A program made the translations under genes and the position numbers. Of a DNA stretch of 64,000 bases, positions 1-64,000 are shown piece after piece. The notes beneath the pieces were generated by a model. That model was not told where the DNA came from. It worked only from the letters and a program-made list of their open reading frames with translations, and did not search any database. Numbering within the stretch: position 1 is the first letter of the stretch; every line of letters starts with the position of its first letter. The stretch is from Gracilariopsis chorda (Eukaryota; Rhodophyta; Florideophyceae; Gracilariales; Gracilariaceae), in the NCBI GenBank assembly GCA_003194525.1, contig NBIV01000257.1:62001-126000 (forward strand), in the 5' to 3' direction.

Positions 1-130
1 GAAAGCACACAACATGTCAAAGAAGCAGCAGCTTTGGACAAGTTAACCTGCTTCTTTGATTGTGTGCTTGGCCTTATTATCTCTGGACTCCCATGGAACT
101 TGAGAAGGTAAGAACACGAAAAATATATCA

Positions 131-197
131 CGTCCAGGCAGCGAATGCTATCTCAATGGATATGATGTCCATTGAGATAGCATTCGGCCTGGACACG
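131..197. repeat. Long near-perfect foldback hairpin
   Basis: Two arms of about 30 bases fold back on each other. The inner 18 bases (143-160 with 168-185) pair perfectly around a 7-base loop. The outer part (131-139 with 187-195) pairs again after a small bulge of about 3 bases. It could be a small-RNA precursor, a tiny foldback transposon or an arrest structure; nothing here decides between these. Confidence 0.75.
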
Positions 198-547
198 CTA
201 CATGATGTTGTAAACGCAAGTAAAACGGAAGGATTTGACATTCTAGGTGATATGGAACGTTCTGCAGGTTGCGGCCTCCATGGATGACTTGAACTTGAAC
301 CCAGTTAAGGCTGCACGCACTTCTCCGTTTTGGAGACGCCTGACATGTGAAGTCTAGCTGCTCTTCGCTACGGAATGCTCCTTCATAACATATTCTCGTG
401 TACCTGTCGTTCGGAGAATTCCATTTTTAGTGTTCGGGATCATGGCGTTAATACAACTTCCCAAACGGAGCTCCAATCATTTGCAAGAGAAAACCGAGTC
501 GAAAGGCCGAATACAAATCCATGGCCAAGCAGCCTTCGCGAAATCAG

Positions 548-590
548 GGTGAGGGGCTAGAGATTCTGTCAGAATCTCTAGCCCCTCACC
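548..590. repeat. Perfect 20-bp inverted repeat with 3-base loop
   Basis: Arms 548-567 and 571-590 are exact reverse complements separated by GTC. This is a very stable hairpin in non-coding DNA. It shares no obvious sequence with the hairpin at 131-197. Confidence 0.8.
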
Positions 591-716
591 TGAGATACAA
601 CCCAAACCAAGAATGAAGAATGTATCATCTCGTTTGAACGAAGACGAAGGATTTGCCAAGTTATGTCGACCGATCTAGTAGATATCCCTTCAAAGTTTAA
701 ACTAAAACTAACGTTT

Positions 717-773
717 TGGTGGGAGTTAGCGGCACAGTTTGACGATCAAGAACTAAAACGCTAACTCCTACCA
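717..773. repeat. 15-bp inverted repeat
   Basis: Arms 717-731 and 759-773 pair at 14 of 15 positions around a 27-base spacer. It is weaker than the two hairpins before it and lies in the same XPO7 upstream region. Confidence 0.5.
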
Positions 774-1317
774 CACCTTTGTTGACGGAAGCTCTCATCG
801 TGTAGAGAAAGTGAGCAAGTGATTGATGTTATCACCGTTCTGTTCCAGGGGCCAACTGGTCGCAGGGATCAAAATCGGGGGTTGCAAAGGAATGAACAAC
901 GCGGGTCCGCCAGGCATCTCACACCAAGGGTACGACAATTTAATGCAAGGAATTATTTGATCCGAATGATGCACACTCACACGACGGCTTTAAAAACGAA
1001 CTGCTGCTGCACATCGCCTTGACACTTTCCTCACAGCCCTCCCGCGAACTCTAGAAGTCAAGCCGTTCGTCACTGACAAGAACGGCGGTTCTGTGTCTGC
1101 CTGCAACATCCTTTCCACAATCGCAACAGATCTAGACTGTTTCTGCGATCAGCGATCTGTGCTTAGATCGTTTGTCAGCAACTAGAGACCGCTTTAGTCA
1201 CCAGGTCTGGTGCAATCTCTGTAGCCTTCGCGCCGTTTCCAAACTATATCGGCTGGAGTGAAGACCATACTCGCGTAACCACGCACCAGGATTCTTGTCC
1301 TTTCCTACCCCCCCGCA

Positions 1318-4300
1318 ATGTCAGTTGTTGTTGACACGCCAGGCAATGGTTACCCCTCGGTTCCCAATGATTTGGCCGGCGTGGAGCGAATGTGTGAACA
1401 GCTCTACACAGCTCAGGATGCCACAACTCGCCAGCAGGCCGAATCCGCTCTACTTACACTCGCGTCCAATCCACGCAATTTGACACAATGCACTATGATC
1501 CTCGAGAACTCGGCAGTAAGTAACTATCCCCAACCTTTCCCCTCAACTCATCTCTGATGAGAACGAGGTGCAAATCATTTCTGCGGTACTCTAACACATC
1601 ACCTTCCTACCCTATGATTGTTCCCTGCACCTTGATCTTCTGCCACAATTCCGCAGGCACCGTATGCTCAAAAATTTGCGGCATGGACACTCACCAAACT
1701 CATAACTTCCTATTGGTCACAGATTGGGACTGAGGAACGTGTGCAGCTGCGCAACTATGTGCTCAACTACATGGCGAACAAGGGGCCTCAACTTGAGCAG
1801 TACGTGCGATTAGAACTGACCACATTACTTTGCCGCATAACAAAGCTGGGGTGGACAGATGGAGATAGTCACAGGGGTATCGTCGACGATGTTTGCCGCT
1901 TTCTTGATGCATCGGAAGAGCACTGCGTCATTGGCCTCCAGATTCTTGCTCGTCTGGTTTCTGATATGAATACCAGCACAACAACTTTTCGTCGCACAAT
2001 CACGCACTCTCAAGCACGAAAGGTATCCTTATCATTTCGTGACTTAGAGCTGCTCAAGGTCTTCAACATTTCCCTCAGTACTTTTGCCAAACTCTCTCCA
2101 CCCCCCCAACACTCCAAGCTCAGGGCATGTGCTTTAGAACTCGCTCGTGCGTGCCTTTCGTATGATTTTGTGGGCAGCAGCCTAGACGAAAGCAGCGAAG
2201 ACATCGGTACGCTGCACCCACCATCCGCATGGCATGTTGTTGTCCAGGACCCGAACACAGTTAAGATTTTCATGGACACTTATCGCGCGCTCTGCAACAC
2301 CGACAGCAATCGATCCTCAAAAGCATTAGAATGCCTTATCCAGTTAGTGAGCATGCGGCGCACACTATTTTCGAAGGAAGAGCTTCGCGTAATGAACATC
2401 AAGAGGCACATGGCTGCAACCCTAGAGATTCTTTCAGCACGCATGGGCCTGGATGACCATAACAACTACCACCAATTTTGCAGATGGCTTGCGCGCTTAA
2501 AAGTGAACTATCAACTCGACGAAATAGCGAATGTTGACATTTATCCTCAATGGATTGAGCTGGTGGCAAGCTTCACCCTTCAATCTCTTGCAGCGGATTG
2601 GAACTGGGTTGGTGACAGCTTGTATTATGTTCTATCGCTCTGGGCTAAACTTATTGCGGCGAAACCTTACCTAAAGAGTGGGGTCGACACACGCCTCGAT
2701 GTTCACGTCGTCAAGATTGTTGAGCAGTACATTACACGACGTCTCATGTCTATTCGTCAAGCAGATGACGGTGACGAAGACGACTTTTCAGAGCATCTCG
2801 ATGCCATCCCAATGATCTTTCGATTGCAGTACGAGAAGTCTGCGGTGTTTTTAACAAGCTTAATGGATCCGATGCTAGAGAACTACAAGACCTTTGCAGC
2901 GAGTGGCGGGGTTGGAGCGAATCCTGTTGAAGTGTCCCGCGTAGAACGAGAGCTTGCGTGGCTTGTTCGAATCATTGGCTCAGTTGTGGGAGGCAGGGCA
3001 AATACTTTGTCATCTGAGCAGCAAGAACTCACTGAAGGAGAACTCAGTGCGCGCGTTTTCCAGGTCATGATTCACACCGTCAACGCAGACAATGCTGTGC
3101 GTAACGCTCCTGGTGTAAACGCAAATACAATGGCCACCCCTTCCGGACGGGCAAGGGGTACGAAAGGCGCGATTGTCCTGGATGCGGCTATAGCAGACTT
3201 TACTCAAGCTTTCCGGCGCTCGTATATCGGCGAAGAAGCAGTGGCAAACAGCAAGGTTTATGTCAAAATGGCTGAAAGATTAGGAATGACCGACCATATG
3301 CATGTTCTGGATGTTGTTGCGTCAAAGATTGCATGCAATCTTCGTATATACGGTGTTGTTGACGGTGCTAAGATCATTGCGAAGTCCCTATCTCTCTTGC
3401 AAGACCTGGCTTCGGGGTACAGTAGCGGTCGAGTTCTCTGCAAGCTGCAAACTGTTCGCGATATGATAATGAATCATGACGAGGAGACCTTCCCTTTCAT
3501 GAAAGGACCAGATTCGCAAATGGGGCGGCATCGAACTACTTTTTACCAGACGTTGTTGCGTATTCTGTTCACAAGTCCTACGACAAGTGCGGATCCCGAA
3601 CGTGAATTTACTCAGTTTATGGAACCTTTGAGGAGAAAACTGGAATTGCTCGCTGCTTTGCCAAGCAAAGAGGCGTTTTTGAATGATCAGGGCGTGAAAG
3701 CTGCGACTATCGGTGTCCTTCGAGATTTGCGTGGTGTGGTCTTGACCGTAGCGAACCGAAAGACGTACAGTTTGTTTTTCGACTGGTTGTATCCTACTCA
3801 CACACCGGTTCTGCTGAAAATCTGTGAAGTTTTCTCTGAAGCTGGAGTCCCAGAAGTGACAAACGTATTACTCAAGTTCTTCTCCGGTCTTGTTTTCAAC
3901 AATTCTCAGCGAATTGTGTTCGACAGTTCGTCGCCCAACGGAATCTTACTGTTCAGGGAGGCCTCAAAGATTCTTGTGACGTATGGCAGATATACTCTAG
4001 CGAACTGGGACAGAATTGGGGGTGCGGCGCTGATTGAGAAGAACTCTTCGGTAGATGCTTATCGAGTTCTCTATAAGGGGGCATGGGTCTGTATGCTTAT
4101 GTTCCAGAGGGCCCTATCGGGCGGATATGTGAACTTTGGAGTATTTGCTCTTTACCGTGATCCAGCGTTGAAGGATGCGATGTCAATATGCTTTCGACTG
4201 ATTCTTGCGATTCCTATTGAACAACTGTTGGCATATCCGAAAGTGGCTAGAGCGCATTTTGGACTCATGGAAATTTTGGCTGCGAATCACCCGAAGGACA

Positions 4301-4803
4301 TAGCTGAACTAGACCACGTGACATTCACTCGTATCCTTCAATCTCTTCGCGAGGGACTTCAGTCATACGAAGTGTGGATGAGTTCCCAGTCTGCATCAGC
4401 GATTGATGCTTTGTCGGCATTTAGATTTAAGCAGGCGATGAAAGGTAGCGACTATGGTCGTCTGATGCAAGCTCACGTTGAGCAATCTCCAGATTTGTTC
4501 CCGTCATGTCTTGAAATCATCTTCAGCATGATCATCAACGTTGACTGCACAAATCAATGGAGTTTGTCAAGACCATTACTGAGTCTTATCTTGACAAATC
4601 AAGACACATTTGTCAAGATCAAGAACAGAATCATACAGTCTCAGCCTCCAGACAGACAAGTTGCAGTAGCTGGAGCGTTTGAGTTGCTGATGATGGACGT
4701 GCAGATGAACCTAGAAAGCAAGAATCGAGATCGATTCACACAACAGGTCACTCAGTTCCGTCTTGCTCTCAGAGAAGAAGGGGTAACAGACAGCTTGATG
4801 TAG
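1318..4803 (+). CDS. XPO7: Exportin-7 (importin-beta family nuclear transport receptor)
   Basis: Two exons are inferred, 1318-1515 and 1657-4803, giving about 1114 residues, close to animal exportin-7. The intron (1516-1656) has GTAAG and CAG borders and lies between codons. Exon 1 gives the N-terminal helical repeat with MCEQLY and a NPRNLTQC stretch. Exon 2 opens with an AAWTLTKLI segment, then RNYVLNYMA and LLCRITKLGW, which are hallmarks of XPO7/RanBP16. The rest is a continuous alpha-solenoid typical of HEAT-repeat exportins. Family knowledge: these Ran-GTP-dependent receptors shuttle cargo through the nuclear pore. The ATG at 1318 is the first in the exon 1 frame. The gene ends in TAG and is convergent with MTQ2, 82 bp away. 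Confidence 0.9.
1516..1656 (+). other. XPO7 intron
   Basis: This 141-bp interval starts GTAAGTAA and ends CCGCAG. Removing it joins two exons in frame, with exportin-7-like sequence on both sides. It falls exactly between codons (phase 0). Confidence 0.85.
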
Positions 4804-4885
4804 GGGAACTGAATGACGTACCCGCTAAAGTGAGGTTGTAACTCGTTGAAGGTTATGGGTGTATTGGTATGCAACAGTAGATTTA

Positions 4886-5676
4886 TCAGCCGTCATCGCG
4901 TCGCTTGCCTAAACGTAGTATGTACAAAGTTTCTATACCTGCCCTTCGTTTGAGAACTTGACAAGCATGTAAACCTTGCACTTCTGCAATACTTATTATC
5001 TCATTGGGCTTATTGGTTTCTAGAGTGACGAGGTACACGATGCCTCGATCACTAAGAAAATAGTTCACGGTGGCGAGGAATTTATCTATTACTTCTCGAC
5101 CATCTTTGCCACCAGCCCAGGAAGCGTATATGTCTCGTTCGGCTATCGCATGTTCCAGCTCATGTTGATCAGTGGGGACGTACGGTGGGTTAAACAATAT
5201 GACGTCAAACCGCACAGTGGAACGAAAGGCTGTGAATAGATCGCAGAGGGCAATATCTACATTGATCAAACCGTTGTTCTGCAACAACTCTCTTGTCTTT
5301 GTGGTTGCAAGGTGGTTTACATCCGTAGATATGCAGAAAGAGGTAGGAGTGATTCTGGCAAGGGCTTCCGAAACCTCTCCTGAACCGCACCTGCTCAGGG
5401 ACGTGATTCGATTTATTGAGTTGTATGTATTAGTACTTATGATTGTATCGCATTACAAACTGCGCGTATCTTTCAGCGCGAGCAACGCTTGCGCACACGA
5501 CAGAGGCTCGCAAGTATCGGGGGTGGTTGATTCTGAAATGGTGGAACTTACCCAAGGTCGAGGCACAGACCACCATTCTTGGTGGCGTCGACGATGCGAG
5601 ACGTGTCTAGCTCTAGCGCCTCAATGAGCAAAAATGTATCCTCAGAAGATGGATATACGCCATCAGCACCATCCAT
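4886..5676 (-). CDS. N6AMT1: HemK2/MTQ2-type protein glutamine methyltransferase
   Basis: Two exons on the minus strand, 5676-5552 and 5390-4886, make a 209-residue protein, close to the 214 residues of human N6AMT1. Exon 1 carries the family opening VYPSSEDTFLLIEAL. The splice joins a split codon to complete the SAM-binding motif DLGCGSGEV. Exon 2 holds the catalytic NPPY motif in FNPPYVPT. Family knowledge: the enzyme, with a TRM112-like partner, methylates the GGQ glutamine of release factor eRF1. The start at 5676 gives the usual N-terminus; an in-frame ATG at 5769 would add 31 residues unlike the family. The intron (5391-5551) has GTAAGT and CAG borders. Confidence 0.88.
5391..5551 (-). 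other. N6AMT1/MTQ2 intron
   Basis: A 161-bp intron on the minus strand with donor GTAAGT and acceptor CAG. It splits the glycine codon of the SAM-binding motif DLGCGSG, which is restored exactly on splicing. Confidence 0.85.
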
Positions 5677-6649
5677 TGATAGGGCAGTGGTGCAGTGTTC
5701 TGAGAACTGTTCAGAATGGAAAGGCGGACAAAGGTATCTGTAACAAACAAAGAGCACAACGTAGAACAAAACATGTGTGTTGGTATTACTTGGTGTCAGT
5801 TTCTACTAGAGCCGCCGTCCGCAGAGAAAACGCATGATGTGCAGTTCTGATTCTTTCAGAAAGTTGTTGCATTGTGTAAATTCGTCATAGCCGAGAGACT
5901 AGGACTGCCTTGAAGGCGTCAAATATCGTCCTTAAGGAACAGAACAGAACGTGATCGCGCCAGAATACGATCTGGAAGAACTTACGCGTAGTAAAGCTCA
6001 AACTTCACGGAGACTTGTGCCCTTGGAGGCAAACTGAACGGCCTGGAGGCTCGGCCCTGAAGTTGAGCGGTGATAGCTGCCGGAAGGGATCAAACTTGCC
6101 GTACCGTTGGTATACCTAGTCTAGACTACCTGTATTGATAACCAGTGCATCCGGCGTTGAAGCTGGCGCGTTTGAACGTGTTCTACGTGTGAGCGTGTCC
6201 ACGCGTCCAGCTGCCAACGAAGACCTAAGGAGAACGGTACGACGTGGTCCCTTTGGGTACTGTTTGTAGTACCATACCTGGATCCATGTATGAAAGGGCG
6301 AGTTGTGCCGGATCCTTTTCGTGTTTCGTTCCGCGATACACGTTTTGCGTTCCACAACCACTGCCATTCCGACGTTCAACTGAACACACCCCTGCTCGCA
6401 GACCAAATGCAGCCGTTCCGCTGTTGCCCAAACACCTCAACACCGCAACGTTGTGAACTTCGGGCCTCGCCAAGTGAAGCACAGCGCCTCCTTCCTGCGA
6501 CCGGCACCCATCCGCGAACACATCTATCCAAGCAACAGATCTGCCATCAACCGTTTTCCCAGCACCAATCCGTCGAGCTGTCTCCAATTTCGGAGTCTGC
6601 TTGAGAACCTCGCACCAACGTCGCTACACATTTTCCCTCTTGCTACACC
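5677..6649. other. Spacer between divergent MTQ2 and UFD1
   Basis: About 970 bp containing the 5' flanks of both genes. Several overlapping ORFs on both strands at 6116-6788 lack domains and contradict one another. I see no repeat or RNA gene here. Confidence 0.4.
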
Positions 6650-7612
6650 ATGTGGGGCGGTGCAGGATTTCCTCCATTTGGCCCTAACTTTGGCGACGAT
6701 CCATATGAACAGGCCGCCGCGCCCGCCGGCGCTTTTACTCGCCAGTTCCGCTGCTACCCGGTTTCGTTCATCGATAAGTCGGAGCTAGAAAACGGTGACA
6801 AGATTGTATTACCACCTTCAGCACTCGACTCCTTGGCGCGACTGAACATTGCGTTTCCGATGTTGTTCCAGCTGGAGTCGCGCCAGGGAAGAAAAACGCA
6901 CTGCGGAGTACAGGAGTTTATCGCCGAGGAAGGCCACGCGAACGTACCCTACTGGCTCATGCAGAACCTGTTGGTAACCGAAGGCGGAATGATTACTATA
7001 CGAAACGCAAACCTGCCCAAGGGAACATTTGTCAAATTTCAACCGCAAACGTCTGACTTTCTCAAGATCTCAAACCCGAAGGCGGTATTAGAAGCCACTC
7101 TGCGCAGTTTCACGTGCCTCACCAAGGGTGACTCCATCGCAATTAACTACAATAACAAGGTGTACTATATTGATGTGCTGGAAGTGGCGCCTGGAGAAGC
7201 AATATCAATCATCGAAACGGACGTCAACGTTGAGTTTGCTGCGCCGAAGGACTACGTAGAACCCGAACCGCCAAAAGCGGTGAATGCCCCAGCGGGAACA
7301 GACAAAGGTATTCAGATGGGACAGGCAAGCGGGCACCCATCGTCGCGACTTAAGGACCGGTTAGAAATGCTCAAAAAGAGAATGCCTGTAGAAGAAGACA
7401 GCGACTCGAGCGATGACGACAAGCCACAGCCGCAGCAACTGTTTCCGGGCTCTGGACAGACGCTCAAGGCAAAGTCGAAGAGCAGCGGTCTAGTGTTTGG
7501 GGGACCATCTTCTGACACGGGCACAGCAGCAGAGGGAAACAACAAGGGCACTGAAGAAAAGGAAAAGAAGCCTTTTGTGCCGTTCGGCGGGGAGGGGAGA
7601 TCTCTGAGATGA
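6650..7612 (+). CDS. UFD1: UFD1, ubiquitin-binding cofactor of CDC48/p97
   Basis: Single exon of 320 residues, matching the usual 300-360. A short Gly/Pro-rich start (FGPNFGDDPYEQ) leads into the double-psi-barrel UFD1 domain at about residues 28-200. Recognisable stretches are YPVSFIDKSELENGDKIVLPP, PYWLMQNL and FVKFQPQTSDFL. Residues 185-320 are charged and disordered, as in the p97/NPL4-binding tail, with an acidic DSDSSDDD run near 245. Family knowledge: the UFD1-NPL4 heterodimer delivers ubiquitylated substrates to CDC48/p97 for unfolding, including in ER-associated degradation. The ATG at 6650 sits directly before the conserved N-terminal pattern. Confidence 0.95.
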   Translation: MWGGAGFPPFGPNFGDDPYEQAAAPAGAFTRQFRCYPVSFIDKSELENGDKIVLPPSALDSLARLNIAFPMLFQLESRQGRKTHCGVQEFIAEEGHANVPYWLMQNLLVTEGGMITIRNANLPKGTFVKFQPQTSDFLKISNPKAVLEATLRSFTCLTKGDSIAINYNNKVYYIDVLEVAPGEAISIIETDVNVEFAAPKDYVEPEPPKAVNAPAGTDKGIQMGQASGHPSSRLKDRLEMLKKRMPVEEDSDSSDDDKPQPQQLFPGSGQTLKAKSKSSGLVFGGPSSDTGTAAEGNNKGTEEKEKKPFVPFGGEGRSLR

Positions 7613-7922
7613 GGAGTCGCTGAAGGCGAAGCTGGTCACGCCGTTAATTGAAGGTAGTTTTATGTATCGGGAACAGCGACGGTTGGTGGGTTGCAGTGCC
7701 ACACGTGAAAGAAGGCGCATGTTAGGGTGTATTTGAATGAAAGGTTGACTTGCATTGAGGGCGACTCTGTTTGCAGAAGATGTGAGATGATTGCATTAGG
7801 ATTTGTGTGTGACATAGCAGGTAAAGCAAGTGATGCGCGAGAGAGTGAGTGGGTACACTGGGGTGTTTACGTAGACAACAATGAACGAAAGCAAGCGAAG
7901 AGCGGTGATACAAAAAGGGACG
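7613..7922. other. Spacer between convergent UFD1 and GGPP synthase
   Basis: 310 bp of 3' flank for both genes. No repeat, RNA gene or coding region was seen. Confidence 0.5.
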
Positions 7923-8987
7923 CTAGTTATTACGAGCGATGATGAAGTCGGCAAGCGCGTACAACATATGCGAGCGTTCGCCGTAGGGAGCCAGGCTTTC
8001 CTTGGCCTCTGTTATTAAGCGTTTGGCGTGCTGTCTGGAGGCATCCAGACCGAGCAGTCGTGGGTAGGTAGCCTTGTCAGTTGCCAGGTCCTTCCCAGCG
8101 GTCTTGCCCAGAACCTCAGTGCTCTGAGTAATGTCCAGTACGTCGTCGGCGATCTGGAAGGCGAGGCCGGTCTTGACGGCAAAGTCACTGACTCTGCGCA
8201 CGTCTTCTGGGGAGGCGCCGCCCAGAATGGCACCGCAGGCGCAACTGACACGCAGAAGAGCGGCAGTCTTGTGGGTGTGAATCCAGGTTAGGGTGTCAAT
8301 GGAAATATCGGGCTGTCCCTCCGACTGAATGTCCATGACCTGACCGCCCGCCAATCCGTCCGGACCGACACTGTTGGTGAGCAGGGCGAGAACCTCGACA
8401 ACGCGGGCTGGGTCAACCGAGTGAGTGTTGCGGGCGACGTACTCGAAAGCGTAGGACAGGAGGGCATCGCCGGCCAGAATGGCAATGTCCTCGCCGTAGA
8501 CCTTGTGATTGGTGGGCTTGCCGCGACGCACATCGTCGTTGTCCATGCTGGGCAGGTCGTCGTGGATGAGGCTCATGGTGTGGATCATCTCGACTGCCAA
8601 AGCAGCGGGCATGACGGGGGCCAAGTCGGCATGCGGTGCAGCAAACATCTGATACGCGGCGATTGCGAGTATGGGGCGAATTCGCTTTCCGCCAGCCATG
8701 AGCGAGTAGCGCATGGCCTGAATCAAGGTGTGGCTGCGACGGTCCGTGAGCTGCAAACAAGCGTCCAGTTCAGCGTCAACGCGGGCCTTATTAGCGTGCA
8801 GGAAGGCGCGCAACGACGGCTGCGACTGGGGCTTGGGGGGGGAGGGCGTGGCGGACGGGGTGGGCGGCGGCGTAGGTGAGACGCGTCGTTGCGCAACTGC
8901 AAGCGGAGCGCGACGCGCGCGCGGCTTGCGCGCGACGCGGCGGGGGGGGTGGATGGGGAGGGGCGGGGCGAAGGCTGGGAGGTGCAT
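7923..8987 (-). CDS. GGPPS: Geranylgeranyl diphosphate synthase, probably plastid-targeted
   Basis: Trans-isoprenyl diphosphate synthase of about 354 residues from the ATG at 8987. The catalytic domain begins around residue 65. It shows AGGKRIRP, the first aspartate-rich motif as DDLPSMDND, the segment DALLSYAFE and the second aspartate-rich motif in QIADDVLD. Family knowledge: it condenses IPP with allylic diphosphates to give GGPP for carotenoids, chlorophyll phytol and quinones. The first 60 residues are rich in Arg, Pro, Ser and Ala and acid-poor, like a transit peptide. In-frame ATGs at 9131 and 9209 would extend it through Arg/Ala-rich sequence of extreme GC content, so the true start is uncertain. 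Confidence 0.9.
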   Translation of the reverse strand: MHLPAFAPPLPIHPPRRVARKPRARRAPLAVAQRRVSPTPPPTPSATPSPPKPQSQPSLRAFLHANKARVDAELDACLQLTDRRSHTLIQAMRYSLMAGGKRIRPILAIAAYQMFAAPHADLAPVMPAALAVEMIHTMSLIHDDLPSMDNDDVRRGKPTNHKVYGEDIAILAGDALLSYAFEYVARNTHSVDPARVVEVLALLTNSVGPDGLAGGQVMDIQSEGQPDISIDTLTWIHTHKTAALLRVSCACGAILGGASPEDVRRVSDFAVKTGLAFQIADDVLDITQSTEVLGKTAGKDLATDKATYPRLLGLDASRQHAKRLITEAKESLAPYGERSHMLYALADFIIARNN

Positions 8988-9264
8988 GGTGCGATGCGCA
9001 GTGGCGTGCGTGCGACGGCGACGGCGACGGGGGAGGCGGTGGCGCGCGCAGCTGCGCAGCGCCTTGAGCGCGTTGCGCGCGTTGCGCGCGTGGCGCGAGG
9101 CGTGCGCGAGGCGACGTGCAGCTGCGCGCATGGGCGGCGCACTAATGAGCGGCTGCAATCGGGCGCTTCGCGCACCTCCGCGCCGTCGAGCGCGCAAGCG
9201 CCACTGCACAAATCGCCGCGAATCGCCGCGCCGGCTCGACGCGCGCGTGGCACCCGTGGCCCGC

Positions 9265-9376
9265 GTGGACAGCTGGACGCGCGGACAGCTGGACGCGCGG
9301 ACAGCTGGACGCGCGGACAGCTGGACGCGCGGACAGCTGGACGCGCGGACAGCTGGACGCGCGGACAGCTGGAAGC
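9265..9376. repeat. 16-bp minisatellite, seven copies
   Basis: Seven head-to-tail copies of a 16-base unit (GCGGACAGCTGGACGC), with single changes in the first and last copies. The array is 112 bp long and lies about 280 bp upstream of the preferred GGPP synthase start. Confidence 0.95.
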
Positions 9377-9485
9377 GCTGTACCGGTGTGGGTGATCACA
9401 ACATCCTCCAGCATTTGTTGCTGCGGCTTGCCCTTCACCACGGGCGGTCGACGGGGGACGTGGCGCGAGTAAGGAGGGGGCGGGC

Positions 9486-9510
9486 GCGGCGCGGCGCGGC
9501 GCGGCGCGGC
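9486..9510. repeat. GCGGC pentanucleotide microsatellite
   Basis: Five exact tandem copies of GCGGC within the GC-rich block upstream of GGPP synthase. Confidence 0.85.
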
Positions 9511-9893
9511 TTGGTGCCGCCGCCGTCACCCCTTTTGACCATGACGAGCTCAGCGCTCTGCTGCGTGCACGGTACGTGCAACGCGTGCGCGCCGCCTCAT
9601 CGGCACGCAACGAGCGCATGCACGAGCGCAATGTAACGTGAAGTGCACCGCCACCCATTCCCGGGCGCCACACATACCCCCCTCCATCCAATCTATATAT
9701 CTGATGCATGCATCACCGCCTCCTCACACCAAAATATGCACTCTCAAACACACACGCAGGCGCACACACTCAACAAACTATGTTCTTTATCGCTAATCAA
9801 CTCACGCACAAAACAAGCCCATCATAGGCCGCCCCGCTCCAACTGGCCGTCGCATTCGCATACACGTCGTGCTGCACAAACGCCGCTACCGCT

Positions 9894-11681
9894 CTACCGT
9901 TGCATGCCGTACGAGCCGTAGAATCCAAGCGTGCTCCCTTTGATTCCATTATATACAAGAGGAGACGCTTGGCTATTCTGCACCGACGTGTTCCGCATCG
10001 TGTCGGACATGTGCGGCACCGCTTCGTACACTCCTGCTCGCGAAGGGCGGTTCATCATCATGCCGTGCATCATACCGTCCGAAGCACTCGTTGACGCTTG
10101 AGCACCAGTTCCCATCTCAGTGCGGTTACCTGTTTGATAGGCTGTGCGCAGCTCATGAACACCCGCAACCGCCCCACCGGCTTGAGTCACATTCGTTTGC
10201 ACACAAGCGTCAGAGCCCATTGCAGAAGCTTGTTGAGTGACATGCAAACTCGAGCCCACACCAACAGCTCCCGTCATACCCGTCACAGCCGCGCTGGCAG
10301 CGTAAGGCTGAACGGACGGGTGCTGATAGCCATGTGCTTGCTGCAGGTTAAAGTGTGCACCCGTTATTGTAGGCGGAGCAGGCACGGCGTGTGCTTGCGG
10401 CAATGGAGACACAAGGGCGCAGCCGCTCCTACTGTTGCGTGCGCTCTCTATGCGTTGTACAGCACGCACGGCTCGTGAAGAGACATCGTTTCGCATCTTG
10501 TGTGCAATGGCCTTCATTTCTTCCGAGTCAAGCGTGAGGTCGTGTATGGATCGCTTGTTTTTGTTGACCTGCTTGTTGCGTTGATCATGCTTTTGTGCGT
10601 GTGATTGCACCTGTGTAGGGGAGCGAGATGCAACAATGACGGCAATTTGTTTCCAACAACCGCGGCCGTAGATGTCAAGCCCTTCGAGAAAGAGGTAGTG
10701 TTCCTCCCGTGACCATCCATGCTTGTACTGACGTTTCGGGGGAATCCTCCGTTTGTGCACTTTTAGAGGGTTGACATGTGGAGCGGCCAAGTTAGGTAGC
10801 TGAGCGAGTTGTTGGGTTTGGTTGCCGATGGTTTGCGGCACGACGGCGGTTCCTTTGTGATCGACCACACCGTTGGTTGAGTTGGAGGCACTGACGGGTG
10901 CCTTGTAAAGATGGAAGGGACACTTGCCAACTCGACGACACGGCTTGTCGTGCTGGTTTGAAACGCCGCATATTATGTGACCGTCACTGTTGTAGATGTT
11001 GCCCGAGTCGATTACACAGCCTGCATTGAGAATGTTGTGGATGTTATACAAGGCTCGATCGGGATTTGTGGAACGACTTGGTGTGAGACGTGGTGCATCT
11101 GGGCGAGAGGGGCCTGGTAGTGTGTAACGAGAAGCAGTGTGTGGCGCTGTCTTCTGCGGGTGTTGTGGTAGGTTGGAAGGAAATGGGTATAGGGCGGTGG
11201 TTGGTGTGGGGGACGGCAGATTTGTGGCGGTGGGGTGGGTTAGAGATGAGTTGGTGGCGAATGGATGGGCGGTGGGGAGGACGGCGGGGATGTGTGTGGA
11301 AGGGGAGAGCGGCTGTTGTTGGGGCAGCGGGTTGGAGAGCAGCGGTTGTTGTTTGGGCAGCGAGGTGGAGAACAGCGGCTGTTGGTGGGGCAGAGAGGGG
11401 GAGAACGGCAGTTGTTGTTGTTGGGGCAGCGAGGTGGAGAACAGCGGCGGTTGATATGTGCGGGTGAACGGTTGTGATGAAAAGTGTTGGGTGGTAGGGG
11501 TGGGGGTGAGGGCGGGGACGGAGGCGGAGGGCGGTTGAAAGGTGGAGTTGTTTGTGATAGGTGGATAGGTAAGTGGAGAGAGCTTTGGTGCAGATTGAAC
11601 GGGGGGAAGGTGGTAATTGGAGGTGGTCGGTTGGGACAGAATGTGAGAGAAAAGGTCGGGGCGGGAAGGCGGGGGGTCCAT
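9894..11681 (-). CDS. SHAQKYF-class single-repeat MYB-like transcription factor
   Basis: A 595-residue protein from the ATG at 11681. Residues about 1-200 are low-complexity Pro/Ser/Gln/Leu-rich repeats resembling LPQQQPLxS. A single MYB/SANT repeat follows at about 310-365, starting HGWSREEHYLFLEGL, with three spaced aromatic or Trp positions and ending RSPTQVQSHAQKHDQR. Family knowledge: SHAQKYF proteins are plant and algal MYB-related DNA-binding factors. Here the terminal YF of SHAQKYF is replaced (SHAQKHD). The remainder is Ala/Gln/Gly-rich with no domain. The start at 11681 is preferred because a TATA box lies about 120 bp upstream; the longer frame from 11909 would start upstream of that box. 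Confidence 0.8.
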   Translation of the reverse strand: MDPPPSRPDLFSHILSQPTTSNYHLPPVQSAPKLSPLTYPPITNNSTFQPPSASVPALTPTPTTQHFSSQPFTRTYQPPLFSTSLPQQQQLPFSPSLPHQQPLFSTSLPKQQPLLSNPLPQQQPLSPSTHIPAVLPTAHPFATNSSLTHPTATNLPSPTPTTALYPFPSNLPQHPQKTAPHTASRYTLPGPSRPDAPRLTPSRSTNPDRALYNIHNILNAGCVIDSGNIYNSDGHIICGVSNQHDKPCRRVGKCPFHLYKAPVSASNSTNGVVDHKGTAVVPQTIGNQTQQLAQLPNLAAPHVNPLKVHKRRIPPKRQYKHGWSREEHYLFLEGLDIYGRGCWKQIAVIVASRSPTQVQSHAQKHDQRNKQVNKNKRSIHDLTLDSEEMKAIAHKMRNDVSSRAVRAVQRIESARNSRSGCALVSPLPQAHAVPAPPTITGAHFNLQQAHGYQHPSVQPYAASAAVTGMTGAVGVGSSLHVTQQASAMGSDACVQTNVTQAGGAVAGVHELRTAYQTGNRTEMGTGAQASTSASDGMMHGMMMNRPSRAGVYEAVPHMSDTMRNTSVQNSQASPLVYNGIKGSTLGFYGSYGMQR

Positions 11682-11800
11682 TGCAGGGGGGCGGGAGGGG
11701 GGGAGAAGGATAGCGGAGAGTGATAGAGGGGAGGGGAGTGGTGATTGATAGGGGTGGGGAGTGAAGAGATGTTGATGGGGGGGTGGATCAAGAGCGGGGC

Positions 11801-11810
11801 TTATATAAAG
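11801..11810 (-). promoter_or_regulatory. TATA box of the MYB gene
   Basis: The minus strand reads CTTTATATAA here, about 120 bp upstream of the preferred MYB start codon. That leaves room for an untranslated leader of roughly 90 bases. Confidence 0.5.
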
Positions 11811-12659
11811 GCAAGTGATGTTTTTTTTTTTTTGCTTTGTGCTGTGGGTGGGTTTGGGTGGGGCGCACGGGGCGCGGGCACGGTGCAAGGCGGATATTGT
11901 ATGATGCAAGCGGTGCGACGGGGGGGGGCGTCATACAATGGGACGTGTGCGGAGATGGCGGGGGAGGGGTGGGGGGAGGTGAACGATGTGGCGCTTTGAG
12001 GTGCGGTGTTGACATGAGCTGTAGGCGGGGTGTGGGGGGGGGGGGGGGGGCGGTGGAAGGCGTTTTGTTTTGTGGCCGTTTTACGCGCTCTCATGCAAGA
12101 TAAGGTGCGAGCGATATGCGCCATTTGAAACGGTGGACGGCGCCCAATGGGCGCCACCGAGCGCTTCACATGGCGCGCTCGTGGTGGCGCGCTGCTCGCG
12201 CTGTTGTGAATGCTCCGCCGCTCCGCCTGTGGCGCGGTGCGTGGGGCGGGCGGGGGCGTTGGACGGCGTGGGGACGGGTCGGTTACTCGGTGGCGCACGG
12301 CGATTGGGAGGTGCACTTGGGCGGCGGCGCGGCTCGCTGAAGCGGCTCGCTGCAGCTGCGGCGGTTGCGTGCACTCGTGTTCCAGCACGCAATCAACGTG
12401 CGCACACGTGGCGCCGCGCGCGTTCCACCGCCGCCGCGGCGACACGGCACCCACCGCCCGCTGTAAGCTTTCGCTTGGACTGGCGCGCGTTCTCAAAGCG
12501 TGTTCCATTTCGGCCGCCACGCTTTGTCATGCTGCGCTGGCCAGCCGCTGGCCGCTGGGCCCGTTGCGCGCTGGCACGGCTCCAGCCGCGCTGCACACGG
12601 TGGACGAGCGGTTGCCGCTCCGCGTTGTGAGTGGCTGGTGAGACTGGCCATCTCGTTTT

Positions 12660-12667
12660 TATAAAAA
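12660..12667 (+). promoter_or_regulatory. Candidate TATA box at the start of the G-poor tract
   Basis: TATAAAAA lies between the GC-rich block and the G-poor tract. It would fit a plus-strand transcript running through 12.75-14.9 kb. No downstream coding region supports it. Confidence 0.3.
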
Positions 12668-15222
12668 CTTTGCACATAACGCGCCCAGATTCAGCGCCGG
12701 CCGCGGCCGCGCACGTGCGTGCGTCGCTGCTCAGTACTGTATCTCGCAAAGATATGTACGTGTGCCATCCAATCAGCTTTGTGCGAATGCATTCAACCTC
12801 TCCCTTTCGACCAATCCTTGCGCCCGCAAAACGCGTCTGTGATCGCCTTCTTTCACACTCGTCGGCCTCCTCACCGTGAACAATGAATGCCCCCCGCTCT
12901 CGATAACTGCTTCGCGTTTCCGCCCGTCGTGGCCCTCAACGCCCCGACTCATATCTCCAATGCAACGCAGCCCCATCACTTGCATGCCCTCAAGCGGTTT
13001 AATAAAATCATAATCAAATGCTCTTATCGCAACATCACAACATACAACAAACGAACCTCTACATCAAAACAAAACAAAAAACACACAACTTACATACCAT
13101 ACAAGTACTCCAAATTATAACACTACAAGTACATACTTCACACACACACACACGCTCACACATACCGAAGCAAACGGGTTAGCAATCGCCTTCGGCACCG
13201 TGTGCTCGAGAAAAACCTCTGCCTTCCTCTTCATCTTTCGCTCGTTGCCGACTCGCTGCCTGCATCGCCCCAACCCCATTTCGACCCTCTCTCGTCAACT
13301 TAGTAAATTACATCCTCACTCCACCATCCGCATACCTATTTCTCTTGTCATCAAAACCACATTAAAAGCATGTGCCGCCAGCCACCACCCCAAATTAGCC
13401 TTTATTCGTTCCACCGTTCGATCCAATTCAATCACCATCAAATCAATATGCACACGTCTGAACGTCTAATCCCGAACCGTGTCCAGGCTGTGCCCCTCGT
13501 GTTAGCTCCGTTAGAGTTTCTAATCCTTATTAGCCGAACACATCACCCGTCATACTATGCTTTGTCAATCCGCAACCATGCCGCTGCGGACCATCAAAGA
13601 GCGCCACACCGTCAATGGAACAAACACTGCATGTTGCAATCATCCAGTCTTTTACCTATTCTGAGTGCTCCTTCACGATATCAGTTCACCACTCTGTTCA
13701 AACAAAATACAACTCTGCTACCGATACAATAAAAAAACACAACAAAAATTCTTCATTGCTTGTTGGCCCTTTAAATAAACTGATATACATTCAAAGTGAA
13801 TCAATATCACAAAATTCGCCACGTACGTAAACTGCGATACAACCATATTTTCTTCGCTCATTCATATTATATACTCATTGCTTTCTACACCTCACTCTTC
13901 TCAGGTTGCTCCAAATTCCGTTACGTATGTATCTACAAACTTGGCGTGCTGTCGCTATCATAACAACCTCAATCGCCGTTTTGAATTATATCTTCACAGA
14001 GCCCCCTATTATCCACAACATATCGATAACACAAGTAAACCAAAAAGCCAATGCCTTCTATAATAATAACTCTACACTTTGCAAAAGGAACGACGTTGTC
14101 AAACACAAAAAAGAATAAACGGTTACGTCCCTTTTCCAGATACCATACAAGTGTACAACTATTTTTCAGCCTTTACACGTTTTGCAAAAAATTGGCAAAC
14201 CTGACAGAGTATCACAACCATTGCATCGCCCATAATGCTGTTGAGACCAGTTGCTTGTTTGAACACACACTTGCCCCCAAGCCTGCGCCAAACCCTATCC
14301 TCTCCCTTGCCCGACGAAACTACTTTGACCGCACAAAGTACCAACGCAAGAAAGACAGGCAACCGGTTCACATCACACAATTCGAACAATGCAAAATGCA
14401 TTTTGAAATCCTCTACAACGGCTCAATGTGGCTTCGTTTGTGCTTAATCTTTGGTATCGATGACACCAAACTTGATTACAATCAGAGCGTTCTGTATCGC
14501 GTCATCATCTTAATCCTATTGTATGATCCCGTTGCCCCGGACAACGCTTTTAGATTCTCACCGTGTTGACTGCAAACGTACATTGCTACCTAGTAAAATC
14601 CTTAATGCTAACTTTTCATGAGCTAATCAGTGGATGGCTTTCTTGAGCTCTCTCGAAACAGAAAATTCAACACCCAAAACTGCGTCCTATTGCTCCTCTC
14701 CCAAAGCGGTGCTAACATCATATTTTATTCGGAGATCCGTAGGGTCGGCCGCTTGTCTTCCCCCGAACAAAGCGGTAACCTGGCATTGCTGGCAAATGCT
14801 ACCCTTCAAACGACAAAAGTCTACTACACGTAGAGGAGAACGAAACATTTACAACATACCGGCAACTCGAACGCACCCATCCCACAACCCAGTATCTAGC
14901 TTTCGACCCCGCAGGGGAAAGTTGAAACGCTTGTACAAACACAGCTCCTGTGCTATGAACCATTGGTTGAGTTGTCTGCTGAGTGGAAGGTCTTTTAAGA
15001 CCTTCTTTTAATGGCGAACTATTTGAATTATAAACCTGCACGTAATTCCGTAATTTCGCAAACTATAAACAGGGGCAATTATTGCCCCAAAAGAGGTGCA
15101 AAAATAGCGCTTTCTGTTTTTTTTTGCATAGATCTGCCGTATCTCATCTTCACCAACACACAAAGATATCTCACTACTATATAGCCAACAGGGCACGACT
15201 GTGTCGGTTGCCACATCCTCGA

Positions 15223-15269
15223 GGCCGCACTAGCGATAACTTACCATGATCAGCGTATCTAGTGCGGCC
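15223..15269. repeat. 11-bp perfect inverted repeat upstream of OSBP
   Basis: Arms 15223-15233 and 15259-15269 (GGCCGCACTAG and its complement) are separated by 25 bases. They lie about 195 bp upstream of the OSBP start and could form a hairpin in the leader or be a dyad binding site. Confidence 0.5.
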
Positions 15270-15462
15270 ACGACAAATCGAGTCGTAATTGGAGCTCGTC
15301 CCACTGTTCCTTCCCCCAAGTCGCAGGATTCACAGCACCGCAGCACTTTGCGGAGTCATGATGCCAACCGCATCACCAGACTGCGTCAACACTTCTTAAG
15401 AACAGCGCGCCATACTTTCGCACGATTCTCACATCTGCGCGCAGCTTACTACATCGCGCAGA

Positions 15463-16959
15463 ATGTCGCCTCCCCCGACATTACGCTTCAACAGGAGCAA
15501 CTCCAAAGATGACTACCGTATTGACCGCGCGTCCGCGACAGGCGGCCTAGTATTTCGCGACCCCAAGGACGGTGAGATGCTTCGACGCAGTATGCAGCAT
15601 GTCTTACAACGAGTTGGGTCACGGGTACTTCAGGGCAACATAAACTTTTCCGGAATGGCACTGCCAGTGCATATGAACGAACCACGGAGTGTTTTAGAGC
15701 GCGTGACGGACGACTGGGCATACGCACCGCTATACTTGAAGGCGGCGGCAGCAACAAGCGACCCTGTGGAGCGAATCAAGCTGGTGGCAGCTTTTGTGGT
15801 GTCTGGCTTGCATTGCATTGATACTCTAGCCAAACCGTTCAATCCAATCCTCGGCAGTACGTATCAAGCAACACTAAGTGACGGAACTCCGTGCTACATT
15901 GAGCAAACGAGTCATCATCCACCGGTAACTCACTACAGCATCCGTCCCGAAGATGCAAGTTACATCATGGCGGGCTTCAGCGGAATGCAAGGTGGGGTGG
16001 TATGGGGCCTTGATACAGCACTGTCATCTCGTCGAGTAGGTATCAACGTGGTAGAATTTGCAGACGGCACCAGGATTGTATACACCTTTCCGACGATGTT
16101 GCTTCGCGCCCTTCTGAGCGAACTCAAATGCGAATTTGACGGGCCGTTTTGCGTAATGTACGAGGCGCATGGTTTGGTATTTGACTTTGCACTTAACCCC
16201 CCGCAGCCGATGCGGTGGTTGCCGTTGAGCACAGGCATTCCTACAGACTACATGGACGGGGTTTTGTACCGCCTTTCAAACCAGGGTGTGATGGAGGAGG
16301 GCAGCACTTGCTTCACGGGTGCGTTTGCAAAGAAGAAAGGGGCATTCTTTGGAGACCCTGATGAGGCGGTACGAGAAGCCAACGATGGAAAGTACACAGC
16401 CGTCGAGCTGCGCAGTAACGCAGAGATCACATCGTCTGTGACAATCGCGATTCAAGCACGAAACCGAGGGGGGAACGTGTCTGTTAGCGGCGGCTTAGAG
16501 CGCGAAATCTTGTGCTATGCAAGAGGAACATTTTTGGGGTACCTTGACATTGACGGAGAGCGGGTGTGGGACATTCGAGAAATGCCAAAGGGGCAGGTCG
16601 TTGGTGGAGATTTGAAGAAGGCACTCGCAAGCGATTGTCGGTATCGCGAAGACGTAGTGGTTCTTAAACGAGCTCTTGACGAAAATAACGATGAGGCTGC
16701 TCGGGAAGCTTTAACGAACGAGGCACAGTTGCTGAAGGAAAAGCTGGAGAATATTCAACGAAATGACCGGAAACTGCGAAGGGAAGGTGTGCTGAGGGAG
16801 ACAAATGAAGAGGATGGTTTTGTAGAGAAGGACGAAGGAGAGCGGAGTTGCACTAGCGTGAAAGCAGAGTTTAGTGAGAAGGACGGACAGAGTGTGGATG
16901 GCATTGGGGCTGGCGAGGAGAAGAAGGAGTTCATTCCGGTATCAATACCGACGCGATGA
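15463..16959 (+). CDS. Oxysterol-binding protein-related lipid transfer protein (ORD only)
   Basis: Single-exon 498-residue protein consisting mainly of the OSBP-related lipid-binding domain. Family hallmarks are KPFNPILGSTYQA near residue 125 and EQTSHHPPV at about 147, the signature that contacts PI4P; the usual form is EQVSHHPP. No PH domain, ankyrin repeats or FFAT motif were noticed, so it resembles the short yeast Osh4-like type. The last 90 residues are charged, with a likely coiled-coil stretch (EAQLLKEKLENIQRND) and an acidic tail. Family knowledge: these proteins exchange sterols or phosphatidylserine for PI4P between membranes. The ATG at 15463 is the first in frame. Confidence 0.93.
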   Translation: MSPPPTLRFNRSNSKDDYRIDRASATGGLVFRDPKDGEMLRRSMQHVLQRVGSRVLQGNINFSGMALPVHMNEPRSVLERVTDDWAYAPLYLKAAAATSDPVERIKLVAAFVVSGLHCIDTLAKPFNPILGSTYQATLSDGTPCYIEQTSHHPPVTHYSIRPEDASYIMAGFSGMQGGVVWGLDTALSSRRVGINVVEFADGTRIVYTFPTMLLRALLSELKCEFDGPFCVMYEAHGLVFDFALNPPQPMRWLPLSTGIPTDYMDGVLYRLSNQGVMEEGSTCFTGAFAKKKGAFFGDPDEAVREANDGKYTAVELRSNAEITSSVTIAIQARNRGGNVSVSGGLEREILCYARGTFLGYLDIDGERVWDIREMPKGQVVGGDLKKALASDCRYREDVVVLKRALDENNDEAAREALTNEAQLLKEKLENIQRNDRKLRREGVLRETNEEDGFVEKDEGERSCTSVKAEFSEKDGQSVDGIGAGEEKKEFIPVSIPTR

Positions 16960-17888
16960 ACAAAGGCCGCCGCTGGGTTTTCACCGCTGGTATCACACAG
17001 ATGCATCATCTTGCTAGTTTGGCAGGCCTTCTTGTGGATATCCGCAGCGACTTTGGAATGGTTCGGCAACTTGGGCAGTTTTCTCTCGTGGCTTGGGAAT
17101 GCATTTCTGCAGTTATCAGCTCGTTGTGTGCTCTGACCCGTTTGTGGTACGGTTGGTCCCCGCCCTACTCTCCACATTGACCATCACGTAGTCGTTGTTC
17201 TAAATCAGAATTGGGTACGATTGTAAGTGTTGTATCTGTGATGACAGTCGTTGTCTGCTCCTCTTTCGCTGCCAGACCCGCGTCAAGTTGCTCGCTTATC
17301 TGCTTTTGCTTTCAGTTTTTGAGTGCGTTCTTCCGCCTCCCGCCATGTTACGAATAGATCGATTGTGTTCCACACTTGCCGTTGCATCAGATTCGAGGGC
17401 TGGCGTTTGATCGAGATTCCACAGACAAGTGGGCAATCTCGGTGCTGAAGGTAAAGGGTTATAGGGATATAGGGATACCCTTCGGTAGACCCCGTTGTCT
17501 GCGCTATGTAGGAAATAAAGAGAGAGAGAGGGAGAGAGAGGGCTTCCTCCTTCGCTGTACAGTAGTGGTTGAGGAGTCATTCCGATCATCTTGCGATTGA
17601 GGAAGTGCATTGCTGGCAGCCCGCACACGTCGCTGATTGGTACAAGTGCGGCCCAATCTGGCGCGGCGGCCGAATGGATGTGATCTCCACGCAGGCGATG
17701 TGCGCTGGCAAGCAACGGACTACGAAGCGAAAGCTGACATGTGTCGGTGCCGATAGAACGCTTCATCGCGCAGACTGCGCAGCGCACGACGTCGCACGCC
17801 GCGTCATCGTGCAATCACAAGCGAATCGGTCGCCCGCAGTGTTTCGTTTCGACAGTCGTCGCAGCGCTCGTCCGTCGCACACGGTGCC
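16960..17888. other. Spacer between OSBP and AK-HSDH
   Basis: About 930 bp with no supported gene. It contains a GA-rich microsatellite at 17518-17542 and the 5' flank of AK-HSDH. A minus-strand ORF at 17296-17814 has no recognisable domain. Confidence 0.45.
17518..17542. repeat. (GA)n microsatellite
   Basis: A run of alternating A and G interrupted once by an extra GG; simple-sequence repeat in non-coding DNA. Confidence 0.8.
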
Positions 17889-20624
17889 ATGAGCGCCTTC
17901 ATCTCGCCGCTCCCGCTGCGCATTCGCGCCCCCGTCACCACCTCCGCGCGTCCCATGCGCACCCGCACCGTCCCTTTCGTCGTCGCTCGACGTTATCCGT
18001 TTGCATCCGCCTCCACTCCAGCTCCCGCTCCCACAGCGCCCTCACCGGCTCCTTCCCCGTCCACCTCTTCCTGGGTCGTCCACAAGTTTGGCGGCTCTTC
18101 TTTGGCGGACGCCGAATGCATAAGCCGCGTGGCTGACGTCATCGCCTCTGCGCCTGGTTCCTATAACAAGCGACTTGTCGTCGTGTCTGCCGTCTCTGGC
18201 GTCACCGATGCTTTACTCGCCGTAGTTTCCGCAGCTGTTTCGAGAGATCCCCATGCTCATTACGCGGAGCAGCTTGATGACATCGCCGAAAAGCACCGCC
18301 GCATCGCCGAGCAGCTCTTGCCAGATGACGCACGTGACGCCTTTTTGGCCACCCTTTCAGCCAATATCAAAGATCTCAATGACTTGTTGAGAGCTACCTG
18401 GATTGCTCGTTCCGTCTCTTCCCGCATTCGCGACCTCATCGTCGGACATGGCGAGCTCTGGAGCGCCCAGCTTCTGTGGGCGCTTCTGCGATCGAGTCCT
18501 GTAGTTTGTTCGTGGCTGGATGCCCGTGATGTACTCGTTGCGCGTCCCAGTGAGACTTCTATCAATCGCAAGATTGTCGTTTTGGAACAAAGCAAAAAGC
18601 TTTTGCAATCTTGGTTGCGTTCCAATCCAGCGCAAGTCGTCATTGCTACGGGCTTCATTTGCCAGGACCTTGAAGGTGTCCCCTCCACACTGGGTCGCAA
18701 CGGATCTGATTACTCTGCCTCTGCATTTGCAAACCTTTTGTCCGCTTCTGAGCTTAATATATGGACAGATGTCGACGGCGTATATTCAGCAGACCCACGC
18801 GTTGTGCCGGATGCAATCGTCATTCCGGACATGAGCTACAAAGAAGCTGCTGAGCTTGCGTATTTTGGCGCAAAGGTTCTTCACCCAGACACCATGGCTC
18901 CGATCATTGAAAGTAGCATCCCTATGCGAATTCGCAACACCTTCAACAAGGATTTCTTAGGAACACTTGTACGTGACTCTGATTTTGACTCCGAAGACTT
19001 CACCAGAGATCTCAAGTACTCTACTCGTGATATGGCGGGTGTGAAGGGTTTCACCACCGTCCAGGATGTATCAATCGTCAACATTGAGGGTACCGGTATG
19101 ATCGGTGTCCCTGGAATCGCTTCACGCGCATTTCAAGCTCTGTTCTCTCAAAACGTTTCTGTTATTCTCATTGCCCAAGCTAGTTCAGAATTCTCCATCT
19201 GCATTGCTATCCCTTCTGGTCAAAGCGAAGTGGCAACAGAATCTATCAAACGTGCTTTCCGACCAGAACTCTCAGATGGACTGATTTCTACAATTTCTTC
19301 CATACCGGACTGCAGTATTCTCGCCATGGTCGGAGAACAGATGCAGCAGCGCCCTGGCGTTTCCTCACGCTTGTTCGCATCTCTTACAAGAGCCGGCGTG
19401 AACATTGTTGCCATGGCCCAAGGTTCTTCTGAGCACAACATATCTGTAGTTGTTAATTCAGAAAGCGAAAGCCGAGCCTTGAGGGCTGCCCATGCTTCGT
19501 TTTACCTTTCTGACCAAACTGTGTCCCTGGGTCTCATCGGCCCTGGCGTTGTTGGCGCCGCATTTCTCAGACAAATTCAAAGCCAACTGAAGACCCTGGA
19601 ACAGCGTTTTTCCGTTGATCTGCGTGTGAGAGGCATTGCTACCTCCAGGAAGATGGCTTTTGGAGAACCGATCAACCTTGACGATGATGCGTGGAAAGGT
19701 TTACTCCAATCTGATGAGGCCGTTACTGCCGATCTAGATGCATTTGCTGACTATATTCAGGATACTGCGCTTCCGCACGCTGTCATTTGCGATTGTACGG
19801 CTTCAGAAGAAGTGTCTGCCTATTATGAGAAATGGCTAAAGAGGGGGATTCATATCATTACTCCGAACAAGAAAGCAAACAGCGGTCCGATAGATTACTA
19901 CCTTGCAATGAGAGCAGCCCAGCGTCGCCTCAACTCGCACTTCCTCTATGAAGCGAATGTTGGTGCAGGCCTTCCCATCATATCCTCGATTCGCGACTTG
20001 ATGCGTACTGGAGATGAGTTTTTGGAGATTCAGGGTATCTTCTCGGGGACGCTTAGCTTCATTTTTAACGAATTTGATGGTTCTGAACCCTTCTCGTCTG
20101 TGGTTTCGAAAGCAAAAGCAAGCGGATACACCGAACCTGACCCGCGGGATGATCTGAGCGGGATGGATGTCGCTCGCAAAGTTGTGATTGTTGCAAGGGA
20201 AATTGGTATAAACGTCGAACTCGGCGATGTTCCTGTTGAAAGCTTAGTACCTGCCGAGCTACAGGGCGACGATGTTTCTGTCGACGAATTCATGACACGC
20301 CTACCAGAGTTCGATAGCGAGCTGACCGCGATGGCAACTGAGGCCAAAGAGGCTGGTGAGCTTTTGCGTTATGTCGGCATAGTTGATGCCAAGAACCAAA
20401 AGTGTGCCGTTGAGCTTCGTCGGTTTTCTGAGAGTCATCCTTTTGGGCGACTGCAAGGTTCAGATAATATCGTCTCCCTCCGAACCATGCGATACGATGC
20501 CCAACCGCTCGTCGTCCAGGGCCCCGGAGCAGGTGCAGATGTAACAGCTGCGGGGGTCTTCGGAGATCTGCTGAGACTCACGGGCTATCTGGGAGCTCCT
20601 TCCAGCGAGGATAACGGAAGTTAG
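17889..20624 (+). CDS. AK-HSDH: Bifunctional aspartokinase-homoserine dehydrogenase, plastid-targeted
   Basis: Single exon of 911 residues, the size of plant AK-HSDH enzymes. Residues 1-60 form an acid-free Ser/Ala/Pro/Arg leader, as in plastid transit peptides. Aspartokinase follows with KFGGSS at 66-71 and GRNGSDYSA near 270. A pair of ACT regulatory domains covers about 390-535, with VPGIASRAF and QGSSEHNI. Homoserine dehydrogenase starts near 544 with the NAD(P)-binding LGLIGPGVVG, then TPNKKANSG near 660 and YEANVGAGLP, and ends with GPGAGADVTAAGVFGDLLR. Family knowledge: it phosphorylates aspartate and reduces aspartate semialdehyde to homoserine, on the route to threonine and methionine, and is usually threonine-inhibited through the ACT domains. 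Confidence 0.96.
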   Translation: MSAFISPLPLRIRAPVTTSARPMRTRTVPFVVARRYPFASASTPAPAPTAPSPAPSPSTSSWVVHKFGGSSLADAECISRVADVIASAPGSYNKRLVVVSAVSGVTDALLAVVSAAVSRDPHAHYAEQLDDIAEKHRRIAEQLLPDDARDAFLATLSANIKDLNDLLRATWIARSVSSRIRDLIVGHGELWSAQLLWALLRSSPVVCSWLDARDVLVARPSETSINRKIVVLEQSKKLLQSWLRSNPAQVVIATGFICQDLEGVPSTLGRNGSDYSASAFANLLSASELNIWTDVDGVYSADPRVVPDAIVIPDMSYKEAAELAYFGAKVLHPDTMAPIIESSIPMRIRNTFNKDFLGTLVRDSDFDSEDFTRDLKYSTRDMAGVKGFTTVQDVSIVNIEGTGMIGVPGIASRAFQALFSQNVSVILIAQASSEFSICIAIPSGQSEVATESIKRAFRPELSDGLISTISSIPDCSILAMVGEQMQQRPGVSSRLFASLTRAGVNIVAMAQGSSEHNISVVVNSESESRALRAAHASFYLSDQTVSLGLIGPGVVGAAFLRQIQSQLKTLEQRFSVDLRVRGIATSRKMAFGEPINLDDDAWKGLLQSDEAVTADLDAFADYIQDTALPHAVICDCTASEEVSAYYEKWLKRGIHIITPNKKANSGPIDYYLAMRAAQRRLNSHFLYEANVGAGLPIISSIRDLMRTGDEFLEIQGIFSGTLSFIFNEFDGSEPFSSVVSKAKASGYTEPDPRDDLSGMDVARKVVIVAREIGINVELGDVPVESLVPAELQGDDVSVDEFMTRLPEFDSELTAMATEAKEAGELLRYVGIVDAKNQKCAVELRRFSESHPFGRLQGSDNIVSLRTMRYDAQPLVVQGPGAGADVTAAGVFGDLLRLTGYLGAPSSEDNGS

Positions 20625-21481
20625 CAGAAGAGTTATCCCTGAAAAGCTATTGATCTCTCTAGAGTTCTTTGTCAGGACATGATTCAATGCCTGATTACGT
20701 GTTTATGCTCTCATGTAATGAAAGGTGCGTAATCTGAGGTGAGACTGTGGCACATGGCGATTAGAGAGGCTCGTATTACGCGGCACCAGAACCGATGTTG
20801 AAAGTCGCTAACACGCCTATCTTTGTTTGAGATATGTTAGTTTGCTAAATTCTGACATTACATGCCATAGTGACTTGGGATTTCTTCTCTTACGGTGGCT
20901 CGCTACGTGTAGTGGTTTGGCTTTAGTCTTGGAACGAAATCAACTATTGTGGGTAGCTCCGTGCAAAGCAAAGGAACAAGGCTTTACTCGACTCTACACC
21001 CCGTACAGTCAATCAGGCCTTTTCGGGACATAATAGGTTCCATCATAGAGACTTACTATGATAACGCCAACAGTACCTTTTATCTGTGCCGCGCTAGGCC
21101 TACGTTTACGATCATAGAAATGAGTTTGAATACCTGTTCCGTTTCAGATACGCGTGCGTAAGGATAGCTTTACGTGGTGCAGAAGTCTTCAGTGTTTTTC
21201 TGAGTCATCGAAAAAATATGTTTGAGACTAAGATCCGAACATGCACAATAGCCTGGTTTGGTGGTCACTTAGAACAAAGAGTACAAGGGTCAATAGAGTT
21301 TCCACTCTGCAACCCATATTTCTTTTAAAACCTAATCTGTATCTATCCTGAGCAAAAGTGCACATTGTCACTTATAAACTTCCAAACTCGTTCAGTTTGC
21401 ATTGCGACTACGATGCTACCACGGCAGTCTCTTTAGTAGTTGAATTGTTAGTATGATCATCTACACACAGAGTACGTAAGG
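20625..21481. other. Spacer between convergent AK-HSDH and CRAL-TRIO genes
   Basis: About 860 bp with short ORFs only. I see no repeat, RNA gene or domain-bearing coding region. Confidence 0.45.
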
Positions 21482-22426
21482 TCAATACGTAAGCGTGTGT
21501 TCTGGCCATGCCTTCGCGTCATTGTCAATGCGTCTTACCCACTCCAAATGACGCTCTTGTGTCCAAATAGCTGTACCCCCCAAACCAAGATCGACCAAAA
21601 TATTATGTGGTTCAAAGAGCTCGTCGAGCAGATTCTTGTCGTTCTTCCCAACGGTTGTTATTCGCGCTTTAAGCTTACTGCTCATAAAGGACGAAAAGAA
21701 CCCGACAATGTGTTTTAAGAAGAAAGGCGGATGGCATAAGATAATAGAGGCAACACGTACAGGAAAGGACTGAGAGAATGCTTTCTGGATTTCGCCTGGC
21801 ATTCGAAGATCAAGGTTGTGAAGTGCAATGTCTGACATATCGTGTAGAACAACCATTCCATGTGTCTGTGCAGCTGGATACGTGCGGAGTGTCCACTCTA
21901 AAACAGTTGACAACGTTCGTATTGTATCAAGCGCTGAAAAGGAAGACGGATCGTGTTTCGCCATTTTGAGGTGCAGCACTGGGCGTCCTGCTTTGTCTGT
22001 GGTTCCTGATACAAACATGAAGCAAGACTTCAACTGACTCTGTGTTTTATCCAGACGAACTTGCTTATCAGCCGCACTCTCTATTCTTTTGCGCCAACTG
22101 ATAAAGTTCGCAAGCAGCTTTTCTGCGCGTGTCACATCGCCTTTGCGAGCCCTCACAGCCGCCAGAACCCAGAAGTGTTCTGCATCTGCCACCGATTGTC
22201 TTCCTGATTCCAACGCTCTTTGACGAACAGATTCAACTAGCTGGGTTTCTTCTTCTGCAGAACGTATGAATGGAGTCGATATATCTGCTTTGGTTACATG
22301 AGCAATCTCATCCTTTGAGTTCTGTCTGGCCAGAGAACGAAATACACTGAAGAAGGAAGCTATTCCGGACGGTGGCCTTGCATTTCCTTCAAGGCGTTCG
22401 ATGGTATGCGCTGGTGTGTCTGCCAT
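21482..22426 (-). CDS. CRAL-TRIO (Sec14-like) lipid-binding protein
   Basis: Single exon, 314 residues. Residues 75-130 look like the helical CRAL-TRIO N-terminal part, with AVRARKGDVTRAEKLLANFI then SWRK. The lipid-binding fold follows at about 135-290, with HGMVVLHDMSD, the helix LHNLDLR, an FPVRVASIILCHPPFF segment and the closing FEPHNILVDLGLGGT. Family knowledge: Sec14-like proteins carry phosphatidylinositol, other phospholipids or tocopherol-like ligands and link lipid exchange to signalling. No GOLD or transmembrane segment is seen, so it is likely cytosolic. Ligand cannot be told from sequence. The ATG at 22426 is the first Met in the frame. Confidence 0.85.
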   Translation of the reverse strand: MADTPAHTIERLEGNARPPSGIASFFSVFRSLARQNSKDEIAHVTKADISTPFIRSAEEETQLVESVRQRALESGRQSVADAEHFWVLAAVRARKGDVTRAEKLLANFISWRKRIESAADKQVRLDKTQSQLKSCFMFVSGTTDKAGRPVLHLKMAKHDPSSFSALDTIRTLSTVLEWTLRTYPAAQTHGMVVLHDMSDIALHNLDLRMPGEIQKAFSQSFPVRVASIILCHPPFFLKHIVGFFSSFMSSKLKARITTVGKNDKNLLDELFEPHNILVDLGLGGTAIWTQERHLEWVRRIDNDAKAWPEHTLTY

Positions 22427-23586
22427 CTAAAGGTCCCAACTCCCAAGTGTTGTGCAAAGTACGAGGAGCGCACCGTAACTGCGGAGCAAATCAGTAAGAA
22501 ACTGGCAGTTACAGTTCGCCTCGGAGTAGCGGTCGCTAGCAATGATAACCCTTGGTAGCAGTCTAACCTTTTACCCTTAAATTTTGCAACTGCGCTCTTG
22601 CATGGTCAATTGTGATTAGGATAGTGGTCCACCAATGCAATAATCGATCATGGGAACAACTGGCAGTCTCCTCGGAGGTGGGCCACTGAGTTGGACTGTA
22701 TGTAGGCATACAAGTGTCTGCAGGCATCGATTCTGTGCCATTACGACGTACCAGTGACCAGGGTACTGGACATGTTTGACAAAACTTGGCAATCAAGAAA
22801 ATCATTCGCTGCGTGGATATGAAGCAGACCTCCAACTCCGCAATGAATCTTCTTGTTCGACGGAGCTGTTGTTGCCACCGAAACATCTCCTGCTTGCCGT
22901 AAGCAGTATACAAATGGCATCGCGGGCACAGACGAAGTGCAAATGACTTGAGAAATTGTTGTCTGGCAGGCATACGCAATAAAGCGATACGGCTAATACA
23001 GTGCAATCACAAAGAATACCTGCCGATGCTCTTTATGTAGACTAACCCTTACCCGCCGTGGCGTAAAACTCTTGCACTACCACCCCCAGGCATTAAGGTT
23101 ACGTAAACTTCAGTATTACAGCGAAGGTTATGCAGAGAGTAATTTCATGTAGATTTGCAGGTGCACTAATATAAGGGTAAAGGGTTAGCAATCTTTCTCT
23201 ATAAGAATAAGAAGTCTACGAAGCGTAGAAACACTTGTGTCATGCCGCTCGTTGCCCATCGTGCAGCGTACAACGGCAAAATACCATCTGAAGGTGTTAG
23301 CGAGAATACTCATTTCAGAAACTGGCATGGCCCGCGTCTGCTTGCGTCATATGGGCTGACCCATGCTTCTTAGAATGGCGCAGCAACCTCTTGAGAAATC
23401 ATAACGTGCTCGTCAATGTTGTCGCCAGGAATCGTTTGTGTCTTCTGCCCTTGTTGACAAGCCGCCTTCGCTTTCAGCAACTATCTTCACTTCATATCGT
23501 GTCAACCCAAAGAGCACAAAATTGTCAACGAACTGTTGCGTTCAACCACCATCTGAAAACATCGCGTCAGAACTACTACCCTCATT
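22427..23586. other. Spacer between the CRAL-TRIO gene and the next gene
   Basis: About 1.16 kb holding the candidate terminal-inverted-repeat element described separately and the 5' flanks of two divergent genes. No other feature was supported. Confidence 0.4.
22563..23188. mobile_element. Candidate small element with imperfect 32-bp terminal inverted repeats
   Basis: The left end (22563-22593) and the right end (23157-23188) are inverted copies differing at about five places. Both begin with a CTAACC(C/T)TTTACCCTTA motif. A third, shorter copy of the motif lies near 23046. No convincing target duplication flanks the ends. A 147-codon minus-strand ORF (22563-23006) fills most of the interior and has a CPRC pair but no recognisable domain. 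It could be a MITE-like element or just a dispersed motif. Confidence 0.35.
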
Positions 23587-24474
23587 ATGTCGCGTCTGCC
23601 CCACGCACGCCCTCCCCAGGATTCTCAGCCAGAGGTGACAGAGCAGCGAAGTGAATCAAGTGTCCAACAACCATCCGCTGGCCAGTCCCAACATGCATCA
23701 TTCACAATATCCCCTATTCGTCTTCTGAATGGGAAAACTGACCCACCACTCCTGTCCGGTTTCTTACGAAACGGCAGCCGACAGACAGATTCACGTAGGC
23801 TTTCATCAACATTTCCTGTTCAAAGCTACGTGATTCGCAACAACCGAAGTCTCTACGACCGCGGAGAGAATATGGTCTATGCTCCTCCAGCGAATCCTCG
23901 TGAAGCTGTGGATTTCTTCGAACAATGCACACCACTCTTCAAGACAAAAATCGTACGGGATGGTTCCATCCTTGGCTACATCATTCACGACTTACAGCAA
24001 GATCGTTCACTGCTTAAAATTCATTTCCACGGTGACACTACCAACCCTTTCTCCAGGGCGTTTAAAGCCTTTGTTCGGAGTCCCGTTTTGAAGTGGGACG
24101 TAGAGAACTGGGGCTTGTACCAAGATATGCCAGTTGGTGCAAATATGGGATTGATTCAAGAGGTATTCCCGGACAATCGAGTATTCTTCCCAGCATCAGA
24201 GACTGGTATGCCGCGACTAGAAATGCAGACAGCGGCATCTCTTGGCCTCAAATATTACTTTGCTGTCACCAATATTCCAGAGCCTATAGGGGAGGTGGAT
24301 TCTAGCCTCATAGCAAGATTTGCACCGAGGAGTGAAGCCTATTACATGAACATCCGCAACTGCACCAGAGAAGAAGCTGTTCTTTGGCTCGCAATGGTTA
24401 TCGCGACAGATATGAAACGGCGAAAGGTACAGAACACGAAGTACGGACCGGGGCTACCACTGTACGCTCTTTAA
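23587..24474 (+). CDS. Unrecognised protein, 295 residues
   Basis: A single long frame with globular, evenly mixed composition after a Ser/Gln/Pro-rich first 75 residues. I cannot assign a family. The core (about 80-280) has alternating hydrophobic and charged segments such as ILGYIIHDLQQDRSLLKIHF, an FPASETGMP loop and a C-terminal helix WLAMVIATDMKRRK. No signal peptide is clear and no transmembrane segment is seen. The N-terminus could be an organelle-targeting leader, but it contains acidic residues. It is isolated, with the CRAL-TRIO gene divergent upstream. The length and non-repetitive composition make a real gene likely; function is unknown. Confidence 0.65.
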   Translation: MSRLPHARPPQDSQPEVTEQRSESSVQQPSAGQSQHASFTISPIRLLNGKTDPPLLSGFLRNGSRQTDSRRLSSTFPVQSYVIRNNRSLYDRGENMVYAPPANPREAVDFFEQCTPLFKTKIVRDGSILGYIIHDLQQDRSLLKIHFHGDTTNPFSRAFKAFVRSPVLKWDVENWGLYQDMPVGANMGLIQEVFPDNRVFFPASETGMPRLEMQTAASLGLKYYFAVTNIPEPIGEVDSSLIARFAPRSEAYYMNIRNCTREEAVLWLAMVIATDMKRRKVQNTKYGPGLPLYAL

Positions 24475-27144
24475 AATATCTGTCATGCTTTGTTCGAGGG
24501 GAAACTAAGTACCATAGGCAGTGATGCGCGCACATCCTGCTGGAAAAAGAAGGGCGAGTAATCTTAGACGTTCAAAAGCCCAACTGCGGGATCAGTGTTT
24601 CTCTTACTACCATGTAGGACGCTTTGGGCGTTAAATGAGAAAGAACGCGTTTCTCCCCCCGCCCCTCCCCTAGCCTTTACGCTGCTACTCCTCTCGTGCA
24701 GATGAGACCCTTTACCCAACGTCCGGAATGCCCAGATGCTATAAGGGCATGTACAGAGTAATCTCTGTCGTGTATCCGTTACCGAAATGCATCAGGTATA
24801 TCGTGATGTCATCCCAAGGAGGTAACATGCGCTCATGATAAGACTACACATCGTTCACAAATATGGTCTACATTGCGTCTCTGTCTCTCGATAGTGTTCG
24901 TTCACTTTGGTAGTATCGATACAGGCTCATCGTCAAGAAGAAATTGCTTGCGCTTGTGCTAAACTACGTCCCCATGGCTGCCTGCCACACCATCTAGTCC
25001 GGCAAGAACTCTATCGTATCAGGAAAATCTGTTACGTCAACCGACCTGTGTCGTTGCCGGCGCTGTTCTTCGCTCACAGCCCCTGTAGATAAGTTAGAAA
25101 CCTGCATTTCTTTCACGAACACCCCAGCAAAAAGTGTTGTTTGTTGAAATCGCCCAATACAGATTCTATATTGAATGTTCTTCACTCGTTCACGACCTTC
25201 CGAAAGGCTGTAAGAGACTATTAAGATAGGCTGGACGAGGAAGCTAAATGGAGAAGCGATCGGGTCTACTAGGGGAACTCAGCCGTCAAGTAGAAATTAC
25301 CTTCTAGACATCTAGAAGGTAATGCAGAGTCGTATTTGTCACCAGAATCTAGTCAACACTTCGAAGTCAACAGTCATGACGTTTCGACCCGTAGTCAGTC
25401 ATGGTAGTCATGTTACCTGTAATGAAGCATCCCGTGCAACACAGAGCACTAAACGAAGCTCCTTGTGGGTGAAAAAGACCGTTCTGAGGCAAACAATTTT
25501 TTCCAGGTCGTTTTCGGCGTACACGCGAATCAATTCTGTCATCTCCCACGGGCACAAGCTGATCCGCCTTCACGAGGTGTGCCCGTCTTCCCCTGCGCCG
25601 AGTGAGGGAAGCGAAATGGACAAGCAACTGGGTCTCCAAGAGAGATCGACAACCAATCCACCGTTCGAGGCCGGAAAGGTTGTTGGAATTCTTGTGGAGA
25701 GAGGGATTCATCAAAAAGAATACCTACCACGCCGTCGGAATTAGTGGCGTGCGCCCGCAAAAATACGTACATAAATGCATACATCTCCCACAGGCTTGGT
25801 GGAGAAGATTGGCTTTCGTTGTTTCCCTACAAACGGCCAAGCACTAAACAACCGCCCCGCTGACGCCAACTATGCTTGAGCTGATATAGCAGCGCGCTCA
25901 TTCTGTAGTGCTGGGTGACGATGCTCGTAGACATGTTTTTGTTCAGACTTCTCCGTCTTTGACAACACTACAAACAGATAGCGGTTTCCCATTGTTTAAA
26001 GTAAAAAATAAAGAATCTTCCGTAAAGTGGTCGACAAAGATATAAGTGTACCGTTTTCTCTACCCTTTATGCCATTCCGCGTCGCTCTTGAGTTTCTCTT
26101 TGTTGCTTACGAGAGTCGCATAGCTGTGGTGAAAGCATTTGGATGCTATAGATTGGTTTTGAGCGGAGGAAACGGTTCTGTTTGGCATTTGTGGTTGATG
26201 GTATAGGGAGAACTGAGTCATGACATACAATATCACTACAAAAGCTTCGTAGCCAAAGGAAGTGTTGCAAGATATTGACCACGGGAACGAAATACGCGAG
26301 CTAATAGAGGTACTGGCATTACTTGGGGCGACTGTAAAATCAAAAAGCGTTATATACGAGAAGGTAGAGTTTTGCGGTTCTTCACTTCTGGTTATCAAAG
26401 ATGACTTGCAATTTGATGTGTGTGTGTGTGTTTACGGGCCCTTAATTCCGAGGCAACTCTATTAACTTTCTAGAAGCAGAAGGCTAACCATCTATTCGGC
26501 AACGGCGGCTAAATTCCAGTAATAGACCCAATCGCATCTCCATTTGGCTTCCTCATCCGGCGTAACTTTTGATAGTGCTTTTGTAGCCTTTCGGAAGGTC
26601 TAAACACCTGACGGGCGGAACTGCATGTACTGTTTACAACCTGATGGTCCCACGGTCAAAAATCATACCTTTTTATGTCTAGTCAGTCAGTCACAAATAC
26701 GGCCATGTCTAGACCTTAATACTGCTGACCGAATGAGACACTGCCCGTATGAACCGAAAGTCACGCACACACAAATAAGCACATCCTTCCAGTTTCTAGG
26801 CATACTTTAACCCTTTCCAATGCACCCCAGAACGAAGACATGGTAGCCTGGTCTTCGTACGAGAAACTTCTTGCTGTCCTGGTGACGGCAAACGATAAAT
26901 ACACTGACGACAGATACGCTAACGAAGAAAGTACGATCTCAGTAGGTACACGTCGTAGAGAGAACTGAATTTTGATCCCCCATGAACATACAGGATTCGT
27001 GATGAATCTGATATACGGGGAGCGTTTTATCTTTTGCAAGATGGAGATAGGATTCTTTCCATAAGGCTTTCTCTACACCTGCAGAAATAGAGACTCAAAG
27101 GTTCGCATAGGATTGTACTTACTCACTACAAACAAGTCACGAAA
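24475..27144. other. 2.7-kb intergenic region
   Basis: Only short ORFs on both strands (for example 25322-25744), none with a domain. It contains a perfect 13-bp palindromic hairpin at 25296-25323 and a short TG repeat near 26418-26431. I see no RNA gene. Confidence 0.45.
25296..25323. repeat. Perfect 13-bp inverted repeat with 2-base loop
   Basis: Arms 25296-25308 and 25311-25323 are exact reverse complements around CA. This is a tight hairpin or cruciform in the intergenic region. Confidence 0.75.
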
Positions 27145-28935
27145 CTAAACAAAATCCTGTTCCTTTCGCAAACAGTTCATTACTAAGCCCTTGAGGAAGA
27201 ATTTCTTCTTAGCTGGATTTTGATCATAAGCAGGACCAGCAACAAAACCACATTTCCGCACTTTGCATGCCTTTTTCACAGCAGTTTGCAAACCACCAGA
27301 ACCTTGGAAGTAGACAATGTTGTCATCAGGAATTGTCTTGTAGAAGTTAAAACGTCCACGGTTAAGACTGATTCTTGTCGGCTTCATCGGCTCATCACTC
27401 TGAGATGAGAATGAGTCCTGAGAGACTTTTCTTCCAATAAACCTATCTTTGTCTTCGAATAAAGCAGATAATCGCCTGTCGTCGTCATGTTGTCCAGTCA
27501 ACGCGATGGATACGTTCAGATTAAAATGTCTGTCTTTCTCAAGAAGCTCTTCAAATACACGCACAACCCATTCGAAAAGACCGGCATCAGCGCATGTGTA
27601 TAGAATCGTAAGATAAGGAGGTTGGTACTTGGTATGAAGCTGAATGGCATCAATGAGATATCCAGCAGCAGATCCTCCAGCAATCAGCGTAACAGCGCGT
27701 CTTCCGTCAAGGCTAATCTTCACGCGATCAGACATTGATCCTAAAAACGGTCCCCACTGGTATATTTGTAGATCTGCAGCTTCCGCTACACGTTGAGTGT
27801 GGGAAACTTTGTCCTTTCTTCCCAAGCGAGGAGTTCTTTTCGAGTGGTAAACCCGAATAAGCAGACAAGTTGTCCACGGCTTCCCTTCGCACAGGTTTAA
27901 ACCTTGTCGGTTCTCGAAGGCAGTGAAAACATGAGCTCGCTCCAGCAAAGACGATCGGACAAGTCGGAGATAGTACTTTGGTCCAACTGTTTCTAAAGTC
28001 TTTCGCTCGTCAGAGAAAAGTAACATATAGTCTTCACTCAGATGCTGACGGTGCATCAATGGTTTCGACCTTCTCCAGTATGAGCCGATTACAGAGTCCA
28101 CAATCCATGCAACGAAAAAAGGAGTGTTCAGGATCCATGAGTGAGGATGGGTATGCCGACGAACAATATCAATGAAGTATAATACATTGATTATGTTATG
28201 GAGGTGAATTCCTAAATGCCAGCGGGTGTGCAGCCATCGCACACTCAATGGGAGAAGTATGGCTAACAGAATTGTCATCTCTACAATGCGGAAGACGTCG
28301 TCTCCTTGAAGTCCCATTGTTTTTGTTTCGTTGTTGATGTCTTTGAAGCCTTTCGGTCCCCTCTCAGAAAGAATCCATTCGAAACTTCCCAGAATGACCT
28401 CAGCATTCCATCCATGAACGATGCACGGAAACAAGATGCTCCAGACATGTAGAAGGGTCCACACCGCAATAGCAATTCCGTTCCATTTGTGCAACCTGCG
28501 GTTACCTTCGACAGAATCTGTGAAGTCGACGACATGTCGAGCGATCCATGACTCAGCTACAAAATTCATGCTTGTTTTCATCATAGTGAAAAGAAGAAGA
28601 TTGAGAGCGACGATGGAGTATCTGCCACTGATGCGAGCAACTGCATCGTAGAACTTCACTGCCCATGGTCCGGGTTTCAGGCCATCTGTAAAGTCACTAC
28701 CGGCAGAACCAGTACCGATAGTGTACATCTGGCGAGGCCACACATTCCATACGAATCGATCGACTACAGCTAGAAGTGTAAAAGTTCCAAAGCAAACCCA
28801 TACCAGCAACTCATAGTTCAAAGGAGCGTACCTTAAACGACGACGAGGCATCTGCTTCTGCAGTTCTTCTTCCAAGACCTGCACGTTCCCATTATTCTGT
28901 ACATCCGTCGCCACGTTGTGAAGTGCATTAGGCAT
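27145..28935 (-). CDS. Ferric reductase/NADPH oxidase-like transmembrane oxidoreductase
   Basis: Single exon of 596 residues. After a cytosolic leader of about 40 residues come hydrophobic segments near 43-65, 105-122, 150-172, 215-235 and 270-290, as in the ferric-reductase domain. HKWNGIAIAVWTLLH gives the H-X13-H heme spacing. More histidines (HLGIHLHN, RRHTHPH) could form the second pair, but spacing is less regular. The C-terminal half has a glycine-rich LIAGGSAAGYLIDAI and a final VYFQGSGGL, in the places of the NADPH-binding motifs. The usual HPFT FAD motif is not recognisable. No EF-hands are present. Family knowledge: such enzymes pass electrons from NADPH across a membrane to ferric iron or oxygen. 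Substrate cannot be told. Confidence 0.75.
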   Translation of the reverse strand: MPNALHNVATDVQNNGNVQVLEEELQKQMPRRRLRYAPLNYELLVWVCFGTFTLLAVVDRFVWNVWPRQMYTIGTGSAGSDFTDGLKPGPWAVKFYDAVARISGRYSIVALNLLLFTMMKTSMNFVAESWIARHVVDFTDSVEGNRRLHKWNGIAIAVWTLLHVWSILFPCIVHGWNAEVILGSFEWILSERGPKGFKDINNETKTMGLQGDDVFRIVEMTILLAILLPLSVRWLHTRWHLGIHLHNIINVLYFIDIVRRHTHPHSWILNTPFFVAWIVDSVIGSYWRRSKPLMHRQHLSEDYMLLFSDERKTLETVGPKYYLRLVRSSLLERAHVFTAFENRQGLNLCEGKPWTTCLLIRVYHSKRTPRLGRKDKVSHTQRVAEAADLQIYQWGPFLGSMSDRVKISLDGRRAVTLIAGGSAAGYLIDAIQLHTKYQPPYLTILYTCADAGLFEWVVRVFEELLEKDRHFNLNVSIALTGQHDDDRRLSALFEDKDRFIGRKVSQDSFSSQSDEPMKPTRISLNRGRFNFYKTIPDDNIVYFQGSGGLQTAVKKACKVRKCGFVAGPAYDQNPAKKKFFLKGLVMNCLRKEQDFV

Positions 28936-29585
28936 ATCGCTTCGCTACGAAGCAGTGGTATCACTGTATCTGAACGTTGAACCTGCCGATAAAACAAGTT
29001 CGTAATGCTTCGCAAAGGACGCACACTCTCGCACGATGTGAGGAAGGGTGAAGTCATGTTTTATACCTGTCAGAAGTAGCTGGTTGAGCGACGCAAGCAA
29101 TGGCTGCTTACGGTGTACTGGGAAGTACCAGCACCTCTCACCAAGCACAACACTCAAACATAAAGCACAGCAGTTAATCATTGTTGCTTCAATCTCAGTG
29201 TTCGATGCGTGTGTCGCAGAACGGATGAGAGGCAGGAGCTCGGAAAGTCATTGTTGTGAAGACGGGATAAATACAACAACGAGGGGAAAGATCCAAGAAT
29301 TCTTGGCTGCTGTGCGCTTTCTCGTCTCACCTTTCTTCTAACATTAGCTGGGGAACAGCTACCACACACTCTTCTATGATTCAACATATTTACGGTACGC
29401 TAATGTATGCTTTGAATGGGGCTCTCAGATGAAACTTGTCGAGAGTGCGTGCATCGTTGAGCTTTCATCCCGAGTCACGTGGCACTGATTAGCAGTCCAC
29501 CATGGTACGCTTGAGGTGAATATTTTGGTGCCAGTTTGATAAACGCAAGTGCTGGTGGGCTCAGAATTGGATAACTGTAAAAGAG

Positions 29586-29647
29586 AAGTGCAAGCGACTT
29601 CTCTACGTGTTGCATGATGCAACACGTAGATGAAGTCGCTCGCACTT
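29586..29647. repeat. 30-bp foldback hairpin with 1-base loop
   Basis: Arms 29586-29615 and 29617-29647 are reverse complements with one mismatch and one single-base bulge. It is similar in size and form to the hairpin at 131-197 but different in sequence. Confidence 0.75.
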
Positions 29648-31481
29648 GCATGGTGGGAGGTGTATGAGCGAATGTTACAGCGTATGCGGTATCCCTACAA
29701 CCGTTGTGCGCTCTGTAGAAATAGAAGAATAGAACTGTACACGTAAATACAAGAGTGTATGAAGACGCATGGCCTCCAGAAATCTGTTGGCGTTTGATGT
29801 CACGTAATGCGCGCACATTTGCGTTTCGAGGTCTGGACTCGGGAAGCAACAAGGCGCCACACTGTTTCCATTCAATGATTCGGTATGTTGGCACCGATTG
29901 TCATTTCCGGAAACGTTCTGCGCCCGTTGAACCAGTCTTATTCGAAGCAACGGAATGGCAACATGTTATACCCTGCAGCTTGGCCACCGCTTTGCTGCTG
30001 TCAAGACAACCATCCATATGCCTTACCGATTTGCCACGGACTTTGCCAACTCAAAGTTAGGATCTTTGGATCTGGATCCAGCTACGATAGGCTGCATTCG
30101 TCAACGACCGTATAAACCACGCCGCAAGTGGAGTACTGGGCACGGAGTGAATCGGCACGACCATCCTTTTCTCGCTACCCTTGCCTTCCTTCTTCCTCCC
30201 TCGTTGTTTCTTCCCTCGCCTCAGCCCTCCTTGTCACTCGTTCATAGTCATGGACATTGCGCAGTGTCATCGAGTAAGGGATAAGAGTTTAGCGGTCCCT
30301 TTGCTCTTTGGTAGTGCAGTAATTGGGCAAGCACTTCATCCAAGACGACAAACTCAGCATGCACAGTAGCGACAATGAATCAAAGTGCATTTTAGTTACA
30401 GAGATATTTGAGATTGCTGCTTACCACTCTTAGAATGAACATCCGATAACGGGTGAAAAGAAATAGTCTCCCGATTAGGGCTCTCTCGGAGGCCAGCATC
30501 CCAAGTGATTCGAATGCATTAACATTTTTGTCTACGAACCCTTATGTTTGGTCATGTTCTAGAGACATTTGCTTTCATCTCAACACGAGAAGACGTTTGT
30601 CGTTGAAGGACATGTTTTTGTTCCCACTCTTAGCACAACAGTCTGAGCACTGCAATAGCGCTCTTGAATGGCGACCCGCAAGACCAAGGAAGCAGTGCAT
30701 TAAAAAGCTGAACATTTGGCAGAGCGCATATTGCTACATTGTCGGAAGAAAGTCGATTTGAACGCAACAACTGTCCTCATTGCGAGAACCAAGAAAAGAA
30801 AAGCGTTCTAAACATGTTCATGATGTTTAAAAAGGTTTTCTCCTTGCATGATGTGAAAGTGACTGAAAAAGAACTTCGGGCTTTGTTGTAATAAGAAGAT
30901 AAGTAAAGTTTGACATTGGAGTGACAAGGGTACCGAAACGTACACTGCAACTTACGGATGTTGACCAGGAAAGAACACAGTAAAGTGCACCATCATTGTT
31001 TCATACACGCTACAATCCCCCTATTGCGAAGGAGGGGCTTACATGAGCGAACAAACAGTTCAAGACTTCGGCGGTTTGTGCGAGCCTTACCACCGCCCGC
31101 CCTGTTGGAAGTAAGTCGTCATTCAGCCAACGCACACACTACCTCCCCAGTTAATTGTCCAAGGGTACGTGCATGACTTCCCCTGGTGAGCCTGTCTCCG
31201 TGAACGAACAATCTAAGCGGAGCGAAACGAGTTTGCAGTCGCTTCTCCCATGGTGTATGGTTCTGTCTGGAGACCAGAATAACGATTTCGACCCCACAGT
31301 ATACAAAAACAACCGTCCTACGTTTGTCGTCTGAGTGGTTCTCGAGTACCGTTGATACCTTTGTACTTGACTTGCTTGTCACAACAATTAACTTTTCTCT
31401 CTCTTTAGTATGGTCCGTCGCTCCTGATTTCGAAGCGACAGGAGATCTATCTAATTACAGGTAGTTCTCTCTCTTGAAGAA

Positions 31482-31517
31482 GGCCAAAAACTTTGATCAT
31501 CGTCGCAGTTTTTGGCC
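31482..31517. repeat. 11-bp perfect inverted repeat
   Basis: Arms 31482-31492 and 31507-31517 (GGCCAAAAACT and its complement) enclose a 14-base loop. It could be a terminator-like or foldback structure; no gene ends nearby. Confidence 0.5.
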
Positions 31518-31876
31518 TCCGTAGGAGTCCCGGTTGCTTACTCGTTTCGCTCCCCCCGTTGTTACGCGGAGTTATGGAGACAGGCACACCGCGAGAAGGC
31601 GAGTAGCTAGTGCCCACAACAATTAACAGCTCACGCTTCTCAGCAGCATGTTCTCATCCAGCAGTGCACCATTGCAGAGCATCTATGATACACTCTGCGA
31701 AATTCAAATAAGTCCAGTAGACCGCAGGCCTAGCTCGCGATGAGCAAGGCAGGTCAAAGTCGAAGTAGTTCATAGACAGTGGAATAGAGTAGCATTCAAA
31801 GTGATAGTACCGAAATATCAAAGTAAAACTCAAACAACAACTTTAGGATTTAGTATGTGAAACAAGTGGCTCCATT

Positions 31877-31891
31877 GCGTGCTTCGCACGC
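31877..31891 (-). other. Helitron 3'-terminal hairpin
   Basis: GCGTGC and GCACGC pair around a 3-base loop, 15 bases from the inferred 3' end. The position and GC content fit the termination hairpin of Helitrons. The same hairpin is present in the second copy near 48870. Confidence 0.65.
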
Positions 31892-32051
31892 GTTAGGGAG
31901 TGAAAGAAGCATTAGAGTGAAAGGAGTATTTGGGTACCGTGTTTTGGGTAGTTTGTTTGTAGAATGCAAGTATTTTTGGGTAGTAAGAAGGGAGAAGAAA
32001 AGAAAAAATGAAAGAAAAAAGAAGAGGTTTACTTAAAGCTATCAAGTTCGT

Positions 32052-34265
32052 CTACAAAAGAACTTCGGGGTACACTACATTATTGGTAGAGGTGCTACCG
32101 GCAGGGAGACAGGCCACGATGTTGGACGGGTTGGTGGTCCGAGAAAAGGCGACGTACAGCTGGCCATGCGTGAAACAGCCATCACGCAAATCCAGTCCGA
32201 TGCGACCACTATACGACTGACCCTGTGCCTTATTGGTAGTGATGGCAAAACAAACACGTACTGGGAACTGGGTGCGAGTGAAGTTGGGAACCGGAAAGTT
32301 GTCGTCCCCAGGTCCACAGGGCATGCGTGGCAGGCATAGTGCGTTGCCACGATTTACTCCAGAAGCGAGTCGAAGAAACATTACGTTGCTTTGCATGTAT
32401 TCTACGGTATAGATGGCACCATTGACGTGGCCGTTTGAGGGATCCAAGTTGCGAAGGAGCATAACCACAAAGCCCTTTTTGAGTTTGAGGCGGTGGTCGG
32501 GCAGCGCTGACCCGGCAGTCAGAGTGCTGAGCATCTCGACAGGGTACTGCAGCGCGGCACCGTCGTCGTCGCTCACCTTGTCCGCACTGAGGTACGTGCG
32601 ATACGCTCCAGGTATCATGTGGCCTACATAGTCGTTGAGCTCTGGTAGGCGATAGTTTCGTGCGGTTATAATCACCGTTGACGTTAGCCAATCCGCATCT
32701 ATGTACCTTTGAGCGATACCATGAAAGACCATACGGACCATGGTGCGGAACGACTCCACACATTGTACGGACTCTGGCAGGGTGAAGGGGTGCTTTGGCG
32801 GGACAGTGCCTGGCAGTCTGCCTTCTCCAATCTGCAAGAGCGTGTTTGGAAACTGCAGTGCTTCCTGTGTGGCTTTGGGGTCTCGACGGAGCGCAGAAAG
32901 GCGCATGTTCTCAGTCAATCTCAAGGTGCGAAAGTGAGAAAAGAGACTTGAGCGTTTGATGCATGCGTTGACAATCAATGATCGAGAGCCGCCACGAACA
33001 ACGGGAAGGATCTGTCGAAAGTCGCCAGAAAGCAATACGAACTTGCCTCCAAAGGGGAGCTGCGAGCGCGTTATGTCACGGAGAGTGCGGTCTACGGCTT
33101 CGACGCAGAAGCGATGACACATTACGATCTCGTCCCAGATAATGAGGTCGACGTTCCTCATCCGAGTGGCGAGGTGCGAGTTGACCGGGATGTTGCACGT
33201 GATCTCAGCGGTGGCTGGGATGGGAATCCTGAACACGGAGTGGGCCGTCCGACCGCCCTCAAGCAGTATGGCTGCTACAGCAGACGTGGCTACCGTAAGG
33301 ACGGACTTGCCACGAAGGCGTAACGTGGCCTGAATTGCCTTGGAGAGGAAGGTCTTGCCGGTTCCACCCGGAGCATCCAAAAAGAAAACGCGAGTGGTTG
33401 GCTGCGTTGGCGTAGAAGGACCACCAAGACCCTGCAAGCTCTCCGCGGACACGCCAGGAAGGATGGCCCCCACGACGGTATTGAACGCCAGATGCTGACG
33501 CTCATTGAAGAGAGGGAGGGCAGCTTGCACAGTGTCGTTCAGCTCCGAATGGATTTGCTGCGGAGACCGAGTTGGAGCGCGCATTTCCGGTAGGTCCTGC
33601 ATGGGTGTCGGAAGACCGTACGATGACAGAGACGCCAGTGGGCCACCCATTTCTTGCAATGCCTTTTGCACTTCTAAGAGAACGTAAGAGCTGGCTCTTT
33701 CGTCGTCGGCCAGTGCGTGCATCATGCAGCGATGTCGAGCGCGTATATCCTGCAGGAACATCGATAGATGCTGCTCCCACAGAGAACGGGGGTCCGACGG
33801 CTCGCAGTAAAGCAAGATGGTGGCAAAAAAATGAGAGAGCGGAACAAATGAGGAGCGAAAGGACTCGCGTAGTGCCCGTCTCCATTCGCTGTCGTCGGCG
33901 AGAAGGCCCATCTTGAGGCAGGCCTCCCTGAAGCTACCACACTGCTGACCATCCACGTTGCGGAGATGCTGAAAGGAAGTAGCACCCGCTGTGTGGGTCA
34001 AGAGTAAGCGGAGGTAGTACCGCTCACCCTCTCGTGGACTGGCAGTGTAAATGCGCCCAACTACATGCGCACCGCTGCCAGTGAAGTCGTATAGATCGGC
34101 TGCTGCAGCGGCGGCTGAGGAGGAGGTGGGCTGGCTTCGAGACACCGAACGACGTCGGAGACATGCACGCGGCTTCCAGCATTTGTTTGATTTGTTCCAA
34201 GTAAAGTACCTCGGGAACTGGGCATAAGGGATATGCTGTGCGCCGGGGTACTTTTGGTTGGCCAC
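32052..34265 (-). CDS. Helitron Pif1-like helicase half
   Basis: A 737-codon open frame that is the C-terminal half of a Helitron Rep-helicase. It begins with the linker PYAQFPRYFTW, common in Helitrons. The helicase has Walker A APGGTGKTFL near residue 298, Walker B IIWDEI near 360, LSGDFRQILPVV (motif III) and the C-terminal motif TTNKAQGQS followed by LYVAFSRTT. Family knowledge: this 5'-3' helicase unwinds DNA during rolling-circle transposition. It is in the same frame as the Rep half, from which it is separated by one TAG at 34317-34319. The ATG at 34265 is an internal methionine and need not be a true start. All helicase motifs look intact. Confidence 0.88.
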   Translation of the reverse strand: MANQKYPGAQHIPYAQFPRYFTWNKSNKCWKPRACLRRRSVSRSQPTSSSAAAAAADLYDFTGSGAHVVGRIYTASPREGERYYLRLLLTHTAGATSFQHLRNVDGQQCGSFREACLKMGLLADDSEWRRALRESFRSSFVPLSHFFATILLYCEPSDPRSLWEQHLSMFLQDIRARHRCMMHALADDERASSYVLLEVQKALQEMGGPLASLSSYGLPTPMQDLPEMRAPTRSPQQIHSELNDTVQAALPLFNERQHLAFNTVVGAILPGVSAESLQGLGGPSTPTQPTTRVFFLDAPGGTGKTFLSKAIQATLRLRGKSVLTVATSAVAAILLEGGRTAHSVFRIPIPATAEITCNIPVNSHLATRMRNVDLIIWDEIVMCHRFCVEAVDRTLRDITRSQLPFGGKFVLLSGDFRQILPVVRGGSRSLIVNACIKRSSLFSHFRTLRLTENMRLSALRRDPKATQEALQFPNTLLQIGEGRLPGTVPPKHPFTLPESVQCVESFRTMVRMVFHGIAQRYIDADWLTSTVIITARNYRLPELNDYVGHMIPGAYRTYLSADKVSDDDGAALQYPVEMLSTLTAGSALPDHRLKLKKGFVVMLLRNLDPSNGHVNGAIYTVEYMQSNVMFLRLASGVNRGNALCLPRMPCGPGDDNFPVPNFTRTQFPVRVCFAITTNKAQGQSYSGRIGLDLRDGCFTHGQLYVAFSRTTNPSNIVACLPAGSTSTNNVVYPEVLL

Positions 34266-34316
34266 AAACCACTCAGTCAGCTTGGTTCCTGCCCGCTCTC
34301 TGTTAGCAGCAGAGTG

Positions 34317-37085
34317 CTAGTCACCTTCCTGGAAGAACACCGTATGGTGACCTTCCAAGTGTACTTCAAGCCGCACGACGGGTGGATTGCGATCGACAAT
34401 GTCGAACGCAAGCAACCGCCACACTGCTTCGGAGGCTGACACATACCGTGCGTCCTGGAAGTTCTGGATCTCGTCATGGCGTCCGTTCTCATCTACAATC
34501 TCCATGGTGACTCTGTCGGAACCCTTGCACACATACTTGAAGAGGTACTTGATACCGCCAAGTCGCGATACGCATAGCTCAACATTGATGTGGCATGCAA
34601 ACCGGCGGAGAAGCTCTGGGCAATGTGGAACCACCCACGAATTGTCCAACGTCACTACGCGCTGTCGACGGCCGACCCTGCAGCTTCGTTCCACAGAAAC
34701 CCCGCCCTCGGAAGGAGCGCGTCTTCTGTAGCTGATGTAGTACTCATTCTCAACCTGTGCAGTTTCGGAGCGAAACGGCTTCGGAAAGTGCTTCAAGCAT
34801 GTGAGCTCGCGCATGCACAGCGCTGACCGGTTGCCTGCACCGCACGGAGTGTGAATCATGTGCTTGAGCACCAACTCTTGTAAGGTGGCGTCGGAGGAAG
34901 GAGGAATCTCAGCTGAGATGAGCTCGTCAATGTGAGCAGGGTCTCGGAGCTGCTGCTTTGCATCTTCGTTGAGGAAGAAGATAATGTGCGCGTGCGGTAG
35001 GCCTCGCTTTTGGAACTCGATTACCCGCACGTGAGCAAGAACGGCTCCAAAGAACTGTTCATCAATGACAAACGACATTAAGGCTTTCATCTTGAGACGA
35101 AACACTCGAGCACAAAGATCGGGTCGATCGGGAGCGCGCTGACCATCGAACAGCGCCCTGGTGATCTCAGGCCAGTTCGGATTGCACGTCATCATGAGAA
35201 AGATATCGGGGTGCCCAATGGTGTTGGATATGGCGATGATGTCGTGCATTTGCTGTCTCATGTATCGTTCACCTCCTACAAATGTGGAGGGCAACACGAA
35301 CAGTCGTCCAGCGCGAACAGCATCCGCCTCATCCACGCCCAGCAGAGAGTCACCCAGGCTCTCCCGCAGGGATGTATAGTCCGCAGCTCGAAGTCTGTCC
35401 TGGTTGTGTCGTAAGTAAGACAAACGCTCCGACTCAGCCTTGCAGAACTGGTCAACCATGTACTGCTGGAAGAGCCGTTTGCCCCGTAGAATCGTACTGA
35501 ACTCGGTCGGTCTCTCGAAAAGCTGCCACGAATAATACATCAGCGGAGTCACCTTCTTCTCTCGCGAGGCGTTTGGTGGGCAATACCTCATCTCAGGGTG
35601 CCATCCGTCCTGGCCACATGGGAACAAAAGAACGTAGCTCAAGGGATCGTACGATCTGTGACTGACGGGGATAGTGTCCAGCACCTCATCACCATTTACA
35701 GTCAGCTCTCCACGCCTACGCACAACAATATCGCGCGTCCCAATCTCGCCGTCCTCATTCCCTGGAATGATGGCGGCTACTTGCGACGCCTCGGGCCCGT
35801 TGTAGCGACGAACATGCTCGCCGCGGGGCCGTCTATCAGCATGGATCACCATCTGATACGTAATTGCAGGCGTATCGGTGATAGCCCACTCGCGCAGGCT
35901 GCAAAATGTCTGCACGTATGGATTCCCCGTGTGCAGCATGGCTGCCAACTGAGACAGCAGTTCCGGTTGGAGGCGGGGCAGCAACCCCGCTCGCCTCGCA
36001 GACTGCGCGTCATAGTCGGTGTCATGGATGTACACGGACAGAAATGCGGGCTGGACACCCCGAGCGGGAATAAGCGGACCCATGTAGTGATAGATCTGTC
36101 CCTGCATGGTGATTGTAGGATTGACGGTAGAGTCTCCTAAACCACGGCTCACCCAGTTTGCCTTGACGGACGCCATAGACACAGCTGTGTTGTAGGCACG
36201 GTTCTCAGCACGAAAGTGGTTCTCTCGAGGCCCAGTCGCAGTCAGTAGTTGGCGAAGAAGAGGCGGAGGCTCCAGAAGCGCAGGGAAGCTGAGATGCCCC
36301 TTTGTGCAGCACTGCGAGGAAAGAGGTTGCGAGCGGGAGCTGCTCACAACCCTTTCCTGTTTGAAATGCAGTGCCTTGCAAAAGCGACACTCTACATTCA
36401 TGAGACCGAGGTCCATGTAGCCACTCTCGTCTACATCATCCGAGTCAAACAATCGACGGGCGACATTTCGGCTCTCGCGCTCAGCTTCAAGACGCTGTTG
36501 TCGATCAGCTGTGCTCTCAAGCTCTCGTGATGCCCGTCTAGATGTTCTTTCAGAGTGACGGCGAGAATGTTCAGCAGCAGGGTCATCCTGTTGCCTTGCA
36601 GCACGATTGGCGTTACGATCGTTTGCCTGACGATTTTCGCGATTATCTGGCGTCTCTGAAGCTCGTGCCAAAGCAGTGGCTGTACGGTCGGCCTCACGAA
36701 CGTCATCAGTGTGCGCAGCGGAAGCTGTAGCCCTTCTTCTTCTCGCACGTTCCCTATCAGCTGTTCTTCGTGCTTCACGCTGTTCCTCAGTTTCATTTGC
36801 CCTCCGTATGGCTGCTCGCTCTCTATTACGACGTCTCCTCTCTGCCTGTTGCTCACTGGACTCTGCTCGACGTCTTGCAGCAGTACGTTGACGGTTCTGC
36901 TCACGTGTGGCATCGCCTGAGGCACTGGGCTGAGTTGTAGGCATTGTAAAAGATCTCAAGCACACCACACAAAAGAAAAACTGTCCAAAGACCGGCAAAG
37001 CAAAAAAAGAAAAGATAAAAAAAAGAAAAAAAAGGGATATGGTCGAGAACAATTGTGCTACGGGCTGCCAAACCCTTTTATGCAC
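34317..37085 (-). CDS. Helitron Rep half (HUH endonuclease), ended by a premature stop
   Basis: A 922-codon frame. Residues about 50-215 are Arg/Glu-rich repeats (RRRAESSEQQAERRRRNRER type), typical of Helitron N-termini. The Helitron-like N domain follows. The HUH motif GLPHAHIIFF is near residue 693 and the two-tyrosine motif YLFKYVCK near 848, so both catalytic elements are present. Family knowledge: these residues nick the DNA and hold the strand during rolling-circle transposition. The frame stops with TAG just after VHLEGHHTVFFQEGD, where related elements continue into the helicase. The codons after it remain open and join the helicase half in frame. It is therefore a single Rep-helicase gene broken by one codon, or one read through. 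Confidence 0.88.
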   Translation of the reverse strand: MHKRVWQPVAQLFSTISLFFLFFIFSFFALPVFGQFFFCVVCLRSFTMPTTQPSASGDATREQNRQRTAARRRAESSEQQAERRRRNRERAAIRRANETEEQREARRTADRERARRRRATASAAHTDDVREADRTATALARASETPDNRENRQANDRNANRAARQQDDPAAEHSRRHSERTSRRASRELESTADRQQRLEAERESRNVARRLFDSDDVDESGYMDLGLMNVECRFCKALHFKQERVVSSSRSQPLSSQCCTKGHLSFPALLEPPPLLRQLLTATGPRENHFRAENRAYNTAVSMASVKANWVSRGLGDSTVNPTITMQGQIYHYMGPLIPARGVQPAFLSVYIHDTDYDAQSARRAGLLPRLQPELLSQLAAMLHTGNPYVQTFCSLREWAITDTPAITYQMVIHADRRPRGEHVRRYNGPEASQVAAIIPGNEDGEIGTRDIVVRRRGELTVNGDEVLDTIPVSHRSYDPLSYVLLFPCGQDGWHPEMRYCPPNASREKKVTPLMYYSWQLFERPTEFSTILRGKRLFQQYMVDQFCKAESERLSYLRHNQDRLRAADYTSLRESLGDSLLGVDEADAVRAGRLFVLPSTFVGGERYMRQQMHDIIAISNTIGHPDIFLMMTCNPNWPEITRALFDGQRAPDRPDLCARVFRLKMKALMSFVIDEQFFGAVLAHVRVIEFQKRGLPHAHIIFFLNEDAKQQLRDPAHIDELISAEIPPSSDATLQELVLKHMIHTPCGAGNRSALCMRELTCLKHFPKPFRSETAQVENEYYISYRRRAPSEGGVSVERSCRVGRRQRVVTLDNSWVVPHCPELLRRFACHINVELCVSRLGGIKYLFKYVCKGSDRVTMEIVDENGRHDEIQNFQDARYVSASEAVWRLLAFDIVDRNPPVVRLEVHLEGHHTVFFQEGD

Positions 37086-37259
37086 CTAGCACCGAAGTTT
37101 TGGATCGTTGCAGCGAAGATAGAATGTCTTGACCACAAAGAAACCGCCTAGATTGGGAACTGACCTGTACAGAGTAAACAGGGGGCCGTGCCTGGAGAGT
37201 CTGCCAGGACTGCGAGATTTACAATCCCAAAATCGCTAAACAGCTCTATGCTGGACGTA

Positions 37260-37264
37260 CTTTA
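37260..37264. other. Target-site duplication (left copy) of gypsy element 1
   Basis: CTTTA here and CTTTA at 48173-48177 flank the element exactly. A 5-bp duplication is standard for Ty3/gypsy integrases. Confidence 0.85.
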
Positions 37265-38167
37265 TGTAGTGCAATACCCGCAAGCGGGACAACACACGAA
37301 GACGTTCGGAATCTTCCCCTCTGGAGGGTAAGACAGCGAACGGAGCCTCTCCGGATGAGCACGACGAAGTCGGGTTGTAAAGCCGAGGCTCACCCTCACG
37401 CCAAGCGGGGAGAGTTGAAACGGTAGGATTAGGATCACCACGAATGGGAAAACAGCCCTTCCAAGGAGTACGAGTCCACGTAAGTGGGGGAAGACGTCAC
37501 GGGATACCGGCACGAGAGACACGCGTCAGCGGTGACGAGCAACCACACAAAGGGGTAGGAACCACGAGAGTGGGGTAAGGGAAATACGGGGATGCCCGAT
37601 TGGGGGCGACGGGGGTGTTGGCCAACGGGACCACGGAAAAAGGTACAACAGAAACCCTATACAGGGGCGAGAACACGGCGGTGGTGAATTAAGTGACAAG
37701 TGCCCAAGGCGGTGATACTCCTAGTGACGCAGGGTGGATAAGTCTACCGTTAGTAACGCGGCTTTACCTCCGAGGAGTGTAGAAGACTCGCGAAAGCGGA
37801 AAAGACTTAGAGCCAAGAACCCCTGGTTGGGGAAGTCTACTCAGTGTCAGGGCGAGGTCGCCGAGCCACTATATAGTGTAGTAATCTCCCTACTGTAGCG
37901 TAGATAAATAATAAATAATAAATATAAGTTAACTAAATGTCCACACCGTGGTGCCAACCTCCTCTTGACTATCCGTGTCACACGTGGTCCACTCACGCCT
38001 TGGGCGGCACACGGCGCATGCACAGGTGTGCACCTGGCGCACAGTGCGGATCCGCTGAGGGCTGAGACACCCGCTAATAGCGGTAGTAATCATAAACACG
38101 CGAAAGCGGCAAAAACATCAAGTCCACAGGGCATCGCTGAGTAATCCTCCTTGAGGATTGCACTTCA
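37265..38167 (-). repeat. 3' LTR of gypsy element 1
   Basis: On the plus strand it starts TGTAGTGCAA and ends TTGCACTTCA, so the ends form a short inverted repeat with TG...CA borders. It matches 47269-48172 at about 99%. It contains the palindrome CACTATATAGTG at 37867-37878. Confidence 0.93.
37867..37878. promoter_or_regulatory. Palindromic TATA sequence in the 3' LTR
   Basis: CACTATATAGTG is a perfect 12-base palindrome with a TATATA core, so it reads as a TATA box on both strands. The same sequence is in the 5' LTR at 47872-47883. On the plus strand it lies about 330 bp upstream of the antisense ORF. Confidence 0.4.
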
Positions 38168-38183
38168 TATCCCCCTCCTGAGG
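38168..38183 (-). other. Polypurine tract of gypsy element 1
   Basis: On the minus strand the bases just before the 3' LTR read CCTCAGGAGGGGGATA, a purine run in the expected place for plus-strand priming. Element 2 has a similar tract at 52732-52742. Confidence 0.7.
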
Positions 38184-38202
38184 TGCGAATACGACATCCA
38201 CG

Positions 38203-40026
38203 ATGGCGACGGAAGCACCGGGAAAGGTCCTTAAATGTAAGTCCGGTTCGCCAGTTCTCCATCCCACTCTGGGTAACGAGCACCTAGCTGCGAACAGCGA
38301 ATCTGCGACCAACTCTTCCGAGGTTCTTCCAACAACACGTACGCTTTCGCGGCCTTCTTCTCCGATTACTCGGCTTCCTTCATCTACGATGAACAACAAC
38401 AACAACAACGGCAACAACAACAGCAACGCCGGCAGCAACACACCGTTACAGTACTTCTCCGGATTTCATTCCGTGCCTCTACCGCAGAGCGGTCTCTCGA
38501 CTCCTTCGCAACAAACACGCGCAAATGCGAGTGCGGCTCCCACGGGAGGGTATCTAATGGCAGCGTGGCCGTCGTACGACATGCTGGTCGGGCTGCAGCC
38601 TTCGCAACATGCGATGACTCTCCGGCTGGCGCCGTGGTTCCACCCGACTGCGGTGTTCAATGATGCGCTTCTGGCGATGTATACCGATGGAAACGGAATG
38701 CTCCCGGGTGACGTTCCGGCAATTGTGACCACTTCGTGGGATTGGCGCAATCGCATAGCGATACCCGTGCACACGGTAATCCGACGGGGTCGGGAATCAG
38801 CAGCTTCCGCGCACGCGGCGTTGGTCTTACTCGCTCATCAACGGCTTCGCCGGGCTCTCTTTGAGTATCCCATCCCCGATGGTATGGGCTCCGACATCGG
38901 ATTGTATCGCACCCAAGGTGAAATGGGGTACCTCGACCGCCTCGCGGGTTTGGAACCACTCTTGTGGAGAAGCATTCCCGCGGCGCGCCAAGACGCGGTG
39001 TGCTGGACACGACCGATCATTCGGGCTGAATTCCGCTATATGCGTCGCTTAGCGAGGGCCAACTTCTTGTCGATGATACGCTTTGAGCGGCGAGCACGGT
39101 CCCGATTCGGGTATTTGATTCCGTATCAGAACGTAGAAGTCGAACGCATCCGCGTGGTCAACCGACGGGGTCAGTACGTTCCGATTCCACCGTGGTGGTC
39201 GCATCTCGAAGCGTGCCGAGGTTGCTACATCGAGTTGCCTCCCGTGATCACGTATTACGGCTCATACCTCATCGAGGATCCTCAGTCCGGGCTCTGGTCC
39301 GTGGTGGTCACCGAATGGGCGGTCCGCACAGCGGCTTTCATCCTCTGGGAGGTTTATGACCAGTACAGACTGTGGTTCATCCCGTTGCGGGTCCGTGCCG
39401 CCATCCGAGCGCTGGACTTACGAATCCCACTAGGTGGTGAGGCAAACGCTGACGAAGTAGCGGGGCTCCTCGATTTCATCGACCAGGTTGACTGGGCTTC
39501 GGTTCCTCTAGAGCAGAGTGGGCGTACTGCCGGTAGCCGGATACAGGACCTGTCGCCAGGGCGTCGAACTCCGCTCGCGGGTGACTTCATCTACTTCAAC
39601 CCTTGGGAGGGGCATGAGATCTCCGCGGAGGAAGCGAACGAGCTCCGGTTTGCACCGAGATATATCCCCGAGGGGCATCCGACCGTTTTTGTTGACGCCG
39701 ATGAGTACTACAACGTCTACGACGGTGAGGATCCGATGTTCGACAACGAGCCCGACGAAGGTGCCGGTCACGCCGAGGCAGAGGGGGAACCATATGGTAT
39801 GGATGCTCCTGGAGTTGCCCCTGCGAGTCAGCCGTCCAATCCGTTGGTCGGTCTTCCCACTGGTGGGCCCTCTACGCCAGATGAGGGGAACGTGGCCCCT
39901 GCGGGTCAGGCTGCCGTGATCTCTCAGTTCCTCCGCCAAGTGGGGCTGGGAGGTAACGAGGCCAGTGGCGATGTCACCGCGATGCGGGATGCTCTGATAG
40001 CCCGACTCCAGGGAAATAACCACTAA
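38203..40026 (+). CDS. Antisense accessory ORF inside gypsy element 1 (607 residues, no known family)
   Basis: An uninterrupted 607-codon frame on the strand opposite to gag and pol, starting 36 bp from the 3' LTR. Its ATG is in a purine-rich GATGG context. Residues 1-105 are Ser/Thr-rich with an Asn run (N6-G-N3-S-N) near 65. Residues about 110-420 are a globular, Trp/Arg/Tyr-rich core (MLVGLQPSQHAMTLRLAPWF, PIPPWWSHLEACRGCYIELP, SVVVTEWAVRTAAF). The tail is acidic, with DADEYYNVYDGEDPMFDNEP near 500. I recognise no domain, transmembrane segment or catalytic motif. AATAAA follows about 110 bp after the stop. Plant gypsy elements sometimes carry extra ORFs here, but function is unknown. Confidence 0.75.
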   Translation: MATEAPGKVLKCKSGSPVLHPTLGNEHLAANSESATNSSEVLPTTRTLSRPSSPITRLPSSTMNNNNNNGNNNSNAGSNTPLQYFSGFHSVPLPQSGLSTPSQQTRANASAAPTGGYLMAAWPSYDMLVGLQPSQHAMTLRLAPWFHPTAVFNDALLAMYTDGNGMLPGDVPAIVTTSWDWRNRIAIPVHTVIRRGRESAASAHAALVLLAHQRLRRALFEYPIPDGMGSDIGLYRTQGEMGYLDRLAGLEPLLWRSIPAARQDAVCWTRPIIRAEFRYMRRLARANFLSMIRFERRARSRFGYLIPYQNVEVERIRVVNRRGQYVPIPPWWSHLEACRGCYIELPPVITYYGSYLIEDPQSGLWSVVVTEWAVRTAAFILWEVYDQYRLWFIPLRVRAAIRALDLRIPLGGEANADEVAGLLDFIDQVDWASVPLEQSGRTAGSRIQDLSPGRRTPLAGDFIYFNPWEGHEISAEEANELRFAPRYIPEGHPTVFVDADEYYNVYDGEDPMFDNEPDEGAGHAEAEGEPYGMDAPGVAPASQPSNPLVGLPTGGPSTPDEGNVAPAGQAAVISQFLRQVGLGGNEASGDVTAMRDALIARLQGNNH

Positions 40027-40134
40027 AGTGGGGGCGGTTCCAACCCGTAAGGGGGCGTGTCCCCTCACCATGTGGGTGCAACCTTGTGACGTAGTGTAGT
40101 CCTTCGACTAGTAGGTGTTCCATCGATCGTATCG

Positions 40135-40140
40135 AATAAA
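40135..40140 (+). terminator. AATAAA polyadenylation signal after the antisense ORF
   Basis: AATAAA occurs on the plus strand about 110 bp after the stop of the antisense ORF and before it would run into the chromodomain segment. A T-rich stretch follows. This fits an independent antisense transcript, but the hexamer alone is common. Confidence 0.4.
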
Positions 40141-40234
40141 ATCCAAGTTGACTTGTGTTCCTTTTCCTTTCCTTTCTTCCTTTCCATACCACAACTCGAT
40201 CCTTCATTTCCTTCCTTCCACCGCAGTGGCTTGC

Positions 40235-41118
40235 TTATCCCACTTGGCCGTTTATCACCGATGCCGGGATTCCCGTTCGCGTTCTGCGATTATATGACAC
40301 CACTTTCGAACGTGGGAGGTGCTCTATCGGCTCATCCGAATCATATTCGGGCCCGAAACCGTACCAGCGTACGCGGTACTGGATGTAACCATCTGGATGG
40401 TAAGAATGTTCCACAATGTGGTCAAAGACAAACTCCTGTTTGTAGACTTCCCGGCCTCGCCGTGTTCGCATTATCGCGTCCTGCACGGCAGGCTCTACCA
40501 CCACTGGTGGGTGTTGGACAGTCTTCCCCGGAAGGGGAATGGCTTGGTACTGCCTGTCCATGCCCTTAGAGGAGTCATTAACCGGTTTCCGGGTAGGTTC
40601 ATCCGTTTCGCGGGTCTGGAGGTCCTCGGCACGGCCGGTTCAGTATCGCGAACGCGATTAGTTTCCTGCGACGATTTAACTTTGGCGAGAGACTTCCCAC
40701 TGCGTGGTGCATTTTGACGACTAGAATCCCGGTGGGGAGTGCGATCTGGCGCAGATGCGGTAGAACTTCCTCGAGAGGGTTCAGCGGTAGCTGTAGCGCG
40801 CAAATGCGAAGATGGCACGTCAGTAGACGGAATTCTCGGTCCACTATTGTCCTTTTCGATGTTTCCGGAGGTCCGTGCACCACGGTTGTCATGACGCGAC
40901 GAAGCGATTTCAGTGTTAGGGTCCTCCTCCCCCTCCTTAGATGGAGCGGCATGGGGAGTGGTCGAAGCGCCCAAACTGCGGGGATAGACGCCGCGCAGTG
41001 GCGTTAGAGAAGAAAGGCCATTCGGGCCTGCGTCCGATAAGGACGGTATATCTGAGAGTCCCCTTGAAGGGTGTGGCAACACAGAAGGCCTGTTAACCAC
41101 AGATGTGGGTTGTTCCAC
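40235..41118 (-). pseudogene. C-terminal Pol linker and chromodomain of gypsy element 1 (frameshifted)
   Basis: Two frames make up this end of Pol. The first (41118-40495) follows an in-frame TAA at 41140-41142 and encodes a disordered Ser/Pro/Thr linker beginning near RPSVLPHPSRGLSD, shared with element 2. The second (40561-40235) is shifted and encodes a chromodomain: EFVFDHIVEHSYHPDGYIQY, then RVRWYGFGPEYDSDEP. Family knowledge: chromodomains on integrases steer insertion to marked chromatin. In element 2 the matching stretch keeps DTWEP; here the Trp is replaced (YDSDEP), so one expected aromatic residue is missing. The shift lies near 40500-40560. Confidence 0.75.
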
Positions 41119-41139
41119 TGGGGTGTGTTGGTTCTCATC

Positions 41140-44100
41140 TTAATAAGCAACCTCTACAGAGGGTGGCGGTGCCATAACAACGCGATCGCGGGAAATCCGC
41201 TGATGAGCGTCGTTCATTTCCACCACTAAGGTGTCGTTATCCACTGATATGACCTTGTAGGGACCGTCCGCGACGGGTGAGAGCTTATGCCGTTTCTCCT
41301 TATCAGGGTTCCAGTTCTCCTTACGGACGAAGACGTAGTCAACCTCCGTAATTGGCGGTGCTGTACCTCGTACACGAGAGTCAAAATCACGCCTGTACGA
41401 GGCCTGTGCTCGTGCCATGGAGCTCCGGGCGACCGGGATTAACTTCGTAAGCCACAATTTCCATCGTTGGCGATAATCCTTCACGGAAGGGAAGTTTGCC
41501 AGCGTAGGCTGGGGTTCCAACGCTACGGCGGGCGGATGACGCGAAAGTACCAATTCAAATGGAGTCAAACCCGTTGTACGGTGTACCTGTGTGTTATACG
41601 CAAACTTCAAGGCGTCAGTGTACAGGTCCCATGTTTTGGGGTCATCAGCAACGTAAGAACGGAGAGAGGCTAACAGCGTTCGGTTAAACCGCTCGACTTG
41701 CCCATTACACTGGGGGTGGTAGGTCGTTGTGAACAGATTCTTGATATCGAGAATCCGACACACGTCCTCAAAGAATCGCGATGCGAATTGCTTTCCGTTA
41801 TCGTATAGAATGTTAACCTGTGGTCCGTAGACAAATACCCAATGGGTGACGAAGGCTTGCGCCACCGCGAAAGCGGATATCTTCCGTAAAGGTACGGTGC
41901 GAACCAACTTGGAGAAACGATCCGTGATAACGAGTAAAAACTTATGTCCACGCTTTGTGGTGAGCAGCGGTCCCAAGAGGTCAATTGCGACAAACTCGAG
42001 AGGGGCCCGTGCTGGAAATAACTTCAACTTCGTTGAGTGCTTCCGGAGTTTGACCCGGTTTTTGGCACACTCCGTGCATGACCGCACAGTCGCGTAGCAG
42101 TCCACAGCCATGGCTGGCCAATAGTAACTCCGTCGCAACGTGAGGTAAAGTTTCCGTCCACCGGCGTGTCCACCAAGTTTCGCATAGTGCGACAAGTGCA
42201 GCACTCTAGATTGTAGAGTATGCGGTACCACTACCTGTGGGGTTGTTTGAACCGTCCTGACGAGGTATCCAACATCATTCACCTCGAAAGGGAGTTGCGC
42301 ACCGCCATTAAGTCGGGCGCGAATCTGAGTACAGAAGGGATCACCTTGTTGTTCTCTGACCATCTCCTCCGGGGGTATTGGCACGAAATTACCCGGTGGG
42401 GGTTTCTGAGCATCGTCCGAGACGAGTAGTGCGTCCAGTTCATCATCCGATTCCGGTTCTTCATCCGAGTTATCGGGTTCACGGTCCGGGTTCTCCGGTT
42501 CTCGACCGTCGACGACGAAGCAAGGAATGTCCTCGTCCCCAGCGGGTAGAGTTTCACCATCCGTGGGTAAACGCGACAGCGCGTCCGCCTGAGCGTTCTT
42601 TGTGCCCTTCTTGTAGATCACCTCGAAGTCGAATTCCGCAAGGCGGAGCCTCCAACGCATTAAGCGGCCTGACGGTTCAGAGACTGTCATGAGCCATCGT
42701 AATGACGAGTGATCCGTGTAAACGGTGAAGTGCACACCCATAAGATAGGGGCGGAGAGTGGAGAGTGCCCACACAACTGCAAGACACTCTTTCTCCGAGA
42801 CGGAGTAATTCCGCTCGTGAACATTCAGTGAGCGTGACCAGTACCCAATAGGGGTTCGTTCTCCTTCGGGAGTTGTCTGAAAGAGAGCGCAACCTACTTG
42901 GTAGTCACTAGCATCCGTGTCTACGGTAAACGGTAGTCCGGGTTTCGGTAACGATAAGATCGGTGCTGATGTTACAGCCTCCTTGAGGGAGTTAAACGCC
43001 TTCGTCTCGACGGACGTAAAGGGTTCCAATTTCGGTGGTTGGCCTTTCCGCAAGAGCGCGTTCAAGGGTGCTGAGATATCCGCACAATTCGGGATAAACC
43101 GTCGATAGACGTTGACTAATCCTAGAAAGGAGCCTAGTTCCGTTTGAGTGGCGGGTTCCTTCGCTTGGCGGAGCGACTTAACTCGAGCTTCCTCGATCAT
43201 CACACGCCCAGGGCGGATTATGTGGCCCAGATACTTCACTGTATCTGTAAAGAACTCACATTTCCTCAACTTGAGAGTAACTCCAGCCTCACGTAGCGTG
43301 GTCATGATATCTCTCACGTGTGTGAGGTGGTCATCCAGATTATCTGAGAATACTATGATATCGTCCAGGTAGACGAGGCATGTACGCCATTTGAAGCGAT
43401 CCAGTAGTATGTCGATAGCACGCTGGAAAGTAGCGGGAGCATTGGTCAAACCAAAAGGCATCCGTTTGAAACGGTAGAGTCCGGAGTGACAGACAAAAGC
43501 AGTCTTGTCGCGGTCCTGTTCCCTGACGGGCACCTGCCAGTATCCCCAATTGGCGTCTAGAGCCGTGAAAACGGTAGCATTTCCGAGTGAATCGATGTAC
43601 TCATCCATTCGTGGGATCGGGTACACATCCTTGATGGTTACGGCGTTCAGTCGACGGTAGTCGATGCAAAAGCGCCAGGATCCATCCAGTTTCGGAGCCA
43701 GTACCACTGGGGATGCCCACGGCGACTGAGCCGGTTCTATTACTCCAGCTTGGAGCATCTTTTCCACTTGGAATTCTTCCTCTTCTCGAGCTTTAGGGCC
43801 TGCCCTATAGGTGTGCTGAGCGATCGGCCTGGTATCAGGTAGCAAGTCAATCCGGTGCTCCGTTGTAGTAATCTCCCCTAGGGAGCCATCCCACATCGTG
43901 GTGAAATTCCGTAGCATCTCACGGAGACGTTCACGGTGCGATTCCGGCACATGACCGAGGTCAAGTTCCTCGAGTTCTTTCACGGGATCAATCCGGTCGT
44001 AACTCGTTGGAACCGGCTTAGCATCCGAGCATTTCGGCATTTGGACGGTAGTCTCCTCCCCCTCCTTAGATTGAACGAGACCGAGGACATCGGCGGCGGT

Positions 44101-45000
44101 AATTCTCGTGGGAACCATCGCGGTGGGGTGGGGCATTACCGAACCAATGACTTGGTTTTTCACCAGTGACTGGGGCGTAGAGCCTAGATTGGCGACCAGC
44201 ACGTTGAACGGTTTGTCGGGCTCAATTTGAGCTACTCCATTCGCCACGGCGAGTTGATACCTATCATATAAGGATGAAAGGGGTTGAATTACTCGTAAAC
44301 CGTGTTGACGGGAAGTGACTCGTACCCAAACTTGCGATTCCGGGGGAAGTTGGACAGACGCGGCAACGCGGAGCTTTGTAGAGTCCCGGGAAGCCGGTGG
44401 GGGTTCCTGCGCAGCAGGTAATGGAACGTGCTTCTTCGAGGCACGTCGTAGAGGACGACGTACGATCGGAACGGAGGAGCCGTCTTCCATTTCCACACGT
44501 CTTAGACGGGGCCTGATGGCATCGACGAATCTGTCACAGAAGTCGCATCCTAAGATCAAAGGGGCGGCAAGTTTCCGACAAACAATAAAGTTGAGTTTCA
44601 CAAGAAAGGAGCCAAGGCGCACGACCAGGTCGATTGTCCCAACCGTTGATAACGGGTTATCATTCGCATCCGCGACATCCGGTATCACGCCATGGCGGAT
44701 CTGAGACTGCTACGACGGTGGCAGGAGCGACTCAACGATGAAGTTCGGGCCTGCACCTGTGTCCAAAACAGTGAGAACTCGCACCATAAACTGGGTGGAA
44801 AGGCCAAGGTCAGCATATACCTTGTAGTTTCTCTTGGCCATTACCAAAACTCTGTCCGGGAACCGGTTGTTTCGAACACGTTTCCACGGTCGACGCAGAA
44901 CACTAAAGTGTTCAGAGTTCACGTCTGAGACGGCCTGTTTCCTAGTAAGGATTTTGACCGGGGAGCGAGGCAGTGACGCCTCGGGCGCCTTCAACCTCAA
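41140..45000 (-). pseudogene. pol: Pol polyprotein of gypsy element 1: protease, RT, RNase H, integrase (one in-frame TAG)
   Basis: The frame runs from the protease N-terminus (LPRSPVKILTRK near 44960) through VLTVLDTGAGPN, the protease active site, to a TAG at 44710-44712, and continues in the same frame to 41140. Element 2 has sense codons at this point. Downstream come RT with CLVYLDDIIVF, RNase H starting FTVDTDASDYQVG, integrase with a His/Cys zinc-finger region (HYAKLGGHAGG, CTECAKNR) and YHPQCNGQVERFNR, and a GPY/F-like YVFVRKENWNPDKEKRHKLS. Pol lies in the -1 frame relative to Gag and is open upstream to the gag stop without an ATG, so frameshifting is the likely mode of expression. 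The -1 frame peptide is conserved with element 2. Confidence 0.9.
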
Positions 45001-45038
45001 CTCTGAGGGCGCCTCTCCCGTACGGGAGACTCCCGAAA

Positions 45039-46286
45039 TCAGTTTTCCTGAGCCCGTTCCGCCTGAGGCGGGGTCTCAGAATCCTGAACCACTAGCAGTG
45101 GAGCGCTAGCGGGGGTGTCTTGTCGAACAAGACGGGGGTTAGTGACCTGCTCAGCAGGGGAAAGCAACGCGTGTCGCGGGTTCGTATCCGGGATATTCCG
45201 GGAAAAGTCCGTCTTCGCTCGTAAGTACGAGGCAATCGGAACAGTCTGCTTCTCCGCTGGAGCAAGGGCTTCATAGTTACCGATCACTCGGGTTACTTCT
45301 CTCAAAGTGAGGATGCAGTCCGGTGAAATGTGACCGTGTTCGTAACATATGTGGCATATGACTCCAGAGCGTGGGGGCGGCTGACCAGAAAGAGCATCCG
45401 TGTGTCTCACCGCTGGGCGGGTATCCTTCCATCCGGGACGACTCTGCCGTAGGGCACCATTCGAATAGGGAATGCGAGGTCCGTGAACACGGGGTCCGTC
45501 AACATACAGCAGGGAATTCTCCTGAGCTGTGTCGTAGGACGCATCCGTCGTGGACGGCAGTTCCGTTGTCGGAATAGACTGAGCAGCGGCCTGAGCGAGG
45601 TAAGCGTTATCGTAGTCCCTTGAAGGGCGTCCACTCGCTGCTAGCGATAAAGATGGTGAACTGGCTTCCATCATCAACGCCTTGGCGGGACGAAACTTCG
45701 ATGCAGGGATACGAGCTCGAAGTGCATCACCTTCCGCTTGCGCGTGTTGGATCAACTCCAAATAGGTGGTGTTACGACGATCCTCCCGATATCGGGCCAC
45801 CAGCGTATGGATTGCCAGATCCAATCCATCGATGTACATGGTGCAGCGTTCTCCAGACGAGTAAACATTGCCACACCTGTGGAAAGCCTTATTAAGGCGT
45901 ACCGAGAATTCGGTTTCCGTCTCTCCAGATTTCTGGCGGGTATCGCGTAAAGCGAGAATAGCCGCTTGAATAGCGTTGTTCGTCGCGTAGGACCGCAAGT
46001 GGTACTGAACCGCTTCTGGCCAGCACGTTACATCTCCTTCGGAGGCTCGGGAAGAACCTCTTACAGAGTTGTATTGATCCTCGGCGAGGCCACGTAGAAA
46101 ATACGGTAGGGCAATAAACGCCTGTCCTTCGTTCATACCAAGTATGTCCGCTTCGGAAACGAACCTTCCGACGAAGTCTAACACCAATATGGGATCCTCT
46201 CCAGAAAAGGACTGGTTACGAAGGGAAAGCTGCATACGCTTTATGCAGTCCTTCACCTTACCCGTACCGCGGGGTGTACGATCCAA
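45039..46286 (-). CDS. gag: Gag (capsid and zinc-knuckle nucleocapsid), ORF2 of gypsy element 1
   Basis: About 415 codons. Residues 1-200 resemble the retrotransposon Gag capsid (WPEAVQYHLRSYATNNAIQA; ETEFSVRLNKAFHRCGN; LELIQHAQAEGDALRARIP). A C-X2-C-X4-H-X4-C zinc knuckle follows near residue 308 (CHICYEHGHISPDC). No ATG lies at the left border; the frame is open back to the TGA that ends ORF1, 8 codons upstream of the first residue given here and in the same frame. Production may need stop readthrough, or initiation at the ATG about 18 codons in. The 3' end GGAAAACTGA overlaps the start of the Pol frame. Confidence 0.88.
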   Translation of the reverse strand: MDRTPRGTGKVKDCIKRMQLSLRNQSFSGEDPILVLDFVGRFVSEADILGMNEGQAFIALPYFLRGLAEDQYNSVRGSSRASEGDVTCWPEAVQYHLRSYATNNAIQAAILALRDTRQKSGETETEFSVRLNKAFHRCGNVYSSGERCTMYIDGLDLAIHTLVARYREDRRNTTYLELIQHAQAEGDALRARIPASKFRPAKALMMEASSPSLSLAASGRPSRDYDNAYLAQAAAQSIPTTELPSTTDASYDTAQENSLLYVDGPRVHGPRIPYSNGALRQSRPGWKDTRPAVRHTDALSGQPPPRSGVICHICYEHGHISPDCILTLREVTRVIGNYEALAPAEKQTVPIASYLRAKTDFSRNIPDTNPRHALLSPAEQVTNPRLVRQDTPASAPLLVVQDSETPPQAERAQEN

Positions 46287-46310
46287 TGAGGAGTCCTCAA
46301 GCCGATAATA

Positions 46311-47192
46311 TCAGTACGATACCAACTTCTTGTAGAGGGGATTAGTACATTTGAGTTCCCTCAATCCTAAGTGTTTCCTTCCCTTCCTCCGGGGGCGAAT
46401 CACACCTTGGGTGGAAGAAGACCGTTTAGAATGGGACGGGCGTCGGCGACGATCATCGTCCGACGAAGAAGCCGACGACACCGAACCATCTGAATGGTGA
46501 GAATCCTGTGAAGACAGGGAGGAATCCGACGAGTCGGGATCGTGCTTGGGCTGCTTCTTACGAGTGCGGCGGGTAGAATCTTTCTTCTCGCGCTTCGCTT
46601 TTTGCGAGACAGCAGCGGCCTCACCCGGGACGTTGTCATCCATCAAGATAGTTTGCTCCAACGTCCTCAGACGGGCACTGACACGATCAAATCGGGTTTC
46701 CACATTCTCAACATAGTTGGCAGGGCCACCAAAACATTCCAACACAGTGTTGACATCCGCCCTTAAAAGGCGAATGTCCTCAGCCAAATCCTTCATAGAA
46801 GAGGTATCAAACCTGACACGCAGGACTTCAAACTCCTCCACGAGTGCATTGTGTGCTTCACGCATCTCCTCAAGCTGCGCTTGGACACTAAGGGGGGCGT
46901 CAGTATCGGGGTCTCCCCTCCGGGGTGCAGCTACATCGGCAGAAGCCGGGTCGACACCAGAGATGGGAGCGTCCTTCAACGCCTTAGGCGGGGGTTTCTG
47001 GGCTCTCGACGAGTCTTGGCCCTTCGACTTGCCTCTCAAAGTGGCACGTCGAGGGTGGCCAGCGGGGACCTTCGAGACCTCTGCCTGTTCCACGTCACTG
47101 ACGGAACGACTCCGCGTGACAAGGGGTTCGGCGGAGGATGGTCGCCGAGACATGTGTAGACCAAAAACTCCCACGAAATGGTAAGAAACCAA
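46311..47192 (-). CDS. ORF1 of gypsy element 1: coiled-coil, basic Gag N-terminal protein
   Basis: About 293 codons, or 280 from the ATG at 47153 (MSRRPSSAEP). Residues 95-200 look helical and probably coiled coil (QLEEMREAHNALVEEFEVLR; RFDRVSARLRTLEQ). The C-terminal third is Lys/Arg/Ser-rich with SDSSLSSQDSHHSDGS and RRRRPSHSKR, and ends LKCTNPLYKKLVSY. Element 3 has the same layout and the near-identical end LPCTNPLYRRIID, despite little identity elsewhere. I do not recognise a family. Position and basic tail suggest a matrix-like or RNA-binding N-terminal Gag part. It ends in TGA, and the same frame continues directly into Gag. Confidence 0.8.
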   Translation of the reverse strand: MVSYHFVGVFGLHMSRRPSSAEPLVTRSRSVSDVEQAEVSKVPAGHPRRATLRGKSKGQDSSRAQKPPPKALKDAPISGVDPASADVAAPRRGDPDTDAPLSVQAQLEEMREAHNALVEEFEVLRVRFDTSSMKDLAEDIRLLRADVNTVLECFGGPANYVENVETRFDRVSARLRTLEQTILMDDNVPGEAAAVSQKAKREKKDSTRRTRKKQPKHDPDSSDSSLSSQDSHHSDGSVSSASSSDDDRRRRPSHSKRSSSTQGVIRPRRKGRKHLGLRELKCTNPLYKKLVSY

Positions 47193-47252
47193 AAGTTTGG
47201 ACAGTGAATCTCCGAGGAGAGGTAATACAAAACCTAACCGTTTCCGATTCTA

Positions 47253-47265
47253 GGTCGGGAGACCA
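47253..47265 (-). other. Primer-binding site of gypsy element 1, matching tRNA-Tyr
   Basis: On the minus strand, three bases after the 5' LTR, it reads TGGTCTCCCGACC. The complement ends GGGAGACCA, the 3' end of eukaryotic tRNA-Tyr (yeast tRNA-Tyr ends CGGGAGACCA). Element 3 has the identical 13 bases at 62312-62324. Confidence 0.7.
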
Positions 47266-47268
47266 CTT

Positions 47269-48172
47269 TGTAGTGCAATACCCGCAAGCGGGACAACACA
47301 CGAAGACGTTCGGAATCTTCCCCTCTGGAGGGTAACACAGCGAACGGAGCCTCTCCGGATGAGCACGACGAAGTCGGGTTGTAAAGCCGAGGCTCACCCT
47401 CACGCCAAGCCGGGAGAGTTGAAACTGTAGGATTAGGATCACCACGAATGGGAAAACAGCCCTTCCAAGGAGTACGAGTCCACGTAAGTGGGGGAATACG
47501 TCACGGGATACCGGCACGAGAGACACGCGTCAGCGGTGACGAGCAACCACACAAAGGGGTAGGAACCACGAGAGTGGGGTAAGGGAAATACGGGGGATGC
47601 CCGATTGGGGGCGACGGGGGTGTGGGCCAACGGGACCACGGAAAAAGGTACAAAAGAAACCCTATACAGTGGCGAGAACACGGCGGTGGTGAATTAAGTG
47701 ACAAGTGCCCAAGGCGGTGATACTCCTAGTGACGCAGGGTGGATAAGTCTACCGTTAGTAACGCGGCTTTACCTCCGAGGAGTGTAGAAGACTCGCGAAA
47801 GCGGAAAAGACTTAGAGCCAAGAACCCCTGGTTGGGGAAGTTTACTCAGTGTCAGGGCGAGGTCGCCGAGCCACTATATAGTGTAGTAATCTCCCTACTG
47901 TAGCGTAGATAAATAATAAATAATAAATATAAGTTAACTAAATGTCCACACCGTGGTGCCAACCTCCTCTTGACTATCCGTGTCACACGTGGTCCACTCA
48001 CGCCTTGGGCGGCACACGGCGCATGCACAGGTGTGCACCTGGCGCACAGTGCGGATCCGCTGAGGGCTGAGACACCCGCTAATAGCGGTAGTAATCATAA
48101 ACACGCGAAAGCGGCAAAAACATCAAGTCCACAGGGCATCGCTGAGTAATCCTCCTTGAGGATTGCACTTAA
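47269..48172 (-). repeat. 5' LTR of gypsy element 1
   Basis: 904 bp, about 99% identical to the 3' LTR by eye. Its outer end reads TTAA where the other LTR has TTCA, so the terminal CA is mutated. CTTTA (48173-48177) follows as target duplication. Confidence 0.93.
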
Positions 48173-48177
48173 CTTTA

Positions 48178-48367
48178 GTCCGAAGACCGTTTCCCTCTAA
48201 CAGTTCCTTAGATCCAGACAGAGCCGCTGTTGCTCGACTCGTATTCTGTTGTCCCCTTTCCAGACTCTTCAAGGGCTACTCCTTCCGCGCAATGCACGTT
48301 TTGTGGGGAGCTATCGTACCTCACGTGAACGCCACCCAGAAATAGTTGCCGAACCAATTAAATCTGG
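48178..48367. other. Short spacer between gypsy element 1 and repeat copy A
   Basis: 190 bp that was next to 37,264 before the retrotransposon inserted. It may be the Helitron 5' region, but I cannot confirm this. Confidence 0.3.
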
Positions 48368-48854
48368 ATGACGAACGCGTTGTTTGGTGAGAAAGTTAAA
48401 CTTAACAGATTCCGCCAGTACTGCCAGCGTACCTTTTTCAGACGTCCTGACTCGCCCAGAGTGCTAGAACCCACACCGTAGGTTAACCACAGCGAAGGAG
48501 AACGCGAGCGCTCAGTGGGCTAGTGCATTGCACGCTTTTGTATAGCGTGCAATGCGATTGGTGCACATGACCGTTGAAAAATAGTAATTAAAACGGTCAT
48601 GTGCACTGCACTGCAACGGCTCGGTTACTGTAGTGTAACGGCTGGGCTACTGTAGTCAAACGGCTAGGCTACTGTGGCGTGCAAAAGGCGCCAGGTGGAA
48701 ACGTGTCGCATTATGCGGTGCAAGATGCCTCTTGGAGCGCATAAAACGCCACGTTTCCACTTGGCAGCCTCCTTGCCGATTTTGCAGCCAATGAGTGGGC
48801 GTTACCTGACACACAGACAGACAGACGGACAAACATTGTCTTTAGTAAGGGGGG
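48368..48854. repeat. Hairpin-rich 487-bp repeat, copy A
   Basis: Starts ATGACGAACGCG and ends GTCTTTAGTAAGGGGGG. The same borders delimit copy C. It contains three strong inverted repeats: 48525-48535 with 48545-48555; 48561-48575 with 48592-48606; and 48690-48705 with 48750-48765 (one mismatch). A threefold ACGGCT...GGCTACTGT motif lies near 48618-48676. No coding capacity. It is probably a non-autonomous element or structured RNA-derived repeat; no terminal repeats or target duplications were identified. Confidence 0.8.
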
Positions 48855-49267
48855 ACAAGTGGCTCCATTGCGTGCTTCGCACGCGTTAAGGAGTGAAAGA
48901 AGCATTAGAGTGAAAAGAGTATTCGGGTAGCGTGTTTTGGGTAGTTTGTTTGTAGAATGCAAGTATTTTTGGGGAGTAAGAAGGGAGAAGAAAAGAAAAA
49001 ATGAAAGAAAGAAGAAGAGGTTAACTTCAAGCTATCAAGTTCGTCAACGAAAGAACTTCGGGGTACACTACATTCTTGGTAGAGATGCTACCGTCAGGGG
49101 GACAGGTCACGATGTTGGTCTGTTTGGTGGTCTGAGAAAAGGCGATGTACAGAAGGCCATGCGTGAAACAGCGATCACGCAAATCGATTCCGATGCGACC
49201 ATTAGACGACTGAACCTGTGCCTTATTGGTACTGATGGCAAAACAGACACGTAGTGGGAACTGGGTC
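48855..49267 (-). mobile_element. Helitron 3'-end fragment
   Basis: About 413 bp homologous to 31862-32275, including the terminal hairpin and the last part of the helicase (FPLRVCFAISTNKAQVQS ... LLYIAFSQTT, the counterpart of FPVRVCFAITTNKAQGQS ... LYVAFSRTT). It is diverged from the larger copy. Homology ends at about 49267 and starts exactly where repeat copy A ends. It could be a truncated insertion or a non-autonomous derivative. Confidence 0.8.
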
Positions 49268-49373
49268 TGATTTACGAAATAAATAAAACTGTGTGTGCAT
49301 AGAAAGTGCGCTTTCAGCTCCTTCATGCAACGCATGATCGAAGGCAATGGTAATAGGTGCTCTGCACGCGGGC

Positions 49374-49657
49374 GTTTCACGCCCGCGTGCAGAACAGCAC
49401 ACCGCCGCCGCATGCAGTTCGTAGATGCTGGTATGGCAATGGCATGCTTTGCATGAGGGTGTTTCACGCCCCGCGTGCAGACTGCCCCACCGCCTCGGCA
49501 CGCAGTCTGCAGAGGCTGCTATGTCACACTACGCGTCTGGCGTGTAGATGAGATCGGGCGTTTCACGCCCCGCGTGCAGACTGCCCCACTGCCTCGGCAC
49601 GCAGTCTGCAGAGGCTGCTGTGTCACGCTACGCTTCGAGTTTGTAGATGAGATCTGC
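49374..49657. repeat. Tandem repeat of about 87-99 bp, three copies
   Basis: Units start at 49374, 49460 and 49560 with GTTTCACGCCC, followed by CGCGTGCAG, a CCGCC-like core and GATGAGATC-type ends. The second and third copies are much closer to each other than to the first. The unit contains short palindromes (GGGCGTTTCACGCCC; TGCAGACT with AGTCTGCA). Confidence 0.75.
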
Positions 49658-49869
49658 ATATCTTAGCATTTGGAAGGAAAGTGCCACCATCGTGCAAATC
49701 ATAGTCGTTCGTAGCGTTTTTTTACATAGCATTATTGAACAGAGTTGTGCGCCGCCTGTAATATACCTTGCATTGCCATCAGAGCCTCAGATAGCCTCTT
49801 TAGACTCGTGTGAGAAGGTATTGTGGCTTCTATTGCATCGAATTTAAGCATAAACTGCACACTGACACC

Positions 49870-50365
49870 TAGCATTGTCGCCTCTCGAATCATGGCGTCT
49901 AGTATGATGGCGCGTAGCATCGTCGATCCTAGCATCGATGCGCTTAGGATTGTCGCGCCCAGAATCGTGGGGTCTAGCATCGTCTAGCATTCTTGTGCAG
50001 AACCTCTTGGCGTGCTGCTCAGGTATTGTGGCTTCTATGGCATTGAGCATTGAGGATGAAGCTGTAGAGCATTGCTTGGTAAACGGAAGTAGAATCGTCG
50101 CGCATTCCACTATGGCGCACAAAGTGTTCATGTAGAACATGGTCAAGCATAGCCTTATTGCGCAGAGCATCGTAGAAGACAGCACTGCGTGTGGCAATTA
50201 TGCAGCAAACTATGCTACTGTGCGGAAGTTAAACCTTTGCGTATACTGCAGCAGCGTAGAGCATCGTCGTGCCTAGCATTGTCGCGCATCGAATCATTAC
50301 GCATAGCTTTGTCCGTCTTACCATTGTCGGGCTTAGCATCATTGTAAAGAGCATGGTGATGTGGA
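49870..50365. repeat. Degenerate 15-bp periodic array
   Basis: Between 49870 and 49989 the sequence splits cleanly into 15-base units resembling TAGCATCGTCGCGCC. The phase resumes at about 50092-50180 and 50259-50363. Single-copy spacers interrupt it. A minus-strand reading gives five-residue periodic peptides (MLGST, ILDAM, TMLCA style), so it may be a decayed pentapeptide-repeat coding region or a simple 15-bp minisatellite. Confidence 0.65.
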
Positions 50366-50515
50366 GCGTTGGTTAAGAGATCACTGCGTACTGCTCTATG
50401 GTTTAGAGAAGTATAGAGGTGCCGGCAAGTAAATGCTTGTATACTTATGTCAAGCAATGTCTCATTTGTAGAGTAACTAAAGCAAGAGAAAGGGGAGAAC
50501 TCAGCGCCCGAATTT

Positions 50516-50627
50516 CATGGCACGCTTTAGTGTAGTGCCATTTTATTGGTGTGCATAACCATGGTGAATAACATGGCACGCGTTAGTGTAGTGCCATTTT
50601 ATTGGTGTGCATAACAATGGTGTAGTG
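50516..50627. repeat. 56-bp direct repeat, two copies
   Basis: Copies at 50516 and 50572 share CATGGCACGC(T/G)TTAGTGTAGTG and the following TTATTGGTGTGCATAAC. They lead directly into repeat copy B. Confidence 0.7.
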
Positions 50628-50939
50628 TAGCGTGCAATGGCATTGGTGCACATGACCGTTGAAAAATAGTAATTAAAACGGTTATGTGCACTGCACTGCA
50701 ACGGCTCGGTTACTGTAGTGTAACGGGTGGGCTACTTTGGTCAAACGGCTAGGCTACTGTGGCGTGCAAAAGGCGCCAGGTGGAAACGTGTCGCATTATG
50801 CGGTGCAAGATGCCTCTTGGAGGGCATAAAATGCCACGTTTCCACTTGGCAGCCTCCTTCTCGATTTTGCGGCCAATGAGTGGGCGTTAGCTGACACACA
50901 GACACACAGACGGACAAACATTGTCTTTAGTAAGGGGGG
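50625..50939. repeat. Hairpin-rich repeat, copy B (5'-truncated)
   Basis: About 315 bp matching the last two thirds of copies A and C and ending with the same GTCTTTAGTAAGGGGGG. The first 165 bp of the family is missing. The middle hairpin has a C-to-T change. Confidence 0.8.
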
Positions 50940-50950
50940 AATGAATATAT

Positions 50951-51437
50951 ATGACGAACGCGTTGTTTGGTGAGAAAGTTAAACTTAACAGATCCTGCCG
51001 GTACCACCAGCGTACCTTTTTCAGACGTCCTGACTCGCCCAGAGTGCTAGAACCCACACCGTAGGTTAACCACAGCGAAGGAGAACGCGAGCGCTCAGTG
51101 GGCGAGTGCATTGCACGCTTTTGTATAGCGTGCAATGCGATTGGTGCACATGACCGTTGAAAAATATTAATTAAAACGGTCATGTGCACTGCACTGCAAC
51201 GGCTCGGTTACTGTAGTGTAACGGCTGGGCTACTGTAGTCAAACGGCTAGGCTACTGTGGCGTGCAAACGGCGCCAGGTGGAAACGTGTCGCATTATGCG
51301 GTGCAAGATGCCTCTTGGAGCGCATAAAACGCCACGTTTCCACTTGGCAGCCTCCTTCTCGATTTTGCAGCCAATGAGTGGGCGTTAGCTGACACACAGA
51401 CAGACAGACGGACAAACATTGTCTTTAGTAAGGGGGG
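50951..51437. repeat. Hairpin-rich 487-bp repeat, copy C
   Basis: Same length, start (ATGACGAACG) and end (AAGGGGGG) as copy A, with few differences, and only 11 bases after copy B. It keeps the three inverted repeats. The near-identity of A and C suggests recent duplication. Confidence 0.85.
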
Positions 51438-51500
51438 ATTTACCATAAATCCACGAAATTCAATAAGTCCAAAAAGGACTTCTTAGCCAAAACAACACAT

Positions 51501-51887
51501 TCAGTAGCCTGATGGTCCACCATTTGCGTCCAGCACACACAGTAGACGGTTATTGATAGAACGGTAAAGATTCCTTATAAAGGCTTCTTCGATATTATTC
51601 CAAACTGATTCAATCTTTGCACCAAGCTCTTCTACAGTTTCAAACTGCTTGAAACCCTGGTAGACATCTCGAACCATAGTACCCCAGACATTTTCAATTA
51701 AATTAAGGTCCGGACTATGAGCAGGCCACTGTAGAACATCCACCTTCTTGCGTGCTATCCACTCTTTGGTGACCTTAGAACGATGAAAAGAAGCCCCATC
51801 ATGAACCAAAGTCCAATTTTCTCCCAGTGTTTCCGCAGCAAACGGTAAAAGGTTCTCGTCAAGTAGTTTAACATAGTCATTAGAATT
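51501..51887 (-). pseudogene. Tc1/mariner transposase, C-terminal fragment
   Basis: The minus strand encodes the last part of a DDE transposase: LLDENLLPFAAETLG, then VHDGASFHRSK and LQWPAHSPDLNLIENVWG, the family signature around the last two catalytic acids. It ends at a stop at 51501. The frame is open upstream to about 51890, where element 2's LTR begins (51906), so the N-terminal part including the first catalytic Asp is lost. This copy cannot be active. Confidence 0.88.
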
Positions 51888-51905
51888 CTAATTACAGTTT
51901 AGTTC

Positions 51906-52731
51906 TGTGGTGCGACGTCCCAAAGGGGAGAAAAACCGAAAAACGTTCGGGATCTTTCCTCCGTGGAGGTGAACCCAGTTGGGTAGAGCCCCTTTAGAGG
52001 TGGCACGGCGGAGCCGGGTTGTAAGACCGAGGCCACCCTTCGCGACTAGCGCAAGAGGGTTTAAGACAAGAATCGGTATCCGCGAGAGCGGGAATGCGTC
52101 CTCGTCAGAGGTAGGTTTCCACGTAAGTGAGGGTGTGTGAGCGGATGCGCACACGAGAGACACGGATAGCGGGAGGTGCTACCCTAAAAAGGGGAGAAAG
52201 GAAGGGCGAACAGGAGGAAGAGAGGACGAAGTGAGTCGCGAGAGCGACGGGGGCGAGTGGCGATGCCGGTAACAATATCCCTATACAGAGCGAAACACCA
52301 ATGCAATTGGAATAATTATACTCCCAGTGATGGGTCCCTTTAGATGTGCAAGGGGGTTAGATGTCCTGTGGTTCACGGCGTTTCCCTCCAAGGAGGAGTA
52401 GAGTACGCGCGCAAGCGGTAACGACTAGAGCCAATTCCCTAGGTTGGGGTCCCTTGTTGGGGAAGGTTTACTGGTGCGAAGGCAGTGCGCCGTCGCACTA
52501 AGTACTAGCTTCCCAGAAATGGGTGTGAAAATAATAAATAAAATCAACTAAAATACTCCACATTTCGTGGCAACATCCACTACTGTGGCCAACCGCCAAC
52601 TGACCGAAAACCGTGTCCCACGTGTCCATATCCACCATAGTGGGGCGCAGTACATATACACACTACACAACCGATAATATCGGGAAAGCGTTCAAGTACC
52701 AAGAATCCCTCCCTGAGGGCGTTGCACTACA
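51906..52731 (-). repeat. 3' LTR of gypsy element 2
   Basis: 826 bp, TGTGGTGCGACG...GTTGCACTACA, with TG...CA ends in a short inverted repeat. It is related to the three LTR copies at 58758-61647 but has more differences from them than they have from each other. Confidence 0.9.
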
Positions 52732-52986
52732 TATCCCCCCCTAAGACGGGAAAACGACCGCGGACGCGGAGGGTTCCCAGACGAAAATGGGTGATAAAAG
52801 CGCGTACGCCGTCTCCGGTTCTTCTTTCCTGGCATAGCCGGCTATTGTAGTATAGTGTTGTGGGGAGCTAGCTGCTCCCTTGAATAAACTTTCCCGTTTT
52901 GAACGGTGATGGTCGTTTGAGTTCCCCGTCTTCGACGGACCTTGCCTTGTTATCTTTTGCTATCGCCGTCCGTTCGCTCGGCAACG

Positions 52987-55900
52987 TTACCCAACTTGGG
53001 CATTTACCAGCGTGGCTGGAGCTGCAGTTCCCGTTTGACGGTGGTATCGCACGACCTGCGACCGTGGGAGGTGTTCGATTGGCTCCCACGTATCCCCACT
53101 GGGGTCATACCCGTACCAGCCGACGCGGTATTGTAGAATACCATCCTGGTCCCAGGTGTGTCCGACAAGTCGGTCTACTACGAACTCTCGTTCGTAGACC
53201 TGCCGGCGGTGGCGGGTGGTGGTTGTACTCCCTTGTGAGGGTTGCCCGCGGTGCGGTATAATGTCCCTTAGCAGGGTGTTCGGCGATAACTCCGGCGTTG
53301 CCGTGCACTGTGGTAGCGGCCGCTGGTCGTGCGGGAGGATATCCCTCAAGAGGGTGTTTGGCGTCATGTTTTTCACCGCCAAGTTATTCCCCAGAGGGGC
53401 GTCGTTGTTCCCGTCATCACGGTAGGCCGGGCGAACCTCCAGTGGGCAGGTAACTCGAACTCCGCGAGTGCGGTCTCCTTCGCGGACCGCGAGCTTGCGG
53501 GGTCTTGGCCGCGTATGCGGGAATGGCGTTTGCGACATCCCCTGCGGGGTCCCGTGCGATACGGTGATTGGTAAGCGTTCTGACTCCCCTGGAGGGTCAC
53601 GAGCGTTCTCTGCCATACGTTCCGGCTGTGCCGTGGTGTCCCCGGCTACTGGAGGGTTGCCTAAGGCTAACTCCGGTACACCGGCATTGTGGTTAAAATT
53701 CCCCTTTGGGGGGTGCCGGGCAGTTGCCGATGACACTCTTTTCAGGGGCATTGCCACTAAGCGCGGTGCACCGTCTCCATGAGGAGGGGCAGCGTCCGGT
53801 ACGACCGGTTTCGAGCGTGTGATGGCGCGCGTTTTTCCCGAGTTCCTCGGTTCTTCGCGGCAGCGTTGCGGAAGTTGGCGCAAATTATTCCCCGGAGCGG
53901 GGGCTTCGATTCCGTCGACGACGGGAGGCATTTCCGGCGCTTGCGCGCCGGGGCCTGAAGCTTCGAATGCGGCTTGGCCGCCTTTTTCCCCAAAAGGGGT
54001 GTGCGTATTTCCCAGCGGCGCTGGCGTATATGGGCGCCTCTTCTCCGCGGGAAGGGGGTCTGCTGGACCTAATTGGACCGCTTCTGTGGGGGCTTCCGCC
54101 AATGGCGGCTTCGATGCATCGCTCTGCTCAGGGGATTGGGGGCAATCGTCACCATACTCCCGTATCGGGGATCCTTCCCTGACAGGGGTGTGCGGTAGTT
54201 GCGCTTCAACCTCCCGTCTAGCACGGTATATTTCCTGCGTTTGTGGCGATGCCTCCGGGGATGGATTGGGCGATTGCCTTTCCGCTGCTGCGGTATTGGA
54301 GTGAGGCTTCTCGTTTTCCCGTGACAAACGGTGTATTTGCCGCTTTTGCGGGGCCTGCGCGTCTGGTTCCTGTTGCACAGCACTGCCCGAGAACGGGGGA
54401 TTAGTGTCGTGTGACGTACTCCGTGCTCCACGGTCAGTGTTCCGTATGTTACGTGTTTCCCGTTGCGACGGCGACATCGTTCCTCGAAAACGAGTGTTCT
54501 CCTCCCCCTCCTTAGACGGAGCGGCGGGATAAGGGATAAAATTCGCCGCTTGGCGGGTATAGATGCGCGCCAGGGGGGCGGGCGTGGTAGGGGCGGGCTC
54601 TGAGAGGCCCGAATTATCCGGCTGAGCCGGTGAGTCCGACAGGGTCGGTAGGTCTGAGAGTCCCCGGCTGGGGTGTGGTAGTACCGTAGGCCTAGTACTC
54701 CAGGATGATTCCGGTGTTGCAGAGTCCGTAGAAACGGGGTTGCCTGGATCCAGGACTACCTCTGACGAGGGAGGAGGGGCAAGGACAACACGATCACGGG
54801 AAATCCATTCGTGCGTGTCGCCCATCTCTACCACGACAGTGTCGGTGTTCACAGAGATGAACTTGAATGGTCCATCCGCCACAGGCGAGAGTTTATGGCG
54901 CTTCTCCCGTTCCGGGTTGTAGTACTCCTTCCTGATGGAGACGTAGTTATTCGCCCGAGTCGAGGACGGTTTCCCTCGCAAGCGAGCATCAAAATCCCGC
55001 TTGTAAGCGGCTTGGGCCCGTGCCATAGACTTCCGCGCAGCGGGGACCAGCTTGGAAAGCCATTGCTTCCATTGCTGCCGGTAGATACCCACTGATGGGA
55101 AATTGTCCAAGGTAGCTTGGGGTTCCAGGGCCACAGGCGGGGTGTTCTAGATAGAACCAACTCGAATGGCGAAACTCCGGTAGTCCGGTGTACCTGCGTA
55201 TTGTACGCGTAGGTTACCGCATCAGCGTAGAGATACCAATTCGTTGGGTGGTCAGCGACGTAGGAACGTAACGCCGCGAGTAACGTCCGGTTAAACCGTT
55301 CAACTTGCCCATTACATTGGGGGTGGTAGGTAGTCGTGAAAAAGTTCTTGACATCCAGGATGCGACAAACATCCTGGAAGAACTTGCTCGCGAATTGTTT
55401 CCCGTTATCGGAGACCACCTCGACAGGGGGACCGTAGACGAAAATCCAGTGCGTCACCAGAGCCTGGGCCACCGTGAGAGCGGTTATCCTCCGAAGAGGG
55501 ACAGTCCGTATCAGCTTAGAAAAGGGGTCGGTAATGACAAGTAGAAACTTGTTTCCACGTTTATGGTGAGTAGTGGTCCGAAAATATCGATCGCGATAAG
55601 CTCGAGCGGCGACCTTGCGGGGAATAGTTTCATCTTCTTCGCATTTTTGCGGAGTTTGACGCGATTCTTCGCGCATTCGATACAAAACCGCACGGTTGCG
55701 TAGCAATCCACCGCCATGGCGGGCCGATAGAAATCCCTTCGCAGGGTTAGGTAGAGTTTCCTCCCACCTGGGTGACCTCCAATGGGGGCGTAGTGTGATA
55801 GATATAACACCCGCGACTGCAGGGAATGAGGTACCACAATCTGTGGGCGGGCTTCGACCTTCCTTACGAGGTAGCCTTTGTCGTTTACCCTGAAATGGAG

Positions 55901-58715
55901 ATCTTTGCCACGTTGATACGGGCACGAACCCTCGTACAGAATAGGTCGCCGAATTGTTCTCGGATCATTTCTTCCGGTGATACCGGTACAAAGCTTCCCG
56001 GTAACGGGTTCTCAGATTCATCTCGCGATGCGAGTAATTCGTCAAAGTCAGCATCCTCGTCCCAGTTTTCTGGCCCAGCCTCGACGGCACATTCCGGATC
56101 ATCCGGGTCTATGGCCATGAAACATGGGACTTCATCATCCTCCGTTGGGAGTGCTTCCCCGCTTGTGGGTAACCGCGACAAAGCGTCGGCCTGGTTGTTC
56201 TGCGCGCCCTTTTTATAAATGACTTGAAAGTCATATTCGGCGAGGCGGAGTCTCCAGCGCATGAGGCGTCCCGACGGTTCGGAGATATTCATCAACCACC
56301 TCAATGAGGAATGATCCGTGTACACGGTGAAGTGAATTCCCATAAGGTAGGGGCGCAGAGTGGTCATCGCCCATATGACGGCGAGGCACTCTTTCTCCGA
56401 TACGGAGTAGTTCCGCTCATGAACATTGAGCGAGCGCGACCAATAACCAATTGGATGTCGGTCCCCCTCGGGGGTGGTTTGAAAAAGAGCACACCCGACT
56501 TGGTAGTCGCTCGAGTCCGTATCTACGGAGTATGGCAACCCAAGTTTTGGGAGATGTAGGATTGGTGCTGATGTGACAGCCTCCTTTAAGGAGTTGAAGG
56601 CTTCCGATTGCTCGGGCGTAAATGTTCCCAGTTTTGGGGGTTCCCCTTTCGCAACAAAGCGTTCAGGGGCGCTGCAGTATCCGAAAAGTTCGGGATAAAC
56701 CGTCGATAGACGTTGACCAGCCCCAAAAAGGAGCGCAGTTCCGTTTGAGTACGGGGCTCTTTCGCCTCAACTAGGGATTTGATGCGAGCTTTCTCGATCG
56801 CTAACCGTCTAGGACGGATAATGTGACCCAGATACTTCACAGTATCTGTGAAAAGCTCGCAGTTCCTCAACTTGAGAGTATTTCCCGCATCGCAGAGTAC
56901 TGTCAGCACGTCTCGGACGTGAGTGAGATGGTCTTCCAACGAGTTGGAGAAGATGATAATATCATCAAGGTAGACCAGACAACTCCGCCACTTAAAGCGG
57001 TTGAGTAGAATATCTACTGCACGCTGAAAGGTGGCGGGAGCGTTGGTTAACCCAAATGGCATGCGCTTGAAGCGGTACGTTCCTGCGTGGCAGGTGAATG
57101 CGGTTTTTTCGCGATCCTCCTGTCTGACAGGTATCTGCCAATATCCCCAATTGGCATCGAGAGCCGTGAAAACGGTGGCGTCTCCGAGGGAGTCAATACA
57201 CTCGTCCATACGAGGGATAGGGTACGTGTCCCTAACAGTCACGGCATTGAGCCGGCGGTAGTCGACACAGAACCTCCAGGTTCCGTCGGCCTTTAAAGCC
57301 AGTACAACTGGGGATGCCCAGGGTGATTGAGCGGGCTCAATCACACCTGCGCGGAGCATCTTGTCCACTTGGGACTGCTCCTCTTCCCGAGCTTTCGGAC
57401 CTGCCCTGTAAGGGGGTTGTGCAACCGGTCGCGCACCGGGGATTAAATCGATCCGGTGTTCCGTTGCATTAATCTCGCCAAGCGAGCCATCCCACATTGT
57501 GGTGAATTCCCGTAACATTGTACGGTGTTTGTCGCGGTGCGACTCTGGCACGTGGCTGAAGTCCAGCGCTTCAAGTGCCTTTTCCGGATCAATCCGGTCG
57601 TTGCTCGATGGAACATTGTCCTGTGGAACAGGTTTGGTTTGCAATTCCGAGTTACTCGGTATGTTCGACGCTGAAGTAGCGGTTTCCTCCCCCTCCTTAG
57701 AATTGACGTCTTCGGACGGCAGGGCGAACTCCTCAGAAGAGGTGGTAACTCCGAGTACATCGGCGGCTGTCATCTTTGTTGGCAGCATTTCCATAGGATG
57801 GGGGGTTACACTCCCAATTACTTGGTGTTTTACCAGATACTGGGGGTGTTTGCCAAGGTTGGCAACCAATATCCGGAGAGGAACATCCAGGGAAATGGAG
57901 ACAATTCCATTAGCCAGCGCCAGCTGGGATTTCTCGTACAACGAGGCGAGGGGTTGTATAACCCGAAGACCGTGTTGACGGGAATTTACCTGCACCCAGA
58001 CTTGGGACTCAGGTGGTATAGAAACCGAGGCAGCGACGCGGAGCTTGGTGGACTCGCGGGACGTGGGCGGTGGTTCCTGTGCAGCAGGGAGCGGAACTTG
58101 TTTCCGAGAGGACCGCATTAGCGGGCGGCGAACAATCGGAACCGACGATCCGTCGTCAAGTTCTACACACCTGAGGCGGGGCCTGATTGCGTTGACAAAT
58201 CTGTCGCAGTAATCACATCCCAGTATGACTGGTTCTGCCAATGAACGGCAAACGATGAAATCCAACTTCACCACAGAGGTACCAAGTCTCACGACGAGGT
58301 CTACTGTGCCCACCGTTTGTAATGGATTGTTGTTCGCATCCGAAATGTCGGGGACCGCGTCATAGCGGATACGAGACCGCACAAGCGGGGGTAACAATGA
58401 TTCCAAAACAAAGTTGGGGCCTGCACCTGTATCCAGGACCGTGAGAAACCTCACAATAAACTGGGGATCAAGGAAAAAATCGGCATAGACCTTGTAATTG
58501 CGCTTGGCCAAGACCAAGACTCTACCGGGAATCCGGGGATTTTTACTCCGTATCCACGGGCGACGCAACACACCGAGGTGCGCAGAGTCCGCGTCAGTGG
58601 TGTCTTTCCTCGAGAGGACTTTCACCGGGGAGCGAGGCAAGAACGCCTCGGGCGTCAACAGCCTCTTGTCTGAGGACGCCTCTCCCAAATGGGAGACTCC
58701 CTCAGTTAGTTTTCC
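52987..58715 (-). pseudogene. pol: Degenerate Pol of gypsy element 2, with chromodomain
   Basis: Pol is spread over several frames. Protease, RT and the start of RNase H are at 58688-56586 (VLTVLDTGAGPN, CLVYLDDIIIF). The frame is lost near 56640 in a run of G's. RNase H continues at 56538-55885 (SVDTDSSDYQVG). Integrase is at 55837-55511 (zinc-finger region) and then, shifted, at about 55580-55130 (YHPQCNGQVERFNR). The last frame, 55134-52987, has the GPY/F-like segment, a long Pro/Thr/Arg-rich linker of about 500 residues and an intact-looking chromodomain (VGWYGYDPSGDTWEPIEHLP). At least four frameshifts make it non-functional. The -1 frame upstream of residue 1 is open to the gag stop. 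Confidence 0.85.
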
Positions 58716-58757
58716 GCCTTCGGCGGTGGGTTGGTTTCCTCGACAACGAGTGCTTCA

Positions 58758-59581
58758 TGTGGTGCAATGCCCCAAAGGGGAAAAACACCGAAAGACGTTC
58801 GGGATCTTCCTCTCACGAGGTGACCCCAGTTGGGTAGAGCCCTCCCAGAGGTGTCACGGCGAAGCCGGTTTGTAAGACCAGGGACACCTGTCGCGACTCG
58901 CGCAGGGAGGTGAAGGCGAAGAATCGGTATCCGCGTGAGCGGGGTATGATCCTCAGTAGAGGTATGTTTCCACGTAAGTGGGGGCGTGTGGGCGGATGCG
59001 CACACGAGGGCCGCGGATAGCGGGAGGTGCTACCCTAAAAAGGGGGAAAAGGAAGGGCCAAGAGGAGGAAGAGAGGACGATGTGAGTCGCGAGAGCGACG
59101 AACAGATACGGCGATGCCGGTAACAATATCCCTATACAGGGCGAAACACCAATATGATTGGAACAATTGTACTCCCAAGGATGGGCTTCTTTAGATGTGC
59201 AAGGGGGTTAGATGTCCCGTGGTTTACGGCGTTTCCCTCCAAGGAGGAGTAGAGTACGCGCGCAAGCGGCAACAACTAGAGCCAATTCCCCAGGTTGGGG
59301 TCCCTTGTTGGGGAAGGTTTACTGGTGCGACGGCAGTGCGCCGTCGCACTAAGTACTAGCTTCCCAGAAATGGGTGTGAAAATAATAAATAATATTAACT
59401 AAAATACTCCACATTTCGTGGCAACATCCACTACTGTGGCCAACCGCCAATTGACCCAAAACCGTTTCCCACGTGTCCATATCCACCATAGTGGGGCGTA
59501 GTTCATATACACACTACACAACCAATAATATCGGGGAGCGTTCAAGTACCAAGAATCCCTCCCTGAGGGCGTTGCACTACA
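58758..59581 (-). repeat. LTR copy b, inserted in Gag of element 2
   Basis: 824 bp, TGTGGTGCAATG...TTGCACTACA. It is flanked by CTTCA on both sides (58753-58757 and 59582-59586), a 5-bp target duplication. The Gag frame continues from one side to the other. Confidence 0.9.
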
Positions 59582-59789
59582 CTTCATCCCGTTGACGGGG
59601 GTTTCTATCCGCATAAGCGGGGGTTGCAACGGATGGTTGCGCGATCTCCCGATTCGGGGTATATGAAGCTTGCCGCGCACGCGGAGTCTGTGGTAGGGCA
59701 TGGGAGAAATCCGTTTTAACACGGAGGTAGGAAGCCATCGGGACGGAACGTTTCTCCTCTGGAGTGAGGGCCTCGTAGTTTGCCACCAC
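59582..59789 (-). pseudogene. gag: 208-bp Gag fragment, first copy
   Basis: Minus-strand frame ANYEALTPEEKRSVPMASYL through NPRQRDEV. It matches the Gag C-terminal region of element 1 (GNYEALAPAEKQTVPIASYL). It lies between LTR copies b and c. Confidence 0.85.
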
Positions 59790-60613
59790 TGTGGTGCAAT
59801 GCCCCAAAGGGGAAAAACACCGAAAGACGTTCGGGATCTTCCTCTCACGAGGTGACCCCAGTTGGGTAGAGCCCTCCCAGAGGTGGCACGGCGAAGCCGG
59901 TTTGTAAGACCAGGGACACCTCTCGCGACTCGCGCAAGGAGGTGAAGGCGAAGAATCGGTATCCGCGTGAGCGGGGTATGATCCTCAGTAGAGGTATTTT
60001 TCCACGTAAGTGGGGGCGTGTGGGCGGATGCGCACACGAGGGCCGCGGATAGCGGGAGGTGCTACCCTAAAAAGGGGGAAAAGGAAGGGCCAAGAGGAGG
60101 AAGAGAGGACGATGTGAGTCGCGAGAGCGACGAACAGATACGGCGATGCCGGTAACAATATCCCTATACAGGGCGAAACACCAATATGATTGGAACAATT
60201 GTACTCCCAAGGATGGGCTTCTTTAGATGTGCAAGGGGGTTAGATGTCCCGTGGTTTACGGCGTTTCCCTCCAAGGAGGAGTAGAGTACGCGCGCAAGCG
60301 GCAACAACTAGAGCCAATTCCCCAGGTTGGGGTCCCTTGTTGGGGAAGGTTTACTGGTGCGACGGCAGTGCGCCGTCGCACTAAGTACTAGCTTCCCAGA
60401 AATGGGTGTGAAAATAATAAATAATATTAACTAAAATACTCCACATTTCGTGGCAACATCCACTACTGTGGCCAACCGCCAATTGACCCAAAACCGTGTC
60501 CCACGTGTTTATATCCACCATAGTGGGGCGTAGTTCATATACACACTACACAACCGATAATATCGGGGAGCGTTCAAGTACCAAGAATCCCTCCCTGAGG
60601 GCGTTGCACTACA
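59790..60613 (-). repeat. LTR copy c, middle of the tandem array
   Basis: 824 bp, almost identical to copies b and d. It has ACCAC at its left and CTTCA at its right, so no target duplication of its own. This flank pairing is that of a b/d recombinant. Confidence 0.9.
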
Positions 60614-60821
60614 CTTCATCCCGTTGACGGGGGTTTCTATCCGCATAAGCGGGGGTTGCAACGGATGGTTGCGCGATCTCCCGATTCGGGGTATATGAAG
60701 CTTGCCGCGCACGCGGAGTCTGTGGTAGGGCATGGGAGAAATCCGTTTTAACACGGAGGTAGGAAGCCATCGGGACGGAACGTTTCTCCTCTGGAGTGAG
60801 GGCCTCGTAGTTTGCCACCAC
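60614..60821 (-). pseudogene. gag: 208-bp Gag fragment, second copy
   Basis: Apparently identical by eye to 59582-59789, in the same position relative to the flanking LTRs. The repeat period is exactly 1032 bp on both intervals. Confidence 0.85.
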
Positions 60822-61647
60822 TGTGGTGCAATGCCCCAAAGGGGAAAAACACCGAAAGACGTTCGGGATCTTCCTCTCACGAGGTGAACCCAGTTGGGTA
60901 GAGCCCTCCCAGAGGTGGCACGGCGAAGCCGGTTTGTAAGACCAGGGACACCTCTCGCGACTCGCGCAAGGAGGTGAAGTCGAAGAATCGGTATCCGCGT
61001 GAGCGGGAGTGTGATCCTCAGTAGAGGTATGTTTCCACGTAAGTGGGGGCGTGTGGGCGGATGCGCACACGAGGGACGCGGATAGCGGGAGGTGCTACCC
61101 TAAAAAGGGGGAAAAGGAAGGGCCAAGAGGAGGAAGAGAGGACGATGTGAGTCGCGAGAGCGACGAACAGATACGGCGATGCCGGTAACAATATCCCTAT
61201 ACAGGGCGAAACACCAATATGATTGGAACAATTGTACTCCCAAGGATGGGCTTCTTTAGATGTGCAAGGGGGTTAGATGTCCCGTGGTTTACGGCGTTTC
61301 CCTCCAAGGAGGAGTAGAGTACGCACGCAAGCGGCAACAGCTAGAGCCAATTCCCCAGGTTGGGGTCCCTTGTTGGGGAAGGTTTACTGGTGCGAAGGCA
61401 GTGCGCCGTCGCACTAAGTACTAGCTTCCCAGAAATGGGTGTGAAAATAATAAATAATATTAACTAAAATACTCCACATTTCGTGGCAACATCCACTACT
61501 GTGGCCAACCGCCAATTGACCCAAAACCGTGTCCCACGTGTTTATATCCACCATAGTGGGGCGTAGTTCATATACACACTACACAACCGATAATATCGGG
61601 AAAGCGTTCAAGTACCAAGAATCCCTCCCTGAGGGCGTTGCACTACA
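60822..61647 (-). repeat. LTR copy d, 3' LTR of a truncated further element
   Basis: 826 bp. The polypurine-side sequence of this family (TATCCCCCCCC on the plus strand) follows directly on its right, so this is the 3' LTR of a minus-strand element inserted at ACCAC in Gag of element 2. Confidence 0.88.
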
Positions 61648-61744
61648 TATCCCCCCCCTAAGACGGGAAAACGACCGCGGACGCGGAGAGTTCCCAGACG
61701 AAAATTGGTGATAAAAGCGCGTACGCCGTCTCCGGTTCTTCTTT
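61648..61744 (-). mobile_element. Remnant of the element behind LTR copy d
   Basis: About 97 bp matching 52732-52829 of element 2 (polypurine tract and the following untranslated region). It is cut off by the LTR of element 3 at 61745. Confidence 0.85.
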
Positions 61745-62306
61745 TGTGATGCAAGGAGTAACTCGGTATCCGAGGTGCGGAAATCACCAAGTCGATACGC
61801 GACGGTTCATACGTCACACGTGTTTTCGATAACCCGAGGGTTGTCACAAGGGGACACTGAGCGATGCACGAGCGGGTGCGGTTCATACGTGGATTTACAC
61901 TTTATTTGGGATGTGCACAGTAGGTGCTGGCCACGGGCCATCTACTTAGAATTATCTAGATATTTCTAATATTATTTACTGTAGCTAGTGCGGCACTCCG
62001 CAGTACTTAGTGACGGGAAAGGTCGCACCTCAGTAAACTGGAAGATCATCGGGCACGGAACCCAAGTTCCTAGTTCCTGGAGCCTTAACCGGACCTCCGG
62101 ACTAGTTATAACTTGCGGTCTCCCGCTAAGCTTCCACCCCACACGGATTCCCGTGCTACACCCGTGCTCACGCGACCGAACCCCGGTTACCCGGACAGAA
62201 GCACCCCTAGGCCTTGCCGCCGCAAGCGGCACCCCTATTATCAGGGTAATTCGTGGACATCCACATCGCTACCGAGTGGCCTCGCGCCCCTAGTGGTTGT
62301 ACCACA
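61745..62306 (+). repeat. 5' LTR of gypsy element 3
   Basis: About 562 bp from TGTGATGC to ...CCACA, just before the primer site. The left edge is fixed by where homology to element 2 stops. The right edge is inferred from TG...CA borders and could be off by a few bases. The partner LTR lies outside the window. Confidence 0.7.
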
Positions 62307-62311
62307 CGAAT

Positions 62312-62324
62312 TGGTCTCCCGACC
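62312..62324 (+). other. Primer-binding site of gypsy element 3, matching tRNA-Tyr
   Basis: TGGTCTCCCGACC, the same 13 bases as in element 1, five bases after the inferred LTR end. Confidence 0.7.
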
Positions 62325-62520
62325 TAGAAGTGTGCTTCATCATTGTCTCGTGGATTGCCACGTTTGGAATCCGGTTACGGAAGTACCGAGTCATCTCGAG
62401 TCTGACGGCTGAAAAGAGCCATAGCTCGATTTTCATACTTTTTCTCCGCCTGCCGGACTCTACACGGGACGTCCAGAAGACTGGGGACATATCGCAACAG
62501 GTTGCACAGAGGTACTGGAG

Positions 62521-63399
62521 ATGGTCCAGACTCGAAGTCAGTCGAGCTCCGGACAACCCGGTCCCTCTGCACAACCCCCGCCGAGGCAGCGGCTTGGAAC
62601 TTCGGTCGAAGCCGGGAACCGCCTTTATAGGCAAGCCGTACCAACAAGGGCCCGATCAACTGGCGCCATCCCAGCAGACGCTGAAGTACCCGATCCGGAA
62701 GCGAACATGGCGGCTAACGCCGCAGGAACCTCCACTGAGGACAAGTTACGCACAGAGGTGCAACGACTCCAGAAGGAGTCCGACTCCCATCGAACCCGTC
62801 TCACGGAAATGGAATTGCAGATTACTGCGTTGACTGGTGCCTTGGACCTCCTGCGTGTGGAACACCACGCCTTGGCGAGCCGAGCCCACGATCCGCAGAT
62901 CACGGCTACTGTTCGGACACTCCGAGAGGACGTCAATCAGGTCATGGAACGCCAAGGCAATGCCTCCGGGGTAATATCGGGACTACCCGTTGACGTCGAA
63001 GAAGTCCTCACCCGGGTGAACCCTCGCCTTGAGAGGCTGGAAGCAGCGGTACACACGCAGAGTGCTGTTACCATCCCGCTCGAGACGGAGGTGGAACGAC
63101 CCACACCCGTGGAAACCCGTTCGAAGAAGTCGAAATCGAAACGTGGAAAGATGCGGAGGTCCGCCTTGAATTCAGATTCGGAAGATTCCGAGGAATCCGA
63201 GGAGAGCCGATCAAGTTCAGAAGAATCTGAAGAGGAATCGTCAGAGAAATCTTCCTCTGACGATGACACTCGTAAATCGAGGAAGAAATCTAAGCACCGC
63301 GGAACATCCGCTTGGATACGCCGCAAGAGAGGCCCGGCAAAGAAGGGACTCAAGGTGCTACCTTGTACTAATCCGCTTTATCGGAGAATTATAGACTAA
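62521..63399 (+). CDS. ORF1 of gypsy element 3: coiled-coil, acidic/basic Gag N-terminal protein
   Basis: 292 residues starting MVQTRSQSSS. Residues 80-140 are probably coiled coil (RLQKESDSHRTRLTEMELQI; LDLLRVEHHALASRA). A Ser/Glu-rich acidic block (EDSEESEESRSSSEESEEES) lies near 225, followed by a Lys/Arg stretch. It ends LPCTNPLYRRIID, nearly the same as ORF1 of element 1. The family is not recognised; I infer a matrix-like N-terminal Gag part. It ends in TAA, and the same frame continues into Gag with no ATG at the border. Confidence 0.8.
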   Translation: MVQTRSQSSSGQPGPSAQPPPRQRLGTSVEAGNRLYRQAVPTRARSTGAIPADAEVPDPEANMAANAAGTSTEDKLRTEVQRLQKESDSHRTRLTEMELQITALTGALDLLRVEHHALASRAHDPQITATVRTLREDVNQVMERQGNASGVISGLPVDVEEVLTRVNPRLERLEAAVHTQSAVTIPLETEVERPTPVETRSKKSKSKRGKMRRSALNSDSEDSEESEESRSSSEESEEESSEKSSSDDDTRKSRKKSKHRGTSAWIRRKRGPAKKGLKVLPCTNPLYRRIID

Positions 63400-63411
63400 C
63401 GTCTGTATCGT

Positions 63412-64000
63412 TTGAAAATACGCAAACTCAAGCGAACGAGTCGCGAAACGGGAAGAGTTAAGGATCAGATCAAGAGACTGAAGATAGGAATGAGTGATCT
63501 CAAGTTCGACGGGAAGGACCCGATCTTAATCTTTGATTTCCTTTACCGGTTTGTGACCGAGGCAGACATGCTTGGTATGAGCGAAGCGCAGGCTTTCGTG
63601 GCTCTACCACATTTCTTGACAGGGTTTGCCCTACAATAGTATCGAGCAGTGAGCGGCTCGCTCACGGTCGACGAAGGTGGAGTCACCAACTGGCCTGAGG
63701 GCGTGCAATATCTCCTGCGAAGTTACGCAACCTCCAATGCCATCTGCGAGGCTATCCTCACCCTTCGGGATGTAACCCAGAAGCCTGGAGAAAAGGAGGT
63801 AGAATACAGCTCAAGGCTGAATAACGCAGCCACCAGGTGCGGGAACGTGCACTCCACGGATGAGAAGATGACGCTATTCGTCGATGGGTTAGATCCAGTG
63901 ATCAAATCGTTAGTGGCTCGTCAGCGAGAAAAGCATGCCAGCATGACCTTTTTGGAACTCGTCCAATATGCCCAAGCAGAAGGGGATGCGGTCCGTGCCC
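63412..64000 (+). pseudogene. gag: Gag of gypsy element 3, partial, with an in-frame TAG
   Basis: The frame is open from the ORF1 stop (63397-63399). It matches element 1 Gag: RETGRVKDQIKRL, KDPILIFDFLYRFVTEADML, WPEGVQYLLRSYATSNA, and LELVQYAQAEGDAVRA at the window edge. A TAG at 63637-63639 falls where element 1 has Gln (alignment of FALQ-stop-YRAV with AEDQYNSV), so it is probably a CAG-to-TAG change. The first ATG is at 63490. The 3' part is outside the window. Confidence 0.8.

Follow-up and report, generated by a model that had tools for sequence, protein, structure and literature searches.

An antisense gene under purifying selection beside the 3' LTR of Ty3/gypsy chromoviruses in the red alga Gracilariopsis chorda, a candidate regulator of its element

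What is an uninterrupted frame of 607 codons doing on the strand opposite gag and pol, between the chromodomain and the 3' LTR of a red-algal retrotransposon? The question is raised by the window (the whole stretch of 64,000 nucleotides of Gracilariopsis chorda DNA that was analysed), in which a sequence-only reading had noticed the frame and had left it to be a captured host gene, a regulator of the element or an envelope-like remnant. The frame itself was recovered as described, at 38203-40026 on the + strand and with the terminal stop as its only one (Table 1). According to PMC7264820, the role of antisense accessory genes for retrotransposons is an open question, and we tried to examine whether the frame codes for a protein, how widely it is carried and what its product may do.

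Table 1. Features of element 1 and the antisense-gene remnant of element 2, in window coordinates
Feature	Position	Strand	Basis or description
Target-site duplication ACTTTA, left	37259..37264	.	six bases identical directly outside both LTRs
3' LTR of element 1	37265..38167	-	self-blastn, 37265-38165 = 47269-48170; ends TGTAGTGCAA / TTGCACTTCA
35-bp gap: candidate polypurine tract (- strand reading) and ORF start context	38168..38202	.	sequence
Antisense ORF, 607 aa, ATG	38203..40026	+	head 1-117 (Asn-rich, disordered), core 118-495 (folded), tail 496-565 (acidic), C-terminal helices 566-604
AATAAA, candidate antisense-gene poly(A) signal	40135..40140	+	sequence
Chromodomain end of pol, in another frame in the window copy	40235..40561	-	Pfam Chromo, E 4e-5, 23.9 bits
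pol: RT, RNase H, integrase	41140..44688	-	Pfam matches
gag-like ORF	45039..46286	-	position; zf-CCHC at E 0.45 only
Candidate primer-binding site (TGGT...), 3 bp inside the 5' LTR	47250..47265	-	sequence
5' LTR of element 1	47269..48171	-	self-blastn, ends from sequence
Target-site duplication ACTTTA, right	48172..48177	.	matches left copy
Antisense-gene remnant in element 2: first 12 codons, then post-stop B sequence	52787..52822	+	blastn against L009

The carrier, element 1, is a complete Ty3/gypsy chromovirus LTR retrotransposon on the - strand, in which RT, RNase H, integrase and a C-terminal chromodomain are all present in the Ty3/gypsy order and whose LTRs are 99.0% identical over 902 aligned columns (self-blastn). 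The Chromo match of the window copy (23.9 bits) lies under the Pfam cut-off of 25.1 bits, and that of L009, a copy from a second family (B, see below), lies above it (E 3e-10). In the window copy pol is open for 1182 codons (41140-44688) and ends at a stop at 41140-41142, and the chromodomain goes on in a different frame. Gag-like ORFs similar to that of element 1 were found in L009 and in L017 and L026, two copies of family A. Since the element is read on the - strand, it is the U3 side of its 3' LTR that abuts the ORF start. Directly beside element 1 lies a Helitron (window 32052-37085, - strand), whose two adjoining frames encode Helitron_like_N (34320-37085) and a PIF1 helicase (32055-34265), and window 48361-51438 contains direct repeats of about 300-490 bases at 48.4, 48.5, 50.6, 50.9 and 51.1 kb.

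It had been considered that the real coding frame might lie on the minus strand; all five other frames of the ORF stretch hold stops (18 and 22 in the remaining two + frames; 12, 18 and 16 in the three - frames). Among 300 first-order Markov sequences of 6.4 kb each, built from the ORF-bearing stretch (58.8% GC), the longest six-frame open run had a mean of 219 codons and a maximum of 497, versus the 607 observed, so that length by itself is suggestive against chance and conservation is the decisive argument. The ORF adjoins the LTR, as first reported, and its start was measured at 35 bp, not 36 bp, from the inner LTR end (LTR 37265-38167); the loci examined in families A to D have a similar C-rich tract ahead of the ORF start. 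Downstream, the distance of about 110 bp given for the AATAAA agrees with our measurement of 109 bp beyond the ORF stop. About 95 bp separate this motif from the end of the chromodomain frame; the ORF and pol thus stand tail to tail with no overlap of their coding parts. The AATAAA is found about 87 bp beyond the stop in three B copies, and one copy each of C and D showed neither AATAAA nor ATTAAA within about 220 bp downstream of it.

Copies of the ORF were collected from the host genome (G000; 91.3 Mb in 1081 contigs) by match lists that are ranked by score and lean to intact copies. At least about 220 copies were found, which fall into families A, B, C, D and F (about 65 A, 71 B, 75 F-like and 13 C/D), with identities of 52-63% between the measured family pairs among A-D. 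The window ORF as query gave at least 76 matches (72 scored of 1788 candidates): at least 38 copies of family A span the whole query at 89-100% identity, and six more matches at 54-56% represent family B. With a B query, at least 71 places at 91-100% were detected, 58 of which are stop-free, and with the C query (the public protein P0001) at least 13 places of families C and D. L047 shows 71% identity as protein, yet 96-99% to C copies as DNA, and is thus a broken C copy. The public protein P0002 matched at least 75 F-like places at 51-59% (62 of 75 stop-free; flanks examined in L050). Additional diverged relatives (G000:C117:132144-133370, C53:315235-316455 and C17:338773-339969), with open frames of 645-647 aa and 34-35% identity to the public protein P0004, possibly represent more families. 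The prospect that other copies would be full of stops is borne out in part: in these score-ranked lists, 18 of the 38 full-length A copies contain at least one stop (20 are stop-free), whereas 58 of the 71 B places contain none. For the same reason, the view that an intact ORF next to a broken pol is telling turns out to be weak evidence. Among 11 A copies with examined flanks (two incomplete), one has an open pol frame of about 1829 codons and eight have a stop-free ORF. We did not accept the clean ORF beside a broken pol as functional proof, because pol is three times the length of the ORF and copies were ranked by ORF score.

The same layout recurs in the other families. In B copy L009, the ORF occupies 1077-2924 (+) and pol with its chromodomain is on the - strand; in D copy L048, and likewise in F copy L050, the chromodomain is located on the strand opposite the ORF and just beyond it; and in C copy L049, pol lies downstream of the ORF on the opposite strand. 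The ORF is thus antisense to gag-pol in A, B, D and F by the strand of the chromodomain and in C by that of pol (L049). In the loci examined from A, B, C and D, the ORF is immediately preceded by LTR-end and PPT motifs. Similarity shared by six C copies begins about 940 bp ahead of the ORF start, a length that would fit an LTR plus a short gap. C copies L043 and L044 show an additional chromodomain match on the other side of the ORF, which lies outside the stretch common to C copies and so belongs to a neighbour.

Between families, the ORF is under clear purifying selection. In an NG86 set of 27 A and 6 B copies, the dN/dS ratio was 0.16 for A-B (mean dN 0.45, dS 2.8; 162 pairs, with dS saturated, and undefined in 12), 0.63 within A (351 pairs) and 0.39 within B (15 pairs). 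Single pairs gave 0.18 for A-B, 0.25 for A-C, 0.29 for B-C (dS 1.24), 0.31 for B-D and 0.29 for C-D (dS 0.98); for comparison with the 0.16-0.18 of the ORF, pol had an A-B ratio of 0.084. Three close C copies (two pairs) gave 0.99 and 1.03, and near-neutral ratios within A and among close C copies are as expected of recent dead copies. A dN/dS near 1, named beforehand as telling against a gene, is therefore approached among close copies (0.63 for A-A to about 1 in C) but not between families (0.16-0.31). As a control, all six frames of the A-B alignment were compared: the +0 frame alone is stop-free and has the lowest pN/pS, 0.46 (bootstrap 0.40-0.51), whereas the other five have 0.61-1.53 and 20-36 stops summed over both sequences. 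Selection also differs along the protein, pN/pS in the six B copies (15 pairs pooled) being 1.00 in the head, 0.131 in the core, 0.35 in the tail and 0.163 in the C-terminal helices. In A-B, where the trend is weaker because dS is saturated, the values are 0.68, 0.39, 0.47 and 0.62, respectively. This frame-specific purifying selection shows that the ORF codes for a protein, and a chance ORF was rejected on the between-family dN/dS, the frame control and the Markov model.

Within the libraries searched, the statement that no family is recognised is correct, since no credible match was obtained in Pfam (24 proteins), PHROGs (6) or NCBIfam (2), but not for the ORF at large, which has many relatives, both the genome copies and 23 public proteins (P0001-P0023, one from the host genome). 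A first protein search gave four of these, and a query with the P0004 core gave twenty including itself. P0002 and P0004 are not from the host genome, their best matches there being 59% and 36%. The relatives are 26-49% identical to the window ORF, and the 24-protein alignment contains 15 invariant positions (including R236, F277, E295, R296, R299, P307, W332, E336, G340, Y385, W391 and N415) and a conserved core of about 380 residues that is rich in W and R. An AlphaFold2 model built with the 24 sequences predicts a confident, mostly helical core at 118-495 (pLDDT mostly above 90, with dips to 65-77), a disordered head, a disordered acidic tail and C-terminal helices, so that the Trp/Arg-rich globular core, Asn-rich head and acidic tail read from the letters are borne out by composition and model. 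The C-terminal part is acidic (pI 4.1-5.2) in 22 of the 24 aligned proteins, and in the other two it is absent or 2 residues long. Structure comparisons gave no credible match in the PDB (Foldseek, best E 8.5) or BFVD (best E 6.1) and 0 of 18 matches by VIA-align; the predicted core is a candidate new fold by comparison with PDB and BFVD structures, as distinct from predicted cellular ones. No nucleic-acid-binding domain or enzymatic motif was recognised in the protein, and simple basic NLS-like strings occur in 5 of the 24 proteins, that of the window being without one. In the ORF tree, 18 of 25 inner branches are well supported, among them the groupings of A with B plus C and of F with P0002, each at 100/100, which implies that the line of A, B and C had separated from that of F before F and P0002 diverged. 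Provided that F and P0002 diverged along with their hosts, and barring a transfer of elements between species, the gene would predate the divergence of those hosts.

By position and strand, we would class the gene as an aORF-3R (an antisense additional ORF), as distinct from Retand, HBZ or env genes; the kind is known from plants and one fungus, and what looks new is the protein family and the setting, a red-algal chromovirus. In plant Ty3/gypsy elements, aORF-3R are described for Grande (gene23), RIRE2, Wallabi, Gran3 and PvRetro13, and also for Retand; PMC7264820 presents them as carried by most members of a family, conserved to a similar degree as the other proteins of the element and of unknown function, and GENE23 as nuclear with its own promoter. 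Both the plant and the red-algal ORFs lie between pol and the 3' LTR and are antisense to gag-pol, a likeness of layout drawn without sequence comparison and in a different host, a red alga. This position is seen in full in the window, from the chromodomain side in B, D and F, and from the LTR/PPT side in A-D. As to conservation, the ORF ratios of 0.16-0.31 between families stand against 0.084 for pol in A-B; as to carriage, at least 38 full-length A, 71 B and 75 F-like copies have the gene and the element 2 type is without it. Retand is reported to have antisense TRP28 (PF04195) ORFs in 97% of clusters, a hallmark of the whole lineage, and recently active non-autonomous members (PMC11963269). 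In Retand as in the red-algal element, coding sequence in antisense orientation lies between pol and the 3' LTR, but Retand is a non-chromovirus of flowering plants with a pol-LTR region of 2.9-6.6 kb (PMC11963269), whereas the red-algal carrier has a chromodomain and PF04195 was absent from all 24 proteins at E up to 10 (HMMER, whose filters drop weak matches). Outside plants, PMC7264820 describes an aORF-3R in Boty of the fungus Botrytis cinerea, which by description alone resembles ours as an antisense ORF between pol and the 3' LTR. LTR-retrotransposons of bdelloid rotifers have non-envelope extra genes (ORF3s) that are gained and lost between families, several with enzyme domains (GDSL, DEDDy); according to PMC5408684, their intragenomic evolution does not depart significantly from neutrality, whereas the red-algal core departs from it clearly.

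The bZIP factor HBZ of the animal retrovirus HTLV-1 is likewise an antisense gene beside a retroelement 3' LTR; the red-algal protein differs from it in showing neither bZIP (no match in the 24 proteins against Pfam) nor any other domain. The promoter of HBZ is reported to lie in the 3' LTR (PMC7264820, PMC11963269), and antisense promoters have also been reported in some plant and retroviral elements (PMC7264820).

Considering that the gene is absent from one element of the same window, element 2, we examined what that element retains. Its LTR is 86% identical to that of family B and its pol 82% identical as protein, and it keeps the LTR, the PPT and the first 12 ORF codons (52787-52822), so the claim that it lacks the ORF entirely does not stand. 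The B-like sequence resumes 14 bases after the B ORF stop, and a 12-base stretch is alike on both sides of the junction. A 901-base junction query matched all 40 scored places (of 2101 candidates) at 94-100% over at least its first 894 bases. These comparisons indicate that element 2 descends from a B-like element, and we rejected the idea of an unrelated ORF-less element on the grounds of LTR, pol and junction. The junction common to all 40 places implies a single deletion fixed in a lineage that multiplied. Since this lineage multiplied without the ORF, the gene is unnecessary in cis, and its product either acts in trans or is dispensable; the deletion lineage could equally mean the latter.

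Transcription and function of the ORF are what we infer from this layout. Since 35 bp separate the start codon from the U3 end of the 3' LTR, transcription probably starts within that LTR. An antisense promoter in the U3 of that LTR would drive the ORF, and the product would act in trans, most likely in the nucleus, where it may regulate the element, affecting either how it is transcribed or how it evades silencing by the host; such a role has been proposed for GENE23 of Grande and for the Retand TRP28 proteins, and HBZ of HTLV-1 is known to act in this manner. An analogy for an anti-silencing role is provided by VANC, which acts against silencing in Arabidopsis VANDAL elements. Among the options first listed, a regulator of the element is best supported, by the constant antisense place in the families with examined flanks and by purifying selection; because no nucleic-acid-binding domain or enzymatic motif is recognised and NLS strings are few, the term nuclear regulator rests on layout and analogy. 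We give about an even chance to the reading that this is a genuine antisense accessory gene of red-algal Ty3/gypsy chromoviruses, driven by the 3' LTR, trans-acting and most likely a nuclear element regulator. We hold only tentatively a fuller version, in which a new family with an unmatched fold would be an antisense-encoded trans-acting LTR regulator or anti-silencing factor that predates the A/B/C/F split and is used in trans by the gene-deleted lineage.

It is also conceivable, though rather unlikely in our view, that the protein is a structural or replication accessory travelling with the Gag particle or the pre-integration complex, with a part in assembly, nuclear entry or target choice. 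Such a protein could have the conserved W/R-rich core described above, would suit carriers that are chromodomain elements and could serve the ORF-less element 2 type in trans; however, antisense coding would imply control separate from gag-pol, and Pfam reports no Gag or integrase domain in the ORF family. A selected core, a free head, an acidic tail and a gene removable in cis would fit a trans regulator somewhat better than a particle protein.

The capture of a host gene that brings the element little or no benefit and was kept by recent spread only appears improbable, as purifying selection persisted between families and transduced genes are usually sense-oriented according to PMC7264820. 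No non-element host homologue was seen among the hits whose surroundings were examined (part of all hits), which leaves the captured-gene option unsupported. What might suggest one is the G. chorda model P0001, annotated as an ordinary protein ("hypothetical protein BWQ96_03215 [Gracilariopsis chorda]") and 100% identical to the host genome over residues 1-491; yet its locus is a copy of a repeated family, with similarity extending about 3.9 kb through it. This gene model (L041, G000:C30:292265-293737 and beyond) omits a stretch that relatives such as L044 read through, and since L041 changes frame there, the intron of BWQ96_03215 is probably an artefact of a broken copy.

That the antisense RNA is what matters, through double-stranded RNA control with an incidental open frame, seems very improbable: the codon pattern largely refutes it, selection on the protein being frame-specific and concentrated in the predicted fold and the 23 relatives retaining 26-49% protein identity to the window ORF, even though an antisense transcript would base-pair with the genomic RNA over its 3' part and such control is discussed for other elements (PMC7264820). 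An envelope-like remnant, for which the position between pol and the 3' LTR might speak, has a negligible chance and was rejected, because the ORF is antisense where an env-like gene is in sense orientation with a transmembrane segment, has no Pfam match and, as first read, no membrane segment (highest 19-residue Kyte-Doolittle mean 1.3).

To the question of what antisense accessory genes do, the red-algal gene adds a case outside the branches of life known so far. Its carriers are chromodomain elements, many of its copies are intact, and selection is strong on a single folded core. Natural families with and without the gene in one 91-Mb genome make the need for the protein, and its action in cis or in trans, directly testable.

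Two observations concern the elements apart from the gene. Along pol of L009 (B) and L049 (C), dS is 0.04-0.10 at aligned codons 400-800 and 0.4-2.1 in the rest, a mosaic indicative of template switching or recombination between families of elements. At window 58758-61744, LTR copies of the element 2 type are arranged head-to-tail with a step of about 1032 bases and about 200 bases between them, and the last copy of this array is cut off right after the antisense-gene remnant (61652-61744).
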